Source: Kineococcus rhizosphaerae
Lineage (GTDB): Bacteria > Actinomycetota > Actinomycetes > Actinomycetales > Kineococcaceae
Direction: 5' to 3'
Length of the DNA: 64,000 nt
NCBI RefSeq assembly: GCF_003002055.1
Contig: NZ_PVZF01000006.1
Coordinates: forward strand, 62,001 to 126,000
The notes below the pieces were generated by a model, which was given only the letters and a program-made list of their open reading frames with translations, was not told where the DNA came from and ran no database searches. Positions 1 through 64,000 of this stretch are shown in pieces; the first letter of the stretch is position 1; each line of letters starts with the position of its first letter. The position numbers and the translations under genes were made by a program.

Positions 1-258
1 GTCGACGGGCTCACGGGCCGCTTCGGCGCGACGACCATCCACGAGGGCGAGGCCGAGGCCAGCCGGCAGCTCGCGGCCGTCGCGGGGCGGGTCGTCGTGG
101 CCGCCGACGCCACCAAGCTGGGACGCACCACGTTCGCGCGGATCTGCCCGCTGGAGCGCATCGACGTGCTCGTCACCGACGGCCCGGTCCCGGCCGAGCA
201 GGCCGCCGACCTGGCGGCCGCGGGGGTCCGGGTCGTCGAGGCCAGGCCCGCGCGCTGA
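1..258 (+). CDS. DeoR/GlpR-family sugar regulator, C-terminal part
   Basis: The gene enters from the left edge, so only the last 85 residues are visible. They match the C-terminal sugar-phosphate-sensing domain of DeoR repressors: an EGEAEA segment, VVVAADATKLGRTTFARI (compare VVVADSSKVGRVTLARV in the DeoR protein at 13437-14261), then a VLVTDGP strand. The helix-turn-helix lies outside the window. A strong hairpin follows the stop, so it is probably transcribed separately from the sugar operon starting at 423. By position it is the likely regulator of that operon; this is inference. Confidence 0.85.
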   Translation, partial: VDGLTGRFGATTIHEGEAEASRQLAAVAGRVVVAADATKLGRTTFARICPLERIDVLVTDGPVPAEQAADLAAAGVRVVEARPAR

Positions 259-275
259 GCCCAGCGCACCGCCAG

Positions 276-300
276 GGGCCCCGGACCGCGTCCGGGGCCC
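276..300 (+). terminator. Intrinsic terminator-like hairpin
   Basis: Perfect 11-bp stem GGGCCCCGGAC / GTCCGGGGCCC with a CGC loop, followed by TTCGTGTTT. It begins 17 nt after the DeoR stop and would end that transcript before the sugar operon. Confidence 0.75.
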
Positions 301-422
301 TTCGTGTTTCCGGGGTGTTTCACCTCCCCGCACCCTCTGGTGCTGTCGTCCCCTGACGGCTACCGTCACTTCATGCTCGTTTCAGGCGTGTTCGTGACAA
401 GTTCGCTCAAGGGTGAGGCGAG

Positions 423-1613
423 GTGATCAACCGCGACCTGTCCGTGGCCGTCATCGGCGTCGGGGCCCGGGCCGAGATCGGGCAGCACGTGCCGCGGGTC
501 CGGCCCGGCTCGCGCGTCAGCGCCGTCGCCGACACCACGCAGGCCGGCCGCGACCGCGCCGCGACCGCCTTCCCCGGGGCGACGGTCTTCGCCGACCACC
601 GCGCGCTCCTGGCCGGCGTCGACGTCGACGCCGCCGTCGTCACCACCCCCGACCACACCCACGCCGACATCGCCGTCGACCTGCTGCGCGCCGGGGTGGC
701 GGTGTACCTGGAGAAACCCCTCGCCACGACCCTGGCCGACGCCGACCGCGTCCTGGCCACGGCCACCGAGACCGGCACCCCGCTCTACGTCGGCCACAAC
801 TTCCGGCACGCGGACGTGGTGCGCACCATGAAGGGCGTCGTCGAGCGCGGTGAGATCGGCGAGGTGCGCGCCGTGTGGGTGCGCCACTTCGTCGGCCACG
901 GCGGCGACTACTACTTCAAGGACTGGCACGCCGACCGCCGCCGCACGGGGACCCTGCTGCTGCAGAAGGCCAGCCACGACCTCGACGTCGTGCACCACCT
1001 CGCCGGCGGCTACACGCGCCGCGTCGTCGGCATGGGCGACCTCATGGTCTACGGCGGCATCACCGACCGGCGCGAACGGCCCGGGGAGACCATGCCGGAC
1101 TGGTTCTCCATGGACAACTGGCCGCCGGCCGCGCAGACCGGCCTGAACCCCGTCGTCGACGTCGAGGACGTCTCGATGGTCCTCATGGGCCTGGACAACG
1201 GGGTGCTGGCCAGCTACCAGCAGTGCCACTTCACCCCCGACTACTGGCGCAACTACACCGTCATCGGCACCGAGGGCCGGCTGGAGAACTTCGGCGACAC
1301 CGCCGGCGGCGTCGTGCGCGTGTGGAACCGGCGGCACGAGTGGACCGCGGCCGGCGACCGCGAGCACCCGATCGGGGGCGTCACCAGCGGCCACGACGAC
1401 GCCGACGTCGCCACCATGGCCGAGTTCCTGGCCCACGTCGCCGAGGGCACCCCCACGCTCGTCTCCCCCGTCGCGGCCCGCGAGGCCGTGGCGACCGGGG
1501 CGCTGGCCGCCGAGTCGCTGCGCTCGGGGTCGGTCCCGCTGCAGGTCCCCGACCTGCCGGACGCGGTCGTCCGGCACTTCTCCACCACCTCCGACGAAAG
1601 GGTCCTCCCGTGA
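423..1613 (+). CDS. Gfo/Idh/MocA-family NAD(P)-dependent oxidoreductase
   Basis: A 396-residue cytosolic sugar dehydrogenase-type protein. The N-terminal Rossmann fold starts VAVIGVGARAEIG. The family EKP signature is present as YLEKPLATTLADA near residue 100, and a C-terminal mixed-sheet domain follows. The family oxidises or reduces sugars, polyols and their derivatives with NAD(P). GTG start at 423, preceded by AAGGGTGAGG. It is the first gene of an operon: its stop overlaps the GTG of the binding-protein gene (GTGA, 1610-1613), so it probably processes the imported sugar. The substrate cannot be read from the sequence. Some members of this superfamily are glycosidases (GH109), which I cannot exclude. 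Confidence 0.88.
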   Translation: MINRDLSVAVIGVGARAEIGQHVPRVRPGSRVSAVADTTQAGRDRAATAFPGATVFADHRALLAGVDVDAAVVTTPDHTHADIAVDLLRAGVAVYLEKPLATTLADADRVLATATETGTPLYVGHNFRHADVVRTMKGVVERGEIGEVRAVWVRHFVGHGGDYYFKDWHADRRRTGTLLLQKASHDLDVVHHLAGGYTRRVVGMGDLMVYGGITDRRERPGETMPDWFSMDNWPPAAQTGLNPVVDVEDVSMVLMGLDNGVLASYQQCHFTPDYWRNYTVIGTEGRLENFGDTAGGVVRVWNRRHEWTAAGDREHPIGGVTSGHDDADVATMAEFLAHVAEGTPTLVSPVAAREAVATGALAAESLRSGSVPLQVPDLPDAVVRHFSTTSDERVLP

Positions 1614-2938
1614 CGACGACGACTGAGAACACCGCCCGTCCGTCCGCCCCCAGCCGCCGCACCGCGCTGGCCGGCGCCGCGAGCGTCGGCGTCCTGGTCA
1701 CGACCGCGGCCTGCGGCGGCGGTTCCAGCGACGGGCCGGCCGCCGACACCGGGTACGAGACCCCGTCGGCGGACCTCAAGGCCAAGATCACCTACGGGTT
1801 GTGGGACCAGACCCAGGTCGCCGGCCTGCAGAAGAACATCGACGCGTTCACCGCGAAGTACCCCGGGGTCGAGGTCGCGCTCAACGTCACCCCGTTCTCG
1901 GAGTACTGGACCAAGCTGCAGACCCAGGCCTCCAGCGACACCCTGCCGGACCTGTTCTGGATGAACGGGCCGAACTTCCAGCTCTACGCCTCCAACGGCA
2001 AGATCGCCCCCCTCACCGGCGCCATCCAGGCGGGCGCCGTCGACCCGGGGAACTACCCCTCGGCGCTGGTCGACCTCTACAGCTACGACGGGGTCACCTA
2101 CGGCGTGCCCAAGGACTTCGACACCATCGGCGTGTGGGTGAACACCGACCTGTTCTCCCGGGCCGGGGTGCCGCTGCCGACGGCGGAGTGGACCTGGGAC
2201 GAGTTCCAGGACACGGCCGTGCGCATCTCCCAGGCCCTGTCCGCGCAGGGGATCTACGGGGCGGCCGGCGGCATGGACGGGCAGACGACCTACTACAACA
2301 CCATCTTCGAGGCCGGCGGCGAGGTCATCGCCGACGGGAAGTCCGGGTACGCCAGCACCGACTCCGTCGCCGGGCTGCAGTTCTGGACCGACCTCATCGC
2401 CGCGGGGGGTTCGCCCAGCATCCAGCAGCTCACCGACACCACGGCCGACCAGTGGTTCACCTCCGGCAAGCTCGCGATGTACTGGGGCGGCAGCTGGTTC
2501 CGCGCCGCGCTGACCGACACCGACCTCGCCGGGAAGGTGCAGGTGCTGCCGCTGCCTAAGGGCACCGCGCAGGTCACCGTCATCCACGGCGTGTCCAACG
2601 TCGTGGCCGCCGGGACGAAGAACAAGCAGGCCGCCCAGGCCCTGCAGGTGTTCCTGGCCGGGAAGGAGGCGCAGCAGCAGCTCGGCAGCGCCGGCACCGT
2701 CATCCCCGCCTTCAACGGCACCCAGGGGACGTTCGCCTCCTCGATGCCGGGCACCGACCTGCAGCTGTTCCTCGACGCCGTCGACTACTCCAAGCCGCTG
2801 CCGGTCAGCAAGAACACCGCCGCGTGGAACGCGCTGGAGACCGACCTGCTGCCCGACGCGTTCTCGGGCGCCAAGCCCGTCGGCGAGGTGGCGAGCGACC
2901 TGGCGCAGAAGATGGACAAGGCCCTCGCCGGTGAGTGA
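1610..2938 (+). CDS. Sugar ABC transporter substrate-binding lipoprotein
   Basis: A 442-residue extracellular solute-binding protein of the carbohydrate (MalE/UgpB) type. The N-terminus has twin arginines (SRRTALAGA), a hydrophobic stretch and a lipobox-like TTAAC followed by glycines, so it should be exported, possibly by Tat, and lipid-anchored at the Cys. The mature part begins with ITYGLWDQTQ and continues as a typical solute-binding fold. The GTG start at 1610 overlaps the upstream stop, with AAAGGG 8 nt before it. The permease start at 2931 overlaps its 3' end. Ligand unknown. Confidence 0.92.
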   Translation: MTTTTENTARPSAPSRRTALAGAASVGVLVTTAACGGGSSDGPAADTGYETPSADLKAKITYGLWDQTQVAGLQKNIDAFTAKYPGVEVALNVTPFSEYWTKLQTQASSDTLPDLFWMNGPNFQLYASNGKIAPLTGAIQAGAVDPGNYPSALVDLYSYDGVTYGVPKDFDTIGVWVNTDLFSRAGVPLPTAEWTWDEFQDTAVRISQALSAQGIYGAAGGMDGQTTYYNTIFEAGGEVIADGKSGYASTDSVAGLQFWTDLIAAGGSPSIQQLTDTTADQWFTSGKLAMYWGGSWFRAALTDTDLAGKVQVLPLPKGTAQVTVIHGVSNVVAAGTKNKQAAQALQVFLAGKEAQQQLGSAGTVIPAFNGTQGTFASSMPGTDLQLFLDAVDYSKPLPVSKNTAAWNALETDLLPDAFSGAKPVGEVASDLAQKMDKALAGE

Positions 2939-3857
2939 GGCCCTGCCGGCCCGGGCGTCCGCGCGCCGGCCCGCCCGACAGCGCCGCGTCCGGCGCGACG
3001 GCGCCTGGCCGTGGTTGTTCGTCGCCCCGCTGGCCCTGGGGGTCGCGGTGTTCTACCTGTGGCCCATCGTGCAGACGGCCTGGTACTCGCTCACGACGTT
3101 CGGCGTGTTCGGCGGGACCACGTTCTCGGGGCTGGAGAACTACGCCGAGATCCTCAGCGATCCGACGCTGTACCGCTCGCTGGTGAACACGTTGCTCTAC
3201 ACGGCGATCGTCCTGCTCAACATCCCGATCGCCGTGTACCTGGCGGCCCTGCTGAACCTGCCCGGCCTGCGGTTCGCGGCGTTCTACCGCGTCCTGTACT
3301 TCCTGCCCTACGTCGCCATGCCGACCGCTGTGGCGATGGTGTGGCGCATCATCTTCAACGGCGACTTCGGCATCCTGAACTGGGTCCTGGGCCTGGCCGG
3401 GATCGACGGCCCCTACTGGATCAGCACGCCGTGGGCCTCGATCGTCGCCGTCGCCGTCGTGGGGTTGTGGTCCTCGCTGGGGTTCTCCCTCATCGTCCTG
3501 TCCGCCGGGCTGAAGAACGTCCCGCCGGAGCTGTACGAGGCGGCGCAGCTGGACGGGGCGAGCCGGTCGCGGCAGTTCCGGTCCATCACGGTCCCGCTGC
3601 TCACCCCCAGCATCTCGTTCCTGGCCGTGGTGACCGTCATCGCGGGGTTCCAGCTCTTCGACCTGCTCTACGCGATCCTGGGGACGACCAACCCGGCGCT
3701 GCCCAAGAGCCTGTCCCTCGTCTACTACTTCTACCGGGCGGGTTTCGTGGACAACGACAAGGGGGTCGCCGCGGCCACGGCCATGGTGATCCTCCTCCTC
3801 GTCGGCCTGGCCACGGCCGTCCAGTTCCGGCTGCAGCGGCGGTGGGTCCATGGTTGA
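2931..3857 (+). CDS. Sugar ABC transporter permease, MalF/UgpA type
   Basis: A 308-residue integral membrane protein with about six hydrophobic segments (first: WLFVAPLALGVAVFYLW). The EAA loop that docks to the ATPase reads YEAAQLDGASRSRQFRSI. Family role: one half of the transmembrane channel of a carbohydrate importer. GTG start at 2931, 8 nt inside the binding-protein gene. It is followed with overlap by the second permease. No ATPase gene accompanies the pair. Confidence 0.92.
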   Translation: MSEALPARASARRPARQRRVRRDGAWPWLFVAPLALGVAVFYLWPIVQTAWYSLTTFGVFGGTTFSGLENYAEILSDPTLYRSLVNTLLYTAIVLLNIPIAVYLAALLNLPGLRFAAFYRVLYFLPYVAMPTAVAMVWRIIFNGDFGILNWVLGLAGIDGPYWISTPWASIVAVAVVGLWSSLGFSLIVLSAGLKNVPPELYEAAQLDGASRSRQFRSITVPLLTPSISFLAVVTVIAGFQLFDLLYAILGTTNPALPKSLSLVYYFYRAGFVDNDKGVAAATAMVILLLVGLATAVQFRLQRRWVHG

Positions 3858-4728
3858 GCAGCTCGAACGCGTCGCGGCCCCGACCCGGCGCGACCTGGCC
3901 CGGGCGCAGCGCCGCCGGGGCGGCTCGCACGTCGTGGCCCACCTGGTGCTGGGTGCCGGGGCGCTGGTCATGGCGTTCCCGTTCCTGTGGCAGATCGTCA
4001 TGTCGCTGTCCACGAACGCCGAGGTGCAGAGCGTCACCCCGTCGTTCTGGCCGGCCCACCTGCAGTGGGGGAACTACGCCGCCGTCTTCGAGCGGCTGCC
4101 GTTCCTGGAGCAGTTCCGTACGTCGGTGGTGATCACGGTCGTCCGGGTCCTGGCACAGATCCTGTTCTGCACCGCCGCCGGGTACGCCTTCGCGCGCATG
4201 CGCTTCCGCGGCCGCACCGTCCTGCTGGCGGCCGTGCTGTCGATCCTCATGGTGCCCTCGCAGGTGTACCTGCTCTCGCAGTACCAGATCATCGCCGACC
4301 TCGAGCTGCTCGACAGCCTGGGCGGCCTGGTCCTGCCGGGGTTGTTCAGCGCCTTCGGGACGTTCCTCATGCGGACGGCCTTCCTGGGGATGCCCGACGA
4401 GCTGGAGGAGGCCGCCCGCCTCGACGGGGCGAACCCGTTCCAGGTGTTCTGGCGCGTCATGCTCCCGCTGGCCCGGCCCACGATCAGCGTCCTCGCCATC
4501 ACCTCGACGCTGTGGAGCTGGAACGAGCTGCTGTGGCCGCTGGTGGTCTCGACGTACGCCGAGCGGATGCCGCTGTCGGCGGGGCTGGCCACGCTCATCA
4601 GCGACCGGACCACCGACTACCCCGTGGTGATGGCCGCGAGCCTGCTGGCCATGGCCCCCGTGCTCGTGCTGTTCGTGGTGCTTCAGCGGCGCGTCATCGA
4701 CGGGCTGGCGAGCTCGGGGCTGAAGTAG
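3850..4728 (+). CDS. Sugar ABC transporter permease, MalG/UgpE type
   Basis: A 292-residue inner-membrane protein with six predicted hydrophobic segments and the EAA loop LEEAARLDGANPFQVFWRVMLP. It is the second half of the channel and starts with ATG 8 nt inside the first permease gene. It is the last gene of the operon. No ATPase is encoded, as is usual for actinobacterial sugar importers that share a common MsiK-type ATPase; that link is inference. Confidence 0.92.
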   Translation: MVEQLERVAAPTRRDLARAQRRRGGSHVVAHLVLGAGALVMAFPFLWQIVMSLSTNAEVQSVTPSFWPAHLQWGNYAAVFERLPFLEQFRTSVVITVVRVLAQILFCTAAGYAFARMRFRGRTVLLAAVLSILMVPSQVYLLSQYQIIADLELLDSLGGLVLPGLFSAFGTFLMRTAFLGMPDELEEAARLDGANPFQVFWRVMLPLARPTISVLAITSTLWSWNELLWPLVVSTYAERMPLSAGLATLISDRTTDYPVVMAASLLAMAPVLVLFVVLQRRVIDGLASSGLK

Positions 4729-4821
4729 GGCGGTCACCGTCGCGGTCCTGGTCGTCCTGCACCCGGAGCACGACCGCACGACGTGACCCGTGGTCACCGG
4801 CGGGTCGCTGCCGGCAAGGGG

Positions 4822-5292
4822 TCAGTGCGTCTCGTCGCGGGTGGACGGTGGCGCGATGAGTTCGATGAGTCCCCCTCGCGGACCCTCGAGGTAGGTGATC
4901 CTCGTACCGGCACGTGAGCCGGTGCTCATCAGGTGCGGCGATCCGACTGCGCGCCAGCCGTGCCGGCCGCAGACGCCGACGACTTCCTCGAGATCGTCGA
5001 CCACGAGGGCGATGTGGACGGCACCGGTTCGCGCGGGGTCGCTCGCTCCGGTGCGGGGGTGCGGCGGGCTGTACTGCAGGAGCTCGATGCGATGAGCGCC
5101 GAGAGTCACGGTCGCCGCGCGGATCGTCGATCCCTGGACGCCGGTCGTACCTCGCGTGACGGTCTCGTCGAGCGTGAAGGAACGTTCGAGCGTGAACCCG
5201 AGGCCGTCGCACCACATGGCGAGGGCGTCCTCGAGGTCGGGGACGGTCAGGCCCGCGTGCGCGACGTCCGTGACCGGACGGGAACGGTGCAT
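4822..5292 (-). CDS. VOC-fold protein (glyoxalase/bleomycin-resistance superfamily)
   Basis: A 156-residue protein with the double beta-alpha-beta-beta-beta pattern of the vicinal-oxygen-chelate fold. An early His is in VAHAGLTVPDLEDALAMW, HRIELLQY follows, then VHIALVVDDLEEVV and a terminal GGLIELIAPP carrying the usual metal-ligand Glu. Members are lyases, epimerases, dioxygenases or antibiotic-binding proteins, and nothing here fixes the reaction. It stands alone between the sugar operon and a dehydrogenase gene on the same strand 110 bp upstream. Confidence 0.82.
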   Translation of the reverse strand: MHRSRPVTDVAHAGLTVPDLEDALAMWCDGLGFTLERSFTLDETVTRGTTGVQGSTIRAATVTLGAHRIELLQYSPPHPRTGASDPARTGAVHIALVVDDLEEVVGVCGRHGWRAVGSPHLMSTGSRAGTRITYLEGPRGGLIELIAPPSTRDETH

Positions 5293-5401
5293 GCCGCCAG
5301 TGTGGCTGTGGCGCGTGGCGGGGTGGCCGCGGGGCCACCGTCAGCCTGCCGGCGGGCGAGCACCGCGCCCGCGGGCAGGGCCGGATCGGGCGAGCCCCCG
5401 C

Positions 5402-6142
5402 TCACCCCTGCCGGGTCGGCCGGATCGTGAGGTCCCCGATCTCGACGTCCTCGGGCTGGTCGATCGCGAAGGCGATGGCCCGGGCCACGGCGTCGGGGTC
5501 CAGCCCCAGCTCGGCCATGTCCTGCTGCATCCGCTCGCGCAGGCCGGGGTCGTCGACGGCGGAGTCGATGAGCTCGGTCCGCACGTAGCCCGGGGAGATC
5601 GACGTGGTCCGCAGGACCCCGTCGGTGCTCTCCTGCCGCAGAGACTCCAGCAGGGTCCGCACCGCGTTCTTCGTCCCGGCGTAGACCGCCTGCGCGGGGA
5701 CGATCTTCAGCCCTGACGTGGAGACGACGGTGACGAGGTGACCGGTGCCCTGGCGGCGGAACACCGGCAGGGCGGCGGCGATGCCGTGCAGGACGCCCTT
5801 GACGTTGACGTCGACCATCGCCGACCAGCCCTCGACGTCGAGGTCCGCGACCGGGCCGACCCTGCTGATCCCCGCGTTGCCCACCAGGACGTCGAGGCGG
5901 CCGAACCGCTCCAGCGCCCGGTCGACGAGCGCGCGCAGGTCCCCGGGGGCGGTGACGTCCACGCGCACGGCCGCGGCGCGCCCGCCGGCGGCGGCGATCT
6001 CCTCGACGAGCCGGTCCAGCCGGTCGGTGCGGCGGGCGCCGAGGACCACGGCGGCGCCGCGGGCGGCGAGGTGGCGGGCGGTGGCCTCCCCGATGCCGCT
6101 GCTGGCCCCGGTGATGGCGATGACCTTGTCCTGGATGGTCAC
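5402..6142 (-). CDS. Short-chain dehydrogenase/reductase (SDR)
   Basis: A 246-residue cytosolic classical SDR. The NAD(P)-binding motif TGASSGIG is at residues 11-18, NAG is in VLVGNAGISR, and the active site has Ser in VVSTSGLK and Y-x-x-x-K as YAGTKNA. It diverges from a TetR regulator with only 26 bp between the starts. Two GGACAC-type palindromes lie in and just beyond that gap, so the pair is probably co-regulated by the TetR protein. Substrate unknown. Confidence 0.88.
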   Translation of the reverse strand: MTIQDKVIAITGASSGIGEATARHLAARGAAVVLGARRTDRLDRLVEEIAAAGGRAAAVRVDVTAPGDLRALVDRALERFGRLDVLVGNAGISRVGPVADLDVEGWSAMVDVNVKGVLHGIAAALPVFRRQGTGHLVTVVSTSGLKIVPAQAVYAGTKNAVRTLLESLRQESTDGVLRTTSISPGYVRTELIDSAVDDPGLRERMQQDMAELGLDPDAVARAIAFAIDQPEDVEIGDLTIRPTRQG

Positions 6143-6162
6143 GGTGGCTCCCCACGTAAGGT

Positions 6163-6208
6163 GGACACATGTCCGGATACGTCGACGACCATAGCGGACA
6201 CGTGTCCG
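6163..6208. promoter_or_regulatory. Paired palindromic operator candidates
   Basis: GGACACATGTCC (6163-6174, near-perfect) and CGGACACGTGTCCG (6195-6208, perfect 14-bp palindrome) have centres 33 bp apart, about three helical turns. The first covers the ATG of the tetR gene and the second covers an in-frame GTG of the same gene. They sit between the divergent SDR and TetR genes, the usual place for a TetR operator. The assignment as operators is inference from symmetry and position. Confidence 0.6.
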
Positions 6209-6771
6209 CTTCCGCCACCGGTGACGATCCCCGCCGGGCGGACGCCCGGCGCAACCGCGAGCGGATCCTGGACGCGGCCCGCGAGCAGCTGCGCGGGCCC
6301 GGGGAGCTGAAGCTCAACGCCGTGGCCAAGGCCTGCGGCATCGGGCAGGGGACGCTGTACCGGCACTTCCCCACCCGGGAGGACCTGCTCGTCGAGGTCT
6401 ACCGCCACGACGTCGACGACCTCGTCGCCGCTGCGGCGGACCTGCTGTCGACCCGAGGCCCCGTCGAGGCGCTCGCGGCCTGGTTCGAGCGCGTCGCGGC
6501 CTACGCCCGGGTCAAGACCCACGTCTTCGCGGCCGTGGAGGCGGCGACGTGGCGCGACCTCGCCGCCCACAGCCTCGGCCCGATCGGCGAGGCGGTGGAG
6601 CGGCTGCTGGCCGCCGGCCGGGCCGACGGGAGCCTGCGCGCCGACGTCGAGGCCCGCGACGTCATCGTGCTGATCAGCTGGCTCTCGCGCCTGGACGACG
6701 CCGAGCTCGACGCACGGGGCCCGCGGTTGCTGGCGGTGCTGCTCGACGGGCTGCGGACGCACCGGGCCTGA
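6169..6771 (+). CDS. TetR/AcrR-family transcriptional regulator
   Basis: About 200 residues. The DNA-binding domain covers roughly residues 24-70: RRNRERILDAAREQL, then the helix-turn-helix around AVAKACGIGQGTLYRHFPTREDLL. The ligand domain that follows is of the SDR-linked type. The ATG at 6169 lies inside a palindrome. An in-frame GTG at 6202 inside the second palindrome would give a protein 11 residues shorter with the whole HTH kept. No good ribosome-binding site precedes either start. Probably an autoregulating repressor of the divergent SDR gene. Confidence 0.88.
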   Translation: MSGYVDDHSGHVSASATGDDPRRADARRNRERILDAAREQLRGPGELKLNAVAKACGIGQGTLYRHFPTREDLLVEVYRHDVDDLVAAAADLLSTRGPVEALAAWFERVAAYARVKTHVFAAVEAATWRDLAAHSLGPIGEAVERLLAAGRADGSLRADVEARDVIVLISWLSRLDDAELDARGPRLLAVLLDGLRTHRA

Positions 6772-6798
6772 CCGGTGCGCCCGGGTGCGCCCGGTCAG
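6768..6798. terminator. Symmetric hairpin containing both convergent stop codons
   Basis: CTGACCGG (6768-6775) and CCGGTCAG (6791-6798) form an 8-bp stem around a GC-rich loop. The left arm holds the TGA of the tetR gene and the right arm the TGA of the minus-strand kinase gene. It could terminate both transcripts; there is no U tract. Confidence 0.45.
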
Positions 6799-7724
6799 AC
6801 CACCGGTTCGGCCCCGGCCCGGCGCATGGCGTACAGCGCGCTGCCCAGCCCCGGGTCGTGCAGGGGTTCGCGCAGGTCGTAGGAGGTGCCCGCCAGCGCC
6901 GCCCGGAACTCCGCGAGCACCACGGGCGCCTCGAACAACCCGCCCGAGTACGACACCGGGACCACCTCCCCCGCGGTGTGGCCCAGCGCCCGCGCGGTGG
7001 CCTCGACGAGTTCGAGCAGTTCGGCGGCGGCCGCGCGCACGATGCCCAGGGCCCGCTCGTCCCCCGCCTCGGCGCACGCCGTGACGGTCCGGGCCAGCCC
7101 GGCGATCCGGGTGCGCTGGCCCTGCCAGCGGTCGACGACGACGCCGATCGCGTCGAGGTCCTCGGTGATGTCCAGTTCGGTGCGCACGGCGTCGTACAGG
7201 CCCGTGCGCGGTTCGCGGCCGTCGGCCATCCGGGAGAACGCCGCGAGCCCCTGGACGGCGACCCAGTAGGCCGAGCCCTCGTCGCCGAACAACTCGCTCC
7301 ACCCGCCCGCGCGGTGGGCGACGCCCGCGCGTTCGCCGTAGGCGATCGACCCCGTCCCGGCCACGACGTTGATCCCGTCGTGCCCGCCCAGGGAACCGGC
7401 CCAGCCGCTGACCATGTCGTTGCCGCACACGTATCGGTCGTGGCCCAGGACCCGGCCGGGCAGCGCGTCCAGGGCGGCGACGTCCGCGCTGGCCTCCCCG
7501 TACCCGGGGAAGGCGAAGAACGCGTGCGCGACGTCCCCGGGGTCGATCCCCGCGGTCACGTTCCCGACGCCCGTGCGCAGGACCTCCTCCACGGCCTCGA
7601 GCCCGGCGCCGCCGAAGTAGTAGCTGGTCGGCTGCCGGTCCTGGGCGACGATGCGCCCCTGCGCGTCCACGAGGACGAACGCGGTCTTCGTCCCGCCGCC
7701 GTCCATGCCCAGGTAGTAGCTCAC
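6795..7724 (-). CDS. BadF/BadG-type sugar kinase (N-acetylglucosamine kinase family)
   Basis: A 309-residue cytosolic kinase of the ASKHA fold. The N-terminal phosphate-binding loop is YYLGMDGGGTKTAFVLVD, with a second glycine-rich motif VVAGTGSIAYG in the middle. Relatives phosphorylate N-acetylglucosamine or similar amino sugars. Its start overlaps the SIS-domain gene by 4 nt (ATGA). It is the last gene of a six-gene amino-sugar-like catabolic operon, so it probably phosphorylates the sugar released by the GH4 enzyme or brought in by the transporter. The exact sugar is not determinable. Confidence 0.87.
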   Translation of the reverse strand: MSYYLGMDGGGTKTAFVLVDAQGRIVAQDRQPTSYYFGGAGLEAVEEVLRTGVGNVTAGIDPGDVAHAFFAFPGYGEASADVAALDALPGRVLGHDRYVCGNDMVSGWAGSLGGHDGINVVAGTGSIAYGERAGVAHRAGGWSELFGDEGSAYWVAVQGLAAFSRMADGREPRTGLYDAVRTELDITEDLDAIGVVVDRWQGQRTRIAGLARTVTACAEAGDERALGIVRAAAAELLELVEATARALGHTAGEVVPVSYSGGLFEAPVVLAEFRAALAGTSYDLREPLHDPGLGSALYAMRRAGAEPVV

Positions 7725-8833
7725 CGGACGGGCAGTTCGTGGATGCGGACGCCCTGCACGACGCGGTTGACCGTCCCGTCGGGGAACGGGTTGTCCGGGT
7801 CGCAGCCCTGCCGCACCGAGGCGCCCAGGGCCAGGAGCTGGGAGAACGTCGCCAGCGCCACGGCCCGCAGGCCGTCGGGCAGGCCGTCGAGGCCCGGCAC
7901 GGCGAAACCACCGTCCGCGCCCAGGTGCACGACGCGGCCGGGGTGGTCGGCGCGCAGCTCGGCGACGATGTCGGCGTCGTACTGCGCGGTGTAGGGGTCG
8001 GCCGAGGCGTGGACGACGACGAGGGTCCGGTCGTCGACGATCGACTTCGGCCCGTGCCGGAACCCCAGGGGGGTGTCGTGGAACGCCGCGACGCGGCCCG
8101 CGGTGAGCTCCAGCAGCTTCAGCGCGGACTCCTGCGCGAGCCCCTTCAGCGGTCCGCTGCCCAGGTGCACGACGCGGTGGGGCGCGGAGTCCAGGAGGGC
8201 CTCGACCTCACCGGCCCGGTCGATGAGCGAGGACGACGCGGCGGCGAGCGCGTCGACGGCGCCCAGGCCGGCGGGGTCGAACGCCAGCAGCGCCGCCAGG
8301 AGCATGGTGGAGAAGCTGGAGGTCATCGCGAAACCCCGGTCGTGCGTCTGCTCGGGCAGCAGCAGGACGAAGGAGCCCGCCGCACCCTGGTGCTCGCGGG
8401 CCAGCTGCCCCTGCTCGTTGCACGTGACGACGAGGTGGTGGGCCTGCGGGGCGAGGCGGTCGACCAGCCGGGTCGCGGCCAGGCTCTCGGGGCTGTTGCC
8501 CGAGCGGGCGAAGGAGACCAGCAGCACGGGCAGCGGCTCGGCCAGCGCCCCGCGCGGGTCGGCGACGAGGTCGGTCGTGGCGACGGCGTCCACCCGCCGG
8601 CCCAGGACCGGGCGCAACGCCTCGGCGGCGATGTCGCCGATGAACGCCGACGTCCCGGCGCCGGTGAAGACGATCCGCAGGTCCTCGCGGGCCAGGACGG
8701 GTTCGAGGAAGGCGGCGAGCTCGCCACCGCGCCGCACCAGCCCGTCGCGCAGCTCGCGCCAGGCGCCGGGTTGCTGACGGATCTCGGAGTGGGTGGCGCT
8801 GAGGGACACGTCACTGGTCACGGGGGTGGTCAC
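7721..8833 (-). CDS. SIS-domain sugar-phosphate isomerase/deaminase (AgaS-like)
   Basis: About 370 residues with two SIS domains: IVFTGAGTSAFIG and VSFARSGNSPES in the first, RVVHLGSGPLKG and FRHGPKSIV in the second. AgaS and GlmS-isomerase-like proteins isomerise or deaminate amino-sugar phosphates. I chose the GTG at 8833 because AGGAGA lies 7 nt upstream; an upstream GTG at 8869 would add 12 residues but has no good Shine-Dalgarno. The gene sits between the MalG-type permease and the kinase, consistent with transport, phosphorylation and isomerisation of an amino sugar. Confidence 0.85.
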   Translation of the reverse strand: MTTPVTSDVSLSATHSEIRQQPGAWRELRDGLVRRGGELAAFLEPVLAREDLRIVFTGAGTSAFIGDIAAEALRPVLGRRVDAVATTDLVADPRGALAEPLPVLLVSFARSGNSPESLAATRLVDRLAPQAHHLVVTCNEQGQLAREHQGAAGSFVLLLPEQTHDRGFAMTSSFSTMLLAALLAFDPAGLGAVDALAAASSSLIDRAGEVEALLDSAPHRVVHLGSGPLKGLAQESALKLLELTAGRVAAFHDTPLGFRHGPKSIVDDRTLVVVHASADPYTAQYDADIVAELRADHPGRVVHLGADGGFAVPGLDGLPDGLRAVALATFSQLLALGASVRQGCDPDNPFPDGTVNRVVQGVRIHELPVR

Positions 8834-8876
8834 GGGGTTCTCCTGCGGTCGGTGCTCGGTGGGGTTCACGGGGTGC

Positions 8877-9752
8877 TCAGCCCTTGAGGCCGGCGGAGGC
8901 CATCGTCGCGACGAACTGCTTCTGGGCGAGCAGGAAGAGGAGCATGAGGGGCAGGGTGGCGACGACGTTGCCGGCCATCAGCAGCGACCAGTCGGTGCGC
9001 CGGGTGCCCTGGAAGTTCGTCAGCCCCAGCTGGAGGGTGAAGTTCTGCTCGTCGTTGATCGCGACCAGCGGCCAGACGAGGTCGTTCCACGAGCCCAGCA
9101 GCGTGAAGATCGCCAGCGTCGCCATGGCGGGCCGGGCCAGCGGCAGCACGATCCGGAAGAAGACCTGCAACCGCGAGCAGCCGTCGATGCGGCCGGCCTC
9201 CTCCAGCTCGGCCGGCAGCGACAGGAAGAACTGGCGCATGAGGAAGATGCCGAAGGCCGAGGCCAGCCAGGGGACGATCGCGGCCCCGAGGTTGTTCACC
9301 AGGCCGAGCTTGGCGAACATCACGTACGTCGGGATCATCAGCAGCTGCGAGGGGATCATGATGGTCGCCAGGATCGCCAGGAACCCGAACGTCCGCCCCG
9401 GGAACCGCAGCCGCGCGAAGCCGTACCCGGCCAGCGAGCACAGCACGAGGTGGGACACGATCGACGTCGCGGACACGACGGCCGTGTTCAGCAGCCAGCG
9501 CAGGATCGAGGACTCGGCGAACAGCTTCTCGTAGCCGGACAGGGTCAGGTGCGAGGGCAGGAACGCCGGCGGGAACCGGTTGATGTCCGACGCCGGGGTC
9601 AGCGAGGTCAGGAACATCTCGACGAACGGCAGCATGAACAGCAGGGCGACGGGGACCAGCAGCAGGTGCCAGGGGCTGAATGGCAGCCGCCGGCGCGGGC
9701 GGCGGGTGAGGGCGGTGGTGGCGGGGGCGAGCCCCACGGTGGACGTGGTCAC
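8877..9752 (-). CDS. Sugar ABC transporter permease, MalG type
   Basis: 291 residues, six hydrophobic segments (first around WHLLLVPVALLFMLPFVEMFL), EAA loop LEEAGRIDGCSRLQVFFRIVLP. The GTG start at 9752 overlaps the stop of the other permease (GTGA, 9749-9752), showing translational coupling. The reading frame stays open far upstream through the neighbouring genes, but that part is only a shadow. It forms the importer channel with 9749-10678. Confidence 0.92.
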   Translation of the reverse strand: MTTSTVGLAPATTALTRRPRRRLPFSPWHLLLVPVALLFMLPFVEMFLTSLTPASDINRFPPAFLPSHLTLSGYEKLFAESSILRWLLNTAVVSATSIVSHLVLCSLAGYGFARLRFPGRTFGFLAILATIMIPSQLLMIPTYVMFAKLGLVNNLGAAIVPWLASAFGIFLMRQFFLSLPAELEEAGRIDGCSRLQVFFRIVLPLARPAMATLAIFTLLGSWNDLVWPLVAINDEQNFTLQLGLTNFQGTRRTDWSLLMAGNVVATLPLMLLFLLAQKQFVATMASAGLKG

Positions 9753-10678
9753 GCGGTCCTCCCGGCGCGGCGTTGGGCGAGGGTCACGACGACGGTCACC
9801 GCGAGGGTGACGAAGAACAGCGCGTAGGCGACGGCTGAACCGTACCCGAACTGCAGCTTCTGGAACGCCGTCGTCCAGATCTGGTAGACGATCGTCTGGG
9901 TGGCGTCCAGCGGCCCGCCGCGCGTCGTGGCGTACACGAGGTCGAACAGCTGCACGGCCTGCAGGGTCTGGTAGATCCCGACGAAGGTCGTCACGGGCCG
10001 CAGCTGCGGCCACACGACCCGCCAGAAGATCTGGGCCGACCCCGCCCCGTCGATGCGGGCCGCCTCGATGGTCTCGCCCGGGATGTCCTGCAGGGCGGCG
10101 AGGTAGATGACCGTGGTGAACGCGGCCTGGCCCCACAGCGACATGATCGTGATGACGACCATCGCCTGGTGGCTGTCCTCCAGCCACCCCTGCTGAGGCA
10201 GGTGCAGGACCCGCAGCACGTTGTTGACGAGCCCGAACTGCGGGCTGAACAGGTAGGTGGTGAGGATGCCGGTGGCCGCGGCGGAGGCGACGAACGGCAC
10301 GAACACGGCCGTCCGGTACAGGCCGATGAAACGGATCCGGCGGTTGAGCGCGGTGGCCAGCAGCAGCCCCAGCAGCAGGGACGCCGGGACGAACATGACG
10401 GTGTAGAGCAGGGTGTGCAGGACGGCGCCGCCCAGGGCCGCGTCGGTCAGCAGGTCCTGGTAGTTCTGGGTCCCCACCGCGGTCGGGGGGCTGAACCCGT
10501 CCCACGAGCGGAACGACAGGACCAGCGCCCAGATCCCGGGGAACAGGGTGAGGCCACCGACGACGACCAGGGCCGGGGCCACGAAGCCCCAGCCCGCGAG
10601 GGCCTCGCCCGTCAGCCGCCGGCGGGGCCGGCGGGTGGGGGCCGTCTGCGGCCGGGAACGCACTCCGAGGGTCGTCAC
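9749..10678 (-). CDS. Sugar ABC transporter permease, MalF type
   Basis: 309 residues with an N-terminal basic tail (RRPRRRL), six hydrophobic segments and the EAA loop IEAARIDGAGSAQIFWRVVWPQL. The start is 9 nt after the stop of the binding-protein gene. It pairs with the MalG-type permease it overlaps. No ATPase gene is present in the operon. Confidence 0.92.
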   Translation of the reverse strand: MTTLGVRSRPQTAPTRRPRRRLTGEALAGWGFVAPALVVVGGLTLFPGIWALVLSFRSWDGFSPPTAVGTQNYQDLLTDAALGGAVLHTLLYTVMFVPASLLLGLLLATALNRRIRFIGLYRTAVFVPFVASAAATGILTTYLFSPQFGLVNNVLRVLHLPQQGWLEDSHQAMVVITIMSLWGQAAFTTVIYLAALQDIPGETIEAARIDGAGSAQIFWRVVWPQLRPVTTFVGIYQTLQAVQLFDLVYATTRGGPLDATQTIVYQIWTTAFQKLQFGYGSAVAYALFFVTLAVTVVVTLAQRRAGRTA

Positions 10679-10687
10679 GTCGTTCCC

Positions 10688-11989
10688 CTAACCTTGTCGC
10701 AGAGCTTTGTCGGCGGCCTGCGCGGCGTCCTGCAGCGCGGCCTGCGGGGTCCCCTGGCCCTGCAGGACGTGGGCGACGGCGTCGCCGACGGCCTCGGACA
10801 GCCCGTTGTACCCGGGGACGGTGGGCCGGGAGTGCTTGGCGTTGGCGGCGTTGGCCTGCATGACGTCCAGACCGGGCAGTTCCCGGGCCTGGGCCAGGAA
10901 GGCCTCGCTGGTCGCCTCGCTGGAGCGCAGCGGCAGGTTGCCGACGGCCACGTTGAACTTCTCGTCCTGCTCGGGGGAGGTCAGCCACCGGGTGAACTGC
11001 GTCGCCCAGTAGGCCCGGTTCACGTCGTGGTTGTCGAACAGCGTCCACAGGTCCGGGCCGGAGACCGTCTCGTGGTTGCCGTCCGTGCCGGGGAGCTGCA
11101 CGACGCCGTAGGAGGTGCCGGCCGTCTTCAGCGCGGACAGCTCCCACGGCCCGGAGGTCATCATCGCGACCCGGTCGCTGGCGAAGAGCTGGGCGAACTT
11201 CGTGTCCGTCTGGTCCAGGTAGACGCTGCGGTCGTCGACGGCCATGGCGCGCAGGAAGCTCAGCGCCTCCACCCCGGCCGGGGAGGCGAAGGCCGACCGC
11301 TTCCCGGAGCCGTCGAGGACCTCCCCGCCGTTCTGCCACAGGTGCGGCCACAGCTGCCAGGTGGTCTCCTCGCTGCCGGACACCGAGTAGGCGTACCCGT
11401 ACGTCTGGTTCGCCGGGTCGGTGAGCTCGCGCGCCGCGGCCCGGAAGTCGTCCCAGGTCCAGTCGGGCGTCGGGTACGCGACGCCGGCGCGGTCGAAGAC
11501 GGTCGTGTTGTAGAACAACGAGATGTTGTCCACGACCGCCGGGAACCCGATGGTGCGCCGGCCCGTGGGGCGCGCCGTCTCCCGGGCGGCCTGGGTGAAC
11601 TCCTCCCAGTGCACGTCGGGTTCGGCCACCTCGTCGGTGATGTCGAGGGTCCGGCCGGACCGTTCGAGCTGGCTGGCCCACGAGCCGAACGTGTAGGAGA
11701 TGTCCGGGGAGTCGTTCGCGGCGAAGGAGGCGGCGAGCTTCTGCAGCAGCTCCTCCGTCGAGGAGGCCCCCGGGGACAGGTCGATGCTGACGTTGGGGTG
11801 CTGGCGCTCGAACTCGCCGGCGAGCTCCTCCAGGAGGCTCTGGGCGTCGTCGCTCTGACCGGTCCAGAACGTGAGGTGGACCTTGGCGGCGGTGTCCAGG
11901 ACGGTGATCTCCGGCTTCCCGCACCCGGTGGCCAGGGACACGGTGAGCAGGGCTGCGGCGGCCAGGGCCGCCCTGCGGGGTACGGGCAC
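10688..11989 (-). CDS. Sugar ABC transporter substrate-binding lipoprotein
   Basis: 433 residues starting MPVPRRAALAAAALLTVSLATGC: a short signal peptide with lipobox LATGC, so lipid-anchored outside the membrane. The mature protein is an extracellular solute-binding type 1 fold (LTFWTGQSDDAQSL, PTPDWTWDDFRAAARELT, GEVLDGSGKRSAFASPAG). The GTG start at 11989 is preceded by AGGAG with 6-nt spacing. The reading frame is open further upstream but overlaps the GH4 gene. Ligand probably an oligosaccharide or glycoside split by GH4; inference. Confidence 0.9.
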   Translation of the reverse strand: MPVPRRAALAAAALLTVSLATGCGKPEITVLDTAAKVHLTFWTGQSDDAQSLLEELAGEFERQHPNVSIDLSPGASSTEELLQKLAASFAANDSPDISYTFGSWASQLERSGRTLDITDEVAEPDVHWEEFTQAARETARPTGRRTIGFPAVVDNISLFYNTTVFDRAGVAYPTPDWTWDDFRAAARELTDPANQTYGYAYSVSGSEETTWQLWPHLWQNGGEVLDGSGKRSAFASPAGVEALSFLRAMAVDDRSVYLDQTDTKFAQLFASDRVAMMTSGPWELSALKTAGTSYGVVQLPGTDGNHETVSGPDLWTLFDNHDVNRAYWATQFTRWLTSPEQDEKFNVAVGNLPLRSSEATSEAFLAQARELPGLDVMQANAANAKHSRPTVPGYNGLSEAVGDAVAHVLQGQGTPQAALQDAAQAADKALRQG

Positions 11990-12018
11990 CAGGAACTCCT
12001 CCGGTCGTGGTGGTGGGC

Positions 12019-13359
12019 TCAGAGCGCGTTCGCCGGCAGCGTCTCGCGCAGCGGTTCGGGCAGCAGGTCGCCGTGGGCGACGACGAGGTCGTTGCACATC
12101 GCCCAGATCTGCTCCGGGGTGAGCGTCGAGCTGGCGTTGGGGTCGACGAGCACGGCCTGCCGCAGCAGGCGCGGGTCCCCGGTCCGGGCGGCCTCGACCG
12201 TGAGCTCGGCGACCGAGACGTAGGGGCGGTTCACGGCGGCCGCCTGGACCGGCAGCGCCCCCATCGGGACCGGCTCGACGCCGCGCGCCCCGACGGTGGT
12301 GGGCACCTCGACGACGCACCCGGCCGGCAGGTTGTCGACGAGCCCGCGGTTGACGACGTTGGCGTGGATCTCGCGCTCGGTCCCCGTCACGAGGGAGTGG
12401 ATGACCTGCGGGGCGTACTCCGAGGCCCCCTCCTCCAGCGCCAGCAACTCCCCCGCGGCGAGCGCCTTCTCGGCGGCGTGGAACTCGTCGACGTTCTCCT
12501 GCGAGATCCGCAGGTACTCCGACGGTTCGAGCCGGTACCGCTCGACCTGCTCGGGCGAGCGCAGGAACCAGGGCAGGTACTCGCTGGAGTGCTCGCTGGT
12601 CTCGGTGGGGTAGTAGCCGACGCGGCGGAAGATCTCGACGCGGACGCGGCGCTGGAGCTCGGGGTCACCGGCGATGCGCTCGCGCAGCAGCGGGTACAGG
12701 TCGCGGCCCTCGTGGGTCCACTCCAGCAGCCAGGCCTGGTGGTTGACGCCGGCGGCGCGGTACCGGGTGTCCTCGACGTCGAGCCCGAGGAGCCCGGCGA
12801 GGTCGTGGGCGGTCCAGTACACGCTGTGGCACAGGCCCAGCGCGGTGAGCTCGGGGGCGACGACGCTGGTCCACCAGACGTTGGCGGCCATCGGGTTCGT
12901 GTAGTTGAGGAACACCGCGTCCGGCGCGACCTCGCGCAGGTCGGCGGTGAGCCCGGTGAGGAACGGGAACGTGCGCAGGGCGCGGAAGACGCCGCCGACG
13001 CCGGTGGTGTCGCCGATGGTCTGGCGCAGGCCGTAGCGGGCGGGGATCTGCAGGTCGTGCCGGGTGGCCTCGATGCCGCCGATCTGGACCATGTCGACGA
13101 CGAAGTCGGCGTCGGCCAGCGCGCGGCGCCGGTCGGTGGTGGCGCTGACCCGCAGCTCGCCTCCCGGGGCGGAGCCGGAGGCCCGGCCCAGGCGCTCGGC
13201 GACCTGGTGGGCGGTGCCCTCGGCGACGGCGAGCCGTCGTTCGTCGATGTCGAAGAGGGTCAGGTCGAGCGGGCCGAGGTCGTCGAACCGCAGGAGGTCG
13301 GCGACGAGCTGCCGGGTGAAGACGACGCTGCCGGCTCCGACGAAGGTGACGCGAGTCAT
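12019..13359 (-). CDS. Glycoside hydrolase family 4 (alpha-galactosidase / 6-phospho-glycosidase type)
   Basis: 446 residues from the ATG at 13359, just before MTRVTFVGAGSVVFTRQL, the NAD-binding Rossmann motif of GH4. Also present are the family NYTNPMA segment, GLCHSVYWT (metal-ligand Cys-His), GVNHQAWL and the following TSEHSSEYLPW. GH4 enzymes cleave glycosides by a redox-elimination mechanism using NAD+ and Mn2+. The SEHSSEY and CHS context resembles the alpha-galactosidase (MelA) branch more than phospho-beta-glucosidases; that is a judgement by eye. First gene of the operon that runs down to 6795; the binding-protein gene starts 29 bp after its stop. Confidence 0.88.
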   Translation of the reverse strand: MTRVTFVGAGSVVFTRQLVADLLRFDDLGPLDLTLFDIDERRLAVAEGTAHQVAERLGRASGSAPGGELRVSATTDRRRALADADFVVDMVQIGGIEATRHDLQIPARYGLRQTIGDTTGVGGVFRALRTFPFLTGLTADLREVAPDAVFLNYTNPMAANVWWTSVVAPELTALGLCHSVYWTAHDLAGLLGLDVEDTRYRAAGVNHQAWLLEWTHEGRDLYPLLRERIAGDPELQRRVRVEIFRRVGYYPTETSEHSSEYLPWFLRSPEQVERYRLEPSEYLRISQENVDEFHAAEKALAAGELLALEEGASEYAPQVIHSLVTGTEREIHANVVNRGLVDNLPAGCVVEVPTTVGARGVEPVPMGALPVQAAAVNRPYVSVAELTVEAARTGDPRLLRQAVLVDPNASSTLTPEQIWAMCNDLVVAHGDLLPEPLRETLPANAL

Positions 13360-13400
13360 GGGGCGATGGTGAGCGAGGATGAGCGACGGCTGCAATGATC

Positions 13401-13415
13401 TGAGCGAAGCGCTCA
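13401..13415. promoter_or_regulatory. Operator candidate for the divergent DeoR regulator
   Basis: Perfect palindrome TGAGCGAAGCGCTCA (6-bp arms, AAG centre), 42 bp upstream of the GH4 start and 22 bp upstream of the deoR-type gene. It lies in the only intergenic space shared by the two transcripts and is the natural binding site for the encoded DeoR repressor; inference. Confidence 0.6.
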
Positions 13416-13436
13416 GAATTACTGATCGGATTCCCA

Positions 13437-14261
13437 GTGACGACGCCTCCCCTCCCCCAGGCCGGCTCCGGCAAGCGCTCCCGCCGGTTGCTCGCGGTCC
13501 TGCGCCTGCTCGGCGAGCAGGAGTCGGTCGGCCTGCACCGGCTCGTCGACGAGCTCGGCGTCTCGGTCGCCACCGTCCGCCGCGACCTGGCCGACCTGGA
13601 GGCGCAGGGGCTGCTGACCCGGACCCACGGTGGCGCCCGGACCGCCGCCGCGGCCGTCGAGGTCCCCGTCCGGCTGCGGGCCGGCACCTCCCACCACCTC
13701 AAGGAGCTCATCGCGCGCCGGGCCGCCACGTTCCTGCCCGAGGGCCCGTACGCCGTGGCGATCGGCGGCGGGACGACGGCGGCCGAGGTCGCCCGGGCGC
13801 TGCGCTTCCGCCCGGACCTGACGATCGTGACGAACTCGCTCACCACGGCCGGGGAGATCGGGTCCCGCCCCAACCTGCGCGTCCTCATGACCGGTGGGGT
13901 CGTGCGGCCGCACTCCTTCGAGCTCGTCGGGGTGCTCGCCGAGAACACGTTCACCGCGCTCAACGTCGGCACGGCGTTCCTGGGGGCCGACGGGCTCAGC
14001 GCCGAGGGCGGGGTCACGACGCACGACGAGACCGAGGCGCGGACGAACGCGGCGATGATCCGCAGCGCGCAGCGCACCGTCGTGGTCGCCGACTCCTCCA
14101 AGGTGGGCCGGGTGACGCTGGCCCGGGTCGCGGCTCTGGACGGGATCGACGACGTCGTCACCGACGAGCACGCCGACCCGGGCGAGCTGGAGCGGATGCG
14201 GGCGGCGGGGGCGCGGGTCCACGTCGTCGGCGACCGGGACCGGAGCGGTCCTGTGGACTGA
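13437..14261 (+). CDS. DeoR/GlpR-family transcriptional regulator
   Basis: 274 residues. The N-terminal winged helix-turn-helix (RRLLAVLRLLGEQESVGLHRLVDELGVSVATVRRDLADL) carries the classic DeoR recognition motif VSVATVRRDL and then LTRTHGGA. The C-terminal domain has the sugar-phosphate pocket signatures IGGGTTAAEVARAL, VTNSL and VVVADSSKVGRV. GTG start at 13437. Divergent from the GH4 transport operon, which it probably represses until a phosphorylated sugar binds. Confidence 0.92.
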   Translation: MTTPPLPQAGSGKRSRRLLAVLRLLGEQESVGLHRLVDELGVSVATVRRDLADLEAQGLLTRTHGGARTAAAAVEVPVRLRAGTSHHLKELIARRAATFLPEGPYAVAIGGGTTAAEVARALRFRPDLTIVTNSLTTAGEIGSRPNLRVLMTGGVVRPHSFELVGVLAENTFTALNVGTAFLGADGLSAEGGVTTHDETEARTNAAMIRSAQRTVVVADSSKVGRVTLARVAALDGIDDVVTDEHADPGELERMRAAGARVHVVGDRDRSGPVD

Positions 14262-14349
14262 GGCGGGCCACGACGTCGAGAACGCGCGACCGGCTCCGTC
14301 CCCGGGGTACGACAGCGAGCGAGGCTCGCACGACACGAGGGAGACCACG

Positions 14350-14757
14350 ATGGCCAAGTACCTGCTCCTGAAGCACTACCGCGGCGCGCCGGCACCGGTG
14401 AACGACGTCCCGATGGACCGGTGGACGCCGGAGGAGGTGGACGCGCACATGGCGTACATGCGCGACTTCGCGGCCCGCCTGGAGGGCACCGGCGAGTTCG
14501 TCGACGGGCAGGCCCTGTCCCCCGAGGGCACCTTCGTCCGCTACGACGGCGAGGGACGCCCGCCGGTCACCGACGGCCCGTTCGCCGAGACGAAGGACCT
14601 CGTCGCCGGCTGGATGGTCATCGACGTCGACAGCTACGAGCGTGCGGTCGAGCTCGCCGGGGAACTGTCCGCCGCCCCCGGCGCCGGTGGCCGCCCGATC
14701 CACGAGTGGCTGGAGCTGCGGCCCTTCCTCACCGAGCCGCCCACCGTCACCGAGTGA
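14350..14757 (+). CDS. YCII-related DGPF-domain protein
   Basis: 135 residues with the diagnostic VTDGPFAETKDLVAGWMVIDVDSYERAVELA motif of DGPF proteins. ATG start at 14350, with CGAGGGAGACC just upstream. These small cytosolic proteins are regularly encoded next to ECF42 sigma factors and are thought to be functionally linked to them. Here the sigma gene starts 10 bp downstream on the same strand. Biochemical role unknown. Confidence 0.9.
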   Translation: MAKYLLLKHYRGAPAPVNDVPMDRWTPEEVDAHMAYMRDFAARLEGTGEFVDGQALSPEGTFVRYDGEGRPPVTDGPFAETKDLVAGWMVIDVDSYERAVELAGELSAAPGAGGRPIHEWLELRPFLTEPPTVTE

Positions 14758-14767
14758 GGATCACCGG

Positions 14768-15904
14768 ATGATGGACGAGACCCTCGTCCGCACCCTGATC
14801 CCCGCCGTCCTGACCGTCCTCGTCCGCCGCGGCGCCGACTTCGCGGCGGCCGAGGACGCCGTCCAGGAAGCCCTCGCCGAGGCGTTGCGGACCTGGCCCG
14901 GGCAGCCGCCGCGGGACCCGAAGGGGTGGCTCGTCACCGTCGCGTGGCGCCGGTTCCTCGACGCCACCCGCTCGGAGACCTCCCGGCGCCGGCGCGAGGA
15001 ACTCCTGGACGCCGAACCGGGACCGGGGGCGGTCAGCTCCACCGACGACACCCTGCGGCTGTACTTCCTGTGCGCGCACCCGTCGCTGTCGCCGTCCTCG
15101 GCCGTGGCGCTGACGCTGCGCGCCGTGGGCGGCCTGACGACCCGGCAGATCGCGCAGGCCCACCTCGTGCCGGAAGCGACGATGGCGCAACGCATCAGCC
15201 GCGCCAAGCGCACCGTCGCGGGGGTCCGGTTCACCGAACCCGGGGACGTGGCGACCGTGCTGCACGTGCTGTACCTGGTGTTCAACGAGGGGTACTCCGG
15301 CGACGTGGACCTGGCGGCCGAGGCGATCCGGCTGACGCGGGAACTGGCCCGGGCCGTGGACCACCCGGAGGTGGCCGGGTTGCTGGCCCTGGAGCTGCTG
15401 CACCACGCGCGGCGGGCCGCCCGCACCGACGCCCACGGCGCGCTCGTCCCGCTCGCCGAGCAGGACCGCTCCCGGTGGGACACGGCCCTGGTCACCGAGG
15501 GCGTGGCGATCCTGCAGGGGGCGCTGGCCCGCGACCGGCTGGGACCGTTCCAGGCGCAGGCCGCGATCGCCGCGCTGCACGCCGACGCCCCCAGCGCCGC
15601 CGAGACCGACTGGGTGCAGGTCGTCGAGTGGTACGACGAGCTCGTGGAACTCACCGGCAGTCCCGTCGCGCGGCTGAACCGCGCCGTCGCGGTGGGCGAG
15701 GCCGACGGCGGGCCGGCCGGGCTGGCGGCCCTGGCCGGTCTCGACCCCGGCCTGCCCCGGTACGTCGCGGTGTGCGCGCACCTGCACGAGAAGGCCGGTG
15801 ACCTCGCCACCGCCGCCGCCCTCTACGCCGAGGCGGCCCGCCGGGCCACGAGCACCGCGGAGCGCGACCACCTGGTGAAGCAGGCGGCGCGGCTGAACGG
15901 CTGA
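14768..15904 (+). CDS. ECF42-type RNA polymerase sigma factor with C-terminal TPR-like extension
   Basis: 378 residues. Region 2 is near the N-terminus (ADFAAAEDAVQEALAEALRTWPGQPPRDPKGWLVTVAWRRFLD). Region 4 contains LTTRQIAQAHLVPEATMAQRISRAKRTV. About 200 helical residues follow (YLVFNEGYSGDVDLAAEAIRLTREL and on to LHEKAGDLATAAALYAEAARRA), the long TPR-like tail typical of ECF42, which substitutes for an anti-sigma factor. Two adjacent ATGs (14768, 14771) are possible starts. Partner of the DGPF gene upstream. Target promoters cannot be read. Confidence 0.9.
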   Translation: MMDETLVRTLIPAVLTVLVRRGADFAAAEDAVQEALAEALRTWPGQPPRDPKGWLVTVAWRRFLDATRSETSRRRREELLDAEPGPGAVSSTDDTLRLYFLCAHPSLSPSSAVALTLRAVGGLTTRQIAQAHLVPEATMAQRISRAKRTVAGVRFTEPGDVATVLHVLYLVFNEGYSGDVDLAAEAIRLTRELARAVDHPEVAGLLALELLHHARRAARTDAHGALVPLAEQDRSRWDTALVTEGVAILQGALARDRLGPFQAQAAIAALHADAPSAAETDWVQVVEWYDELVELTGSPVARLNRAVAVGEADGGPAGLAALAGLDPGLPRYVAVCAHLHEKAGDLATAAALYAEAARRATSTAERDHLVKQAARLNG

Positions 15905-15911
15905 ACCTCCC

Positions 15912-17549
15912 TCACCCGGCCACGTCCAGCGCGTGCAGCAGCTCGTCGCGGCGGACCAGGTCCAGGGCCAGCGTCCGGTACCCCACACCCTCGAACAGCA
16001 CGGTCACGCGGTCGTCCTCGTAGTGCATGACCTGACCCGCTCCCCAGTCGCCGTGCTCGACGCTGGAGCCGACGGCGAAGGGTTCGTCCCCGGCCTCGTG
16101 CTCGCGCGCGGTGCCCGCCCGGCACGTGTCGCAGTTGCCGCAGCCGGCGTCGAGCTGCTCCCCGAAGTACCCCAGCAGGAACTGCCGACGGCAGGCCGCG
16201 GTCTCGCAGAGCGCGCGCATCATCTCCAGCCGCGAGCGTTCGACGCCGCGCTGACGCTCGGAGACCGCTACCGCCGCTTCGGCGGCCGGAGCGGGCTTCG
16301 GTGCGCCCGGGGGCACGAGCAACCGCCCCCGGCCGTCCTCGGTCAGCGCGCCCACCTCGGTGAGGAGGTTCACCGCACCCGCCAGCCGGGAGGCGGTGAC
16401 GCCCAGCTCGCGGCGCAGGTCACCCGGTTCGACGGGCCCGGCGTGGGCCCGCACGGCGGCGGCGGTCTCCTGCAGGGGCCCGACCTTGGCGACCGCGGAG
16501 GAGAAGAACGTGCGCAGGCCCAGGTCCTCGGGACGGTAGAACAAGGTCGCCACCGCCGGGGAGCCGTCGCGGGCCGCCCGGCCCACCTCCTGGTAGTAGC
16601 TGTCCGGGGAGTCCGGGACGGTGGCGTGCACGACGGCGCGGACGTCGGGTTTGTCGATGCCCATGCCGAACGCCGTGGTCGCCACGACGACGTCGAGGTC
16701 GCCGTCGACGAACCGGCGCTGGACGTCGTCGCGGTCGGCCCGCCTGCGGCCGGCGTGGTAGAAGTCGGCGCCGGGGATCTGTCCGGCGATCTCCTCGGCC
16801 GCGGCCCGCGTCGCCACGTAGACGAGCGCGGATCCCCCGGCGACGGCCACGGCGTCCAGGACACCGGCGCGCTGGACGTCGGCGTCGGCGCAGTGCACGA
16901 CGCGCAGGTCGATCTCGGGACGGTCGAACCCCTCGACGAGGACCAGCGGGTCCTGCAGGTGCAGCCGCGCGATGACCTCGGCCCGGACCTGCGGACTGGC
17001 GGTCGCCGTGAGCGCGACGACCGGCGGGTTCCCCAGCCGGGCCCGGGCCGACCCGAGCTGCAGGTACAGGGGCCGGAAGTCGTGGCCCCAGGAGCTGACG
17101 CAGTGCGCCTCGTCGACCACCAGCAGCCGGGGTCCCAGCGCCGCGAGCTCGTCGACGACCTCCTCGCGCGCGAGCTGCTCGGGGGCGAGGAAGACGAACC
17201 GGGCCGATCCCGCCCGCAGGTCCTCGCGGGCCTGCCGCCACGCCGCGGCCGACATGGCCGAGTTCAGCATCACGGCCCCGAGGTCGCCGCCCGCGCAGTC
17301 GCCGCCCGCGCAGTCGTCCGTCAGGCCGTCGACCTGGTCGCGCTGCAACGCGATGAGCGGGGAGACGACCACCACCGGACCGTCCAGCAGCAGGGCCGGG
17401 ACCTGGTAGACGGCCGACTTGCCCGCGCCGGTCGGCATGACGGCCAGGACGTCGCGCCCGGCCAGGACGGCCCGCATGGCCTCCTCCTGGCCGGGCCGCA
17501 GCGCCTCGTACCCGAACGCGTCCCGGGCGACGCGGAGCAGGTCGTTCAC
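15912..17549 (-). CDS. recQ: RecQ-family ATP-dependent DNA helicase
   Basis: 545 residues. Superfamily 2 motifs in order: [20 protein letters not shown], Walker [46 protein letters not shown], then [21 protein letters not shown] and [13 protein letters not shown] zinc-binding Cys cluster follows ([24 protein letters not shown]). Unwinds 3'-5' DNA in recombination and repair. The C-terminal segment ([35 protein letters not shown]) is a short SH3-like domain seen in actinobacterial RecQ. It carries a perfect 15-bp in-frame duplication at 17286-17315. The ATG overlaps the stop of the SDR gene (ATGA). Confidence 0.93.
17286..17315 (-). repeat. 15-bp tandem duplication inside recQ
   Basis: GCCGCCCGCGCAGTC occurs twice head to tail (17286-17300 and 17301-17315, plus strand). 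It encodes [10 protein letters not shown] just after helicase motif Ia, adding a repeated Cys-containing loop. Confidence 0.9.
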
Positions 17550-18439
17550 GGCGTGGGCATGCCGCCGTTGACGTTGAGGACCTCACCCACGACGTAGCTC
17601 GACTCGGGCGAGGCCAGGAACACGTACGCAGGAGCGAGTTCGGCGGGCTGGCCCGCGCGACCCAGCGGCGTCGAGGTGCCGAACTCCGGCATGGCGTCGT
17701 CGGGCTGACCGCCCGCGACCTGCAGCGGCGTCCACACCGGCCCGGGGGCCACGACGTTGACGCGGATCCCCTTCGGCGCGAGCTGCTGCGCCAGCGCCTG
17801 CGAGATCGTGATGATGGCCGCCTTCGTCGTGGCGTAGTCCACGAGGTTCGGTGACGGCTGGTAGCCCTGGATGGAGGCCGTGTTCACGATCGTCGAGCCC
17901 GGCGGCAGGTGCGGGACGGCCTCCTGCACGATCCAGAACAGCGAGTGGACGTTGGTGCGCATGGTCTCGTCGAACTGGGCCGAGGTGAGGTCGGCGATGT
18001 CCTCGACGTGCTGCTGCTTGCCGGCGACGTTGGCGACGAGGTCGATCCCGCCGAGCTCGCGCACCGTGGTCGCGACCAGGCTGCGGGCGAACTGCTCGTC
18101 CGTGAGGTCGCCGGGGGCGAGCACGGCCTTGCGGCCGGCCTCCTCGACCAGGGCGGCGACCTCGCGGGCGTCGCTCTCCTCGGCGGGCAGGTAGGTGAGG
18201 ACGACGTCGGCGCCCTCGCGGGCGAAGGCGATCGCGGCGGCCCGGCCGATACCGGAATCGGCGCCGGTCACCAGGGCCTTGCGCCCGGTGAGGCGGCCGG
18301 TCCCGCGGTAGGTGCTCTCGCCGTGGTCCGGCTTCGGCGACTGCTGCGAGGCCAGGCCGGGGCCGTCCTGCGGTTGGGGTTCGAAACCACCCTGGTGGTA
18401 GAGGGTCACGGGGTTGCTGAAGGTGAACTGGTCGGTCAC
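17546..18439 (-). CDS. SDR-family oxidoreductase of the general-stress type
   Basis: 297 residues: a 45-residue N-terminal extension ([40 protein letters not shown]) before the Rossmann motif [15 protein letters not shown], then [29 protein letters not shown] (Ser and YxxxK) and [14 protein letters not shown]. This arrangement matches the YdaD/YhxC/GSP39-like general-stress dehydrogenases. GTG start at 18439. Its stop overlaps the recQ start. A close relative lies at 21868-22719. Substrate unknown. Confidence 0.88.
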
Positions 18440-18551
18440 CGTTTCACCGTAGGCAGACCCTGGGGGATCTGCGCGTTCACCCGTTCAGGTGGCGGACGGG
18501 CCCGCTGTCGGGTCTGCTGGGACTCCCGACACGACTCCGAGGGAGAGCACC

Positions 18552-18764
18552 ATGATCAAGGCACTGCACGAAGCCGGCGTGAAGTCCGAGTGGGCCTACA
18601 CGGCGGGTTTCGCCAGCATCGGGCTGTCGTTCCTGGCCTGGGCCATCTCCCGGCAGGCCGAGGACGCCGGGGTGGACCGCGCCGACCGCTGGGGCATCTT
18701 CGTGGGCCACTGGGCGCCCACGTTCTTCGGCGTCGGCCTGGCGCTCAACACCTACGAGAAGTGA
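18552..18764 (+). CDS. Small two-helix membrane protein of unknown function
   Basis: 70 residues from the ATG at 18552, with GAGGGAGAG upstream. It has two hydrophobic stretches, AGFASIGLSFLAWAI and WGIFVGHWAPTFFGVGLAL, separated by a charged loop (SRQAEDAGVDRADR), so it is probably a small membrane hairpin protein. The stop is followed 7 nt later by the GTG of the DUF3072 gene, so the two are co-transcribed. I do not recognise a named family. The Trp, Gly and helix layout looks conserved rather than random. Confidence 0.75.
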   Translation: MIKALHEAGVKSEWAYTAGFASIGLSFLAWAISRQAEDAGVDRADRWGIFVGHWAPTFFGVGLALNTYEK

Positions 18765-18771
18765 GGACCGC

Positions 18772-18969
18772 GTGAGCGAGACCACCTCCAGCGCCGAGAA
18801 GGACCCCGAGGACTGGACGACCGGCGACGAACCGGTGACCGGCCCTCAGCAGAGCTACCTGGAGACCCTGGCCCGCGAGGCCGGGCGCGAGGTCCCGGAG
18901 GGACTGACCAAGGCGAAGGCGTCGGAGCTGATCGACGAGCTGCAGCAGCAGACGGGTCGCGGGGCCTGA
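18772..18969 (+). CDS. DUF3072-family small protein
   Basis: 65 residues, GTG start with GAGGACC upstream. It carries the hallmark DPEDWTTGDEPVTGPQQSYLETLAREAGREVPEGLTKAKASELIDELQQQTGRG of DUF3072. The second half resembles the small helical motif that recognises a basic or acidic partner in SAP-like proteins; its function is unknown. It lies 7 nt after the small membrane-protein gene. Its TGA stop overlaps a CTG that is in frame with the downstream radical-SAM gene. Confidence 0.88.
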   Translation: MSETTSSAEKDPEDWTTGDEPVTGPQQSYLETLAREAGREVPEGLTKAKASELIDELQQQTGRGA

Positions 18970-20036
18970 ACCACCGCGCGGACCAGCTCGTCGAGGTCAC
19001 CCGCATCTACTGCGAACCGGCGGCCGCGGACCTCCCCCGCGGCCGCCAGGTCCTGGACCGCTGGCCGCAGGCCACCGTGGTGCCCGTGGAGAGCCACTGG
19101 CGCATCCCCGAGGTGCACGGCGACGAGACGAACGTGGACCGCTGGGTCCGCATCAAGCGCGAGGCGCTCGTCCTGGGCGTCAAGAAGTCCCTCACGACCC
19201 GCCCCAACGGCCGCTCGGCCGACTTCATCGCCCCCTCGACGGCGAACGGGTGCGCCATGGCGTGCGCCTACTGCTACGTGCCGCGCCGCAAGGGCTACAG
19301 CAATCCCATCACGGTCTTCGCCAACATCGAGCAGATCACCGCCCACGTCCGCCGGCACGTCGCCCGGCAGGGTGTGAAGACCGAACCCAACCAGTGCGAC
19401 CCGGACAGCTGGGTCTACGACGTCGGGGAGAACAGCGACTGCTCGGTGGACGCGCAGATCTCCGACAACGTCGACGACCTGATCACCCTGTTCCGGGACC
19501 TGCCGACGGCGAAGGCGTCGTTCGCGACCAAGCACGTCAACCGACGGCTGCTGACGCTGGACCCGCAGGGACGCACCCGCGTCCGGTTCTCCCTGATGCC
19601 CGCCCGGGTCGCGAAGCTGCTGGACATCCGCACCTCCCCGGTCCCCGAACGGCTCGCCGCGATCGACGACTTCGTCGCGGCCGGGTACGAGGTGCACGTC
19701 AACCTCTCCCCCGTCGTCGTGCACGAGGACTGGCTGCCCCGGTGGGCCGAACTCCTCGACCAGCTCGGGGACGCCACGAACGCGACGACCAAGGCGCAGC
19801 TGCAGGCCGAGGTGATCTTCCTGACCCACGAGGAGAACCTGCACCGCGTCAACCTCGGCTGGCACCCCAGGGCCGAGGACCTGCTGTGGCGCCCGGCCAT
19901 GCAGGAGACGAAGCGCTCGCAGTCCGGCGGCCTCAACGTCCGGTACCGCTCCGGGGACAAGGGCCGCTACGTGCAGCAGCTGCTGGACCTCATCGCCGAA
20001 CGGGCCCCCTACCTGCGGGTGCGCTACGCGTTCTGA
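18966..20036 (+). CDS. Spore photoproduct lyase-like radical SAM protein
   Basis: The core carries the SPL family signature NGRSADFIAPSTANGCAMACAYCYVPRRKGYSNPIT with the C-x3-C-x2-C cluster motif, followed by DPDSWVYDVGENSDCS, TKHVNRRLL and a terminal LRVRYAF. Spore photoproduct lyases repair thymine dimers by radical chemistry. In non-sporulating actinobacteria the role is unproven, though DNA repair is likely. The first canonical starts are GTG 19077/19080. However, 37 in-frame codons upstream encode a segment (RIYCEP, LPRGRQVLDRWPQA) that I recognise as conserved in relatives. The only possible start there is CTG 18966, overlapping the DUF3072 stop as CTGA. I therefore extend the gene to 18966. 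The last 13 nt overlap the convergent GH15 gene. Confidence 0.8.
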   Translation: MNHRADQLVEVTRIYCEPAAADLPRGRQVLDRWPQATVVPVESHWRIPEVHGDETNVDRWVRIKREALVLGVKKSLTTRPNGRSADFIAPSTANGCAMACAYCYVPRRKGYSNPITVFANIEQITAHVRRHVARQGVKTEPNQCDPDSWVYDVGENSDCSVDAQISDNVDDLITLFRDLPTAKASFATKHVNRRLLTLDPQGRTRVRFSLMPARVAKLLDIRTSPVPERLAAIDDFVAAGYEVHVNLSPVVVHEDWLPRWAELLDQLGDATNATTKAQLQAEVIFLTHEENLHRVNLGWHPRAEDLLWRPAMQETKRSQSGGLNVRYRSGDKGRYVQQLLDLIAERAPYLRVRYAF

Positions 20037-21808
20037 AGGGTCAGAGCGGCGGTCATGAACGCCAGGTGGCTCAGGGCCTGGGGCAGGTTCCCCCAGAACG
20101 AACCGTCGGCCGGGTCCACCATCTCCGTCCACACCCCGACGTCGTTGCCCAGAGCCAGGGTGCGTTCGAGCAGGTCGACGCCCTCCTTCCCCCGACCCAC
20201 GGACCCCAGGGCGTTCGCCGCCCAGAACGAGCACGCGAGGAACGCCTTCTCCTCCTCGGCCGCCCCGGAGTACCGGTACAGCAGCGGACCGTCGGACAGC
20301 TCGGCCAGGACCGCGTCGATCGTCGAGGACATCCGCTCCCCGGAGTCGAACCCCGAGGCGGCGTGCAGCAGCACCGACGCGTCGAGCTGGTCGGTGCCGG
20401 GGTACCAGACGTAGGCCTGCCGCTGCGGCGACCAGCAGTGCTCGTCGATCCAGGTCCGGATCCGGTCCGCCTCGCGGCGCCAGCGGTCGAGCTGGCCGGG
20501 GATGTGACCGCCCTCGGCGAGCTGCACCGCGCACTCCAGCGCCTGCCAGCACGCCATCTTCGAACTCGTGTAGTGCCGGCGCTCCTCCAGCTCCCACATC
20601 CCCGCGTCGCGCCGGCGCCACAGGTCGCACGTGTGGTCGGCGACCCCGGCCAGGAACCGGGCCGTCTCGATGTCCAGGACGTTGCCGTCGAGGACGTACT
20701 GGTGGACGAGGTCGAAGATGTCGCCGTACACGCCGAGCTGCAACTGACCGGCGGCCCCGTTCCCGGAGACCACCGGCCCGATCCCCCGCCACCCCGGGAC
20801 GTCGTGGCGCACGAGGCCGTCCGGCTGGTGACCGTTGAGCCGCGACAGCACCGGCAGGTCGGGCTGCTGGCGGCGCGCGACGCGCAGCAGCCACGAGACG
20901 TGGGCGTGGACGTCCTCGAACTCCCCCAGCGCGATGAGGCAGTGCAGGCTGTAGGTGGCGTCGCGCAGCCACGCCATCCGGTAGTCCCAGTTCTTGCCCC
21001 CGGCCGCGCTCTCCGGCAGGGACATCGTCGCGGCGGCCGCCACCGCCCCGGACGGTTCGTGGGCCAGCAGCTTGAGGATCAGGGCGCTGCGCAGCGTCTG
21101 CTCGCGCCAGGGCCCGTCGTAGGTGAACTGCTCGCTCCAGTTCCGCCAGTGCTGCACCGTGTGGTCCAGGTTGCGCCGGATCCAGGCCGTGCTGGGCATC
21201 CGCAGCGGTTCGCCCTGGCTGGACAGCAGGGCCAGCAGGTGCTCGGAACCGGGTGAGGTGCGGAATCGCCCCGAGACCTCCCGGTCCTCGAACGTGGTGT
21301 TGCCCACGTCCACGGCCCGCACGGCCATCGTGACCGCGTCGACGCGCAGCACGGCCCCGTTGCCGGTGTCCTCGGCCCAGGAGGAGTAGGCGTTCAGCCC
21401 CGACCCCGGGGAAACGCACCAGGCCATCTCGACCTCGCCGTCCAGCCCCTCGACGAACCGGCACAGCTCCCCCCAGGGCAGCCGGCCCGTCGCACCCAGG
21501 TTCATGGAGTCGGTGACCCGCACCCGCCCGGTGGGGGTCGTGTAGAGGCTCTGCAGCACGTTGGTGCCCGCGACGTAGGCCCGGGCCACCGTCCACTCAC
21601 CGACCGGTGCGAGCGAGAGGTGGCCGCCGTCCTCGCCGTCGAGCAGCCGGGCGAACACGGGCAGGGAGTCCAGGTCGGGCAGCGGCAGCCAGTCGATGCC
21701 GCCGTCCTCGGCGACCAGGGCGACGGTGCGCCCGTCGCCGATCGCGGCGTAGGAGCGCAGGTCGACGTACCCGTCGCCATCGCGGACGCAGTGGTTGAAC
21801 GTGGGCAC
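20024..21808 (-). CDS. Glycoside hydrolase family 15 protein (glucoamylase/trehalase type)
   Basis: 594 residues. N-terminal trehalase-like domain (YAAIGDGRTVALVAEDGGIDWLPLPDLDSLPVFARLLD), then the (alpha/alpha)6 catalytic barrel: GGKNWDYRMAWLRDATYSLHCLIALGE, QLQLGVYGDIFDLVHQYV, HYTSSKMACWQALECA and EEEKAFLACSFW. There is no signal peptide, so it acts in the cytosol, probably on trehalose, glucans or similar storage or stress sugars. It overlaps the SPL-like gene tail to tail by 13 nt and diverges from the SDR gene at 21868 with 59 bp between. Confidence 0.9.
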   Translation of the reverse strand: MPTFNHCVRDGDGYVDLRSYAAIGDGRTVALVAEDGGIDWLPLPDLDSLPVFARLLDGEDGGHLSLAPVGEWTVARAYVAGTNVLQSLYTTPTGRVRVTDSMNLGATGRLPWGELCRFVEGLDGEVEMAWCVSPGSGLNAYSSWAEDTGNGAVLRVDAVTMAVRAVDVGNTTFEDREVSGRFRTSPGSEHLLALLSSQGEPLRMPSTAWIRRNLDHTVQHWRNWSEQFTYDGPWREQTLRSALILKLLAHEPSGAVAAAATMSLPESAAGGKNWDYRMAWLRDATYSLHCLIALGEFEDVHAHVSWLLRVARRQQPDLPVLSRLNGHQPDGLVRHDVPGWRGIGPVVSGNGAAGQLQLGVYGDIFDLVHQYVLDGNVLDIETARFLAGVADHTCDLWRRRDAGMWELEERRHYTSSKMACWQALECAVQLAEGGHIPGQLDRWRREADRIRTWIDEHCWSPQRQAYVWYPGTDQLDASVLLHAASGFDSGERMSSTIDAVLAELSDGPLLYRYSGAAEEEKAFLACSFWAANALGSVGRGKEGVDLLERTLALGNDVGVWTEMVDPADGSFWGNLPQALSHLAFMTAALTLQNA

Positions 21809-21833
21809 ACCCCACCTGACCAGCCGTGCCGAC

Positions 21834-21858
21834 GGTTCGCACGCCGAAGAGCGGGTAG
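21834..21858 (+). promoter_or_regulatory. SigB/SigF-type promoter, probably leaderless
   Basis: GGTT (21834-21837), 15-bp spacer, GGGTAG (21853-21858). The SDR ATG follows after exactly 9 nt, so transcription would start 2-3 nt before the ATG. Matches the known actinobacterial SigB/SigF consensus GNTT-N14-16-GGGTA. Confidence 0.65.
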
Positions 21859-21867
21859 GACCCGACC

Positions 21868-22719
21868 ATGACGAGCGAACGCCCCGAGTCCACGCCCGCG
21901 CAGTCCCTCGAGCACCCCGGCTCCTTCGCCGACATGACCCCCGTGCCCGACCACGGCGAGGACAGCTACCGCGGCAGCGGCCGGCTGGCCGGACGCCGCG
22001 CGGTGATCACCGGCGGGGACTCCGGGATCGGCCGCGCGGTCGCCGTCGCGTTCGCCCGGGAGGGTGCCGACGTCCTGATCGTCCACCTGCCCGAGGAGCA
22101 GGCCGACGCCGACTCGACGGTGCAGCTCGTCGAGGCCGCGGGCCGCAAGGGCCTGAGCCGGGCCGGGGACGTCCGCGACGAGGCGTTCTGCCGCAGCGTG
22201 GTCGACGACGCCGTGCGGGAGTTCGGCGGCCTGGACGTCCTCGTCAACAACGCCGCCTACCAGATGTCGGTGGACAGCCTCACCGACCTGTCCAGCGAGC
22301 AGCTCCTGCGCACCTTCACGACCAACGTGTTCGCGACGGTGTGGCTGATCCAGGCCGCCGTCCCGCACCTGCAGCCCGGTTCGTCGATCGTCAACACCGT
22401 CTCGGTGCAGGCCGACACCCCCTCGCCCGCGCTGCTGGACTACGCCATGACGAAGGCCGCGCTGGTGAACCTCACCACCAACCTCGCCCAGGAGCTCGGG
22501 GAGAAGGGCATCCGCGTCAACGCCGTCGCCCCCGGCCCCGTCTGGACGCCCCTGATCCCCGCGACCATGCCGCCGGACCAGGTCGAGGACTTCGGCACGC
22601 AGACCCCCCTCGGTCGTGCGGGTCAGCCCGCCGAGCTCGCGCCCGCCTACGTCCACCTCGCCTCGGTCGAGTCCAGCTACACCAGCGGCGCGGTCGTGCG
22701 CGTCGCGGGAGGGAACTGA
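21868..22719 (+). CDS. SDR-family oxidoreductase of the general-stress type
   Basis: 283 residues: extension with HPGSFADMTPVPDHGEDSYRGSGRLAGR, Rossmann motif [53 protein letters not shown] (Ser and YxxxK) and [19 protein letters not shown]. Close in build to the SDR at 17546-18439 and likely a paralogue. ATG start at 21868 directly after a SigB-like -10 element, with no Shine-Dalgarno, consistent with a leaderless mRNA. A DUF3140 gene follows by 1 nt. Confidence 0.88.
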   Translation: MTSERPESTPAQSLEHPGSFADMTPVPDHGEDSYRGSGRLAGRRAVITGGDSGIGRAVAVAFAREGADVLIVHLPEEQADADSTVQLVEAAGRKGLSRAGDVRDEAFCRSVVDDAVREFGGLDVLVNNAAYQMSVDSLTDLSSEQLLRTFTTNVFATVWLIQAAVPHLQPGSSIVNTVSVQADTPSPALLDYAMTKAALVNLTTNLAQELGEKGIRVNAVAPGPVWTPLIPATMPPDQVEDFGTQTPLGRAGQPAELAPAYVHLASVESSYTSGAVVRVAGGN

Positions 22720-22720
22720 C

Positions 22721-23017
22721 GTGGAGTTCTCCGACGCGGTGAACATGACGCCGAAGGAGCTCGAGGACTGGCTGGAGACCGACGAGTCGAAGTCCGTGGG
22801 GGTCGGCGAGGGCGAGTCGGTCGGGCACCGCTCGGGCCGGCGGATCGTGGAGATCCTGCGCACGAAGAAGGGCGATCTCACCGACGCCGACCACGACCAC
22901 ATGACGAAGGTCGCCGGGTACGTGGCCCGGCACAGCGCCCAGCGGCCGGACGGCGACGTCACGGAGACGAAGTGGCGCTACTCGCTCATGAACTGGGGGC
23001 ACGACCCGCTGAAGTGA
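22721..23017 (+). CDS. DUF3140-family small protein
   Basis: 98 residues from GTG 22721, one base after the SDR stop and so in the same operon. The features of the family are visible: MTPKELEDWLETDESKSVG, GHRSGRRIVEIL, DHDHMTKVAGYVARHSAQRP and WRYSLMNWGHDP. Probably a soluble helical protein that may bind DNA or a protein partner; no function is established. Its presence in a stress operon is the main clue. Confidence 0.85.
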   Translation: MEFSDAVNMTPKELEDWLETDESKSVGVGEGESVGHRSGRRIVEILRTKKGDLTDADHDHMTKVAGYVARHSAQRPDGDVTETKWRYSLMNWGHDPLK

Positions 23018-23058
23018 ACGTGCTGAGGTGAACATCCGGTGCCGGTCGCGTTCCAAGT

Positions 23059-23083
23059 GGTCGCGACCGGCGCGAACCGGTAC
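23059..23083 (+). promoter_or_regulatory. Weak SigB-like promoter
   Basis: GGTC (23059-23062), 15-bp spacer, CGGTAC (23078-23083), then 9 nt to the ATG at 23093. Same geometry as the stronger sites at 21834 and 41824 but with mismatches in both elements. Confidence 0.4.
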
Positions 23084-23092
23084 CACTGGACC

Positions 23093-23551
23093 ATGAGCAA
23101 CGTGACCGAGAGCATCGACGTCAGCGTCCCCGTCCGCACGGCCTACGACCAGTGGACCCAGTTCGAGTCGTTCCCCCACTTCATGAACGGGGTCGAGTCG
23201 ATCACGCAGACCGATAAGACCCACACGCACTGGAAGACGAAGATCGCCGGGGTCGAGCGCGAGTTCGACGCCGAGATCACCGAGCAGCACCCCGACGAGC
23301 GCGTCGCGTGGAAGAGCGTCGACGGCAAGCAGCACGCCGGGGTCGTCACCTTCCACCGCCTCTCCGACGACGAGACCCGGGTGACCGTCCAGCTCGACTG
23401 GGACACCGAGGGCATCGTGGAGAAGATCGGCGCCGCGGTCGGCGCGGACGACCGTCAGATCAAGAAGGACCTGGAGCGCTTCAAGGACTTCATCGAGTCC
23501 CGCGGCGGCGAGACCGGCGCCTGGCGCGGGGACGTCACTCCGCCGAAGTGA
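23093..23551 (+). CDS. SRPBCC-fold (polyketide cyclase/START-like) protein
   Basis: 152 residues from ATG 23093 (MSNVTESIDVSVPVRTAYDQWTQFESFPHFMNGVESI). The layout is that of the helix-grip fold: N-terminal strand and helix pair, ITEQHPDERVAWKSVDGKQHAGVVTFHRL strands, DETRVTVQLDW, and a long C-terminal helix (DLERFKDFIESRGGE). Such proteins bind lipids or hydrophobic ligands. It stands alone, 75 bp after the DUF3140 stop, and is followed by a clear terminator. Confidence 0.85.
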   Translation: MSNVTESIDVSVPVRTAYDQWTQFESFPHFMNGVESITQTDKTHTHWKTKIAGVEREFDAEITEQHPDERVAWKSVDGKQHAGVVTFHRLSDDETRVTVQLDWDTEGIVEKIGAAVGADDRQIKKDLERFKDFIESRGGETGAWRGDVTPPK

Positions 23552-23590
23552 TCCGCCCGGCCCGCCCGTTCGACACCGGGGGCCTTCACG

Positions 23591-23624
23591 CGGGGGTCGT
23601 GCCGCTCGTGCGGCACGACCCCCG
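23591..23624 (+). terminator. Strong hairpin terminator
   Basis: Perfect 14-bp stem CGGGGGTCGTGCCG / CGGCACGACCCCCG with a 6-nt loop, 40 nt after the SRPBCC stop. No U tract, as is common in very GC-rich genomes. Confidence 0.7.
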
Positions 23625-23677
23625 TGTGAGGTGGTGAGGGTCCGGCACGGGGCGCGAACTCCTGGCACGATGAAGGA

Positions 23678-24874
23678 GTGCAGCAGGACGAAGCTGGTCC
23701 GTTCCCCGTTCCGCTGGAGGATATCGAGGCGGCTCCGCCGACCGACGCCGTGAAGGTCTTCGCCCACCGGCTGACCGAGGAGTTCGGGGCCGGACGGGTC
23801 AGCTTCCTCATCACCGACTTCGCCGGCCGGTCCCTGATCCGGCTGGGCGAGGGCACGAAGCACGAGCAGGTCCCGCTGGACGACGAGGACCTGCCGTACG
23901 GGCTGGTCGTCGTCGAGCAGCAGGTGCAGGTCGTCCCCGACGGAGCGGGCGCGCGGGTCCTGGCCCCCGTCACCGCCCGCGGGGACGCCATGGGTGCGCT
24001 GGACCTCGTGCTCCCTTCCACGCCGGACGAGGGGACTCTGGACCGCGTCGCTGCGGCCGCGCACGCGCTGGCCTACGTCGTCACCACCGAACGCCGGCAC
24101 ACCGACCTGTACTAGTGGGGCCAGCGGACCCGGCCGGTGTCGCTGGCCGCCGAGATCCAGCGCCAACGGCTGCCGGACGCCTTCACCTGCGAGGCGGGCC
24201 AGTTCACGCTCGCGGCCTGGCTGGAACCGGCCAGCACGGTCGGCGGTGACGCCTTCGACTACGTCCTCGACGGCGACCGGTTGTTCCTGTCGATGACCGA
24301 CGCCATGGGCCACGACGTCGACGCCGCGATGCCCGCCACCTTGACGGTCGGCAGCCTGCGCAACAGCCGGCGGGCGGACCAGGACCTGGCGGAGATGGCC
24401 GCGACCGCCGGGCGGGCCATCGCCGAGCACCGGTCGGGGCTCGGGTTCGTCACCGGGCTGCTGCTGGACGTGCGGCTGGACGAGGGCACGGTCAGGGTGG
24501 TCAACGCCGGCCACCCGTTGCCGCTGCTGCTGCGCGGCGGGCGGGTGCAGCCCGTCGAGCTCCAGCCGAACCTGCCGCTGGGAGTGCTGCCCGAGACGGA
24601 GTACGCCGTGCAGGAGTTCGCCCTCGAACCCGGGGACCGCCGGATGCAGGAACGGAACGCCCACGACGTGGACCTCGAGGGGTTGCTCGTGCGGAACGCC
24701 GACGTCCACCCCCGCCAGCTCATGCAGATCCTCACCAGCGCCGTGCAGGAGGCCGTCGAGCACGGCCCGCGGTCCACGTCCCTGGCCGACGACGCGACGG
24801 CGTTGTGCCTGCAGTGGCACGGGTCGGGCGGGACGCGCCGGTCCGCGGCGGGCGCGAGTTCCACGCCCCGGTGA
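23678..24874 (+). pseudogene. Broken RsbU/SpoIIE-type serine phosphatase with GAF domain
   Basis: One continuous frame encodes a GAF-like domain (AVKVFAHRLTEEFGAGRVSFLITDFAGRSLIRLG), a TAG stop at 24113-24115, then WGQRTRPVSLAAEIQRQRLPDAFTCEAGQF and a PP2C-type domain (STVGGDAFDYVLDGDRLFLSMTDAMGHDVDAAMPATLTVG, VVNAGHPLPLLLRGG, LADDATALCL). The two parts are normally one protein. A second lesion is at about 24640: LEPGDR runs straight into MQERNAHDV, so roughly seven residues that normally hold the metal-binding Asp of the TDG motif are missing. A GTG at 24137 could start a separate phosphatase fragment, but it lacks that Asp. In intact form it would dephosphorylate STAS proteins; two STAS genes follow. 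Confidence 0.78.
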
Positions 24875-24976
24875 TCTGTTGTGCCCGCACACGGACGGAG
24901 GTGCGGTGCGGCGAGGTTGAGGAGCCAGCCTCGGTGACGGGGCCGATTCCCGTCGTCCCCAGCGCTGGAGCGACTC

Positions 24977-25366
24977 GTGCGACGACCCGTCCTCGACACC
25001 ACCGGCCCGCGCGCCCTGTCCCCGACCTGGCCCACCCTCCAGGAACCGCCGCTGCGCCTGCGCGAGGCCCCCGAGACCGACGACGACGGGCGAAGGCACC
25101 TGGAGCTGACCGGTGAGTTCGACGCCGCGTCCGTGGAACTGGTCTGCGCGGCCGTCGAGCACCTGCTGCGCCCCGGGCAGGACGTCGTGGTGGACGTCGG
25201 TGCCGTCACCTACTGCGACACCGCCGCGGCCCGCGCCCTGCTGGCCTGCGCGCACCAGGCCACCGCGGCCCGCCGACGAGTGTTCGTCGTCAACGCCCGC
25301 CCGTTCCTGCGACGTCTGCTGGCCTCGGTCGGGGCGGAGGATCTCCTGGGCCTCGACGCCCCCTGA
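24977..25366 (+). CDS. STAS-domain anti-sigma-factor antagonist
   Basis: 129 residues. The STAS core is LELTGEFDAASVELVCAAVEHLLRPGQDVVVDVGAVTYCDTAAARALLACAHQA. The residue after the conserved Asp, where SpoIIAA/RsbV has its phosphorylated Ser, is Thr (CDTAA), so phosphorylation control is possible. GTG start at 24977; a 40-residue N-terminal extension precedes the domain. Lies 102 bp downstream of the broken RsbU-like phosphatase, its expected partner, and converges on another STAS gene. Confidence 0.87.
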   Translation: MRRPVLDTTGPRALSPTWPTLQEPPLRLREAPETDDDGRRHLELTGEFDAASVELVCAAVEHLLRPGQDVVVDVGAVTYCDTAAARALLACAHQATAARRRVFVVNARPFLRRLLASVGAEDLLGLDAP

Positions 25367-25424
25367 CCCGCGCTCGCGGCGAGGTCGAGGGTTCACCGCC
25401 GGGGTGGGCGACGTGGAGTTCCCC

Positions 25425-25796
25425 TCACGCGCACGGGCGCGTGACACCCACGACCGCGTCGAGTCCCACGAGGCGGAACACGCGGCGCTGGAACGCGCGG
25501 ACGTTCACCAGCCGCAGGGTCGTCCCCGCGGCGCGCGCGTCACGCGCGCACACGAACAGCGCGTTGCAGGCGCGCACGTCGCAGAAGGTGACATCGGCGA
25601 GGTCGAGCACGACGTCCTGCCCCGAGCGCAGGACGTGGCCGACGACGACGGCCACGAGGTCGGCCGTCTCGACGCCGAACTCACCCCCGAGCAGGACCGT
25701 ACGGCCCATGGGGTGCGAGGTGACTCTCAGCCGGAGTCCTGGCGTCTCGGCGATCAGAGCGGTGGCGGGTGCGAGCGTGGTCGCGGTGGTGGTCAT
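25425..25796 (-). CDS. STAS-domain protein without the phosphorylatable serine
   Basis: 123 residues from the ATG at 25796 (GAAGGG 7 nt upstream). An upstream in-frame start at 25910 would add 38 residues of non-conserved sequence. STAS core: VLLGGEFGVETADLVAVVVGHVLRSGQDVVLDLADVTFCDVRACNALFVCARDARAAGTTLRL. The phospho-acceptor position is Val (CDVRA), so this antagonist should be permanently unphosphorylated, which in the classical scheme is the active, anti-sigma-binding form; inference. Confidence 0.87.
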   Translation of the reverse strand: MTTTATTLAPATALIAETPGLRLRVTSHPMGRTVLLGGEFGVETADLVAVVVGHVLRSGQDVVLDLADVTFCDVRACNALFVCARDARAAGTTLRLVNVRAFQRRVFRLVGLDAVVGVTRPCA

Positions 25797-25929
25797 GGCC
25801 GGGCCCTTCGTGAGCTCGACGCCCCAGGGCTCCCCGCTCCGCGGCATCGTCGCCGAGGCTGGGTGTGCAACCTTGGGGGAACCGTACGTCACGCAGCGGG
25901 CGACGTACACCCGCTCCGTGACGGTCGGC

Positions 25930-26433
25930 TCACTGGATCCGGCCGCCGGCCGTCGGCCCGTGGTAGGTCGCGGCGGTCGCTTCGGTGTAGCGCCGCGGCA
26001 GGACCAGTCCCAGGACGACCATGCCGAGCCCGAGCCCGAGGTGCAGCCAGTCGTCGGCCGTGTTGAGCGGGACGAAGTTCGCCGAGCTCTGCTGGTCGAC
26101 GACCAGCCCGTAGATCCACAGCACGAGGTAGGCGATCCCGCCGAGGACGAGGTAGGCCTTGGCCAGGGTGGCGCTGTGCGACAGCAGGACGCCCACGAGC
26201 CCGAGCCCGAGGTGCAGGAGGTTGTGCAGGACCGACACCTGGAAAACGCCGAGCAGCATCGCCATCGAGTGGTGTCCGGCTCCGGCCAGGGAGCCGTAGT
26301 TCGTCGTGATCCCCGGGACGAACCCCAGGACCCCCACGACGAGGAAGGCCAGCCCGACGACGAGGGCTGCGCGGGAGACCGCGGGGCGGTGGACGGACAG
26401 GCGGGACGACGTCGAGCTCTTCGTGGTGCTCAT
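25930..26433 (-). CDS. DUF4383 membrane protein
   Basis: 167 residues from the ATG at 26433, with AGGAGG 4 nt upstream; the open frame continues to 26529 but without an RBS. Four hydrophobic segments: AALVVGLAFLVVGVLGFV, LLGVFQVSVLHNLLHLGLGLVGVLLS, AYLVLGGIAYLVLWIYGLVV and WLHLGLGLGMVVLGLVLP. The repeated HNLLHLGLGLVG / WLHLGLGLGMV motif is the hallmark of DUF4383. Found in actinobacterial stress neighbourhoods; function unknown. Confidence 0.88.
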   Translation of the reverse strand: MSTTKSSTSSRLSVHRPAVSRAALVVGLAFLVVGVLGFVPGITTNYGSLAGAGHHSMAMLLGVFQVSVLHNLLHLGLGLVGVLLSHSATLAKAYLVLGGIAYLVLWIYGLVVDQQSSANFVPLNTADDWLHLGLGLGMVVLGLVLPRRYTEATAATYHGPTAGGRIQ

Positions 26434-26542
26434 GAGGCCTCCTGGAGGACGGCCGGGGTTCCCGGCGGTGGGGCGGCCGCGGGCTCGACCTCTTCGGTGG
26501 CGGCGCACGCCACCCACGGGTGGGTGCACCTGCTGGACCGTT

Positions 26543-26577
26543 GACGCACCGGTGCGGAAGGTCCGTACCGGTGCGTC
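26543..26577 (-). terminator. Long near-perfect hairpin
   Basis: GACGCACCGGT (26543-26553) pairs with ACCGGTGCGTC (26567-26577). The inner CGGA / TCCG arms and a G-U pair extend the stem to about 16 bp around an AGG loop. It sits 17 bp downstream of the minus-strand gene ending at 26594 and upstream of DUF4383, so it probably ends the former transcript. Confidence 0.6.
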
Positions 26578-26593
26578 GACGCTCCGGAAGGGG

Positions 26594-26854
26594 TCAGGGC
26601 CGGGGGTCCATCCGCACCCAGCTCCGTCCCCGCGCCCGGCCGCCGGTGGCGGCCTGGCACGTCGGGCAGGTCCAGCGCACGGCGTCGGCGCTGCTGCCCG
26701 TCAGCGGGTCGAGGTCGGCGAAGTCGACGTGCGGGAACCGGATCAGCCCCGCCCGCCGCAGCGGGACACCGCACGCGGTGGCGTTGTTCCCCTGCTCCCA
26801 GGCGTGGACCTCCCCCGCCGGCAGCCGACTGCCGCCGTCGGGGGGGGTGTCCAC
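26594..26854 (-). CDS. Small protein with a Cys motif, unknown function
   Basis: 86 residues. VHAWEQGNNATACGVPLRRAGLIRFPHVDFADLDPLTGSSADAVRWTCPTCQAA carries one lone Cys and a C-P-x-C pair, so it could bind zinc. I recognise the same pattern (WEQG.N.TACGVPL, RFPHV, CP.CQA) in unnamed actinobacterial proteins but no function. The GTG start at 26854 has a weak RBS and an internal GTG before HAWEQG is possible. Next to Mn-catalase on the same strand, 33 bp downstream of its stop. Confidence 0.65.
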   Translation of the reverse strand: MDTPPDGGSRLPAGEVHAWEQGNNATACGVPLRRAGLIRFPHVDFADLDPLTGSSADAVRWTCPTCQAATGGRARGRSWVRMDPRP

Positions 26855-26887
26855 GACCCGCTCGCCGCCGACTTCACCGGTGGTCCC

Positions 26888-27814
26888 TCAGTGCTTGTCG
26901 CCGGTGATGGCGTCCTTGACCTTGGTCACGACGTTCTCCGCCTGCTGCGCCACGCCGCCGACGGCGTTGCCGGGCTTGCCGGGACCCTGGTTGCCGTCGT
27001 AGGTGACGAACTGCAGCGGGTCCGGCGCCGGGAGGACGCCCTGGTCGTCGGTGAGGGGACGCAGTTCCTCGGCGCGCAGCGGCTCGCCGTCGACGAGGCT
27101 GTTCGCGGTGGCCCACAACCCCTCCCCGGCGCGGCTGCCGTCGGTGCCGGTGTAGAACACGTGGGCGGCGTCCTTGTTCTCCCACTCGCCGTTGGACTGC
27201 TCGACCTGGGTCTCGATGAACCCGTCCTCGATCAGCATCTGGATGCCCAGGAGCCACTGCTGCTGGTGGTAGGTGTCGCGCGCCAGGTTGAACGCCAACA
27301 TGTCCTTGACCCCGCGGTCGTCGGTCATGTTCGCGATGCGGCTGGTCATGAGACGGCTCTGCGCCTCGGCCGCGACGTTGGACCGGAAGTCGGTGAGCAG
27401 GTTCCCGCTGGCGACGATGTAGCCCGCGTTCCACGGATTGCCCAGGGAGTCGGTCGGGCGGGCCCCGCCGCCGGAGACGATGGCGTGCTGGGGGTTCTGC
27501 CCGCCGAGCACGGCGGCCAGGGCCGGGTTGGCGGCGACGGCCTTGGCAGTCGTCTCACCGGGAGCGCCTTCGAGCAGACGGGCCTGCATGACGGTGAGCA
27601 TCTCGACGTGGGAGATCTCCTCCGTCCCGATGTCCATGATCATGTCCTTGTACTTGCCGGGGACACGGCAGTTCCAGCCCTGGAACAGGTACTGCATCAT
27701 GACGGTCATCTCGCCGAACTGGCCGCCCACGAGTTCCTGGAACTTGGCGGCGAACAGCGCGTCGGGCTTCTCGGGTTTCGCGGTGAACTGCAGTTCTCGG
27801 GTGTGCCGGTACAC
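26888..27814 (-). CDS. Manganese catalase
   Basis: 308 residues of the ferritin-like non-haem catalase family. Di-manganese ligands are visible in FQELVGGQFGEMTVMMQYLFQGW (E35) and DIGTEEISHVEM (E66, H69), with the second helix pair around NVAAEAQSRL and ARDTYHQQQWLLGIQMLIED. Converts hydrogen peroxide to water and oxygen in the cytosol. GTG start at 27814 with AGGAGGAG upstream, only 24 bp after the stop of the upstream membrane-protein gene, so probably one operon. The C-terminal tail (AQQAENVVTKVKDAITGDKH) is an added amphipathic helix. Confidence 0.94.
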   Translation of the reverse strand: MYRHTRELQFTAKPEKPDALFAAKFQELVGGQFGEMTVMMQYLFQGWNCRVPGKYKDMIMDIGTEEISHVEMLTVMQARLLEGAPGETTAKAVAANPALAAVLGGQNPQHAIVSGGGARPTDSLGNPWNAGYIVASGNLLTDFRSNVAAEAQSRLMTSRIANMTDDRGVKDMLAFNLARDTYHQQQWLLGIQMLIEDGFIETQVEQSNGEWENKDAAHVFYTGTDGSRAGEGLWATANSLVDGEPLRAEELRPLTDDQGVLPAPDPLQFVTYDGNQGPGKPGNAVGGVAQQAENVVTKVKDAITGDKH

Positions 27815-27838
27815 GGTGTTCTCCTCCTGCGTCGGTGG

Positions 27839-28390
27839 TCAGGAACGGACGCGCTCGATGAGGCCCTTGGCGATCTGCGAGGGCTTCTGCTGCTCGCCCT
27901 GCTGCACGGTCATCACCAGCAGGACGCCGGTGAGCGCGGGGATGGACCACTGCAGCGCCTTGAGGCGCTTCTGGGCCTGCGCCACCTCGTGCGGGGTCTG
28001 CTCGTTCGGCTCGGTGGCCCCCGCGGCCGGGGCCGGGGAGTTCTTGCCCAGCTTGGCGCCCTGCAGTCCGGAGTAGGCCGTCACGCCCATCGCGGCGAGG
28101 GTGAGGACGGTCTTGAGCGCGGTGTTCTGGCCCGCGCCCTTCTGGGTCGCGACCCGTCCCGCGTTGCCCGCGATGAGGCCGATGCCCCCGACGGTGTGGG
28201 CGGCGAGGGCCACGGCGTTGACCGGGGCCCACTTCGCCCACCCGGCGGCGGCGATCTTCGTGCGTTCGGACGGGTCCGACGCCGCGGCCGCGGCACCGTT
28301 GAGGCCGACCGCGCCGAAGAGGGAACCACCGAACCAAGCCGCGAGGCCGGCGTCGTGGAGCGTGCGGATGAACGTCTGTCGTCCTGCCAT
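27839..28390 (-). CDS. Membrane protein co-transcribed with Mn-catalase, unknown function
   Basis: 183 residues from the ATG at 28390 (AGGAGGACC 8 nt upstream). MAGRQTFIRTLHDAGLAAWFGGSLFGAVGLNGAAAA at the N-terminus, then VNAVALAAHTVGGIGLIAGNAGRV, VLTLAAMGVTAYSGLQGAKLG and SIPALTGVLLVMTVQQGEQQ give about four hydrophobic segments. Regularly spaced Gly and Ala suggest tight helix packing. No named family recognised. Its 24-bp spacing to the catalase gene suggests a role in peroxide or envelope stress. Confidence 0.78.
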   Translation of the reverse strand: MAGRQTFIRTLHDAGLAAWFGGSLFGAVGLNGAAAAASDPSERTKIAAAGWAKWAPVNAVALAAHTVGGIGLIAGNAGRVATQKGAGQNTALKTVLTLAAMGVTAYSGLQGAKLGKNSPAPAAGATEPNEQTPHEVAQAQKRLKALQWSIPALTGVLLVMTVQQGEQQKPSQIAKGLIERVRS

Positions 28391-28550
28391 GGGGAAACGG
28401 TCCTCCTGAGGAGTAGGAGACCCGTCGGGCGGGCGCACGTACCCGCCGGGAACGGGCCCGGACGTGTCGGCGAGGTTTGCACCGGTGGCCGCAGAACGCG
28501 GCCACGGCCACTGTGACCCCGCTCCCGGGGCCGTGCACCTCAGAACCGGA

Positions 28551-29003
28551 TCACGAGTGGCAGAACGTCGCGGCGATCGCGGCGGCGACGGCACGACGCT
28601 GCTCGTCGGACAGGGCAGCTCCCCGGTCCCCGAACTCCTGCCCGACGTCGCTGGACAGCATGGCGGGGTCGTCGCCGCGCGCCTGCTGCTGGCACACCAG
28701 GGCCGCGGCGGTCACGGCCTGGTCGCGGTCGTCGCCGAGGCCGGGGGCGATCACGTTCAGCTGCGCGAGGAGTTCGGTGGTCTGGGCGGCGTCGGGGCTG
28801 GCCGTGAGCGTGGTCGGTGATTCCGTGTCGGTCGCCGGCTGCCCCTGCGTCGGGCCGGGTTGCGACGTGACGGTCGACGGCACGTCCGTCGCCGCCACGG
28901 TCGCACTCGGTTGGTCTTGGCGGTTGTCGGCGTTCTTCGAGCACCCGGGCAGGACCGCCAGGCTGACGGCGACGATCCCCAGGAGGACGGTGTGACGGCG
29001 CAT
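28551..29003 (-). CDS. Secreted lipoprotein with DUF732-like C-terminus
   Basis: 150 residues from the ATG at 29003. MRRHTVLLGIVAVSLAVLPGC is a lipoprotein signal with lipobox LPGC. A Thr/Ser/Pro-rich linker of about 60 residues follows, then a helical domain (DDRDQAVTAAALVCQQQARGDDPAMLSSDVG, AVAAAIAATFCHS) with two Cys that could form a disulfide, as in DUF732 proteins. The SigB-like -10 element ends 10 nt before the ATG, so the ATG at 29003, not the GTG at 29012, is the likely start. Function unknown. Confidence 0.72.
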   Translation of the reverse strand: MRRHTVLLGIVAVSLAVLPGCSKNADNRQDQPSATVAATDVPSTVTSQPGPTQGQPATDTESPTTLTASPDAAQTTELLAQLNVIAPGLGDDRDQAVTAAALVCQQQARGDDPAMLSSDVGQEFGDRGAALSDEQRRAVAAAIAATFCHS

Positions 29004-29012
29004 GCCCGGCAC

Positions 29013-29037
29013 CTACCCCCGCGCGGTGTCCTCAACC
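29013..29037 (-). promoter_or_regulatory. SigB/SigF-type promoter, probably leaderless
   Basis: On the minus strand GGTT (29037-29034), 15-bp spacer, GGGTAG (29018-29013), then 9 nt to the lipoprotein ATG at 29003. Same spacing as the promoter at 21834-21858 and the one at 41824-41848. Confidence 0.65.
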
Positions 29038-29050
29038 GGTGTCCTCAACC
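29025..29050. repeat. 13-bp perfect tandem repeat at a promoter
   Basis: GGTGTCCTCAACC occurs twice head to tail (29025-29037 and 29038-29050). The first copy supplies the -35 GGTT of the lipoprotein promoter on the minus strand; the second duplicates it 13 bp upstream. Confidence 0.85.
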
Positions 29051-29212
29051 TGTGGGTCCGGCCGGCACGCTCCCGCCCTCGCACCTCACCCCCGCCGGGG
29101 AGCGAAGCCGGCCCCCCACCGGGCGAAGGCGATCCGGCGTTCGGCTGCGGACCGTGGCCCTCGTCGTCCACTGGGAGCGCGCCACCGCCGGTCCGCGGCC
29201 CGGCGGGACGCA

Positions 29213-29245
29213 GGCCCGGGACTTGAACCAAGCAGGTTCCGGGCC
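29213..29245 (-). terminator. Hairpin downstream of the AraC gene
   Basis: GGCCCGGGACTTGAACC and GGTTCCGGGCC can pair with a small bulge and a short AAGCA loop. It lies 10 bp past the stop of the minus-strand AraC pseudogene. Apart from this hairpin and the promoter repeats, I see nothing else in the 250 bp between 29004 and 29254. Confidence 0.4.
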
Positions 29246-29254
29246 GCCCCCACC

Positions 29255-30213
29255 TCAGGTCCGCAGCGAGAGGCTGGGCGCGACCCCGAAGGCCTCCCGG
29301 TAGGCCCGGGCGAACCGGTCCGGGCGCACGAACCCCCACCGCGCCGCGATCGCGGCGACGGTGGCTCTCCCGGTGGGGTCCGCCGCCTGGAGCTCGCGGT
29401 GGGCGTTCTCCAGCCGGACCCGGCGCAGGTAGGCGGTGGGCGTGACCCCGAGGTGGGTGCGGAAGGCCAGCTGCAACGCCCGGGCGCCGACCCCCGCCGC
29501 CGCGGCGATGTCGTGCAGCGTGATCGGCTCCGCGGCGTGGGCGTCGACGTGCGCGACCGCCCGGCGCACCGTGGCGGGAGCCACGGACCCGGGTCCGGGC
29601 AGGTAGCCGCCGCTCTGCGTGCTGTTCGCGAACGTGGTCAGGGCGCTCGTCGCCACGAGATCGCTCACAGCCGCGGTCACCAGCGCGTTCCCCCGGCGAC
29701 GGGGTCGTCGAGGTGGTCCCGGACGAACCGCATGAGCCGCAGCCAGCTGCGCCGCGCCGGCTCGGAGACCGGGGTCAGCCCCTCGAAGCGCAGGCCGTGC
29801 GGAGCGGTGCCGAACCGTTCCTCGACGATCCGCTCGACGAGGGACAGGGGGACGCGGACGGTCACGGCCTGCGTGTCCTGCCACCAGGAGGAGATGGCCG
29901 CGTCGGTGGGGTACCGGAAGACGACCCCGGGCCGCATGTCCACCTGCTCGCGTCCCACCGCGTACCGCGACGACCCCCGGACCCCGGCGGCGACGAGGAA
30001 GGAGTCCATGGGCGCCAGCTCGGCCCGCATCCCCGTCGTGAACCGGACGCGGTCCGCGCCCAGGTCACCGGACGACGCGGCCCGGAACTCGCACAGGAAC
30101 CGGTCCCCCGGCCGGGAGAAGGCGATGGGGTTCTCCGGGCAGTACACCTCGCTCAGCATCGAGTGCGCCACGTCGGGCTCCCGCGTGGACACCTCCAGGA
30201 CCTCGACCGCCAC
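29255..30213 (-). pseudogene. AraC-family regulator interrupted by a frameshift
   Basis: The N-terminal frame (VAVEVLEVSTREPDVAHSMLSEVYCPENPIAF to FVRDHLDDPVAGGTRW) ends at 29677. The C-terminal half continues in another frame as GNALVTAAVSDLVATSALTTF, then DIAAAAGVGARALQLAFRTHLGVTPTAYLRRVRLENAHREL and IAARWGFVRPDRFARAYREAFG, the double HTH of AraC. The break is at a run of five G (minus strand, 29690-29694); one extra G restores a full protein of about 319 residues. GTG start at 30213 behind GGAGGGAG. A real inactivating mutation or a sequencing error are both possible. Confidence 0.8.
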
Positions 30214-30450
30214 GTGTCCACTCCCTCCGGACCGGGAGCGCACCGCCGCAGGTTGGACGCCGGCTCCTCCGGCGCGTCCACCGCAGCCCCGGGGGCGGGC
30301 ACCGGTCACGGGTCGGACGGGACTGCGACGGACCGGTCCCGGCGGCCGCGGACGCCGCCGGTCGCACCGTCCGGTCCCCTCCCGGCGTCCGGAGTGCTTG
30401 ACTGGGGAGACGCTCGAGCAACGGGTGCAGCACCAGCGACGAGGTGCGTC

Positions 30451-30828
30451 ATGGAACCGCGACCACGGCCCGGTTCGTCCGGGCAGGCGCACGGCCTGAG
30501 CGACGTCGTGCGCGCAGCCCTCACCGATCCACACCACCCCGGGGCCCGCAGCCTGCGCCGGACGTTGCTGGACCTGGGCTGGTCACCCCCGCCGGCCCGA
30601 CCTGCCGCACCGCGGGTGCCCGGGGAGGAGACGGCGCTCGTGGAACTCCTCGCCGCCGGGTTCAGCGCGCACGAGGCCGCTGCACAGCTGGACGTGCCGT
30701 TGCGCGAGCTCGGTGCGCGGCTCACCCGGTTGCGCCTGCACCACGGCTGCACCGGGACCGCGACGGCCCTGCGCAGGGCGAGCGCCGCCGCGGCGAGCGG
30801 GACCGGTCCCCCGGGACCGGGACACTAG
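30451..30828 (+). CDS. Small HTH-like protein of unknown function
   Basis: 125 residues from the ATG at 30451. The middle part (EETALVELLAAGFSAHEAAAQLDVPLRELGARLTRLRLHHGC) resembles a LuxR/sigma region 4-type helix-turn-helix. The N-terminus (GLSDVVRAALTDPHHPGARSLRRTLLDLGW) is helical, and the C-terminus is low-complexity Ala/Ser/Gly/Pro. Its ATG follows GAGGTGCGTC. It ends 10 bp before the cheB start and may be its co-transcribed regulator. Not recognised as a named family. Confidence 0.62.
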   Translation: MEPRPRPGSSGQAHGLSDVVRAALTDPHHPGARSLRRTLLDLGWSPPPARPAAPRVPGEETALVELLAAGFSAHEAAAQLDVPLRELGARLTRLRLHHGCTGTATALRRASAAAASGTGPPGPGH

Positions 30829-30838
30829 GGTGGAGCCC

Positions 30839-31909
30839 ATGCCCACCCGCGACGTCGTGCTGGTCGGGGCCAGCGCCGGAGGCGTCGAGGCGCTGCGATC
30901 GCTGGTCGCCGGTCTGCCCACCGACCTGCCCGCGACCGTGCTCGTCGTCCTGCACGTGCCCCCCACGGGCGCCAACGCCCTCGCCGCCATCCTCGACCGC
31001 GCGGGGCCGCTGCCGGCGCGCCCGGCCGCCCACGGCGAGCAGCTGCGGCACGGGGAGGTGCTGGTGGCCACCCCGGACCTGCACCTGCTGCTGACCGACG
31101 ACCACGTCGCCCTCGGCGCCGGGCCGCGGGAGAACGGGCACCGGCCCGCCGTGGACACGCTGTTCCGGTCCGCTGCCCGGGCCGTGGGGTCGCGGGCGAT
31201 CGCCGTCGTCCTGTCCGGCGCGCTCGACGACGGCGCCGCGGGGCTGGTCGCCGTCCGCGCCCAGGGCGGGCTGGGGGTCGTCCAGGACCCCGCCGACGCC
31301 CTCTACGACGGCATGCCGCGCGCGGCGGTCGAGGCGGCCTCCCCCGAGCACGTCGTCCCGCTGAGCGCGTTGCCCGGGTTGCTGGCCCAGCTCACGAAGC
31401 AGGAAGCTCCTGCCCGTCCCGCAACGCGCGAGCTGCTGGAGGAGGAGATCGCGGTGGCCGAGTTCGACCTGACGACGACGGGGTCCGACGACCACCCGGG
31501 CGAACCGTCCGGCTACTCGTGCCCGGACTGCTCGGGCGTCCTGTGGCGTATCGAGGACCACGGCCTGCTGCGGTTCCGCTGCCGGGTCGGGCACGCCTGG
31601 AGCCCGGACAGCCTGCAGGACAAGCAGACGTTCGAGCTCGACGGGGCGCTGTGGATCGCGCTGCGCAGCCTGGAGGAACGGGCCGCGCTGGCCCGGGAGA
31701 TGAGCGAGCGGGCCCGCGCGAACGGGCACCACCTCACCGCGACGCGGTTCGGCGACCGGGCCGTGGAGACGGGCGAGGCGGCCCGCACGATCCGGCGGTT
31801 GCTGACCTCGCGGGCCTTGCGCGGTCCCGACGGCGAACGGACCGCCGAGGCCGCTGCCCCGCACACGCACTCTGCGCCGCAGGGACCGGACGACGAAACG
31901 AGCCTGTGA
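30839..31909 (+). CDS. cheB: CheB-type methylesterase without receiver domain
   Basis: 356 residues. The N-terminal CheB catalytic domain has the Ser in VVLVGASAGGVEAL, His in VVLHVPPTG and Asp in VVLSGALDDGAAGLVAVRAQGG. The usual N-terminal response-regulator domain is absent. A C-terminal extension contains YSCPDCSGVLWRIEDHGLLRFRCRVGHAWSPDSL, a likely zinc-binding Cys/His motif, then a long helix (LRSLEERAALAREMSERARANGHH). It probably acts with the CheR-PAS protein encoded 4 nt downstream rather than with chemoreceptors, none of which are encoded here. Confidence 0.9.
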   Translation: MPTRDVVLVGASAGGVEALRSLVAGLPTDLPATVLVVLHVPPTGANALAAILDRAGPLPARPAAHGEQLRHGEVLVATPDLHLLLTDDHVALGAGPRENGHRPAVDTLFRSAARAVGSRAIAVVLSGALDDGAAGLVAVRAQGGLGVVQDPADALYDGMPRAAVEAASPEHVVPLSALPGLLAQLTKQEAPARPATRELLEEEIAVAEFDLTTTGSDDHPGEPSGYSCPDCSGVLWRIEDHGLLRFRCRVGHAWSPDSLQDKQTFELDGALWIALRSLEERAALAREMSERARANGHHLTATRFGDRAVETGEAARTIRRLLTSRALRGPDGERTAEAAAPHTHSAPQGPDDETSL

Positions 31910-31913
31910 CCAC

Positions 31914-33788
31914 GTGACCGAGCACGGCGACGAGACCGAACCCGTCCGCGGGACGACGGACCAGTTCGAGGGCCTCCTGGAGCACCTCAAGGAGGCCCGG
32001 GGGTTCGACTTCACCGGCTACAAGCGCGCGAGCCTGCTGCGGCGGGTGCACCGACGCATGGACGACGTCGGGGTCAGCGGCTACGAGGAGTACCGGGACC
32101 GGCTCGAGGTCGACGCCGACGAGTTCACCGCGCTGTTCAACACCATCCTCATCAACGTCACCTCGTTCTTCCGGGACACGGACGCGTGGGACAAGCTGCG
32201 CACGGACCTGCTGCCGCAGTTGCTGTCCCAGCGCCCGTCGGGCCCGATCCGGGCCTGGAGCGCGGGGTGCGCCTCGGGACAGGAGGCGTACACCATCGCC
32301 ATCTGCCTGGCCGAGATCCTGGGCCCGGACGAGTTCCGCGACCGCGTCAAGATCTACGCCACGGACGCCGACGACGAGGCCCTCACCCACGCCCGCACCG
32401 CGACGTACACCGAGCGCGAGGTCAAGAGCCTGCCGCCGGAACTGCTGGAGAGGTACTTCGAGCCCAACGGCAGCCGGTACACCTTCCGGCAGGACCTGCG
32501 CCGGTCGGTGATCTTCGGCCGCGCCGACCTCGTCCAGGACGCACCGATCTCCCACGTCGACCTGCTCACCTGCCGCAACACCCTCATGTACCTGACGGCC
32601 GAGACGCAGGCCCGCATCGCCGAGCGGCTGCACTACTCCCTGAAACCCGAGGGGCTCCTGTTCCTCGGCAAGGCCGAGATGCTGCTCAGCCAGTCCGCCC
32701 TGTTCAGCCCGGTCGACCTGAAGAACCGCTTCTTCCGCCGGGTCGGCGGCAGCCGCACCCCGCACCGGATCACCGCGACCGTCGCCCCGGCCGTCTACCC
32801 GCCCGTCTCCGACGACTCGGCGACCCTGCGCGCCGAGGCGCTCGCGGCGAGCCCCGTGGCGCAGATCGTGCTCAACGCCCAGGGCGAGGTGGTGCTGTCC
32901 AACCACCGGGCCGACACCCTGTTCGGCCTCACCCCGGCCGACACGGGCCGGCCCTTCCAGGACCTCGAGGTCAGCTACCGGCCGGTGGAGCTGCGCTCGG
33001 CCGTCGAGCAGGCCCACACCCAGCGCCGCACCGTCTGGATCCGCGACGTCGAGTTCACCCGGCCCCGCTCGGACCGGCAGTGGTTCGACGTGCAGGTCGT
33101 ACCGCTGCGCAACCCGCAGGGGCACGCCCTGGGCACGGCCGTGGTGTTCATCGACGTCTCCCGGTCCCGGCAGCTGCAGGACGAGCTGGAGGATGCCCAC
33201 CGCCAGCTCGAGACCGCCTACGAGGAGCTGCAGTCGACCAACGAGGAGCTCGAGACCACGAACGAGGAGCTGCAGTCGACGGTCGAGGAGCTGGAGACCA
33301 CCAACGAGGAGCTGCACTCCACCAACGAGGAGCTCGAGACGATGAACGAGGAGCTGCAGTCGATGAACGACGAGCTGCAGAACTCCAACCACGAGCTGCG
33401 GCTGCGCACCGACGAGGTCAGCGCCCTGAACGCCTACATGGAGGGGGTCTTCGCGAGCCTGCGGGTCGGGGTGGCCGTCGTGGACGCCGACATGCGGGTG
33501 ACGGTGTGGAACGCCTGGGCCGCGGACCTGTGGGGCGTGCGCGCCGACGAGGCCGCCGGCCAGCACCTGCTGAACCTCGACATCGGCCTGCCGCTGATCG
33601 AGGTCGGGCCGGCCGTGCGCACGGTCCTGGCCGGCGAGGAGCTCCCCGCCGAGGACGGCACGTTCCTGCTCGAAGCGGTGAACCGGCGCGGGCGCTCCAT
33701 CCGCGTCCAGGTCACCGTCAGTTCGCTGGCCGGGGCGTCCGGTCGGTCCGGGGCCATCGTCGTCATGGACCAGCTCGACGACGCCTGA
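31914..33788 (+). CDS. cheR: CheR methyltransferase with PAS domains and coiled coil
   Basis: 624 residues. CheR N-terminal helices (FDFTGYKRASLLRRVHRRM), SAM-binding WSAGCASGQEAYTIAICLAEIL, and VDLLTCRNTLMYLTAETQ. PAS domain 1 follows at about residues 320-410, then a coiled coil of nine EEL-type repeats (LETAYEELQSTNEELETTNEEL and on) and a second PAS domain (VFASLRVGVAVVDADMRVTVWNAWAADLWGV). No kinase domain. GTG start at 31914, 4 nt after cheB. CheR/CheB pairs with PAS are seen as sensory proteins in stress signalling outside chemotaxis; role here inferred. Confidence 0.9.
   Translation: MTEHGDETEPVRGTTDQFEGLLEHLKEARGFDFTGYKRASLLRRVHRRMDDVGVSGYEEYRDRLEVDADEFTALFNTILINVTSFFRDTDAWDKLRTDLLPQLLSQRPSGPIRAWSAGCASGQEAYTIAICLAEILGPDEFRDRVKIYATDADDEALTHARTATYTEREVKSLPPELLERYFEPNGSRYTFRQDLRRSVIFGRADLVQDAPISHVDLLTCRNTLMYLTAETQARIAERLHYSLKPEGLLFLGKAEMLLSQSALFSPVDLKNRFFRRVGGSRTPHRITATVAPAVYPPVSDDSATLRAEALAASPVAQIVLNAQGEVVLSNHRADTLFGLTPADTGRPFQDLEVSYRPVELRSAVEQAHTQRRTVWIRDVEFTRPRSDRQWFDVQVVPLRNPQGHALGTAVVFIDVSRSRQLQDELEDAHRQLETAYEELQSTNEELETTNEELQSTVEELETTNEELHSTNEELETMNEELQSMNDELQNSNHELRLRTDEVSALNAYMEGVFASLRVGVAVVDADMRVTVWNAWAADLWGVRADEAAGQHLLNLDIGLPLIEVGPAVRTVLAGEELPAEDGTFLLEAVNRRGRSIRVQVTVSSLAGASGRSGAIVVMDQLDDA
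33218..33409 (+). repeat. Degenerate coding repeat for the CheR-PAS coiled coil
   Basis: GAGGAGCTGCAG(T) and ACCAACGAGGAGCTCGAG units recur about every 21-42 bp, encoding EEL-x2-TNEEL heptads. The repeat is selected at protein level: the reading frame is kept throughout and synonymous positions differ. Confidence 0.8.
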
Positions 33789-33806
33789 CCCCGGCCCTGG
33801 CCCCGG

Positions 33807-35081
33807 TCAGCGGCCCCGCGCGGGGGACTCGCGCCGCACCCGCCCCAGCGCCTCGACGAGCAGGGGCTGCAGGTCGTGGCGCGAGGGGTCGGCCACCGCG
33901 AGCGCCGCGAGGTCGCGCAGCTTCACGTTGCGGTCCATCGAGAGCCGGCTGAGCGCGGCGAAGGCCTCCTCGACGCTGCACTGCAGCCAGCCGGCGATGA
34001 GGCCCTTGGTCTGCTCGATCGTGGCGCGCGAGCTCATGGCCACCTTGAGGTTCTCGGCCGTGGACCGCAGCTCGTCGATGCGCTGCAGGTCGTGCAGGAC
34101 GGCCGCGGCGGCCTCGGCGAACACCAGAGCCCGGTCGACCTGGACGTCGGCCCCGAAGACGTCGGCGTCGCGGCCGTAGACGGTCAGGACCCCGCGGGCA
34201 CCGTCCTGGCCGCGGATCGGCACCGCCACCGCGCTGGCGGCGGGCAGTTCCCCGGCGAGGGCGGCCAGGTCGGGCCAGCGGGGGTCGGAGGTGAGGTCGT
34301 GGGCCACGACGGGGGCGTCACCACCGCGGGCGTCGACGGACGGTCCCTGGCGCGTGCGCCACTGCGCGCCGTCCATGCGCTGGGCCTGCTCGGAGTCGGC
34401 GGCGAGCTCGTCGGGGTCGGCGGGGTCGCCCAGGACGACGCTGGTCCAGGAGGCGCCCACGACGGCGGTGGTGGCCAGGACGGCGATCCGGGTCAGCAGG
34501 TCGTGCAGGGAGCGGTCGCCGATCCCGAGGGCCGTCAGGCCCGAGACGGCCCGCAGGGCGGCCGCGTCGGCGGCCCGCTCGTCGGGGGTGCCGGCCCCGG
34601 GCTGGGTGGCGAAGACCCAGGTGAGGCTAGTGCGGCCGTCGGGGTGGCGCCCACCGGCGGTGAGCACGACACGGACCTCGCGCACGGGACCGGTGCGGGG
34701 GGTCAGGACCAGGACGCCCTCCGCGTGACCCGTGGTGGCGGCCCGGGAGACGAGGTCGCGCGCCGCGCCGCGCCCGTCGGGGTGGACGAAGGCCTGGACG
34801 GGTTTGCGCGACAGCCGTCCCACGGCGATGCCGAACAGCGTCCCCGCCGCCTGGTTGGCCTCCACGACGCTGCCGGCGGCGTCGGTGACGACCACGGGCA
34901 CCGGGACGCTGCGGGCGATGGCGCTCACCGTGTGCCTGGCGTCGAGCTCACGGGCGACGAGGTCGTCGATCTGGCGCTGCTGGGCGGCCAGCTCGTCGTC
35001 GGCGACGGCGAGCTCCTGGGACACGACGGTGAGGCGCAGGAGGAGTTCATCGTCGGACGTGCTGGTCCGGTCCCCGGACAT
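33807..35081 (-). CDS. PAS-GAF-ANTAR regulator
   Basis: 424 residues: N-terminal coiled coil (VVSQELAVADDELAAQQRQIDDLVARELDARHTVS), PAS domain (VPVPVVVTDAAGSVVEANQAAGTLFGI), GAF domain (TALGIGDRSLHDLLTRIAVLATTAVVGASWTSVVLG), and a C-terminal ANTAR domain (LRSTAENLKVAMSSRATIEQTKGLIAGWLQCSVEEAFAALSRLSMDRNVKLRDLAALA). ANTAR domains bind paired hairpins in mRNA leaders to prevent termination. No partner histidine kinase is adjacent. First of four ANTAR genes in this block. Confidence 0.9.
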   Translation of the reverse strand: MSGDRTSTSDDELLLRLTVVSQELAVADDELAAQQRQIDDLVARELDARHTVSAIARSVPVPVVVTDAAGSVVEANQAAGTLFGIAVGRLSRKPVQAFVHPDGRGAARDLVSRAATTGHAEGVLVLTPRTGPVREVRVVLTAGGRHPDGRTSLTWVFATQPGAGTPDERAADAAALRAVSGLTALGIGDRSLHDLLTRIAVLATTAVVGASWTSVVLGDPADPDELAADSEQAQRMDGAQWRTRQGPSVDARGGDAPVVAHDLTSDPRWPDLAALAGELPAASAVAVPIRGQDGARGVLTVYGRDADVFGADVQVDRALVFAEAAAAVLHDLQRIDELRSTAENLKVAMSSRATIEQTKGLIAGWLQCSVEEAFAALSRLSMDRNVKLRDLAALAVADPSRHDLQPLLVEALGRVRRESPARGR

Positions 35082-35162
35082 CGAGAGCCCCTTGCGGTCG
35101 TGACACCGTGGGTTCGATGGTCACCGCATCCTGCCGACGGTGAGCGCGGTCGGCAACTCCGT

Positions 35163-35873
35163 TCAGCCGCGCCGGCGGAGCCGGCCACCGGCGGCGAGGA
35201 CGCGCAGCGCCGCCAGCACCTCCGGCGACAGCCCGGTACCGTGCGAGGCGCCGTCAGCCAGGTTCGCGGCCAGGACCCGGACCTTGACGTTGAGGTGCTG
35301 CGACAGCGTGCTCAGGCTCCGCCAGGCGGTGTCGGCGTCGCAGCCGACGGCGTGCATGACGATGCCGACGGCGTGCTCGATGGGGGGCCGGTTCTCCAGG
35401 GCGGTGCGCAGCTGACGGGTCTCCTCCTCCAGGGCCTGCACCCGGGCGCCGGCCTCACCGCACGCGCGCCGCGAGGTCACGAACCGCTCCTGGACCTCCT
35501 GGGCCAGCTGTTCGGAACGGGCCACGACGACGCGGGCGCGCTCGACGGCGTCGCGGCTGCGCTCCCCCGCCGTCCGGGCGCGCAGCCGGGCCACGGCGAG
35601 GTCCTCGGCCAGGGACCGCACCCCGTCGCCGACGGGGGCGTGCTGGTCGGGATCGGCCCGGGCGAGCAGGTCGGCGACCGGCTCGGGCTGCACCCAGCCG
35701 AGGTCGAGCAGCGCCCCCAGGGCCTCGATCGCGTCCGCGACGCGGTCCAGGACGCCCTCGTCGTCGGCTCCGTCGCCGGGAACGCTGCGCTCACCGAACG
35801 CCCTGCGCAGGCGTTCCCCCAGCGCTGGCTCGTCCACGTCCTGCTCCTCGATCAGGTCGGCGGGTTCGGGCAC
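35163..35873 (-). CDS. ANTAR-domain protein with coiled-coil N-terminus
   Basis: 236 residues from the GTG at 35873, with AGGAGG 6 nt upstream; the frame is open further but overlaps the next gene. N-terminal half helical (ALLDLGWVQPEPVADLLARADPD, RSLAEDLAVARLRARTAGERSRDAVERARVVVARSEQLAQEVQERFVTSRRACGEAGARVQALEEETRQL). The C-terminal ANTAR domain is ALENRPPIEHAVGIVMHAVGCDADTAWRSLSTLSQHLNVKVRVLAANLA. No GAF domain. Likely a constitutive or partner-controlled RNA-binding antiterminator. Confidence 0.85.
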   Translation of the reverse strand: MPEPADLIEEQDVDEPALGERLRRAFGERSVPGDGADDEGVLDRVADAIEALGALLDLGWVQPEPVADLLARADPDQHAPVGDGVRSLAEDLAVARLRARTAGERSRDAVERARVVVARSEQLAQEVQERFVTSRRACGEAGARVQALEEETRQLRTALENRPPIEHAVGIVMHAVGCDADTAWRSLSTLSQHLNVKVRVLAANLADGASHGTGLSPEVLAALRVLAAGGRLRRRG

Positions 35874-35941
35874 GTCGTCCCTCCTCGGTCTCGGGCCCCT
35901 CTCGACAGGTACACCCCGCCTGCGCGGGCTGCAGCCCGACG

Positions 35942-36697
35942 TCACCGGCGGGCCCCGTCCCCGACGGGCTCGGCGCCCGGCTCGGTGTCGGGGACCGTTC
36001 CGGCGACCGCGGCCGCCACGAGGTCCTGCGCGACGTGGCGCAGCTTGCGGTTGCTGTGCTGGGAGAGGGAGGCCAGGCGCGCGAAGGCGTCGTCGGGGCT
36101 GATGGCGTGCCGGGCGACGAGGACGCCCTTGGCCTGCTCGATGACGGCACGCGACTGCATGGCGATCTGGAGGTTCTCGGCACGCTCGCCGGCCTCGGCG
36201 AGGGCGGCGGCGTTGCCGAGGGCGACGGCCGCGTACTGGGCGAACAGCTCCAGCGCGCGCTGGGCCTGCGCCGAGACGGGCGGCGCTCCGGCGGCGGCGA
36301 GGTGGTAGGCGTTGATCGCGCCCTGGCAGCGCCCGGGGTCGGGCAGCCCGACGGCGACGACGCTGCGCACCCCGCGCCGGGCGGCGGCCACGGAGAAGTC
36401 CGGGAAGGCGTCGTCGTGGCCGGTGTCGTCGAGGCGGACCGTGCCGCCCGCCTGGGCGGCCGCGACGCACGGCCCGTACCCGAGGCTGTACTGCCGTTCG
36501 TCCAGGTCGGCCGCCAGGTCACCGTGGAACACGACGGTGCGCGGGGTCCCCTTGCGCAGCAGCGTGATCGAGACGTCGTCGACGCCGTCGACGCACTCCA
36601 CGGCCAGGTCGGCCACGCGGCGCAGGACGGCGGACAGCGGCTGGTCGAGCAGGAGGCGCCCCAGCTCGAGGAAGGCGGCCTCGAGGGCCAGCGGCAT
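35942..36697 (-). CDS. GAF-ANTAR antiterminator
   Basis: 251 residues. The GAF domain spans about residues 15-170 (ALEAAFLELGRLLLDQPLSAVLRRVADLAVECVDGVDDVSITLL, YSLGYGPCVAAAQAGGTVRLDD, GVRSVVAVGLPDPGRCQGAINAY). The ANTAR domain is AGERAENLQIAMQSRAVIEQAKGVLVARHAISPDDAFARLASLSQHSNRKLRHVAQDLV. Same architecture as the gene at 37659. The GAF domain should sense a small ligand or redox signal; not determinable. ATG at 36697 with GGGAGGAAC upstream. Confidence 0.9.
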   Translation of the reverse strand: MPLALEAAFLELGRLLLDQPLSAVLRRVADLAVECVDGVDDVSITLLRKGTPRTVVFHGDLAADLDERQYSLGYGPCVAAAQAGGTVRLDDTGHDDAFPDFSVAAARRGVRSVVAVGLPDPGRCQGAINAYHLAAAGAPPVSAQAQRALELFAQYAAVALGNAAALAEAGERAENLQIAMQSRAVIEQAKGVLVARHAISPDDAFARLASLSQHSNRKLRHVAQDLVAAAVAGTVPDTEPGAEPVGDGARR

Positions 36698-36825
36698 CGG
36701 TGTTCCTCCCTGCCCGGTCCCGGCGGCGGCGCCGGGGGGCAGGGTGGGAGACGGGCATGGCCGGCCCTCCCACAGCCGTTTCCCCGTGGACGAGCCAGGA
36801 GTCGAGCGGACGTGCAGTGAGGCTG

Positions 36826-36838
36826 ACGGTTCAACCGT
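36826..36838. promoter_or_regulatory. 13-bp palindrome upstream of the GAF-ANTAR gene
   Basis: ACGGTTCAACCGT, perfect with one central base, 129 bp upstream of the GAF-ANTAR start and 48 bp past the stop of the small acidic protein gene (36886). Possible operator; no known consensus matched. Confidence 0.35.
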
Positions 36839-36885
36839 TCACCGAACGTACACGACCGGTGCCGACTCCTGGCACCGTGCCCGGG

Positions 36886-37041
36886 TCAGACCTTCGGGGG
36901 TTCGGCCCCGGACGCGGCGTCCGTGCCGTCGTCGTCGGCCTCGGCGGCCTCTTCGGCGAAGCCGGTGTCGTTGCCGTAGCCCTGTTCCAGGGGCTCCTCG
37001 GCCATCTCCTCGGTACCGGGTTCCTCGGCGGGGTTGGTCAT
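36886..37041 (-). CDS. Small acidic protein
   Basis: 51 residues from the ATG at 37041, preceded by AGAGGAAGCGCC. The composition is extreme: 17 Glu/Asp, one Lys, no Arg or Trp (MTNPAEEPGTEEMAEEPLEQ, then TGFAEEAAEADDDGTDAASGAEPPKV). Probably disordered and highly soluble, like small stress or hydration proteins. No family recognised. Lone gene between two regulatory genes on the same strand. Confidence 0.55.
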   Translation of the reverse strand: MTNPAEEPGTEEMAEEPLEQGYGNDTGFAEEAAEADDDGTDAASGAEPPKV

Positions 37042-37187
37042 GGCGCTTCCTCTCGGTCGGTCACCGGATCTCTGGACGGGCGGGACGACGGGCGGCCAGT
37101 GGGGGTTCGTGCCCCGGCCGACAGGTCGTCGTCCACGGCGGCGCGTCTGCCTGCCCCTGGCCGGTGCAGCGTGATCACGGTAGGCGC

Positions 37188-37556
37188 TCAGCCGGGGGCG
37201 TGCCCGTCGGGAGAGGCAGGCAGGTCCTCGGCCCACACCGCCCGCACGGCCCGCCGGACGAAGGCGCCGGTCCCCGTCAGCTCAAGACGGGTGCCGTAGG
37301 CGTCGGCCCGTCGCCGGGCCGCGAGGAGTTCGTCGATGCCCGTCTCGTCGCACGCGGTGACCTCGCGCAGGTCGACGACGACCTCGTGCCGTCGGCGGGC
37401 CGCGTCCTCGAGGGCGTCACCGAGCAGGGAGGCGGTGTCGGAGTCGAGCTCCCCGGCGAGCGAGAGCCGGCAACTGCCCGGGGTGTAGTCGATGTCGATG
37501 CGCAACGCGAACCGCCCGTCGTGCGGCGCGTCGTGGGTGGGGGGATCCGTGAGCAT
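37188..37556 (-). CDS. STAS-domain protein with Glu at the phosphosite
   Basis: 122 residues. STAS core: LSLAGELDSDTASLLGDALEDAARRRHEVVVDLREVTACDETGIDELLAARRRADAYGTRLELTG. The residue after the conserved Asp is Glu (CDETGI), where classical antagonists have the phosphorylated Ser; this may mimic the phosphorylated, inactive state. ATG at 37556 with GGAGCGCAG upstream. It lies 102 bp downstream of the GAF-ANTAR gene at 37659-38426. Confidence 0.85.
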   Translation of the reverse strand: MLTDPPTHDAPHDGRFALRIDIDYTPGSCRLSLAGELDSDTASLLGDALEDAARRRHEVVVDLREVTACDETGIDELLAARRRADAYGTRLELTGTGAFVRRAVRAVWAEDLPASPDGHAPG

Positions 37557-37658
37557 CTGCGCTCCTGGCGTGGACCGGTGGCGGCTGGATCCTCAACCGC
37601 CCGTCGCACGACCGTAGACCGCGGCCGCGAGCGGCGCCACCGGTCCACGGCCGCTCGC

Positions 37659-38426
37659 CTACCGGTCCAGGGAACCGGACCGGGTGAGCTGCTCGGCGAG
37701 GTGGTGGAGCTTGACGTTGCGGTCCTGGCTGATGCGGGCCAGCAGGGCGAACGCCTGGTCGGCGTCGAGCTTGAACCGTTCCATGAGGATGCCCTTGGCC
37801 TGCCCGATCACGTCGCGGTGGCTCAGCGCCGTGGTGAGGTCGTCGAACTTCTGCGCGGCCGCCAGCGCCACGGCGGCGTGCGCGGCGACCATCGACCCCA
37901 CGAGCTCGGACTCCCCGTCGAACGCGGCGGGCCGCGAGGACAAGAGATTCAGCCCACCCAGCGTGTTCTCGTGCACGAACAGCTGGAAGCACAGCATGCT
38001 GCGCACGCCCAGGTCGGCGGACTCCACGGCCAGGACCGGCCAGCGGGGGTCGTCGCGCAGGTCGTCGGTGCGCACCACGGCGTCGGCGAACATGGCGTCC
38101 AGGCACGGTCCTTCCCCGACCTCCTCCTGGAGCCGGTCGAAGGCCAGGGCGGTCTCGTCGGTGACGGCCGCGGACCACACCTGGCGCCGCCTGCGCACGA
38201 GGCTGATCGAGGCGTGCTCGACCCCGCCGATCAGGGCGGCGGCACTGGCGACGGCCTGCTGCACGACGTCGCGGGGCGCGGCCTCGGTCTGCAGCTCGCG
38301 GGCCAGACCCGCCAGGGCCGCGGCCAGGGGCACGTCGGAACCGGGGACGTCCGTGGTGAGCGGCTCGTCACGGACGACGCTGAGCCGCGAACTCGCGAGC
38401 CGCCTGTTCGCCTCGGATCGGGACAC
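37659..38426 (-). CDS. GAF-ANTAR antiterminator
   Basis: 255 residues. GAF domain at about 30-185 (AAALAGLARELQTEAAPRDVVQQAVASAAALIGGVEHASISLVRRRRQVWSAAVTDETA, QEEVGEGPCLDAMF, VRSMLCFQLFVHENTLGGLNLLSSRP). ANTAR domain ALSHRDVIGQAKGILMERFKLDADQAFALLARISQDRNVKLHHLAEQLTRSG. GTG start at 38426. The classic GIGQAKGI(L/V)ME motif is close to the EutV-like consensus. No mRNA target can be assigned from the window. Confidence 0.9.
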   Translation of the reverse strand: MSRSEANRRLASSRLSVVRDEPLTTDVPGSDVPLAAALAGLARELQTEAAPRDVVQQAVASAAALIGGVEHASISLVRRRRQVWSAAVTDETALAFDRLQEEVGEGPCLDAMFADAVVRTDDLRDDPRWPVLAVESADLGVRSMLCFQLFVHENTLGGLNLLSSRPAAFDGESELVGSMVAAHAAVALAAAQKFDDLTTALSHRDVIGQAKGILMERFKLDADQAFALLARISQDRNVKLHHLAEQLTRSGSLDR

Positions 38427-39071
38427 GGGTCCTCACTTCGCCGGGACGGCCGGCCGCTGCTTCGACCCGACGTCCCGCCCACCATAGCCCGCTCAGCCGG
38501 GCGCGGGCAGGGTGCTGCTCGGCGACCGCAGGTCCACGACGCCGGAACCGGGCAGGGAACCGCAGGGGGATCCGGGGAGAACCCGCGCCAGTGGTCACGA
38601 CGGTGCGCGACCTCGGGGTGCGGGCCGCGCGCGGCCCGTCGGTGGCCGGGTCGCCGTGCTGACCGCAGGCGCCCTCGTCGAACCGGGCGGCGCCGACGAC
38701 ACCGTCGTCGCCGAACCGCGCGAGTCCCCGCCCGGGCTCCCGGGCCGGCGCTGGGCAGTTCCCCGCAGGCGCCTCGGTGGTGCGGCGCAGGGCGTTGCTG
38801 CAGGCCGGGGTTCTGCGAGCGGCTGCGGCTGAGGGCGGGGGAGAACTCCCGGCCACCGGTCTCGCCGCCCGCGGGAGGGCGTCGTGCCCCCGCACTCCGA
38901 GGCCCGTTCCGTCGCGCTGGAGGAGTCCCAGCGCACGTCGAGGGCCGGGGACCACTCACGCTCACCGTTTCCGGTTGCCGAGCGTGAGGGCCGGTGTTGG
39001 AGTGGTGCACGTCGGGTGCAGCAGCGTTTCGCCCAGGCCGGTACCTCACGGACCCTGGAGGGGGAACGCGC
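38427..39071. other. 645-bp stretch without a recognisable gene
   Basis: Several ORFs are open on both strands, but none has a credible start, RBS or family match. Visible structure: a perfect 18-bp palindrome CGGGCCGCGCGCGGCCCG (38621-38638) and a hairpin CGACGAC/GTCGTCG with an ACC loop (38694-38710). The right end must hold the sigma-gene promoter; no GTTT-N15-GGGTA is visible there. Confidence 0.5.
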
Positions 39072-39818
39072 ATGCCCGACGTCCGCGAGCAGTTGATCCA
39101 CGACCACCTGGGCCTGGCCCGGGGGCTGGCCCTGCGCTACCGCCACCGCGGCATCCCCGACGAGGACCTCGAACAGGTCGCCCGGCTCGGGCTGGTCAAG
39201 GCCGCCGAGCGGTTCCGGCCCGAGGCCGGTCACGAGTTCGGCGCGTACGCGACGCCCACGATCACCGGTGAGCTGCGGCGCTGGTTCCGCGACCACGGCT
39301 GGTGCGTCCGGCCGCCGCGGCGCCTGCAGGAACTGCGGACGCGGATGATCCAGGAGACCACCACCGGGTTGAGCGAGCAGGAACTGGCCGCGCGCCTGGA
39401 CGCCACCGTCGCCGAACTGCGCGAGGCGCACCGGGCCACGCACGCCTACTCCGCGCTCTCCCTGGACGTCCCCCGCCACGACGTCGCCGGCGAGGACGAC
39501 ACCAGTGCCCACGTCGACGACCTGCTGTCGCTGCGGACGGCCGTGACCGGGCTCAGCGACCGTGAACGCCGCATCCTGCACCTGCGCTTCTACGACGAGG
39601 CGACGCAGTCCGAGATCGCCGCCGAGCTCGGCATCAGCCAGATGCAGGTGTCCCGCCTCCTCGCCGGCATCCTGGCGCGGTTGCGTGTCGAGCTCGGCGT
39701 TCACGTGCCCGTGCGGGACGTCACCAGCCCCGTCCGCCGCCGCAGCGCGCCCGACGGGGCCCCCGCGTGGTCGCGCACGCCGTCGAGCAGTTCCACCAGG
39801 ACGTCGCGCGCCGCGTGA
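39072..39818 (+). CDS. SigB/SigF/SigG-family RNA polymerase sigma factor
   Basis: 248 residues from the ATG at 39072 (GGAGGGGGAACGCGC upstream). Region 2: HDHLGLARGLALRYRHRGIPDEDLEQVARLGLVKAAERFRPEAGHEFGAYATPTITGELRRWFRDHGWCVRPPRRLQEL. Region 3 follows. Region 4: LSDRERRILHLRFYDEATQSEIAAELGISQMQVSRLLAGILARLR. Missing anti-sigma neighbour; STAS and HATPase genes lie elsewhere in the window. This type recognises GNTT-N15-GGGTA promoters, of which several are present here. The 3' 118 bp (a Ser/Arg/Pro-rich tail) overlap the convergent epimerase gene. Confidence 0.9.
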   Translation: MPDVREQLIHDHLGLARGLALRYRHRGIPDEDLEQVARLGLVKAAERFRPEAGHEFGAYATPTITGELRRWFRDHGWCVRPPRRLQELRTRMIQETTTGLSEQELAARLDATVAELREAHRATHAYSALSLDVPRHDVAGEDDTSAHVDDLLSLRTAVTGLSDRERRILHLRFYDEATQSEIAAELGISQMQVSRLLAGILARLRVELGVHVPVRDVTSPVRRRSAPDGAPAWSRTPSSSSTRTSRAA

Positions 39819-40744
39819 GCGGGCCGCCACCCCAGCACTTCGCGCGCCCGGGTGGTGTCCATCACGGGGACCCCGTACCCCAGGTCCAGCCACCCGGGCT
39901 GCACGGGGTGCAGGTGCGCGCGGTAGGTGAGGTCCGCGAGCGCTCGCACGAGCTTGCGGTCCACTCCGACGAACCGCGGGGAGTTCAGCGACAGCGCCAG
40001 GTCCCGGTTCGTCAGGAGCGGTTCGTCGGCGACGTTGAACGCCCCGCCGGGGACGCGCTCGAGGATGCGGGCCAGCGCGTCGGCCAGATCGTCGGCGTGC
40101 ACGACCTGGAACCGGAGGCGTTGCGGCAGCGGCAGGACGGGCAGCGGGACGCGCCGCAGGAGCCGCGTGGGGACGAGGGCACCCATGAAGTACCGGGCGA
40201 TCTCGCTGCCGGCGTCGCGCTGGAACACCAGGGCGGGTCGCACACGGGTCACGACGAGTTCGGGGTGCTCGGCGACGACCTCGTCGAGGTACGACTCGAC
40301 GGCGGCCTTCTCCCGGGAGTACTGCGAACTCTCGATGCCCGTCGCCGGCCAGTGCTCCTCGACCCGGCCGCCACCGAGCGGGTGGGTGGCGTACGCCCCG
40401 ACCGACGACAGGTGCACCAGGTGCGGGACCCCGGCCTGCAACGCGGCGCGGACCACGTTGCGGCTGCCGCCGACGTTCACCCGGGTCATCTCCTGCGGGT
40501 CGCGCGCCGGCTGGATGAGCCAGGCCGTATGCACGACGGCGTCGACCCCGCGGAACACCTCGGCGAGCCGTTCCACGGCGCCGGGGCCGGCGACGTCGAT
40601 CGACTCCCACTGCACGTCGGCGTAGACCCCCTCGAGGTCGGGCAGCCGCCGGCAGATCCCGACGACCTCCGTGCCCGTGCCCGCCAGCCGGCGCAGCAGC
40701 GCCGTCCCGACGTTGCCCGACGCCCCCGTGATCGCGACCCTCAT
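39701..40744 (-). CDS. NAD-dependent epimerase/dehydratase (extended SDR)
   Basis: 347 residues. N-terminal MRVAITGASGNVGTALLRRL nucleotide-binding motif, DAVVHTAWL, LSSVGAYATHPLGGGRVEE, and the catalytic YSREK tetrad. FQVVHADDLADALARIL follows in the substrate-binding half. Probably acts on a nucleotide sugar or a similar lipid-linked metabolite; not determinable. A perfect SigB-type promoter lies 82 bp upstream of the start. Overlaps the sigma gene tail by 118 bp. Confidence 0.87.
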   Translation of the reverse strand: MRVAITGASGNVGTALLRRLAGTGTEVVGICRRLPDLEGVYADVQWESIDVAGPGAVERLAEVFRGVDAVVHTAWLIQPARDPQEMTRVNVGGSRNVVRAALQAGVPHLVHLSSVGAYATHPLGGGRVEEHWPATGIESSQYSREKAAVESYLDEVVAEHPELVVTRVRPALVFQRDAGSEIARYFMGALVPTRLLRRVPLPVLPLPQRLRFQVVHADDLADALARILERVPGGAFNVADEPLLTNRDLALSLNSPRFVGVDRKLVRALADLTYRAHLHPVQPGWLDLGYGVPVMDTTRAREVLGWRPAHAARDVLVELLDGVRDHAGAPSGALRRRTGLVTSRTGT

Positions 40745-40826
40745 CCGTGCACCCTCTCGTCCCGCTCCCGTGCGCCCTGCGGTCGCGGCGGGTACGCACC
40801 CGTCGGCCCGGGCCGTCCCACGTCCC

Positions 40827-40851
40827 CTACCCCGCCCGGGCCGGGCGAAAC
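40827..40851 (-). promoter_or_regulatory. SigB/SigF-type promoter of the epimerase gene
   Basis: On the minus strand GTTT (40851-40848), 15-bp spacer, GGGTAG (40832-40827): a perfect match to the SigB/SigF consensus. The mRNA would have a 5' leader of about 75 nt before the ATG at 40744. Confidence 0.65.
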
Positions 40852-40929
40852 CCGCGCTGAGGGGCTGACCGTCGTCGCTCCGGCGGGTTTCGGCGCGCGC
40901 GGTGCCCCGGGGCGGCGTAGCACGGACCC

Positions 40930-41814
40930 ATGCCCCTGCTGAGTTCGCTCTTCGACGCCCCCTCGCGCTGGACGGCGCTGGACCCCGTCGCCGCGCGCGC
41001 CAAGGACGTGGCCGACCGCCTCCTGCCCGGCGGGAGCGTCCGCGCCCTGCTGCACGGCCGTCCCGCGGGCCACCCCGCGCACCCGGCGCTGGCCCAGCTG
41101 CCGATCGGCACGTCCGTCTCGGCGCTGCTGCTGGACGCGGTCGCGACCGTGACCCCCGGCGGCGCGGCCCTTGAGGCGCCCGCGCGCGGGCTGGCGGCCG
41201 TCAGCGTCGCCGCCGTCGCTCCGACGGCGCTGGCCGGCTGGGCCGACTACGTCGACCTGCACCCCGACCAGCAGCGCACCGCGATCGTGCACGCGGCCGG
41301 CAACGCGCTGGCCGCCGCGCTGTGGACGGCGTCCCTGTTCTCCCGCCGGCACGGCCGGCTGCTGCGGACGGCGGGCACGTCCGTGGCGGGGGCGGCCGGG
41401 GCGCTCGGCGGGCACCTGGCCTACCGCTGGGCCGCGGGCCCGAACCACGCCGAGCACCTCGTGCACCTGGCCGGGGACGGCAAGGAGTTCAGCGACCTCG
41501 GACCCCTCGACGACCTGCCCGAGGGCCGCCCCGCGCTGCGCCGCATCGGCGACGCGCCGCTGTGCGTCCTGCGCCGGGGCGGGCAGGTGCTGGCGCTGAC
41601 GGACACCTGCACCCACCTGGGCGCCGCCCTGCACGAGGGCGAGGTGAAGGGGACGGGTGCGGCCACGACCATCACGTGCCCCTGGCACGGCAGCGAGTTC
41701 CGCTTCGCCGACGGCGACGTGCTCGACGGCCCGGCCACGGCCCCGCAGCCCACGGTCGAGACGAAGGTCGCCGACGGCCGCGTCCTGGCCCGCGTCGTGG
41801 GGCCGCCGCTGTGA
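40930..41814 (+). CDS. Rieske 2Fe-2S protein with DUF2231 membrane domain
   Basis: 294 residues. The N-terminal half (AHPALAQLPIGTSVSALLLDAVATV, AAVSVAAVAPTALAGWADYVDLHPDQQRTAIVHAAGNALAAALWTASLFSRR) holds several hydrophobic segments of the DUF2231 type, with His that could bind haem or Cu. The C-terminal Rieske domain has the cluster motifs TCTHLGAALHEG and CPWHGSEFRFADGDVLDGPATAPQP. Likely a membrane electron-transfer protein. ATG at 40930. A GCGTAG element 9 nt before the ATG resembles the SigB -10 but has no -35. 43 bp upstream of the alcohol dehydrogenase gene. Confidence 0.9.
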   Translation: MPLLSSLFDAPSRWTALDPVAARAKDVADRLLPGGSVRALLHGRPAGHPAHPALAQLPIGTSVSALLLDAVATVTPGGAALEAPARGLAAVSVAAVAPTALAGWADYVDLHPDQQRTAIVHAAGNALAAALWTASLFSRRHGRLLRTAGTSVAGAAGALGGHLAYRWAAGPNHAEHLVHLAGDGKEFSDLGPLDDLPEGRPALRRIGDAPLCVLRRGGQVLALTDTCTHLGAALHEGEVKGTGAATTITCPWHGSEFRFADGDVLDGPATAPQPTVETKVADGRVLARVVGPPL

Positions 41815-41823
41815 GCGGGACCC

Positions 41824-41848
41824 GTTTCCCGCGGCCGGGCACGGGTAG
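41824..41848 (+). promoter_or_regulatory. SigB/SigF-type promoter of the dehydrogenase gene
   Basis: GTTT (41824-41827), 15-bp spacer, GGGTAG (41843-41848), 9 nt to the GTG at 41858. A perfect consensus. Alternatively, AGGAGG overlapping the -10 element could be a Shine-Dalgarno of a longer transcript. Confidence 0.65.
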
Positions 41849-41857
41849 GAGGAACGT

Positions 41858-43066
41858 GTGAGAGCTCTGACGTGGCAAGGCAAGCGGTCGGTCGCCGTCC
41901 AGGACGTGCCCGACCCGGTGATCGTCGAACCCACCGACGCGGTCGTGCGGATCACCTCGACCGCGATCTGCGGGTCGGACCTGCACCTGTACGAGGTGCT
42001 GGCCCCCTACCTGGCCAAGGGTGACGTCCTGGGGCACGAACCCATGGGGATCGTCGAGGAGGTCGGGCCGGCGGTCACGAACCTCGTCCCCGGTGACCGG
42101 GTCGTCATCCCGTTCACGATCTCCTGCGGGCACTGCTGGATGTGCAGCCGTGGCCTGACGACGCAGTGCGAGACCACCCAGGTCCGGGAGAAGGGCAGCG
42201 GCGCCGCGCTGTACGGTTACACCTCCCTGTACGGGTCGGTGCCCGGCGGGCAGGCCGAACGGCTGCGCGTCCCGCACGCGGACTTCAACCCGATCAAGGT
42301 CGGCCGTGAGGGCGACGGCGGGGCGCCGGACGAGCGGTACCTGTTCCTGTCCGACATCCTGCCGACCGCGTGGCAGGGCGTGAAGTACGCCGACGTGCCC
42401 GAGGGCGGGACCCTCGCGGTCCTGGGCCTGGGACCGGTGGGGCAGTTCGCCGCCCGCATCGGCCGCCAGCTCGGCTACCACGTCGTCGGCGTCGACCCCG
42501 TGCCCGAACGTCGGGCGATGGCCGAGCGCAACGGCGTTCCCGCGATCGACCTCACCGACTCCTCGGGGGCCGACGTCCCCGGCCAGCTGCGCGAGCGCAC
42601 CGACGGCCGTGGCCCGGACGCCGTACTGGACGCCGTCGGCATGGAGGCCCACGGCGGCGCCGAGGGCGTCGTCGCCAAGGCCGCGCAGACCGCCGTGGGC
42701 CTGCTGCCGGACGCCCTGGCGCAGAAGGTCATGGAGACCGGCGGGATCGACCGGTTGTGGGCGGTGCGGACCGCCGTCGACGCCGTCCGCCGCGGCGGGA
42801 CGATCTCGCTGTCCGGGGTGTACGGCGGTGAGGCCGACCCGATGCCGATGATGACGATGTTCGACAAGCAGATCCAGCTGCGCATGGGCCAGTGCAACGT
42901 CAAGACCTGGATCGACGACCTCATGCCGTTCGTGGAGGACCCGGCGGACCCGCTGGGCATCGACGACCTCACCACGCACCGGGTGCCGCTGGAGGACGCT
43001 CCCGACGCGTACGAGATGTTCCAGGCCAAGCGCGACGGCTGCATCAAGGTCGTCCTGAAACCCTGA
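41858..43066 (+). CDS. Zinc-dependent alcohol dehydrogenase (MDR family)
   Basis: 402 residues of the glutathione-independent formaldehyde dehydrogenase-like branch. Catalytic zinc ligands in AICGSDLHLYE and GHEPMGIVEEVG; structural zinc Cys in SCGHCWMCSRGLTTQC. The NAD-binding motif is VLGLGPVGQFAARIGRQLGYHVVGVDPVPERR. The insert VGREGDGGAPDERYLFLSDILPTAWQG is typical of this branch. Likely oxidises aldehydes or alcohols. GTG start at 41858 after the SigB-like promoter. The FUSC gene follows 8 bp later. Confidence 0.92.
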   Translation: MRALTWQGKRSVAVQDVPDPVIVEPTDAVVRITSTAICGSDLHLYEVLAPYLAKGDVLGHEPMGIVEEVGPAVTNLVPGDRVVIPFTISCGHCWMCSRGLTTQCETTQVREKGSGAALYGYTSLYGSVPGGQAERLRVPHADFNPIKVGREGDGGAPDERYLFLSDILPTAWQGVKYADVPEGGTLAVLGLGPVGQFAARIGRQLGYHVVGVDPVPERRAMAERNGVPAIDLTDSSGADVPGQLRERTDGRGPDAVLDAVGMEAHGGAEGVVAKAAQTAVGLLPDALAQKVMETGGIDRLWAVRTAVDAVRRGGTISLSGVYGGEADPMPMMTMFDKQIQLRMGQCNVKTWIDDLMPFVEDPADPLGIDDLTTHRVPLEDAPDAYEMFQAKRDGCIKVVLKP

Positions 43067-43074
43067 CCGTCCTC

Positions 43075-44226
43075 GTGAGGCAGTTCCTCGCCCGGTGGCC
43101 CCGGCTGGGGCTGGCGGCGCGCACCGCGCTGGCCGCCACCCTGGCCTGGGTCGTCGCCCTGAACCTGCCCGGTGAGGTCCCGCACACCTACCCGTACTTC
43201 GCGCCGCTGGGTGCCGTCGTCGGGTCGTACTCGACGGTCCGCAGCTCGGTGCGGAACTCGGTGCTGGCCGTCGCGGGTATCCTGTGCGGTGCCCTGCTCT
43301 CACTGGGACTTTCGCAGGTCCTGGGCCGGGACCTGTTCGTCATCCCCGTCGTGGTCTTCCTGGCGACGCTGCTGGCCGGGTGGCGGGTCTTCGAGGGGCA
43401 GGGCAGCTGGGTCCTGACCGTCGGGGTGTTCGTGCTGGTCGCGGGTGCGCAGCACCCCGTCCGGTACGCGCTGGCGTACTGCACCCTGACCCTGCTCGGC
43501 GGGTGCGTCGCCGTCGCCGTGAACGCGGCGCTGCCCTCGGTCCCCCTGGCCCGTTCCGAGCGTGCCCTGCGGCAGCTGGCGGTGGTGCTGGCCGACCAGC
43601 TCGACGACCTGGCCGCGGGTCTGCGCTACGAAGACCCTCCGTCGGCGCAGCAGTGGGAGCAGCGGCTGCGGGCCGTCACGCCCGTGCGGGAGTCCCTGCG
43701 GGCCACCCGCCAGGAGACGGAGGAGTCGTTGCGGGGCAACGTCAGGGCCCGCCGGAACCTCGACCGCGTCCGGGTGCAGCACCGCGCCGGCGTGACGCTG
43801 GAGAACGTCGCGGTGCGGGTGGAGGAACTCTCCGAGCTGCTCGTCGAGGTGCAGACGCCGGCCGACCGCGGGGTGGCGCTGGAGGCCGGGCTGCGGTGGC
43901 CGACGGCCGCGGCGCTCGTGGCCCTGGCGCGGCTGCTGCGCGAGTACCCCGACGGCGACCCGGACGCGCGGGTCCTGGACGAGCGGCTGCGGTCGGTGCG
44001 CGGGCACGTGCAGCACCTGTCCGCGGTGGAGCACGCGGCGCACTTCCAGACCGCCCGCGACCGGCAGACCGCCGGGGCGGTCGTGACGTCGCTGCGGCGC
44101 TGCCTGGGTGCGCTCGACCCCGCTGCCGCCGAGACCCCCGACCCCGAGGGGGTGCCGCCGACGCCGTGGGCCCGCCCCGACCCGCAGCGGTTCACCCGCC
44201 ACCGCGTGCGCCGCCCCTCCCACTGA
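43075..44226 (+). CDS. FUSC-family aromatic acid exporter-like membrane protein
   Basis: 383 residues from the GTG at 43075. Six hydrophobic segments in the first half (AARTALAATLAWVVALNL, YFAPLGAVVGSYSTVRSSVRNSVLAVAGILCGALLSLGL, VIPVVVFLATLLAGW, WVLTVGVFVLVAGA, LAYCTLTLLGGCVAVAVNAAL). A long cytosolic helical domain follows (ALRQLAVVLADQLDDLAAGLRYED and SLRATRQETEESLRGNVRARRNLDRV). This is the FUSC/AaeB fold, which exports aromatic acids. Role inferred. 8 bp after the ADH gene, so likely co-transcribed. 3' end faces the repeat cassette at 44240-44349. Confidence 0.85.
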   Translation: MRQFLARWPRLGLAARTALAATLAWVVALNLPGEVPHTYPYFAPLGAVVGSYSTVRSSVRNSVLAVAGILCGALLSLGLSQVLGRDLFVIPVVVFLATLLAGWRVFEGQGSWVLTVGVFVLVAGAQHPVRYALAYCTLTLLGGCVAVAVNAALPSVPLARSERALRQLAVVLADQLDDLAAGLRYEDPPSAQQWEQRLRAVTPVRESLRATRQETEESLRGNVRARRNLDRVRVQHRAGVTLENVAVRVEELSELLVEVQTPADRGVALEAGLRWPTAAALVALARLLREYPDGDPDARVLDERLRSVRGHVQHLSAVEHAAHFQTARDRQTAGAVVTSLRRCLGALDPAAAETPDPEGVPPTPWARPDPQRFTRHRVRRPSH

Positions 44227-44239
44227 CCCCACTCCCTCC

Positions 44240-44349
44240 GCGATCGAGGAGACCCCCCCGGCGATCGAGGAAGTCCACGCAGCGATCGAGGAATCGCCCG
44301 CCCTCGTGGGAGCCTCTTCCTTGATCGCGGTGAGGAATTCCTTGATCGC
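44240..44349. repeat. 21-bp-phased repeat cassette (three direct, two inverted units)
   Basis: GCGATCGAGGA starts at 44240, 44261 and 44282, exactly 21 bp apart. The inverted partner TCCTTGATCGC (G to T/A change in the middle) starts at 44318 and 44339, again exactly 21 bp apart. The two halves can fold into a long stem. Located between convergent genes (FUSC ends at 44226, glycosyltransferase at 44374), so it might be a bidirectional terminator or a protein-binding array. No gene is credible in this space. Confidence 0.8.
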
Positions 44350-44373
44350 GGTGAGGTGGAGCGGGTGCCGGGT

Positions 44374-45036
44374 TCACGCGCTGAGGTCGGCCGCGACCCC
44401 CTCGGGGGCACGGCCCACCAGCCGGTCGCTCGTGGTCACCGGGAACCGGGAGGACGCCAGCACCCGGGCGCCGGGCAGCGCGCGGACCCGGTCGGCGAGC
44501 GCCCGGTCCTCGTGGGCGGGCAGTGCGGGGAAACCCCCGGCGGCCAGGTACGTCGAGGCGCGGACCCCGAGGTTCGCGCCGTGGACGTGCACGTGCCCCG
44601 TGGCCCACTCCCCCGCCGCGTACCGCTCCCGCCACGCCCGGTGCGCCCCGGCGGGCCCGGCCAGCCGCACCGTGCCCAGCAGCAGGTCGACGTCGGCGGC
44701 GGCGATCTGCGCGTGCCAGCCCAGCCAGCCGGCGGGCACGAGGGAGTCGGCGTCCGTGCTGGCGATCCAGTGCTCGTCCGCGGGTTCCACCGGCCTGAGG
44801 GCCCGGGCGGCCCGGACCCCCGCGGCGCGCGCGGCCCCGACCTGGCCGGCCCCGCTGAGCAGCACGCGCACCCCCGCGGCGCGGGCGATCCGCTCCGTCC
44901 GGTCCTGGCAGCGGTCCGCGACGACGACGACGTCGACCGGGACGGGGCAGTGCCGGGCCGCGGCGGCCAGGGCGTCGAGGCAGGCGCCGATGGTCGTCTC
45001 CTCGTCGCGGGCCGGGACGACGACGGAGATCCTCAC
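44374..45036 (-). CDS. Glycosyltransferase family 2
   Basis: 220 residues. GT-A start VRISVVVPARDEETTIGACLDAL, then VVVVADRCQDRTERIARAAGV, the metal-binding DAD in EHWIASTDADSLVPAGWLG, GTVRLAG, and a late catalytic ED motif in HEDRALADRVRALPG. Transfers a sugar from a nucleotide donor. No membrane segment is evident. GTG start at 45036 overlaps the stop of the deacetylase/methyltransferase gene (GTGA). Third gene of the operon. Target unknown. Confidence 0.9.
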   Translation of the reverse strand: MRISVVVPARDEETTIGACLDALAAAARHCPVPVDVVVVADRCQDRTERIARAAGVRVLLSGAGQVGAARAAGVRAARALRPVEPADEHWIASTDADSLVPAGWLGWHAQIAAADVDLLLGTVRLAGPAGAHRAWRERYAAGEWATGHVHVHGANLGVRASTYLAAGGFPALPAHEDRALADRVRALPGARVLASSRFPVTTSDRLVGRAPEGVAADLSA

Positions 45037-46430
45037 ACCAGTCCCCCGGCCCGGGCGACCGAGACGACGGGGGCCGGGACGAGGACGTCGAGCAGGAAGT
45101 CCTCCTCCTCGTGACGGGCGAGCAGGTCCAGGCCCGCCGCGCCGCGCAGGGTCCGGTGCACCTCGTCCCCGGTGAGGGGGTAGTCCTCGACGAGGTGGCG
45201 CCAGTGGCAGGCCACCAGGACCCCGTCGGGGCTGAGGCAGGCCCGCAGCCGCTCGACGAGGTCGCGCAGGTCGTCGGGGTCGCAGTAGTAGGCGACCTCG
45301 GCCAGGACGACGAGGTCGAACTCCCCGTCGGGGAACTCCTGCGGGACCCGCGCCACCTGCGTCCGCACGTTCTGCGGGACCCTGGCCCGGGCGCGCTCGA
45401 GCGCGGACGGCGAGATGTCGACCGCGAGCAGAGATTCGCACCGTTGCGCGAGTTCCACTGAGAAGACACCTGCGCTGCAACCGATCTCCAGGCCGTTGCG
45501 GAACCGCTCACGCGGCAGCGAGGCCAGGGTCAGGGCACGTTTGCGCCGTTCGTACCAGCGGTCCTCGAAACCCCAGGGGTCGTCGCCGTGCTCGGCGTAG
45601 AAACCCTCGAAGAACTCCGCGCCGAGGCTGCGGGGGCGGCCGGCCCCCTGACCCGCGAGGAAGAACTCGGCGTCTCGGCCGAAGTGCTCGAGGACGCCCG
45701 GGGCCAGCAGCACCTCGTCGCCGGGTGCGGCCGACAGGGGTTCGGTCTGGGACACGTGCGCCGCCATCGCCTCCTGCTTGCGGCGGTGCGCGTCGGGGTC
45801 GAGGTCGAGGCTCACCCCGCGCGACCACGGGATCCGGACGTCACCGGGGTGCGACCAGTGCCACACCCACACCGGGTAGTGCACGCACCGCGCGCCCCGC
45901 TCGGCAGCCACCTGCGCGGCGACGGCCCCCGCGACGTCGTGGTCGGGGTGGCCGTCACCGGTCCACGGCGCGACGAGCAGGGTGCCGCCGCGCACGAGCC
46001 GGGTCAGCCGGGCGGCGAGGACGGCACGGTCCCCGCCCACCCCGCCGTCGGGGACGCGCAGCCGGTGCAGGTGCGCGCCGGGGGCCAGCGTCGAGACGGC
46101 GTGGCGCACCTCCTCGCCCCGGCGCTCGGCCAGCTCGCGGGGGGTCGTCGTCGGGGAGGCGGGGTGCGACCCCTCCCCGTCGGTGGCCACGACCACGTCG
46201 ACGGGAAGCCCGCGGGCGGCGGCCGTGGCGATCAGCCCCCCGGCCCCCAGGGTCTCGTCGTCGGGGTGGGCGGCGACGACGAGGACGTGCTCGACCCCGG
46301 CCCAGTCGAGGGCGGGGACATCGCGCAGCCCGGGCCAGCGGGCCCAGTCCTGCTCGGGGGTCCCGGGGCTGTCGTGGGTGAACTCGTCGTGGGAGGAGCG
46401 GACGGCGGGGTCGTCGTTCACCAGGGCCAC
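45033..46430 (-). CDS. Fused PIG-L deacetylase and NodS-like SAM methyltransferase
   Basis: 465 residues. N-terminal PIG-L domain: zinc motif AHPDDE (residues 54-59), then GDGHPDHDVAGAV (His ligand), which removes N-acetyl groups from GlcNAc-type sugars. C-terminal SAM methyltransferase from about residue 315: LEIGCSAGVFSVELA, LLAVDISPSALERARARV, GEFDLVVLAEVAYYCDPDDLRDLVERL, VLVACHWRHLVEDYPLTGDEVH. The last motifs are those of NodS, which N-methylates a de-acetylated amino sugar. Deacetylation and methylation of the same nitrogen would therefore sit on one chain. Overlaps the acyl-CoA-dehydrogenase-like gene at 46418-46430. Confidence 0.9.
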   Translation of the reverse strand: MALVNDDPAVRSSHDEFTHDSPGTPEQDWARWPGLRDVPALDWAGVEHVLVVAAHPDDETLGAGGLIATAAARGLPVDVVVATDGEGSHPASPTTTPRELAERRGEEVRHAVSTLAPGAHLHRLRVPDGGVGGDRAVLAARLTRLVRGGTLLVAPWTGDGHPDHDVAGAVAAQVAAERGARCVHYPVWVWHWSHPGDVRIPWSRGVSLDLDPDAHRRKQEAMAAHVSQTEPLSAAPGDEVLLAPGVLEHFGRDAEFFLAGQGAGRPRSLGAEFFEGFYAEHGDDPWGFEDRWYERRKRALTLASLPRERFRNGLEIGCSAGVFSVELAQRCESLLAVDISPSALERARARVPQNVRTQVARVPQEFPDGEFDLVVLAEVAYYCDPDDLRDLVERLRACLSPDGVLVACHWRHLVEDYPLTGDEVHRTLRGAAGLDLLARHEEEDFLLDVLVPAPVVSVARAGGLV

Positions 46431-47398
46431 GAGGTGTCCTCCCGCCCGGCGGCGCCCACCGCGCGCCCGAGCGCGGCGACGTCGTGGTCGGCGTGGTGCT
46501 GGCGCAGGTAGACGGTGAGGTCGGCGACGCGGGCGGCGTGCGCCGCGTCGAACGCGAGGGGTGCCGGGCCGAGCGCGTGACCGACCTCGGTCAGCACGTC
46601 CTCGGCGGCCCCGGCCACGATCGAGCGGGTGCGCAGGGCCAGGAGCTCACCCGCGGTGCCGGTGGCCCGTCCGGCGTCCACGTCGTCGGCGGCGGCGTCG
46701 AGGGCGAGCCGGGCCGAGCGCAGCCGCAGGTCGACGGTCCCGCGCGAGCGTTCGGTGAGCGGGTCGTCCTTCGCGCTGCGCAGCAACGGCCCCGCCACCC
46801 CGGCGGCGCCGCCGAACCAGCACGCGGCGACCCCGATCCCGCCGTGGGCGAACCCCGGGCGACGCAGGTACCAGCCCGCCTCCCCGACGGGTTCGGCCGT
46901 CACGGCCTCGAAGCGCACCGGCCCGCTGGGGACGTCGACGAGCCCCCGGCTGTGCCAGGCGCCCTCCTCCACGTGGACGCCGGGACCGCGCAGGTCGACG
47001 GCGAACAAACGCCGTCCTGCCGGGGTGTGGGCGGTGACGAGGGCGTGGGTGAGCACGCCGGCCAGGGAGCACCAGGGTTTGCGGCCGGTCAGCCGGCCGC
47101 CGGAGGACTCCAGGACCGCGTCGGGGGCCTCGGCGGCGAAGACGCCCCACGTGGAGCCCTCGGGGACGGGAAGGCCGGCCTCGGCGAGGACGGCGACGGC
47201 GTCGAGGTGGGCCTCGACGACCCGGGCGACCGTCAGGTCCTGCTCGGCGAGGGTGGCCAGGACCTGCCAGCGGCGGCGGGTCCGGCCCGACGCGGGGAGC
47301 GGGACCTCGCGCGTGAGCCGTCGCGCGACGTCCAGCGCGGCCTCGACGGCGGGCGGGACGGTCGCTGGCGGGGACGGGGTGGACAACACGGACGACAC
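46418..47398 (-). CDS. Acyl-CoA dehydrogenase-like flavoprotein
   Basis: 326 residues, shorter than the usual 380. Mid-section matches the family flavin/substrate region (STWGVFAAEAPDAVLESSGGRLTGRKPWCSLAGVLTHALVTAHTPAGRRLFAVDL), then GFAHGGIGVAACWFGGAAGVAGPLLR and helical C-terminus (ALRTRSIVAGAAEDVLTEVGHALGPAPLAFDAAHAARVADLTVYLRQHHADHDVAALGRAV). The N-terminal helical domain is trimmed. It may desaturate an acyl or sugar-linked substrate. First gene of the three-gene operon; start ATG at 47398. Confidence 0.85.
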   Translation of the reverse strand: MSSVLSTPSPPATVPPAVEAALDVARRLTREVPLPASGRTRRRWQVLATLAEQDLTVARVVEAHLDAVAVLAEAGLPVPEGSTWGVFAAEAPDAVLESSGGRLTGRKPWCSLAGVLTHALVTAHTPAGRRLFAVDLRGPGVHVEEGAWHSRGLVDVPSGPVRFEAVTAEPVGEAGWYLRRPGFAHGGIGVAACWFGGAAGVAGPLLRSAKDDPLTERSRGTVDLRLRSARLALDAAADDVDAGRATGTAGELLALRTRSIVAGAAEDVLTEVGHALGPAPLAFDAAHAARVADLTVYLRQHHADHDVAALGRAVGAAGREDTSWPW

Positions 47399-47494
47399 GG
47401 CCGACCTCCGGTTCGAGCAGGCACGTGAACGGTTCCGCGACGGTCTGCACGGAAGGACGCCTGCACGCTAACCACGGCGCCGTCCTTCGGCACG

Positions 47495-47905
47495 TCAGAC
47501 CACGAGCCGGCTCCAGACCGTCTTGCCGCCCGGGCGGGTCCGCACGCCCCACTCGTCGCTGAGGACCTCCACGAGGTTCGTGGTGTGGGCGTCGTCGGGC
47601 CCCACGGTGCGGAAGTGGGGCCCGTTGGGGTCGCGGTCGCTGACGGCGATCGTGACGCCGTCGTCGCCCTCGCACTCGATCCGCAGCACGACGGGCGCGG
47701 TGCCGTGGGTGACGGCCTCGGTGACGAGCTCGCTGACGAGCAGCTCGGCGTGCGGGCGCAGGAGGGAGGCGTGCTCGACGCACCAGTGGTCGTCGAGGAA
47801 GCGCCGCGCGTGGCGGGCCGCGGACCGGTCCACCACGACGGTGGACTCAGCTGCTGGGAACCACTCGCACATGGACGTCGATCGTCGCCGAGGATCGGCG
47901 TCCAC
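47495..47905 (-). CDS. RsbW/HATPase-like anti-sigma protein with altered N-box
   Basis: 136 residues. GHKL fold: HARRFLDDHWCVEHASLLRPHAELLVSELVTEAVTHG (N-box), VTIAVSDRDPNGP (G1), VLSDEWGVRTRPGGKTVWSRL (G2). The N-box Asn that chelates Mg2+-ATP is replaced (canonical ELVTNAVRHG; here ELVTEAVTHG), so ATP or Mg binding is doubtful. GTG start at 47905, with an in-frame ATG 33 nt later; neither has a strong RBS. Follows the STAS gene by 5 bp; together they look like an anti-sigma/antagonist pair. Confidence 0.82.
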   Translation of the reverse strand: MDADPRRRSTSMCEWFPAAESTVVVDRSAARHARRFLDDHWCVEHASLLRPHAELLVSELVTEAVTHGTAPVVLRIECEGDDGVTIAVSDRDPNGPHFRTVGPDDAHTTNLVEVLSDEWGVRTRPGGKTVWSRLVV

Positions 47906-47910
47906 GCTCG

Positions 47911-48351
47911 TCAGAACCCCGCGCGCCCGTCCGGGTCGGTCACGTCCCCGGTGACGTCCTCGATGACGTCCCCGGTGACGTCGAGGACGTCGGCGAGCGC
48001 CGTGACGTCCAGGAGGAACGCGACGGTCCGGCTGGGGGCGACGCTGACGCGCGCGGGGCGGGCGAGGACGGCGAGGCGGGCCAGGAACGCGGCCCCGGCG
48101 GAATCCATGAAGCTGACGCCGGTGGCCTCGACGTGCACGGCGTCCCCGCCGGCGCGCGGGCGGCTGCGCAGCAGGGTGCCGACGCGGGCGGCGGCCTCGT
48201 CGAGGTCGAGGCGCAGCTCGTCGTCGATCTCGCCGGAGAGGTGGACGAGGACGCGGTCGCCGTCGCGCTCGACGGTGACGAGCCCGTCGGGACGGTCCTC
48301 GCGCAGGTCGGGGGATCGTGGGGACGAAGGCTCCGGAGACGGCGTCGACAC
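47911..48351 (-). CDS. STAS-domain anti-sigma-factor antagonist
   Basis: 146 residues from the GTG at 48351, with AGGAGG 7 nt upstream. STAS core: VLVHLSGEIDDELRLDLDEAAARVGTLLRSRPRAGGDAVHVEATGVSFMDSAGAAFLARLAVLARPARVSVA. The Asp-Ser (MDSAG) phosphosite is intact, unlike two other STAS proteins here. The C-terminal tail repeats DVTGDVIEDVTGDVT from duplicated GACGTC-type units. Operon with the HATPase-like gene 5 bp downstream. Probably antagonises a sigma factor kinase. Confidence 0.87.
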   Translation of the reverse strand: MSTPSPEPSSPRSPDLREDRPDGLVTVERDGDRVLVHLSGEIDDELRLDLDEAAARVGTLLRSRPRAGGDAVHVEATGVSFMDSAGAAFLARLAVLARPARVSVAPSRTVAFLLDVTALADVLDVTGDVIEDVTGDVTDPDGRAGF

Positions 48352-48529
48352 GCTGGTCCCTCCTCTGTGTGGTCCGCGTGGTCGTGCAGGCCCCGCCCTG
48401 TGCTCGAGCCGGTGCCCCGACCGTACCCCCACGGGAGGGTCCACCCCAGCCCCCCCGGGGTGGCCGTTCGCCCGACCGGCGGGCCCGTTCCGGTGCGACC
48501 GGCCGCCCCCACCCGGCACGGGGGCGGGC

Positions 48530-49402
48530 TCAGGCGCCGGCGATGAGCTCGCGCAGCGTCCGGAGCTGGTACGCCGACGTCTCCAGGGCCGTCTCGTCCT
48601 CGGCGAACACGTTGGACACGACGATCGCGTCCTCGCGGTCGAGGAACCCGGTGGCCTTGAGCGTGCCGAACAACTGCGCCCAGTCCACGTCCCCGGCGCC
48701 GATGCGCAGGTGCTGGTGCACGCGCGCGGCGTTGCCGGGCGGGTTGGAGATGTAGCGCAGGCCGTGCGAGCGGCGGTGGTCGAACGTGTCGGCCGCGTAG
48801 ACGGCGCCGAGGCGCTCGCCGACCAGCGGCAGCAGGGTGGTGGCCCGGTCGCCGTAGTGGAACGTGTGCGAGGCGACGTAGACGACCCCGACGTGGTCGG
48901 TGTTCAGCCCGCGCACGACGCGCCACGCCTCGAGGCCGTCCTCGACGAAGTCGTCGGGGTGGGGGTCGAGGTTCAGCCGCAGCCCCTCGCGCTCGAGGAC
49001 CGGGACGATCTCCTCCATGGAGCGGTAGAACGCCGCCTCGGAGTCCTCGGAACGTTCGGGCCGGCCGCTGAACTCGGTGTTGAGCACCTGCACGCCGAGG
49101 TCGACGGCGATCTGCAGGACGCGCCGGAGGTTCTTCACGGCCGCGACGCGCTGGTCCTCGTCGGGCCAGGAGATCCGCTGCACGGGCAGCAGGGACGTGA
49201 TGGTGACCCCGGCGTCGGCGGCCGTCTTGCGCAGCGCCGCGACGAGGCCGTCGTCGGCCTTGGGGTGGCGGAAGAAGGGCGCGACGTCGGCGTGCGGGGC
49301 GAGCTGGAAGTGCTCGTACCCGGCGCGGGCCACCAGGTCCGGCAGCTCGAGCAGGTCGTGGTCGGGGTGGAAGGGGGTGGGGTCGAGAGCGATCTTCACC
49401 AT
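48530..49402 (-). CDS. Sugar phosphate isomerase/epimerase (TIM-barrel, AP-endonuclease 2-like)
   Basis: 290 residues. Starts MVKIALDPTPFHPDHDLLELPDLVARAGYEHFQLAPHADV; LGVQVLNTEFSGRPE, LRLNLDPHPDDFVEDGLEAWRVVRGL, VVYVASHTFHYGDRATTLLPLVGERLGAVYAADTFDHRRSHG and HQHLRIGAGDVDWAQLF show the metal-binding Glu/Asp/His set of the xylose isomerase-like barrel. It probably isomerises a sugar or inositol-type substrate. A palindromic site overlaps a likely -35 at 49485-49496. Divergent from the GGDEF-EAL gene. Confidence 0.85.
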   Translation of the reverse strand: MVKIALDPTPFHPDHDLLELPDLVARAGYEHFQLAPHADVAPFFRHPKADDGLVAALRKTAADAGVTITSLLPVQRISWPDEDQRVAAVKNLRRVLQIAVDLGVQVLNTEFSGRPERSEDSEAAFYRSMEEIVPVLEREGLRLNLDPHPDDFVEDGLEAWRVVRGLNTDHVGVVYVASHTFHYGDRATTLLPLVGERLGAVYAADTFDHRRSHGLRYISNPPGNAARVHQHLRIGAGDVDWAQLFGTLKATGFLDREDAIVVSNVFAEDETALETSAYQLRTLRELIAGA

Positions 49403-49465
49403 GACGGGCGGGCCTCCGTGTCCGTGACTGCGCTGTCGGCGAGGGGCGTCCCTGCCTCGACGGAC

Positions 49466-49496
49466 AGGATAGAGCCACGTACAGATGTCTTGACAA
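49466..49496 (-). promoter_or_regulatory. Candidate promoter with palindromic operator
   Basis: On the minus strand TTGTCA (49496-49491), 19-bp spacer, TATCCT (49471-49466). Its -35 is covered by the near-palindrome ATGTCTTGACAA (49485-49496; TGTC-N2-GACA), a shape common to GntR/LacI operators. Lies 64 bp upstream of the isomerase start. Plausible repressor-controlled promoter. Confidence 0.45.
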
Positions 49497-49591
49497 TTCC
49501 GCCCTCCGGGACCGGCTCGCGACCCCCGCCGGTGCTGCTCCGGTCGGGTGGACCACCTCTAGAAGCCCTCCGGGGAGCCCGACGTACGAAC

Positions 49592-51373
49592 GTGGCTCGC
49601 GCGTCCTCCGCCCCCCTCTTCGCGACGACCCGCGTCATGGGTCTGACGGCGGGCGCCTTCTGGACCGCCGGCGGGACCGCGGCGTTCGCCGTGATCGGCT
49701 GGGCCCCCTTCCCCCACCCCCGGGACCGGACCGTCCTGCTCGTGCTGGCGACGGCGGCCGTCCTCGGCGGCCTCCTGCTGGCGCGCTGGGGCCGGCACCT
49801 GCCGCGCGTGGCGTTCCACGGCGCCGCGGCCGCCGGGACGCTGCTCATCACCCTCGCCGTCCCGCTGTGCCCCACGACCGCCACCGCGCTGGCCCTCACC
49901 ACCGTCTACTCGTTCGTCGCCATCGACGTGATGTTCTTCTTCGGCTGGGCCTCCGGGATCGCGCACCTGCTGAGCCTGTTCGCCGCCGCGGCGTGGGCGC
50001 TGCACGGCCGCGCCGGGGTCACCCCCGGCGTCGGCGCGACCCTCGCCGTCGTGTGCGTCGTGATCACGGTCGTCGTCGGCGCCCTCGTGCGCCGGGCCTC
50101 CGACGCCCAGCACGACAGCCTCACGGGCCTGCGCAACCGGCGCGGCTTCGACGCCGCCCTGGACGCCGAGCTGCTCCGGACCCGCCACGGAGCCCCGCTG
50201 GCCGCCGCCCTCCTGGACGTCGACCACTTCAAGACCGTCAACGACGGCCAGGGCCACGCCGCCGGCGACCGGCTGCTGCAGCAGTTGTCGGCGCAGCTGC
50301 AGGAGGGCCTGCCCGCCGGCGCCGTGCTCGCCCGGTACGGCGGTGACGAGTTCGCCCTCCTGCTGCCCGGGTGCAGCGGCGCCGCCGCCCTCGACCTCGT
50401 CGACCGGCTGCGCGCCACCCTCGCGGGGGCGGGCTGCTCGGCCGGGGTCGCCGGGCACCTGCCCGGCGAGAGCGGCGCCGACCTCGTGCGCCGCGCCGAC
50501 ACCGCGCTGTACGCCGCCAAGCTCGCCGGCCGGGGACGCTCGCGCCTCGACGACCTGGACAGCACCGAACTGGCCCACGACCTCGCGCAGGCGCTCGCCG
50601 CCGGCGACGTGCGGGCCTGGTTCCAGCCCGTCGTCTCCCCCGCCACCGGCACCCTCGTCGGGGTCGAGGCCCTGGCCCGGTGGCTGCACCCCGAGCGCGG
50701 CCTCGTGCGGCCCGACGAGTTCATCACGGTCGCCGAGACCACCGGCCTGATCCTCGACCTGGGTGCGGCCGTGCTGGCCGACGCCTGCCGCGGCGCCGTC
50801 GAGCTGGCCCGCGTCCACGGCCCCGGCCTGCTGCTCACCGTCAACGTCTCCGGGCGCGAGCTCGTCGCCGAGGGGTACGGCGACCGCACCCTGGCCGCGG
50901 TCCGCGCCAGCGGCTGGCCGCTGGAGCAGCTCGTCGTGGAGGTCACCGAGAGCCTGCTCGACGCGTCCTCGGGCCCGGCCCTGCAGGCCCTGCACCGCCT
51001 GCGCTCGGCGGGGGTGCGCGTGGCCATCGACGACTTCGGCACCGGGTACTCCGCCTTCAGCCGGCTCGACACCCTGCCCGCCGACTACCTCAAGCTCGAC
51101 CACGGGTTCACCGCGCAGATCACCACCTCCGAACGCCGGGCCGGGCTGCTGCAGGCGCTGCTGTCCCTGTCCGACGCCCTGGGGCTGCAGGTCGTCGCCG
51201 AGGGGGTCGAGCACGAGGAGCAGGCCGCGCTGCTGGCGAGCCTGGGGTGCCCGCTGGCCCAGGGGTACCTGTTCTCCCGCCCGCTCCCCCTGGACGAGCT
51301 GCTCGCCGCCGCGCCCGCCCGCCAAGTCGCCCGGACCACCGTCGGGACCGTCGTCGAGGCAGTCACCGCGTGA
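49592..51373 (+). CDS. Membrane GGDEF-EAL bifunctional c-di-GMP enzyme
   Basis: 593 residues from the GTG at 49592; the ATG at 49637 is an alternative. About five hydrophobic segments in the first 160 residues (AAFAVIGWAPF, VLLVLATAAVLGGLLLARWG, GTLLITLAVPL, VAIDVMFFFGWASGIAHLLSLFAAAAWA, LAVVCVVITVVVGALV). GGDEF domain: HDSLTGLRNRRGFDAALD, DVDHFKTVNDGQGHAAGDRLL, ARYGGDEFALLLPG; no RxxD inhibitory site. The EAL domain: VGVEALARWLHPERGLVRPDEFITVAE, VAIDDFGTGYSAFSRLDTLPADYLKLD, VVAEGVEHEEQ. Both domains look catalytically intact. Its stop overlaps the next GGDEF gene. Confidence 0.92.
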   Translation: MARASSAPLFATTRVMGLTAGAFWTAGGTAAFAVIGWAPFPHPRDRTVLLVLATAAVLGGLLLARWGRHLPRVAFHGAAAAGTLLITLAVPLCPTTATALALTTVYSFVAIDVMFFFGWASGIAHLLSLFAAAAWALHGRAGVTPGVGATLAVVCVVITVVVGALVRRASDAQHDSLTGLRNRRGFDAALDAELLRTRHGAPLAAALLDVDHFKTVNDGQGHAAGDRLLQQLSAQLQEGLPAGAVLARYGGDEFALLLPGCSGAAALDLVDRLRATLAGAGCSAGVAGHLPGESGADLVRRADTALYAAKLAGRGRSRLDDLDSTELAHDLAQALAAGDVRAWFQPVVSPATGTLVGVEALARWLHPERGLVRPDEFITVAETTGLILDLGAAVLADACRGAVELARVHGPGLLLTVNVSGRELVAEGYGDRTLAAVRASGWPLEQLVVEVTESLLDASSGPALQALHRLRSAGVRVAIDDFGTGYSAFSRLDTLPADYLKLDHGFTAQITTSERRAGLLQALLSLSDALGLQVVAEGVEHEEQAALLASLGCPLAQGYLFSRPLPLDELLAAAPARQVARTTVGTVVEAVTA

Positions 51374-52956
51374 ACCTCACCGTGCCCCACGTCCTGACCG
51401 TGGTCTTCGTCGCCGGGGCCCTGCTGAACGCCGCCACCGCCGTCCTGGCCTGGCGGCACCGCACCCGCACGCCCGCCGCGCGGGCCCTGTCCGCCGCCGC
51501 CGCCAGCCTGGCGGTGTGGGCCGCGGTCTGCGCGCCGCAGAACCTGCCGCTGCCGCAGGGGCTGCACGACGGCCTGACCTACGCCTCGTTCGCGACGATC
51601 CTGGGTGCCGTCGTGAGCCTGCACCTGCTGGCCCGGTTCGTCGTCGACCCGCACCTGCGGCTGTCGCGCGCGCACGTCGCGCACCTGGTCGCGGTCCCGG
51701 CGGCGGTCCTGCTCGCCGTGGCCACCGACCCGCTGCACCACCTGGTGTTCACGCGCATCGTCCCGCTCGGGCACGCCCCCTGGTACGACGACCGGTTCGG
51801 GCCGCTGTTCTGGGTCCACACCGCGTGGTGCTACCTGCTGCTGACCGACGCCGCCGTCCGCCTGGCCCGCGCGTGGCTCACGGGTTCGGCCGTCCTGCGC
51901 CCGCAGGCCGGGGGGCTGCTGCTGGCCAGCACGTTCCCGCTGGCCGGCAACGTCGCCGTCCTGTGCGGGGCGCACGTGCTGTCCGGGCAGGACCTCACCC
52001 CGCTGTTCTTCACCCTCACCGGGCTGCTCGACGCGTGGGTCGTGCTGCGCCTGGGCCTGCTGCGGACCGTCCCCGTCGCCCGCGCCGCCGTCCTGGAGAC
52101 CATCGACGACCACGTCGTCGTCATCGACGCCGAGGGCACCGTCGTCGACGTGAACGCCTCCGGCCGCGCCTTCCTCGCGGCCCGCCGTCCCGACCTGCCG
52201 GCCGACCCCGTCGGCGTCGCCGCCTCGCAGTTCCTCACCCACCGCGCCCTGGCCGACCTGACCCGCGGGCCGCTCGACTACGTCCTGGAGTACACCCCCG
52301 GCTACCACGTGAGCGTGAAGGTCACCGCGCTGACCGACCGGCGGGGCCGGGCCCTGGGGCGCGTCCTGGTGGCCCGCGACATCACCGACCTCGTCGAGAC
52401 CCGCCGTCGGCTCGAGGAGCTGCAGGCCCGGCTGTCCGAGGAGGCCGTGCGCGACCCGCTGACCGGGCTGCACAACCGCCGCCACCTCGACCCCGCCGCC
52501 GCGCAGCTGCTGCGCCTGGCCTCGCCCGACGGACCCGTCGGGGTGCTCGTCGTCGACGTCGACCACTTCAAGTCCGTCAACGACCGGTACGGCCACGCCG
52601 TCGGGGACGAGGTCCTCGTCGCCGTCGCCCACGCCCTGCGGGCCGCCGCGCGCGAGGGCGACCTGGTGGCCCGCACCGGCGGGGAGGAGTTCGTCCTCGT
52701 CCTGCCCGGCGCCCGCCCCGGCACCCTGGCCCGTCGGGCCGAGGACGTCCGCGCCGCCTGCGCCGCCGTCCGGGTGCGAACCCCGGCGGACACCGTGCGC
52801 CGCACCGTGTCCGTCGGCACCGCGTCCGTGACCGACCCCGGCACCGGCCTGGCCGACGTCCTGGCCCGCGCCGACGCGGCCCTGTACGAGGCGAAGGAGA
52901 GCGGGCGCGACCGCGTGGTGCACTCCCGGGACGCGCAGCCGGCCGATCGGGGTTAG
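51370..52956 (+). CDS. Membrane PAS-GGDEF diguanylate cyclase
   Basis: 528 residues from GTG 51370 (GTGA overlap). Seven or so hydrophobic segments of the 7TM histidine-kinase-sensor type (VLTVVFVAGALLNAATAVLAW, ATILGAVVSLHLLARFVV, VAHLVAVPAAVLLAVATDPLH, FGPLFWVHTAWCYLLLTDAAVRLARAWL). PAS domain around TIDDHVVVIDAEGTVVDVNASGRAFLA. GGDEF: RDPLTGLHNRRHLDP, VVDVDHFKSVNDRYGHAVGDEVL, ARTGGEEFVLVLPGARPGTLARRAEDVRAACAAVRVRT. The inhibitory RxxD is present as REGD five residues before GGEEF. Makes c-di-GMP; the upstream bifunctional enzyme may remove it. Confidence 0.92.
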   Translation: MNLTVPHVLTVVFVAGALLNAATAVLAWRHRTRTPAARALSAAAASLAVWAAVCAPQNLPLPQGLHDGLTYASFATILGAVVSLHLLARFVVDPHLRLSRAHVAHLVAVPAAVLLAVATDPLHHLVFTRIVPLGHAPWYDDRFGPLFWVHTAWCYLLLTDAAVRLARAWLTGSAVLRPQAGGLLLASTFPLAGNVAVLCGAHVLSGQDLTPLFFTLTGLLDAWVVLRLGLLRTVPVARAAVLETIDDHVVVIDAEGTVVDVNASGRAFLAARRPDLPADPVGVAASQFLTHRALADLTRGPLDYVLEYTPGYHVSVKVTALTDRRGRALGRVLVARDITDLVETRRRLEELQARLSEEAVRDPLTGLHNRRHLDPAAAQLLRLASPDGPVGVLVVDVDHFKSVNDRYGHAVGDEVLVAVAHALRAAAREGDLVARTGGEEFVLVLPGARPGTLARRAEDVRAACAAVRVRTPADTVRRTVSVGTASVTDPGTGLADVLARADAALYEAKESGRDRVVHSRDAQPADRG

Positions 52957-52965
52957 AACGGCCCC

Positions 52966-53982
52966 GTGCCCAACCCTCCACCCCCCGAGACCGCCGCCGA
53001 TGTCCTGCGGGCCGCCCGGGCCGTCGCGGCCGAGGACGCCGAGCGCGCCGCCGTCGCCACCTACCTGCGCCTGGAACCCGGGGCCGGGGACGCCCGCTCC
53101 CCCGAGGGGGAACTGCTCGCCGACCGCGTCCGGACCACCTGGGACGTCCTGCTCGCCGCCGACCCCGACGTGACCGTCCAGGACGTGCTCGCCGTCCTCG
53201 GCGACCTCGACCTGCGTCCCACCCCCGCCCGCGCGCCGGACGCCGACGCCGGCCCCACCCGGCTCGCGGCGTGGCGTCCTACCGGCACGCCCCTGCCGGC
53301 GCGCGCCGCCCGCGACGCCGAGACCACCGCCGTCCGCGACGCGTTCGTGGGCGGCCGGCTGCTGCGGGTCGTCAACCACCACGACACCCCGCTGGTGCGC
53401 GCCGCCGAGATCCACGCCGACCTCGCCTGGTACGCCGAGCGCTTCGCCCCCGTCACCGCCGCCGACGTGCACGCGTTCCTCGACACCGGCCGCTGGCCCG
53501 ATCCGCGCCCCGGGATCGTCCCCGCGTTCTACGACGGTTTCGCCAGCGCCGTCCAGGTCGCCCTGCCCGCGCTCGACGACCTCGGCCTCGTGGGCTGGTT
53601 CTACCCGCCCACCGCGTTCCTCGACGTCCCCGCCGCCCGGCAGCGCGAGTTCGCCCGGGCCCACGAGTACGGGGTGCTCGACGTGCCCGACGGGCCGCTG
53701 GCGATGACGTGGGACGAGCTCGCCGACCTGTCCACCCGGCACGAGGTGTGCGGGCACACCGCCACCCACGCGGCCTCGGCCGACGTCCGCGACGCGGACG
53801 CCGTGCGGGCCGAGGTCACCGGCCCCCTGCGCCGCCTCACCGAGGTGATCGGCCGCCCGCCCGCGGCGTGGGCCTGGCTCGGCGGGACCGACCCCGACCC
53901 GGACGCGCCCGGTGACCGCGCCGTCCTCGACGCCGGCGTGCGGCTGTGGACCTCGAACACGACGTTGCGCCGCGTGGGGTGA
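52966..53982 (+). CDS. NodB-like polysaccharide deacetylase family protein
   Basis: 338 residues from GTG 52966, 9 bp after the cyclase stop. The N-terminal 110 residues are helical without known motif. The deacetylase part starts GIVPAFYDGFASAVQVALPALDDLGLVGWFYPPTAFLD (the DG-type metal aspartate), and the HxxxH motif reads CGHTATHA. PPAAWAWLGG and the terminal RLWTSNTTLRRVG match the family end. No signal peptide is visible, so it may act inside. Part of the c-di-GMP operon by spacing. Confidence 0.82.
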   Translation: MPNPPPPETAADVLRAARAVAAEDAERAAVATYLRLEPGAGDARSPEGELLADRVRTTWDVLLAADPDVTVQDVLAVLGDLDLRPTPARAPDADAGPTRLAAWRPTGTPLPARAARDAETTAVRDAFVGGRLLRVVNHHDTPLVRAAEIHADLAWYAERFAPVTAADVHAFLDTGRWPDPRPGIVPAFYDGFASAVQVALPALDDLGLVGWFYPPTAFLDVPAARQREFARAHEYGVLDVPDGPLAMTWDELADLSTRHEVCGHTATHAASADVRDADAVRAEVTGPLRRLTEVIGRPPAAWAWLGGTDPDPDAPGDRAVLDAGVRLWTSNTTLRRVG

Positions 53983-54010
53983 ACCGGCCGGCGGGCACCG
54001 GTCTCCCTCC

Positions 54011-54027
54011 CCCTCCCCCCGGGAGGG
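54011..54027. terminator. Hairpin between convergent genes
   Basis: CCCTCCC (54011-54017), CCC loop, GGGAGGG (54021-54027), directly before the stop of the minus-strand CHAP gene (54028) and 28 bp after the plus-strand deacetylase stop. Suited to terminate either transcript. Confidence 0.55.
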
Positions 54028-54843
54028 TCAGAAGTGCAGCATCCACTGGAAGTCCCGCTGGGCCCCGCTGACGTGGACGTGGGATCGGGTCCCGTAGCTC
54101 CGGGGGTCGTCCAAGTTCCAGTTGTACTCCTCCACGTCGAAGGAACCGTCGCTGTAGACCCTGTTGACGTACGCGACGTGCCCGACCTTGTGGACGTCGT
54201 TGACGGCGACGGCGCCCACGGTCGGGGTCTTGTCGACCCTGACCCCCACCGCCCGGGCCGCGTCGTCCCAGTGGCCCGCATCGCCCCAGTGCGTCTTCCA
54301 GGAGTTGGAGAACGCCGGCACCCCGAGGCGGGTGGCGATGCGGTACGCCGCGAAGGCGGTGCAGTTGTCCTGCGCGAACCCGCGTGCCTTGCCGTCGTAG
54401 TCGTTGCGGGGGGTCTGCCCCGCGACGACGGTCGTGAGGAGCTGGTGGGAAGCGTTGTCGTTCTTCAAGGTGGCGCTGAGGTCGGCCCTGACGCCGGTAC
54501 CGATGTCCTGGTGGGTCCCGCCGAAACCGCTGTTGTAGTAGACGCGGACGGTCTTGCCCGTGCGGTTCCACACCGACGCGGCGTGGTTCTTGACGCAGAT
54601 CCCCTGACCACTGCCGGCACTCTTGAAGTCGTAGCACTGCGGTTGGGTGCTCCCGTAGTCGCTGACCGAGGTGGTGAAGTCGGACAGCGAACCCGCCTGG
54701 CCGCTGTTGTAGTAGTAGCAGAACTCCCCGCTGTCGCACGTGCCGTCCCGCGAGGCCGCCTGCGCCGAGGCAGCGGACGTGAGCGAGGGGACGACGGCCA
54801 CCAGGGCGGTGGCGATCAGGAGGCGGGTCTTGCGCTGGGTCAC
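54028..54843 (-). CDS. Secreted protein: peptidase-inhibitor I36-type domain plus CHAP amidase
   Basis: 271 residues from the GTG at 54843 (AGAGGAGAGACC upstream). A Sec signal peptide (MTQRKTRLLIATALVAVVPSLTSAASAQA) leads to the I36-type module DGTCDSGEFCYYYNSGQAGSLSDFTTSVSDYGSTQPQCYDFKSAGSGQGICVKNHAASVWNRTGKTVRVYYNSGFGGTHQDIG. The C-terminal CHAP domain has DNCTAFAAYRIATRLG (catalytic Cys) and VGHVAYVNRV (His). Probably cleaves peptidoglycan peptide bonds outside the cell, with the I36 module possibly binding wall or inhibiting proteases. The neighbouring gene shares the same N-terminal module. Confidence 0.88.
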   Translation of the reverse strand: MTQRKTRLLIATALVAVVPSLTSAASAQAASRDGTCDSGEFCYYYNSGQAGSLSDFTTSVSDYGSTQPQCYDFKSAGSGQGICVKNHAASVWNRTGKTVRVYYNSGFGGTHQDIGTGVRADLSATLKNDNASHQLLTTVVAGQTPRNDYDGKARGFAQDNCTAFAAYRIATRLGVPAFSNSWKTHWGDAGHWDDAARAVGVRVDKTPTVGAVAVNDVHKVGHVAYVNRVYSDGSFDVEEYNWNLDDPRSYGTRSHVHVSGAQRDFQWMLHF

Positions 54844-54977
54844 GGTCTCTCCTCTGCAGGGGTGACCGGCTCTCGGGGAGAACCGATCGAGTGGGGGTGC
54901 CGACGAGTTGCAGTGTCGGTGCAGGAGGCCGGAGCGGTTCGCCGGCCCGGGTGCCGGACGTGGCCCGCGCAGCCTCG

Positions 54978-55919
54978 TCAGGGTGCGACGACGACGTCCC
55001 GGTACCACGACCTGAGGATCGTCGCGGACGACCTGCCCGCGGCAGCCTGGTCCCGGGAACCCTCCTGGGACATCCAGTCCCCTTGGACCCAGCCGGAACA
55101 CGCGGTGGGCGACTTGCAGTAGTGCGCCAGCAGGATCCTGCCGCTGCGCAGGAGCCGGGTGTTCCACGTGCGCTCGACGGCGGCACTGGTGGAGGCGCGC
55201 GCCGAGGAGGGCACGTACCGCTGGTCGGCGGTGGTGTCGCGGACGTCGAAGCACTGACCCGCGGGTGTCCTGCTGGTCGAGTGCAGGGCCTTGTGCCAGG
55301 CGTAGTTCTTCACCGCGACGGCACCGGCGTCCAGCGATGCGTTCGGCCAGCTGGCGATCCACTCGTTCGGCAGCACGTTCTTCACGTAGGTCTGGAAGGG
55401 GACGCGGTCCACCCGGTTCAGGGCGACCCGGTAGACCAGGATGGACGTCGGGGGCCGTTCGTCGGTGCCGTCGGTCGCGCAGCCCGAGACGGGCGGGGCG
55501 GTGAGGAACTCGTGGGACGCGTCGTTGTTCTTCAGCGTGGCGTTGAGGTTTCCCCTGGTACCGGCGGCGAAGTCCTGGTGGGCGCCGGCGAAGTTGCTGT
55601 TGTAGTAGACCCGCACCGTCTTCGACGTGCGGTTCCACACCGAGGCGGCGTTGTTCTTCACGCACAGCCCCCGCCCCGCCCCCGTTCCCCGGAACTCGAA
55701 GCAGGTCGGCTGGGACGTTCCGTAGTCGTCGAGGGAGTCGCGGAAGTCCGAGACCGCCCCGGACTGGTTGCTGTTGTAGTAGTAGCAGAACTCCCCGGAC
55801 TCGCAGGTCCCGTCGCGGACCGCGGCCCCGGCGGGGGCGGCGGTGCCCACCGCGGTCAGGGCGGTCAGCGCCACCAGGCCGGTGAGCGTGGCCAGGGTTC
55901 GGACGGTACGGGTTCTCAT
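54978..55919 (-). CDS. Secreted protein: peptidase-inhibitor I36-type domain plus SpoIID/LytB domain
   Basis: 313 residues from the ATG at 55919 (GAGGAGATCGACG upstream); upstream in-frame start at 55964 lacks an RBS. Signal peptide MRTRTVRTLATLTGLVALTALTAVGTAAPAGA. I36-type module DGTCESGEFCYYYNSNQSGAVSDFRDSLDDYGTSQPTCFEFRGTGAGRGLCVKNNAASVWNRTSKTVRVYYNSNFAGAHQDFA closely matches the neighbour. The SpoIID part is ILVYRVALNRVDRVPFQTYVKNVLPNEWIASWPNASLDAGAVAVKNYAWHKAL. SpoIID/LytB proteins bind or cleave glycan strands, so the pair would combine glycan- and peptide-directed activities. 134 bp upstream of the CHAP gene. Confidence 0.88.
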   Translation of the reverse strand: MRTRTVRTLATLTGLVALTALTAVGTAAPAGAAVRDGTCESGEFCYYYNSNQSGAVSDFRDSLDDYGTSQPTCFEFRGTGAGRGLCVKNNAASVWNRTSKTVRVYYNSNFAGAHQDFAAGTRGNLNATLKNNDASHEFLTAPPVSGCATDGTDERPPTSILVYRVALNRVDRVPFQTYVKNVLPNEWIASWPNASLDAGAVAVKNYAWHKALHSTSRTPAGQCFDVRDTTADQRYVPSSARASTSAAVERTWNTRLLRSGRILLAHYCKSPTACSGWVQGDWMSQEGSRDQAAAGRSSATILRSWYRDVVVAP

Positions 55920-56004
55920 CGTCGATCTCCTCGGACGCGGCGGGGCCCCGCTCGAGCGGGCCACAGACGTTGTAGGTCCTCACCGGGGTCCACGGACAGC
56001 ACGC

Positions 56005-56022
56005 GTACGCACTACTGCGTAC
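56005..56022. promoter_or_regulatory. 18-bp dyad, LuxR-box candidate
   Basis: GTACGCACTACTGCGTAC, perfect 7-bp arms around CTAC, 86 bp upstream of the I36-SpoIID gene and 119 bp downstream of the stop of the LuxR-family gene, in the space between them. The size and symmetry fit a LuxR/NarL-type site. Confidence 0.55.
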
Positions 56023-56140
56023 TCACCGGTGTTCGGCTGCGCTCGACGGCCACCTCGGCTACGGCACCTCCCGGGGCGACCGGCCGGCGGTGTCCGGGCG
56101 CCTGTCCACGGGTCCCCGCGCCCGACGCCCGGGCGTGCTG

Positions 56141-57172
56141 CTAGCGGCGCTCCGACGGCGGGGACGGCGCTAGGACCGGCAGCAGTCCCAGGGAGCGGGC
56201 GACCAGGACGGCGTTGAGCCGGTCGTTGACCCCGAGGGTGCGGTACAGGTTCTGGAGGTGCTTGTGCACCGTGCGCTCGCTGACGCTCAACCGGTGCGCG
56301 ATGGCCACCGCCGTCCTGCCGTGGGAGAGGTGGGCCAGGACGGAGTACTGGCGAGGAGTCAGTGGTGGCAGCTCCGCCGACGCCGCCGGGGCCTCGGAGA
56401 CCACGAGGGCGCTGTGCCCGGGCAGGGCCGGACGCCACCGCAGTCGCAGACCGCCGCGGGCGGTGGGCAGCGTCCCGTTCGGCTGGGTGGCGCTGAGGAC
56501 GTCGCGGCTCAGGTGCGCCACGGTCTCCACCGGTACCCGGTGGGACTCCAGCAGCTCGGCCGCCTCGTCGTTGCAGTAGCTGAGCGTCCCGGCGCGGAAC
56601 AGGAGCAGGCCGGATCCCGAAGCCACTGCGTGGTCGAGGTCGAGCAGCAGGGCCTCGCGGGCCCGGTCGCGGGCGGCACGGCGCAGGAAGGGCTCGAAGG
56701 CGGCCAGGGCGTCGACGTCCTCGTCGCGGAAGGGACGGCTGCGGTTGACGCCCCAGCACCGGATGCTGGGCGACCCACCGGGGACGGTGGTCAGGTGCGC
56801 GGTGAGCAGCGCGTGCGGGACGCCGTGGGGCACGAGGAGTTCGCGGCGCATCGGGTTGAGGGCCCACTCCCGTGGACTGCACAGGTCCTCGACGCGGCTC
56901 GCGGGCAGCCGGCCGTGGGCCAGCAGGTACGGGATGGCGGGACTGGTCAGGACGACGTCCGGGGGGTCGGTCGCCGTCGGTGGCACCAGCAGCTCCGGCA
57001 CTTCGGTGATGTGCGCGCGTCCGGCGCCGTCGACGAAGACGTCGGCGGCGACGTCCCCGGGGACCAGGCGCTGCAGGAACTGCAGGCCGAGCCCCACCTG
57101 CTGGGGGGCTTCGGCGTCGAGCAGCTCCAGTCCGAGGTCGCGGACCAGCGTGAGTCGGGCCTCGGTGAGCAT
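56141..57172 (-). CDS. LuxR-family transcriptional regulator
   Basis: 343 residues. The N-terminal 200 residues form a GAF/PAS-like sensor (VADVFVDGAGRAHITEVPELLVPP, NRSRPFRDEDVDALAAFEPFLRRAARDRAREALLLDLDHAVASGSGLLLFRAGTLSYCNDEAAELL). The C-terminal LuxR HTH is LTPRQYSVLAHLSHGRTAVAIAHRLSVSERTVHKHLQNLYRTLGVNDRLNAVLVARSLGLLP. No receiver domain, so not a two-component regulator. It points towards the two I36 genes and probably controls them. Confidence 0.88.
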   Translation of the reverse strand: MLTEARLTLVRDLGLELLDAEAPQQVGLGLQFLQRLVPGDVAADVFVDGAGRAHITEVPELLVPPTATDPPDVVLTSPAIPYLLAHGRLPASRVEDLCSPREWALNPMRRELLVPHGVPHALLTAHLTTVPGGSPSIRCWGVNRSRPFRDEDVDALAAFEPFLRRAARDRAREALLLDLDHAVASGSGLLLFRAGTLSYCNDEAAELLESHRVPVETVAHLSRDVLSATQPNGTLPTARGGLRLRWRPALPGHSALVVSEAPAASAELPPLTPRQYSVLAHLSHGRTAVAIAHRLSVSERTVHKHLQNLYRTLGVNDRLNAVLVARSLGLLPVLAPSPPSERR

Positions 57173-57292
57173 GCGAACGGCGTAGCACGACCGGTGATCT
57201 CCTGCACCCGCAGCGTGACGACCGCCCGCGCTCCACCGGCGGCTACCCGTCGTCGCGCGGACGGCCCCGGACGCGGGTGCGGCCGTTACCGG

Positions 57293-57691
57293 TCACCGGC
57301 CGGCGATCAGATCGATCTCGACGAGGGCGCCGACGGCCAGACCCGTCACGCCCACGGTCGTCCGGGCGGGCAGCGGACCCGCGAACCACGTCCGGTAGCG
57401 CTCGTTGAACGGTTCGAAGTGCTCGTCGAAGTTCCGCAGGTAGACGCGGACCTGCAGGGCGTCGTCGAAGGTGAGGCCCACCTGCCGCAGGACGGCGACG
57501 AGGTTGGCGCGCACCTGCTCGGCCTGCTCGACGATCCCGCCCTCGACGAGGCGGCCGGTGGCGGGATCGGTGGGCATCTGCCCGGTGACGAACACCAGGT
57601 CGCCCAGGCGGGTGGCGTGCGCGAACGGGCCGACCTGGGGCGGTACGCCGTCGGCGGGGTCGAAGACGAAGGTCTCCTTGCGGCTGGTCAC
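57293..57691 (-). CDS. RidA-family (YjgF/UK114) enamine/imine deaminase-like protein
   Basis: 132 residues with the RidA trimer fold: DLVFVTGQMPTDPATGRLVEGGIVEQAEQVRANLVAVLRQVGLTFDDALQVRVYLRNFDEHFEPFNERYRTWF, PARTTVGV (active-site Arg) and VEIDLIA (Glu). RidA removes reactive 2-aminoacrylate-type intermediates. GTG start at 57691. Single gene; its 5' neighbour is csbD-like. Some members have other functions, but the Arg is kept. Confidence 0.9.
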   Translation of the reverse strand: MTSRKETFVFDPADGVPPQVGPFAHATRLGDLVFVTGQMPTDPATGRLVEGGIVEQAEQVRANLVAVLRQVGLTFDDALQVRVYLRNFDEHFEPFNERYRTWFAGPLPARTTVGVTGLAVGALVEIDLIAGR

Positions 57692-57807
57692 GGTCCCGAG
57701 GGTGCCAGCCGCTGCCCGGGCGCCGGCAGGGGGTCGGGGGCCGGTGCGGACCGCTGGACGCAGGCAGGGCCGGACGTCCCCGTCCGGCCCCTGCGTGCAG
57801 CTGGTCG

Positions 57808-57981
57808 TCAGCGCTTGAAGGCGTCCTTGACGTCCTCACCGAACTGCTTGGTCGAGGCGGACGCCTGGTCCTTCCGACCCTCGGCCTGCAGCTTCTCGTC
57901 GTCCGTGGCCTTCCCCACGGCCTCCTCGGCCTGCCCGGCGAGCTTCTCGGCGGCGTTCTCGGCCTTGTCGGCGATGCCCAT
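57808..57981 (-). CDS. CsbD-family stress protein
   Basis: 57 residues from the ATG at 57981 (AAGGGGAGAG upstream): MGIADKAENAAEKLAGQAEEAVGKATDDEKLQAEGRKDQASASTKQFGEDVKDAFKR. Shows the CsbD features KLAGQAEEAVGKATDDEKLQAEG. CsbD is a SigB-controlled small hydrophilic protein of unknown role. Upstream 8-bp tandem repeats separate it from the Asp23 operon on the same strand. Confidence 0.92.
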   Translation of the reverse strand: MGIADKAENAAEKLAGQAEEAVGKATDDEKLQAEGRKDQASASTKQFGEDVKDAFKR

Positions 57982-57993
57982 GGAACTCTCCCC

Positions 57994-58022
57994 TTCTCGG
58001 TTTCTCGGTTTCTCGGTTTCTC
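57994..58022 (-). repeat. 8-bp tandem repeat in the csbD leader
   Basis: TTCTCGGT three times plus TTCTC (57994-58022, plus strand), so the csbD mRNA leader carries GAGAAACC-type units immediately upstream of its Shine-Dalgarno. Copy number may vary by slippage and alter translation or the stop-start distance. Confidence 0.8.
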
Positions 58023-58053
58023 CTGGCTCCACCGGCGGTCGCCGGTGGTGGTC

Positions 58054-58629
58054 TCAGCGCACGCGGCGGCTGCGGTCGGTGCGGGCGACGGACAGGACCA
58101 CGCGGCCGTGGACGTCGTCGCGGCCGAGGACCTGCCGGGTCTGGGCGCTGATCCGGTTCGCGGCCGCGGCGACCTCGTGCAGGTCCGCGGTGGGTTCGCA
58201 GGTGGCCCGCAGTTCCAGGACGGTCTCGCCGCGGTCGGTGACGGTGCGGCCCTTCGCGCTGCGGACCCCGGGGTGGGTGGCGAGCACGTCGGCGGCGGTG
58301 CGGGCCGGGGCGTCGGCGTCCAGCTGCAGCCGGCCGGTGGCGTCGCTGCCGCCCAGGGTCAGGTCACCGGCGTCGCGGCGGGGCAGGTGGGCGATCAGCC
58401 ACCACACCGCCAGCACGGCCAGGACGAGCGCGGCCGCGGCGGCGGCCGGGGCGAACCACCCGGCGCGCACGGCGTCACCGGCGCCGGAGAAGAGGCGGTC
58501 CCCCGTGCCGGGGACGAGACGGGCCAGCCACCCGCCCCACCAGGCGACGGCGGCGGCCCCGCCCACGAGCAGGACCAGGCCGAGCACGAAGGACGCGAAG
58601 CGGTCGAGACCCAGGACCTTGCGGCTCAT
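58054..58629 (-). CDS. AmaP/DUF6286-like membrane protein of the Asp23 operon
   Basis: 191 residues from the ATG at 58629. Two hydrophobic segments near the N-terminus (FASFVLGLVLLVGGAAAVAWWGGWLARLV; GWFAPAAAAAALVLAVLAVWWLIAHLP), then a soluble alpha/beta domain (ARTAADVLATHPGVRSAKGRTVTDRGETVLELRATCEPTADLHEVAAAANRISAQTRQVLG) resembling the Asp23-binding AmaP domain. Its start overlaps the stop of the previous gene by ATGA. Last gene of the six-gene operon. Probably anchors Asp23 to the membrane. Confidence 0.82.
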   Translation of the reverse strand: MSRKVLGLDRFASFVLGLVLLVGGAAAVAWWGGWLARLVPGTGDRLFSGAGDAVRAGWFAPAAAAAALVLAVLAVWWLIAHLPRRDAGDLTLGGSDATGRLQLDADAPARTAADVLATHPGVRSAKGRTVTDRGETVLELRATCEPTADLHEVAAAANRISAQTRQVLGRDDVHGRVVLSVARTDRSRRVR

Positions 58630-59246
58630 CGGGTGCCGTCCTTCCCGCCCACGCGGGGCGTGTGGAGGTGGAGCTTGACGCGGGGCCGGGGTTCCAGCCC
58701 GCCGACCAGGTCGTCGAGGGACTGCTCGAGCCACCCCCGGACGTCGGCGGAGGTCGCGTGGGCGTGAACCTCCAGGGACCGGCGGGACGCCGTGCTGGAG
58801 GCCTTGAGCACGCCGCCGGTGCCGGTGGCGGTGGCGGTGGCCAGCCGGGCGAGGTCGCGGGTGCTGGTGGTGACGCCCGCACCGGCGCCGCGCAGGGTCA
58901 GGGCGCGCCGGGACCGGCGGGCGAAGGCGCTGACGAGCAGCCACAGACCCACGACGACGGCGACGATCCCGGCGGCCAGGACCACCGGTGCACTGCGGCG
59001 CAGGCCGTCGAGGCCGTCGGCGGCCGGAGCCAGCCAGCGGCTGCCGGACAACGCGCCCCACGCCAGGAGGGCTTCGCGGCCCAGGACGACGGCGACGGCC
59101 AGGAGCAGGACGGCCAGGACGGGGCCGACGGCGCCGATGCGGCCGGCGCCGGTGGGGGCCGAGGCCGGGGTCAGGGGACGGTCCTCGTGGGCGGTGCCCG
59201 CGCCGGGCACCGCCGTGAGGTTCGGGGTGGAGCTGGGACTGGTCAC
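58626..59246 (-). CDS. DUF6286-like membrane protein of the Asp23 operon
   Basis: 206 residues. A disordered N-terminus (SSTPNLTAVPGAGTAHEDRPLTPASAPTG) precedes hydrophobic segments VLAVLLLAVAVVLGREALL and APVVLAAGIVAVVVGLWLLVSAF, then ALTLRGAGAGVTTSTRDLARLATATATGTGGVLKASSTASRRSLEVHAHATSADVRGWLEQSLDDLVGGLEPRPRVKLHLHTP. The layout parallels the gene at 58054 and suggests a duplicated AmaP-like anchor. Overlaps neighbours at both ends (ATGA/GTGA). Confidence 0.8.
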   Translation of the reverse strand: MTSPSSTPNLTAVPGAGTAHEDRPLTPASAPTGAGRIGAVGPVLAVLLLAVAVVLGREALLAWGALSGSRWLAPAADGLDGLRRSAPVVLAAGIVAVVVGLWLLVSAFARRSRRALTLRGAGAGVTTSTRDLARLATATATGTGGVLKASSTASRRSLEVHAHATSADVRGWLEQSLDDLVGGLEPRPRVKLHLHTPRVGGKDGTR

Positions 59247-59716
59247 TGGACCCTCCGTCGGGTGTCGCGCTCGGACAGGACGTACCGGTCGACGGTCACG
59301 TCGCAGGCGTCGACGGTGTACCCGCCGAGGTGGGCCAGCCGGTCGCGGACGTGGTCGCGGACGGCGGCCGCGAGTTCCGCCGCCGGGACGGGCCAGACGG
59401 CGGCGACGTGGACGTGGACGCGGACGCGGTCCCCGGCGCGGGTGCAGTCGACGCTCGGCAGGGAACGGCCGAGCACGTCGTCCACGGCCCCTCCCACGGC
59501 CTTGCGGACCTGGTCGGTGGTGCCGGACCCGCCCCCGGTCCCGCCGCCGGTGCGGACCGAGCCGGGGACGTCGGCGGCGGCGCGGGTGGCGATGCGCTCG
59601 GCGACGCGGTCGGCGACGTCGGTGCGGCCCCGCTCGGCGGCGTCGGGGCGGCCGGGGTCCGTCGCGCCCCGGGTGGTGGCGGTGTCCAGGGCGCCGAGGG
59701 TGCCGACGTCAGCCAC
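59243..59716 (-). CDS. Asp23/Gls24-like envelope stress protein
   Basis: 157 residues from the GTG at 59716, inside the end of the small DUF2273-like gene. Upstream sequence in this frame is a shadow of that gene. VADRVAERIATRAAADVPGSVRTGGG, then DRVRVHVHVAAVWPVPAAELAAAVRDHVRDRLAHLGGYTVDACDVTVDRYVL show the Asp23 fold (helix, strand pairs V-H-V-H-V, helix, strand). A divergent copy next to the main Asp23 gene at 60370. No clear RBS; translated by coupling. Confidence 0.78.
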   Translation of the reverse strand: MADVGTLGALDTATTRGATDPGRPDAAERGRTDVADRVAERIATRAAADVPGSVRTGGGTGGGSGTTDQVRKAVGGAVDDVLGRSLPSVDCTRAGDRVRVHVHVAAVWPVPAAELAAAVRDHVRDRLAHLGGYTVDACDVTVDRYVLSERDTRRRVQ

Positions 59717-59888
59717 GGCTGCGTCCCGGGAGGAGGGAGCCGAGGTCGATGCGGCCCTCGAGGTGGGCGCCGATGCCGTAGCCGATGGCGGCGAAGAGCA
59801 GGGCGAGCAGGAACCAGCCACCGCCGGCGGTTCCGGCGATGAGGGCCAGCAGCAGACCGGCCAGCAGGCCGGTGGTCGACGACGACAT
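59709..59888 (-). CDS. DUF2273-like small membrane protein
   Basis: 59 residues from the ATG at 59888, with GAGGAGAACTG upstream: MSSSTTGLLAGLLLALIAGT, then GWFLLALLFAAIGYGIGAHLEGRIDLGSLLPGRSRG. Two close hydrophobic helices with Gly-rich packing match DUF2273 proteins of Asp23 operons. It is too short to be picked up by a simple ORF cutoff. Overlaps the next gene's start by 8 nt. Confidence 0.82.
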   Translation of the reverse strand: MSSSTTGLLAGLLLALIAGTAGGGWFLLALLFAAIGYGIGAHLEGRIDLGSLLPGRSRG

Positions 59889-59956
59889 CAGTTCTCCTCA
59901 GGTCGTGGGTGGGTTTCGACCGGCTGGGCCCGTCGCGGAGGACGGGTCCGGCCGGC

Positions 59957-60373
59957 TCAGGTCCGCGGGTCCACCACGTCGGCGACGTGGACCAGGACGG
60001 GGGCGCGGACGCCCCGGGCGGTGAAGGTCGCGCTCACCGCGGCGTGCACCGCAGCGGCGGTCTCGCGGACCGGGGCGGCGGCGGTGACCACCACGTGGAC
60101 CTCCACGGGCGTCACCCCCGCACCGCCCGCCGGCCCGGTGAGCACCTCCTCGCGCACCCGGACACCGGGCACGCGGCGACCGGGCAGGTAGGTCCCGACC
60201 TCCCCCAGGACCCCGGGGTGCAGGGCGCTGACCCCCGGGACGGCACGGACGACCTCGGCGAGTTCGTCGGCCAGCCGTTCGAGCAGAACTGGTTCCGCGG
60301 GAGTTCCGGGAGTTCCGGGAGTTCCGGGGTGCACGGTGCGGACGGGGGTTCCCGGGGATCCGGGGGTCGTCAC
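59957..60373 (-). CDS. Asp23/Gls24-like protein
   Basis: 138 residues from GTG 60373, overlapping the stop of the Asp23 gene. N-terminal low-complexity (SPGTPVRTVHPGTPGTPGTPAEP, encoded by three GAGTTCCGG tandem units, 60301-60327), then LERLADELAEVVRAVPGVSALHPGVLGEVGTYLPGRRVPGVRV and VTPVEVHVVVTAAAPVRETAAAVHAAVSATFTARGVRAPVLVHVADVV, the alternate strand-helix pattern of Asp23. Second copy in the operon. Confidence 0.82.
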   Translation of the reverse strand: MTTPGSPGTPVRTVHPGTPGTPGTPAEPVLLERLADELAEVVRAVPGVSALHPGVLGEVGTYLPGRRVPGVRVREEVLTGPAGGAGVTPVEVHVVVTAAAPVRETAAAVHAAVSATFTARGVRAPVLVHVADVVDPRT

Positions 60374-60873
60374 TGGACCCGCGCGGTGGGCTTCTCGGTG
60401 TCCTCGTCGTCCTCGGGCAGGTGGATGTCGGAGACCTCGAGGTTGACCTCGGTGACCTCCAGGCCGGTCATGCGTTCCACGGAGGCGATGACGTTGCGGC
60501 GCACCGCAGCGGTGAGGTCGGCGATGGGGACGCCGTACTCGGCGATGAGTTCGATGTCGATGGCAGCCTGGCGCTCGCCGACCTCCACCGAAACCCCCTG
60601 GGCGCGGTTGACGCGGCCGCCGGGGATGCGCTCGCGCAGGGCGCCGACGGCGCGGGCGGCGCCACCGCCGAGGGCGTGCACGCCGGAGACGTCACCCGCG
60701 GCGATCCCGGCGATCTTGGACACGACGGTGTCGGCGATGGTGGTGCTTCCGTGGTCGCTGCCGAGGCCGTTCCCGGTACCGGTGCGGGAGGCGTTCCCGA
60801 GGCCGTTGCCGAGGCCGGGCGTCCCGGTGCCGGCGGCGGTGGGGCGGGTCGTGGTGGCGGTGGTGTCAGCCAT
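60370..60873 (-). CDS. Asp23/Gls24 family envelope stress response protein
   Basis: 167 residues. N-terminal disordered Thr/Gly-rich (TATTTRPTAAGTGTPGLGNG), then a clear Asp23 core: TIADTVVSKIAGIAAGDVSGVHALGGGAARAVGALRERIPGGRVNRAQGVSVEVGERQAAIDIELIAEYGVPIADLTAAVRRNVIASVERMTGLEVTEVNLEVSDIHLPEDDE. In Firmicutes Asp23 coats the membrane and is SigB-controlled. First gene of the operon; ATG start at 60873, AGGAGGAACCC upstream. Divergent from the aquaporin; two CRP/GlxR-like sites lie between. Confidence 0.94.
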   Translation of the reverse strand: MADTTATTTRPTAAGTGTPGLGNGLGNASRTGTGNGLGSDHGSTTIADTVVSKIAGIAAGDVSGVHALGGGAARAVGALRERIPGGRVNRAQGVSVEVGERQAAIDIELIAEYGVPIADLTAAVRRNVIASVERMTGLEVTEVNLEVSDIHLPEDDEDTEKPTARVQ

Positions 60874-60982
60874 GGGTTCCTCCTGCTGCTGTGGTGAGGT
60901 GCCGGTCGTCTCGGTGCGGCCGGTCGGTTGCGCTCACGACGGGTTGGAGCGCCGGAACCCGGTTTCGTCACGGTGTTCATCG

Positions 60983-60998
60983 TGTGAGCTGTGTCACA
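60983..60998. promoter_or_regulatory. CRP/GlxR-like site 1
   Basis: TGTGAGCTGTGTCACA: perfect TGTGA-N6-TCACA, 110 bp upstream of the Asp23 start and 259 bp upstream of the aquaporin start. No other feature is recognisable in most of the 380-bp region 60874-61256 besides site 2 and GC-rich direct repeats near 61140-61170. Confidence 0.6.
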
Positions 60999-61016
60999 TC
61001 TCCTCGCCCCTGATGA

Positions 61017-61032
61017 CGTGATGCAGGTCACA
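61017..61032. promoter_or_regulatory. CRP/GlxR-like site 2
   Basis: CGTGATGCAGGTCACA: (C)GTGA-N6-TCACA, one mismatch. Its centre is 34 bp from site 1, roughly three turns. Same spacing class as paired cAMP-CRP/GlxR sites; binding is inference. Confidence 0.55.
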
Positions 61033-61256
61033 CAGTGGTTCCCGTGAGTTTCCCGGGTCTGCGCGCTCTCACCCGGTGTCGTCCACCGCCCGCGGAACGG
61101 TCCCGGCGCGGACGCGGGTTCTCCGGAACCCCGTCCCGCAGACCCCGTTCCGGACGACTCACCGGACCCCGTTCCCGAAACCCGGGCGCGGGGGACGTAC
61201 GGGACACCGCCGCACCGCGCAGGCCAGAACCCGAGAAACCCCGAGGAGGAGTCCCC

Positions 61257-62054
61257 GTGAACACCCGCGCTTCGTCCGATCCCGTCGAGGTCCGCAGGTC
61301 CGGCCCGTCCAGGCCGCGCAGCACCGCAGGGGGTTCGGGCCTGTTCGGCAGCAGTCCCGGAACCCGGCTGCTGCGGTCGGCGACCGCCGAGGTCGTCGGG
61401 ACCTTCGTCCTCGTCCTCGCGGGGACGGCCACCGCCATCGGCGCCGGCCAGGCGCAACCCGTCTACCAACTGGTGGCCGTGGTCCTGGCCTTCGGCATCG
61501 CGCTGGCGGCCATGGCCGCCACGCTCGGCCACGTCTCCGGGTGCCACCTCAACCCCGCGGTGACGCTGGCCCTCGCCACCACCCGGAGGTTCCCGTGGCG
61601 CGCCGTCCCGGCCTACGTCGTGGCCCAACTGCTCGGAGGGGTGCTGGGGTCCCTGGCCGCCTGGGGTGCGTACTCCGGCAGCGGTCGCGACGTCGTCGCC
61701 CTGTCCGCGACCGTCCCCGCCGACGGCGTCGGCACCGGTCGGGCGTTCTTCGTCGAGGCCGTCGTGACGTTCGTCCTCGTGCTCGTCGTCATCTCCGTCG
61801 CCACCGACGAGCGTGTCCCCGGTGGCCTGGCGCCCCTCGCCGTCGGCGCGGCCCTCGCCACGGCCATCTTCATCGCCGGACCGGTCACCGGCGGCGCCGT
61901 GAACCCCGCCCGCGCGTTCGGTCCCGCGGTGGTCTCGGGCACCACGACCTCGTTGTGGCTGTACCTCGTCGCCCCCGTCGTCGGGGGCCTCGTGGCGGCG
62001 GTCCTCTACGACCGGCTGCTGCGGCCCGCCGCACCGCCCGCCGAGGCGGACTGA
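61257..62054 (+). CDS. MIP-family aquaporin/glycerol channel
   Basis: 265 residues from GTG 61257 (GAGGAGGAG upstream). Six hydrophobic segments plus the two half-helix motifs: SGCHLNPAVTLALATTRRFPW (first NPA) and GGAVNPARAFGPAVVSG (second NPA). Conducts water or glycerol. Residues at the ar/R filter near the second motif include Arg in NPARAFGPA, typical of both types; selectivity unclear. 47 bp upstream of the small membrane-protein gene. Confidence 0.92.
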   Translation: MNTRASSDPVEVRRSGPSRPRSTAGGSGLFGSSPGTRLLRSATAEVVGTFVLVLAGTATAIGAGQAQPVYQLVAVVLAFGIALAAMAATLGHVSGCHLNPAVTLALATTRRFPWRAVPAYVVAQLLGGVLGSLAAWGAYSGSGRDVVALSATVPADGVGTGRAFFVEAVVTFVLVLVVISVATDERVPGGLAPLAVGAALATAIFIAGPVTGGAVNPARAFGPAVVSGTTTSLWLYLVAPVVGGLVAAVLYDRLLRPAAPPAEAD

Positions 62055-62101
62055 TCCGACCACCGCCCTGCCCGTCCCCGGTCCACGAGGAGGAACCCAC
62101 C

Positions 62102-62503
62102 GTGCACCGCTCCCGAGCGTCCGCGACCCGCTTCCCCGTCTCCCGCAGGCCGCGCGTCGTGCGCGCGTCGGTGGGCGCCGCCCTCGTCGACCTGACCCTC
62201 CTGCTGGTCCTGGGTCCCGTCCTCGGCCTCGTGGGCACGGCGGCCGCCGTGGGCCCGGTCCTGCAGGTCCCGTACGCGGGCATCACCGTCGTCGTCGGCC
62301 TGGCCCTGCTCCTCTCGGTCGCCTGCGTGGTCGGGGCGTACCGCACCCGCGTCGGCTGGCTCGGCTGGACCCTCGTCGCGGTCGGGGTGCTGCTCGCCCT
62401 GCTGGCCTCGCTCTGGCCGCTCCTGGCCACGGCCGACGCAGCCGTCGACAGCGCCAGGGACGTCTGGCCCTGGATCTCCCGGCTCCTGCGCGACGTCACC
62501 TGA
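62102..62503 (+). CDS. Small membrane protein
   Basis: 133 residues from GTG 62102 (GAGGAGGAACCCACC upstream). Three to four hydrophobic segments (VGAALVDLTLLLVLGPVLGLVGTAAAVGPVL, AGITVVVGLALLLSVACVVGAY, WLGWTLVAVGVLLALLASLWPLLA). No family recognised. 47 bp after the aquaporin, so same operon. Basic N-terminus suggests an inside orientation. Confidence 0.7.
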   Translation: MHRSRASATRFPVSRRPRVVRASVGAALVDLTLLLVLGPVLGLVGTAAAVGPVLQVPYAGITVVVGLALLLSVACVVGAYRTRVGWLGWTLVAVGVLLALLASLWPLLATADAAVDSARDVWPWISRLLRDVT

Positions 62504-62651
62504 GCACCGGGGCGAGCGCCGGGGCACCGGTTCCTGCGCCTGGACCCGGCCCCGCCACGCCCCGAACGCCTCCCCCGCCATCGTCGTCCTGCCTGCGGTG
62601 CAGGCGTGCTCGACGTGGAGCAGCGTCGGGACGGCGCGAGCCGGTGCGGGA

Positions 62652-62885
62652 TCAGCGCGCCCCGCGCGGCGCGAGTTCGTAGCGGGTCCGGCGCCTGACC
62701 GACTCGCCGAACAGGCACAGACCGGCGTTCACCAGCACCAGGCCCACGGTCCCCTGCCCTGTCCACCGCGACGTCGCGGCACCCGTCGTCCGGCGCTGGG
62801 CGGCGTCGACGGCGGTGCTCAGACCGGCCCCCACGAGCAGCAACCCCGCCGGTGCCAGCCGCTTCCAGGCGGCGAGATCGTCCAC
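62652..62885 (-). CDS. Small membrane protein, unknown
   Basis: 77 residues from the GTG at 62885: MDDLAAWKRLAPAGLLLVGAGLSTAVDAAQRRTTG, then VGLVLVNAGLCLFGESVRRRTRYELAPRGAR. Two hydrophobic stretches with basic flanks. The reading frame runs far upstream but with no credible start. Convergent with the previous plus-strand gene, 148 bp away. No family recognised. Confidence 0.6.
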   Translation of the reverse strand: MDDLAAWKRLAPAGLLLVGAGLSTAVDAAQRRTTGAATSRWTGQGTVGLVLVNAGLCLFGESVRRRTRYELAPRGAR

Positions 62886-62978
62886 GTGACCAGTCTGCCT
62901 CCGATGACGTCCACCGCCCCTCGGAACCGTGTCGCGACGTGCACCCACTACCGCAGCACGGTTCGAACGAGAGCCCCT

Positions 62979-62996
62979 CACGCCCCGCGGGGCGTG
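62979..62996. promoter_or_regulatory. 18-bp perfect palindrome
   Basis: CACGCCCCGCGGGGCGTG with no spacer, in the 318-bp gap (62886-63203) between the minus-strand small-protein gene and the PhyH-like gene. 207 bp upstream of the latter. No gene is visible in the gap. Could be an operator or a cruciform. Confidence 0.4.
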
Positions 62997-63203
62997 CACG
63001 GAACGGAGTGCCCTGGTTGCGGGAGACGCTGGTGCAGGGACGGGGCCCTGAGGTGCGCGCGGTGAGGTCACGGGCCACCCGCTGACGCCGAACGGCTCGA
63101 CGACGGACATCCGCTCCGGCGAGCAGGTGGTCTCGGGGGATCGTGGACGGCGCCGTCGAGGGCTGAGACTCTCGTCGCACCACTCGTCACCCGGAGGACA
63201 CCC

Positions 63204-64000
63204 GTGAGCACCAGCACCAGCTCCACCGCGCCGCTCAGCGACGCGCAGGTCGAGCACTTCCTCGACAAGGGCTACGTCGTCCTGGAGCACTGCTTCGACG
63301 CCGAGCAGGCGGCCCCGATCGTGGACCGCGCCTGGGAGCGCCTCGGCGTGGACCGCGACGACCCCTCGACGTGGGACCGCCCGCGCGTGCACCTGCCCTC
63401 GGTCGAGCACGTCGACGCCGAGACGTTCGCCCCCACGGCCTTCACCGCCGCCTGCCAGCTGCTCGGCGGCCGCGACCGCGTCGAGACCCCCTGGCGCTGG
63501 AGCGACGGGATCATCGCCAACCTCGGCGTCGGGGCCGACCGCCCCTTCGAGGAACCCTCGTCCGCGGTGGGTGGCTGGCACAAGGACGGCGACTTCTTCC
63601 GCCACTTCCTGGACTCCCCCGAGCAGGGGCTCCTGACCATCGTGCTGTGGACCGACGTGGTGTCCCGGGGCGGGGGGACGTTCGTGGCGACCGACTCCGT
63701 CGGCGTGGTGGCCCGCTTCCTGGCCGAGCACCCCGAGGGCGTCCTGCCCGACGTGCTGCAGCAGACCCGGCTGATCGAGCAGTGCCACGAGTTCGTCGAG
63801 CTGACGGGCGAGGCGGGCGACGTGGTCCTCATGCACCCGTTCGTGCTGCACGCGACGTCGCAGAACGTCCTGCTCGCGCAGCGGCTCATCACCAACCCGC
63901 CGCTCAGCCTCAAGGAGCCCCTGGACTTCGACCGCCCCGACCCCGCGCAGTCCTCGCCGGTCGAGCAGGCCGTCCTGCGCGGGCTCGGCGTGGAGCGCTT
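63204..64000 (+). CDS. Phytanoyl-CoA dioxygenase-like Fe(II)/2-oxoglutarate oxygenase, 3' truncated by the window
   Basis: At least 265 residues, running off the end. GTG start at 63204 with GGAGGACACCC upstream: MSTSTSSTAPLSDAQVEHFLDKGYVVLEHCFDAEQAAPIVDRAW. Fe(II) ligands: first His-x-Asp in GGWHKDGDFFRHFLD, distal His in VLMHPFVLHATSQN, and then Arg in QRLITNPPLSL for 2-oxoglutarate. Hydroxylates an unknown substrate. The remaining C-terminus lies beyond 64000. Confidence 0.88.
   Translation, partial: MSTSTSSTAPLSDAQVEHFLDKGYVVLEHCFDAEQAAPIVDRAWERLGVDRDDPSTWDRPRVHLPSVEHVDAETFAPTAFTAACQLLGGRDRVETPWRWSDGIIANLGVGADRPFEEPSSAVGGWHKDGDFFRHFLDSPEQGLLTIVLWTDVVSRGGGTFVATDSVGVVARFLAEHPEGVLPDVLQQTRLIEQCHEFVELTGEAGDVVLMHPFVLHATSQNVLLAQRLITNPPLSLKEPLDFDRPDPAQSSPVEQAVLRGLGVER

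Follow-up and report, generated by a model that had tools for sequence, protein, structure and literature searches.

A conserved, partly stress-linked module of four enzymes as a candidate pathway to a modified amino-sugar glycoside

In the synthesis of Nod factors an N-deacetylase (NodB), a glycosyltransferase (NodC) and a SAM-dependent N-methyltransferase (NodS), which methylates a sugar amine, are found together. Deacetylases of the PIG-L fold, sharing conserved zinc-site motifs, include MshB and BshB, involved in mycothiol and bacillithiol, as well as diacetylchitobiose deacetylase. The acyl-CoA dehydrogenase (ACAD) fold, without conservation of the dehydrogenase Glu, occurs in flavin monooxygenases of the TdsC/DszC/MsuC/SfnB type and in amino-sugar nitrososynthases (DnmZ 4zxv, 3mxl). 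Related proteins are encoded side by side in the locus described here, where four enzymes from three linked genes probably constitute an undescribed pathway, whose product would be an N-methylated amino sugar protecting stressed cells.

The locus lies in a 64,000 nucleotide stretch of Kineococcus rhizosphaerae DNA, indicated as "the window". The three overlapping genes originally predicted are present as open reading frames on the minus strand, at positions 44374–47398, with GTG starts throughout. The gene for an ACAD-fold flavoprotein (46418..47398, 326 aa) shares 13 bases (46418..46430) with the gene for a PIG-L deacetylase/NodS-like methyltransferase fusion (45033..46430, 465 aa); this, in turn, shares 4 bases (45033..45036) with a GT2 glycosyltransferase gene (44374..45036, 220 aa), whose product features the HxHxHGAN stretch typical of the family. 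The predicted domains of the last two proteins are borne out by Pfam, all over cut-off: PIG-L (PF02585) scores 82.3 bits (cut-off 28.2), NodS (PF05401) 59.0 (cut-off 24) and Glycos_transf_2 (PF00535) 49.1 (cut-off 23.3). Among the NCBIfam matches listed (25 of 38 for the fusion), no model exceeds its cut-off in any of the three window proteins.

Conservation was evaluated on 80 loci, retained after searching with the glycosyltransferase as sole query. In 65 of them, from Actinomycetota, Pseudomonadota and Acidobacteriota, a single strand carries all four units in a span of about 3 kb; since these loci were found by the glycosyltransferase alone, the layout is not due to chance, and the gene order is conserved in other genomes, whereas a lack of conservation would have refuted the original prediction. 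The order is flavoprotein, PIG-L, methyltransferase, glycosyltransferase in 59 complete loci, and rotated in the other 6. PIG-L and methyltransferase are fused in a single frame in 35 loci, the flavoprotein being joined to them as well in L067; glycosyltransferase and flavoprotein share one frame in L140, and the Kitasatospora glycosyltransferase match also sits in one frame. Six loci contain flavoprotein, methyltransferase and glycosyltransferase, but no PIG-L over 90 bits: a PIG-L-family gene is present somewhere in each of these genomes, in L089 as a weak one inside the locus. Two loci contain glycosyltransferase and flavoprotein only, and seven the glycosyltransferase only: for two of these (L054, L084) a flavoprotein gene adjoins a PIG-L gene at another site of the genome, for three (L074, L094, L108) the genome has no module-type flavoprotein at E <= 1e-20, and two (L069, L096) are located at contig ends.

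The module was also found, in plasmid records, in Deinococcota and Cyanobacteriota, with the glycosyltransferase on the opposite strand; in Nostoc it is on the minus strand. Of 15 named loci viewed singly, 5 have the glycosyltransferase on the opposite strand and 1 lacks it in the stretch. Hosts include Acinetobacter and Pseudomonas, and many non-symbionts. A viral collection contained no relatives when searched with the methyltransferase alignment; the glycosyltransferase alignment retrieved seven loci, six with glycosyltransferase-like stretches by profile and none with the other three units.

Sequence and predicted structure agree on the identity of the domains, and both the deacetylase and the methyltransferase signatures are intact. 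The PIG-L core (residues 50–174, 45909..46283, minus strand) contains the HPDDE (55–59) and HxDH (161–164) zinc-site motifs; H55–E59, D159, H161, D163 and H164 are identical in all 34 fused members. Its nearest structures are BC1534 (Z 21.8) and diacetylchitobiose deacetylase (Z 21.4). The hydratase GalB is also one of its PDB neighbours, the PIG-L fold serving other chemistry as well.

The methyltransferase domain (Pfam residues 283–409, 45204..45584, minus strand) carries the signature DPW...E...K/R, E315, E378, Y381, and its nearest solved structure is NodS itself (3ofk; Z 24.5, 182 residues, 2.0 A). D284, P285, W286, E294 and E315 are present in 29 of 29 module methyltransferases, taken as one set, and, in the small reference groups used, in all 4 NodS proteins, the full set being found in none of the 8 outgroup methyltransferases. 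Of the fused proteins, 34 in number, 31 have D284 and P285, 33 have E315, and all have the other residues checked. His409 (27/29) and Trp410 (28/29) are replaced by Ser-Ala in 4/4 NodS. The fusion scores 81.4 bits with the NodS equivalog model NF041650, under its cut-off of 300, so that the domain is to be considered NodS-like, not NodS. The analogy is well supported, because NodS is the nearest structure and the signature residues are in common; the domain thus falls within the NodS-like group, as originally proposed. In the methyltransferase tree, weakly resolved (6 of 40 inner branches starred, bootstrap not settled), module, NodS and trifunctional proteins are grouped at 93/97, under the star level; a single clade of all module methyltransferases is neither found nor rejected (p-AU 0.399). 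The trifunctional proteins (L120, L121) contain the same type of methyltransferase, fused to a GT2 and a NodB-family polysaccharide deacetylase: this type is therefore associated with two unrelated N-deacetylase folds. In the glycosyltransferase, D41, D45, D95 and D97 are invariant in all 31 sequences aligned, out of a set of 81.

The flavoprotein was described, in the original prediction, as an acyl-CoA-dehydrogenase-like enzyme: the fold holds, the dehydrogenase role is not supported. The ACAD middle domain scores 28.1 bits in the window protein, below the Pfam cut-off of 33.3, and the family is matched at E <= 0.001 by 64 of the 69 aligned members, window protein included. The ACAD fold is seen in the predicted structure (pLDDT 93.5), with Z values of 28–30 over about 300 residues among the 50 matches listed. 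Acyl-CoA dehydrogenases and monooxygenases are tied in these values, and fold comparison is therefore unable to decide between them. The catalytic Glu of acyl-CoA dehydrogenases, in the YEGT position, has been lost: as placed by alignment to a single YEGT-bearing ACAD protein, it corresponds to Gln300 (codon 46499..46501, minus strand), and all 69 aligned members have Gln there. Judged by eye, the flavoprotein also lacks the alternative Glu of isovaleryl-CoA dehydrogenase. Flavin monooxygenases and nitrososynthases of the types mentioned above are among the best profile matches; 3m9v/4kcf is presumably KijD3, an amino-sugar nitrososynthase. TdsC is the best of 33 PDB sequence matches (6.7e-12), which also include several dehydrogenases, with E-values down to 1.1e-10. 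The commonest models are SfnB (39 of 69 members) and DszC (18 of 69), SfnB scoring 22 bits in the window protein versus a cut-off of 430.9. The HTLH motif of two DszC/SfnB-like proteins from the same genome, used as motif references together with the YEGT-bearing protein, is not present in the flavoprotein, which features RQ-x-H instead. Because of the invariant Gln and of the flavin monooxygenases among the nearest relatives, neither a dehydrogenase nor the "perhaps acyl-modified" product once suggested finds support; judging from sequence, "acyl-CoA dehydrogenase" is probably a misnomer, and the data suggest that this label is wrong for the whole protein set. The Deinococcus homolog has a 375-residue N-terminal extension, which resembles a glycosidase to the eye but has only sub-threshold matches, to GH53 (E 0.008) and a beta-glycosidase (E 0.15).

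In the window, the module is close to a Zn-dependent alcohol dehydrogenase gene (41858..43066, plus strand), 42% identical to the one that accompanies the module in L091; genes of this kind occur close by in 7 of the 80 loci. A sigma-70-family factor with regions 2, 3 and 4 (38994..39818, plus strand) is taken by us to be of the SigB/SigF type. On the minus strand, two weak matches, below cut-off, indicate a HATPase_c_2-like protein (47495..47905), presumably of the anti-sigma type, and a STAS-like protein (47911..48519), presumably an anti-sigma antagonist. Seven of the 80 loci have OtsA/OtsB or TreY genes alongside the module, and OtsA/OtsB are also found in L024 and L029; other loci feature catalase or Ku/LigD. 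At least one marker is present in 31 of the 80 loci and none of those searched in 49: these figures are descriptive, with no random-locus control or enrichment test, related loci repeat, and the markers were chosen among genes previously noticed around the module. SDR, Zn-dependent alcohol dehydrogenase and cardiolipin synthase, all in the set, are general enzymes with a role in stress. Marker names derive from record annotation or our own reading, and a subset was checked by model: TreY, GlgX, LigD and ClsB are over cut-off, OtsA (552 versus 565) and catalase HPII (917 versus 1102) slightly under; OtsA/OtsB were confirmed by Pfam in L029 and L056. The gene preceding treY in Pseudomonas had been considered as TreZ, a label which is wrong, since the L106 copy passes the NCBIfam malQ cut-off. 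No neighbour family is shared by more than 9 of the 80 loci; the clustering was based on the longest open reading frames, of which many are spurious at high GC content. A strict EcfG promoter match was found in 1 of 6 regions upstream of alphaproteobacterial copies.

In A. baumannii, a table in a published report lists the expression of ACICU_02432-02435 as down 31–62-fold in colistin-dependent mutants, not in a drying experiment; the decrease is shared by otsA and otsB and by a hypothetical-catalase operon (PMC5660220). The module thus drops with otsAB, one of the desiccation and general-stress determinants of this species (dtpA, dtpB, dtpC-katE, otsAB); it is not named in the portions available of the open-licence literature on A. 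baumannii desiccation. Trehalose and stress-gene linkage in part of the loci, and this co-expression, go beyond the original prediction.

It is nearly an even call whether the module is a conserved, partly stress-linked pathway to a modified amino-sugar glycoside, as we predict; the glycoside would be N-methylated and, probably, oxygenated. An N-acetylamino sugar, probably GlcNAc, would be transferred by the GT2 enzyme to its acceptor, either small or a glycan. The zinc site of the PIG-L domain would serve to remove the N-acetyl group, and the NodS-like domain, located here on the same protein, would use SAM to methylate the freed amine. Rather than dehydrogenating acyl-CoA, the flavoprotein would be an oxygenase or oxidase acting on the product or its precursor. 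Cells in stationary phase, or under drying or osmotic stress, would form the product together with trehalose and catalase, and it would act as a protectant. Counting against this reading are the other chemistry served by the PIG-L fold, the incomplete loci, those with the glycosyltransferase on the opposite strand, the 49 loci without a marker and the lack of a widely recurring neighbour. A bolder version is clearly unlikely: a new class of stress metabolites in at least five phyla, partly on plasmids, consisting of amino-sugar glycosides, possibly trehalose-based, with the amine N-methylated and then N-oxygenated to a hydroxylamine, nitrone or betaine-like group, serving as redox-active or charged protectants in drying. 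Chitotriomycin was considered as a lead; a search of open-licence literature yielded no paper containing the word.

The same enzymes could decorate a surface glycan, in the envelope or exopolysaccharide, with N-methylated glucosamine, with no free small molecule being made. Three further glycosyltransferase genes in the module's run in Novosphingobium P6W fit this reading, as do the resemblance of the trifunctional proteins to polysaccharide enzymes and the presence of EpsD (15/31) and MftF (14/31) among the glycosyltransferase family's NCBIfam matches, EpsD scoring well under its cut-off for the window protein. The usual module, however, has one short glycosyltransferase, inspection by eye of the 45 commonest neighbour clusters, not all of them annotated, revealed no obvious polysaccharide polymerase or flippase, and trehalose operons indicate cytosolic sugars, so that surface tailoring appears unlikely. 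Chemistry on a thiol conjugate, with PIG-L acting like MshB, Mca or BshB and the flavoprotein acting on sulfur like SfnB or DszC, is quite improbable: the SfnB and DszC matches favour it, and BshB1 and BshB2 models match 29 and 21 of the 34 fused members, but the window fusion is far below the MshB and BshB cut-offs, NodS acts on a sugar amine, Acinetobacter and Pseudomonas use glutathione, and the same 45 clusters, inspected by eye, showed no obvious Cys-ligase gene.

True acyl-CoA or acyl-carrier chemistry, leading to a glycolipid, is what the gene names and the "acyl-modified" product of the original prediction would suggest; it would be consistent with the ACAD fold and its tied structural scores, with the dehydrogenases among the PDB matches and with an acyl-CoA thioesterase about 4 kb from the module in the plasmid locus L030; the invariant Gln argues against it, neither an acyltransferase nor a carrier protein was noticed on visual inspection of those 45 clusters, and we regard it as highly improbable. 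We give almost no credence to a Nod-factor-like chito-oligosaccharide signal, suggested by the pairing of an N-deacetylase with a NodS-type methyltransferase: many hosts are non-symbionts, NodA, NodB (PF01522) and NodC models are missing among the Pfam and NCBIfam matches listed for the window proteins (25 of 38 NCBIfam matches for the fusion), and the 220 aa glycosyltransferase has TIGR04283 as its best model, at 51.7 bits versus a cut-off of 182.

If the pathway to an amino-sugar glycoside is real, Nod-factor-like sugar chemistry, deacetylation followed by N-methylation, would be at work far outside symbiosis, in a compact and widespread operon. It would also provide a testable route to the product of genes which, in the A. 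baumannii report, are co-expressed with trehalose and catalase genes (PMC5660220).

Each of the known systems is resembled in part. With respect to NodB-NodC-NodS, the module features a PIG-L fold in place of NodB, a short GT2 in place of NodC, and an additional flavoprotein. MshB, BshB and diacetylchitobiose deacetylase have different partner proteins. The window flavoprotein is shorter than the monooxygenases of the TdsC/DszC/MsuC/SfnB type. The trifunctional glycosyltransferase/SAM methyltransferase/polysaccharide deacetylase proteins carry the module's three domain kinds on one chain, with the same methyltransferase signature, but their deacetylase is of the NodB type, their glycosyltransferase is long, and the flavoprotein is not part of the chain.

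The three-gene operon occupies positions 47398 to 44374 of the minus strand, with overlaps of 13 and 4 bases, and its position and gene content, as originally predicted, are correct. In order of transcription, it encodes an acyl-CoA-dehydrogenase-like (ACAD-like) flavoprotein of 326 aa, a fusion protein of 465 aa that joins a PIG-L deacetylase to a NodS-like methyltransferase, and a GT2 glycosyltransferase of 220 aa. PIG-L, NodS and GT2 domains exceed the Pfam cut-offs; the ACAD middle domain scores under its cut-off. Neighbours in the window include a sigma-70-family factor, a Zn alcohol dehydrogenase, and weak STAS and HATPase matches. At 49559-52956, two adjoining plus-strand frames resemble, by eye, GGDEF/EAL and GGDEF signalling proteins.

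Genome contigs were scanned with the glycosyltransferase alignment only, so that the other three units were not selected for; the best 80 of at least 285 confirmed places were analyzed, with the window and nine plasmid loci as the source of the unit profiles. All four units are found in 65 of these 80 loci, on a single strand and within 2.8-3.5 kb: the order is flavoprotein, deacetylase, methyltransferase, glycosyltransferase in 59, the glycosyltransferase comes before the other three in 5, and the flavoprotein comes last, after the glycosyltransferase, in one. Of the rest, 6 feature flavoprotein and methyltransferase without a nearby PIG-L above 90 bits, 2 the flavoprotein as sole partner and 7 no partner unit. 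Hosts of the full module include Microbacterium, Nocardioides, Arthrobacter, Streptomyces, Pseudomonas, Psychrobacter and Edaphobacter (Acidobacteriota).

Fifteen named loci were inspected individually (Kitasatospora, Pandoraea, two Acinetobacter, two Deinococcus, Nostoc, Bradyrhizobium, Sulfitobacter, Comamonas, Komagataeibacter, two Novosphingobium, Methylobacterium, Roseomonas). In all 15, flavoprotein, deacetylase and methyltransferase lie on one strand in that order. In 9 of them the glycosyltransferase shares that strand, in 5 (both Deinococcus, Nostoc, Bradyrhizobium, Komagataeibacter) it lies on the opposite one, and in the Roseomonas locus it was not found. Some loci show peculiarities. 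On an Acinetobacter soli plasmid (L024), the ACAD-like match, at 7076-7944, is broken into two parts that lie in different frames, beside open deacetylase, methyltransferase and glycosyltransferase frames, with transposase genes upstream. In Kitasatospora (L022), a glycosyltransferase match follows the methyltransferase at 8463-9167, where the incomplete PLSDB table has no gene. Two Pseudomonas loci (L106, L110) carry a second PIG-L match immediately downstream of the module, at about 9890-10590.

The distribution of the module across genomes is patchy. When up to 8 candidates were scored per genome, the fusion had a match at E <= 1e-25 in 18 of 198 Actinomycetota genomes, the window's own included; 7 of 10 sampled congeners of the host match across both halves. 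Deacetylase and methyltransferase share one open frame in 35 of the 65 full loci, in one of which (L067) the flavoprotein is joined to them; in L140 glycosyltransferase and flavoprotein form a single frame. The ACAD-like protein of Deinococcus radiophilus (L025, 5794-6918) has a 375-residue N-terminal extension, with sub-threshold glycosidase matches.

The structure of the fusion was predicted at a mean pLDDT of 91.6. For the modelled methyltransferase half, the nearest PDB structure is NodS (3ofk; Z 24.5, 182 residues, 2.0 A), followed by a putative P. syringae methyltransferase (4isc; 49% identity, Z 21.4), the first other methyltransferases scoring about 20. All 29 module methyltransferases of a mixed set carry residues D284, P285, W286, E294 and E315, and so do 4 of 4 NodS, the full set being carried by none of the 8 next-closest methyltransferases; E378 and Y381 are present in 28 of the 29 and in 4 of 4 NodS. 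Conservation among 34 fused members is not absolute at three of these positions: 31 keep D284 and P285, and 33 keep E315. The fusion scores 81.4 bits in the NodS equivalog test, where 300 are required: the enzyme is therefore NodS-like, not NodS. The nearest structure to the PIG-L half is the putative deacetylase BC1534 (2ixd, Z 21.8), tied at Z 21-22 with diacetylchitobiose deacetylase, LnmX and BshB; all 34 fused members share the same HPDDE and HxDH residues. Gloeothece (L120) and Mesorhizobium (L121) encode one-chain proteins in which a module-type methyltransferase lies between a GT2 domain and a polysaccharide deacetylase of the NodB family. The pairing of one methyltransferase type with two unrelated deacetylase folds is the strongest argument that the methyltransferase may act on the freed sugar amine. 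The core of the original prediction, a compact operon of undescribed function that would deacetylate and then N-methylate an amino sugar, survives as a reading of the sequence.

The flavoprotein, originally labelled a dehydrogenase, probably calls for a different reading. Its predicted structure (pLDDT 93.5) shows the ACAD fold, which cannot discriminate between dehydrogenase and monooxygenase, since acyl-CoA dehydrogenases and DszC-type monooxygenases score alike (Z 28-30). A PDB profile search returned 33 matches, with TdsC on top (6.7e-12); the others include DszC, MsuC, DnmZ, a nitrososynthase and many dehydrogenases (best 1.1e-10); the commonest NCBIfam models in the family, all weak matches, are SfnB (39 of 69) and DszC (18 of 69). 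When four ACAD-fold proteins from the window's own genome were aligned with it, its residue 300, a Gln, fell opposite the Glu of the YEGT motif, which one of them bears, and opposite the second His of HTLH in two DszC/SfnB-like ones. Gln occupies this catalytic Glu position in 69 of 69 aligned members, and is invariant in a second set (n=9, four phyla). Acyl-CoA dehydrogenation is accordingly unlikely on sequence grounds, oxygenase or oxidase chemistry is more likely, and the enzyme is probably an oxygenase or oxidase.

Neighbourhood and expression offer a new lead, towards stress and trehalose. Trehalose genes are joined to the module in 7 of the 80 best loci, and in Comamonas endophytica (L029), where the run is otsA-ACAD-PIG-L-MT-GT-otsB (MT, methyltransferase; GT, glycosyltransferase), otsA overlapping the flavoprotein gene by 4 bases. 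The run is otsB-otsA-ACAD-PIG-L-MT-GT in Psychrobacter (L056); catalase, otsB and otsA precede the module in Comamonas avium (L097); treY, then glgX, lie ahead of it in five Pseudomonas loci (L068, L103, L105, L106, L110; names confirmed by model in L106). Genes from two trehalose routes are thus found joined to the module. Close by in L024, on the opposite strand, are otsA and otsB. Within the fetched stretches of the 80 loci, KatE-type catalase occurs in 7, Ku/LigD in 6 and Zn alcohol dehydrogenase in 7; at least one searched marker is present in 31, a count without random control and inflated by shared ancestry, and none in 49. The Psychrobacter module is followed, at 6505-7152, by a protein of 215 aa, acidic and with recurrent Asp-rich stretches, which looks hydrophilin-like by eye and has no match in Pfam.

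In A. baumannii, a table in PMC5660220 reports ACICU_02432-02435 as one operon, annotated as glycosyltransferase, SAM-dependent methyltransferase, LmbE protein and putative acyl-CoA dehydrogenase-related protein, all four down 31- to 62-fold in two colistin-dependent mutants. Also down there, to other degrees, are trehalose-6-phosphate synthase and phosphatase, a hypothetical-catalase operon and the flanking ACICU_02431 and ACICU_02436. The matching gene order is found in A. baumannii record L163 (from PLSDB plasmid entries of 3.7-4.1 Mb, chromosome-like in length), flanked by DUF2171 and BOF protein genes, to which ACICU_02436 and ACICU_02431 would correspond by position. PMC13232832 describes dtpC and katE as an operon, either gene being enough for desiccation tolerance; ACICU_01425-01426 may represent this pair. 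In the passages concerned, neither paper assigns a function to the module.

The open-licence literature, to which the search was confined, yielded no other description of the module. Its enzymes are of known kinds and their combination is not found described there.
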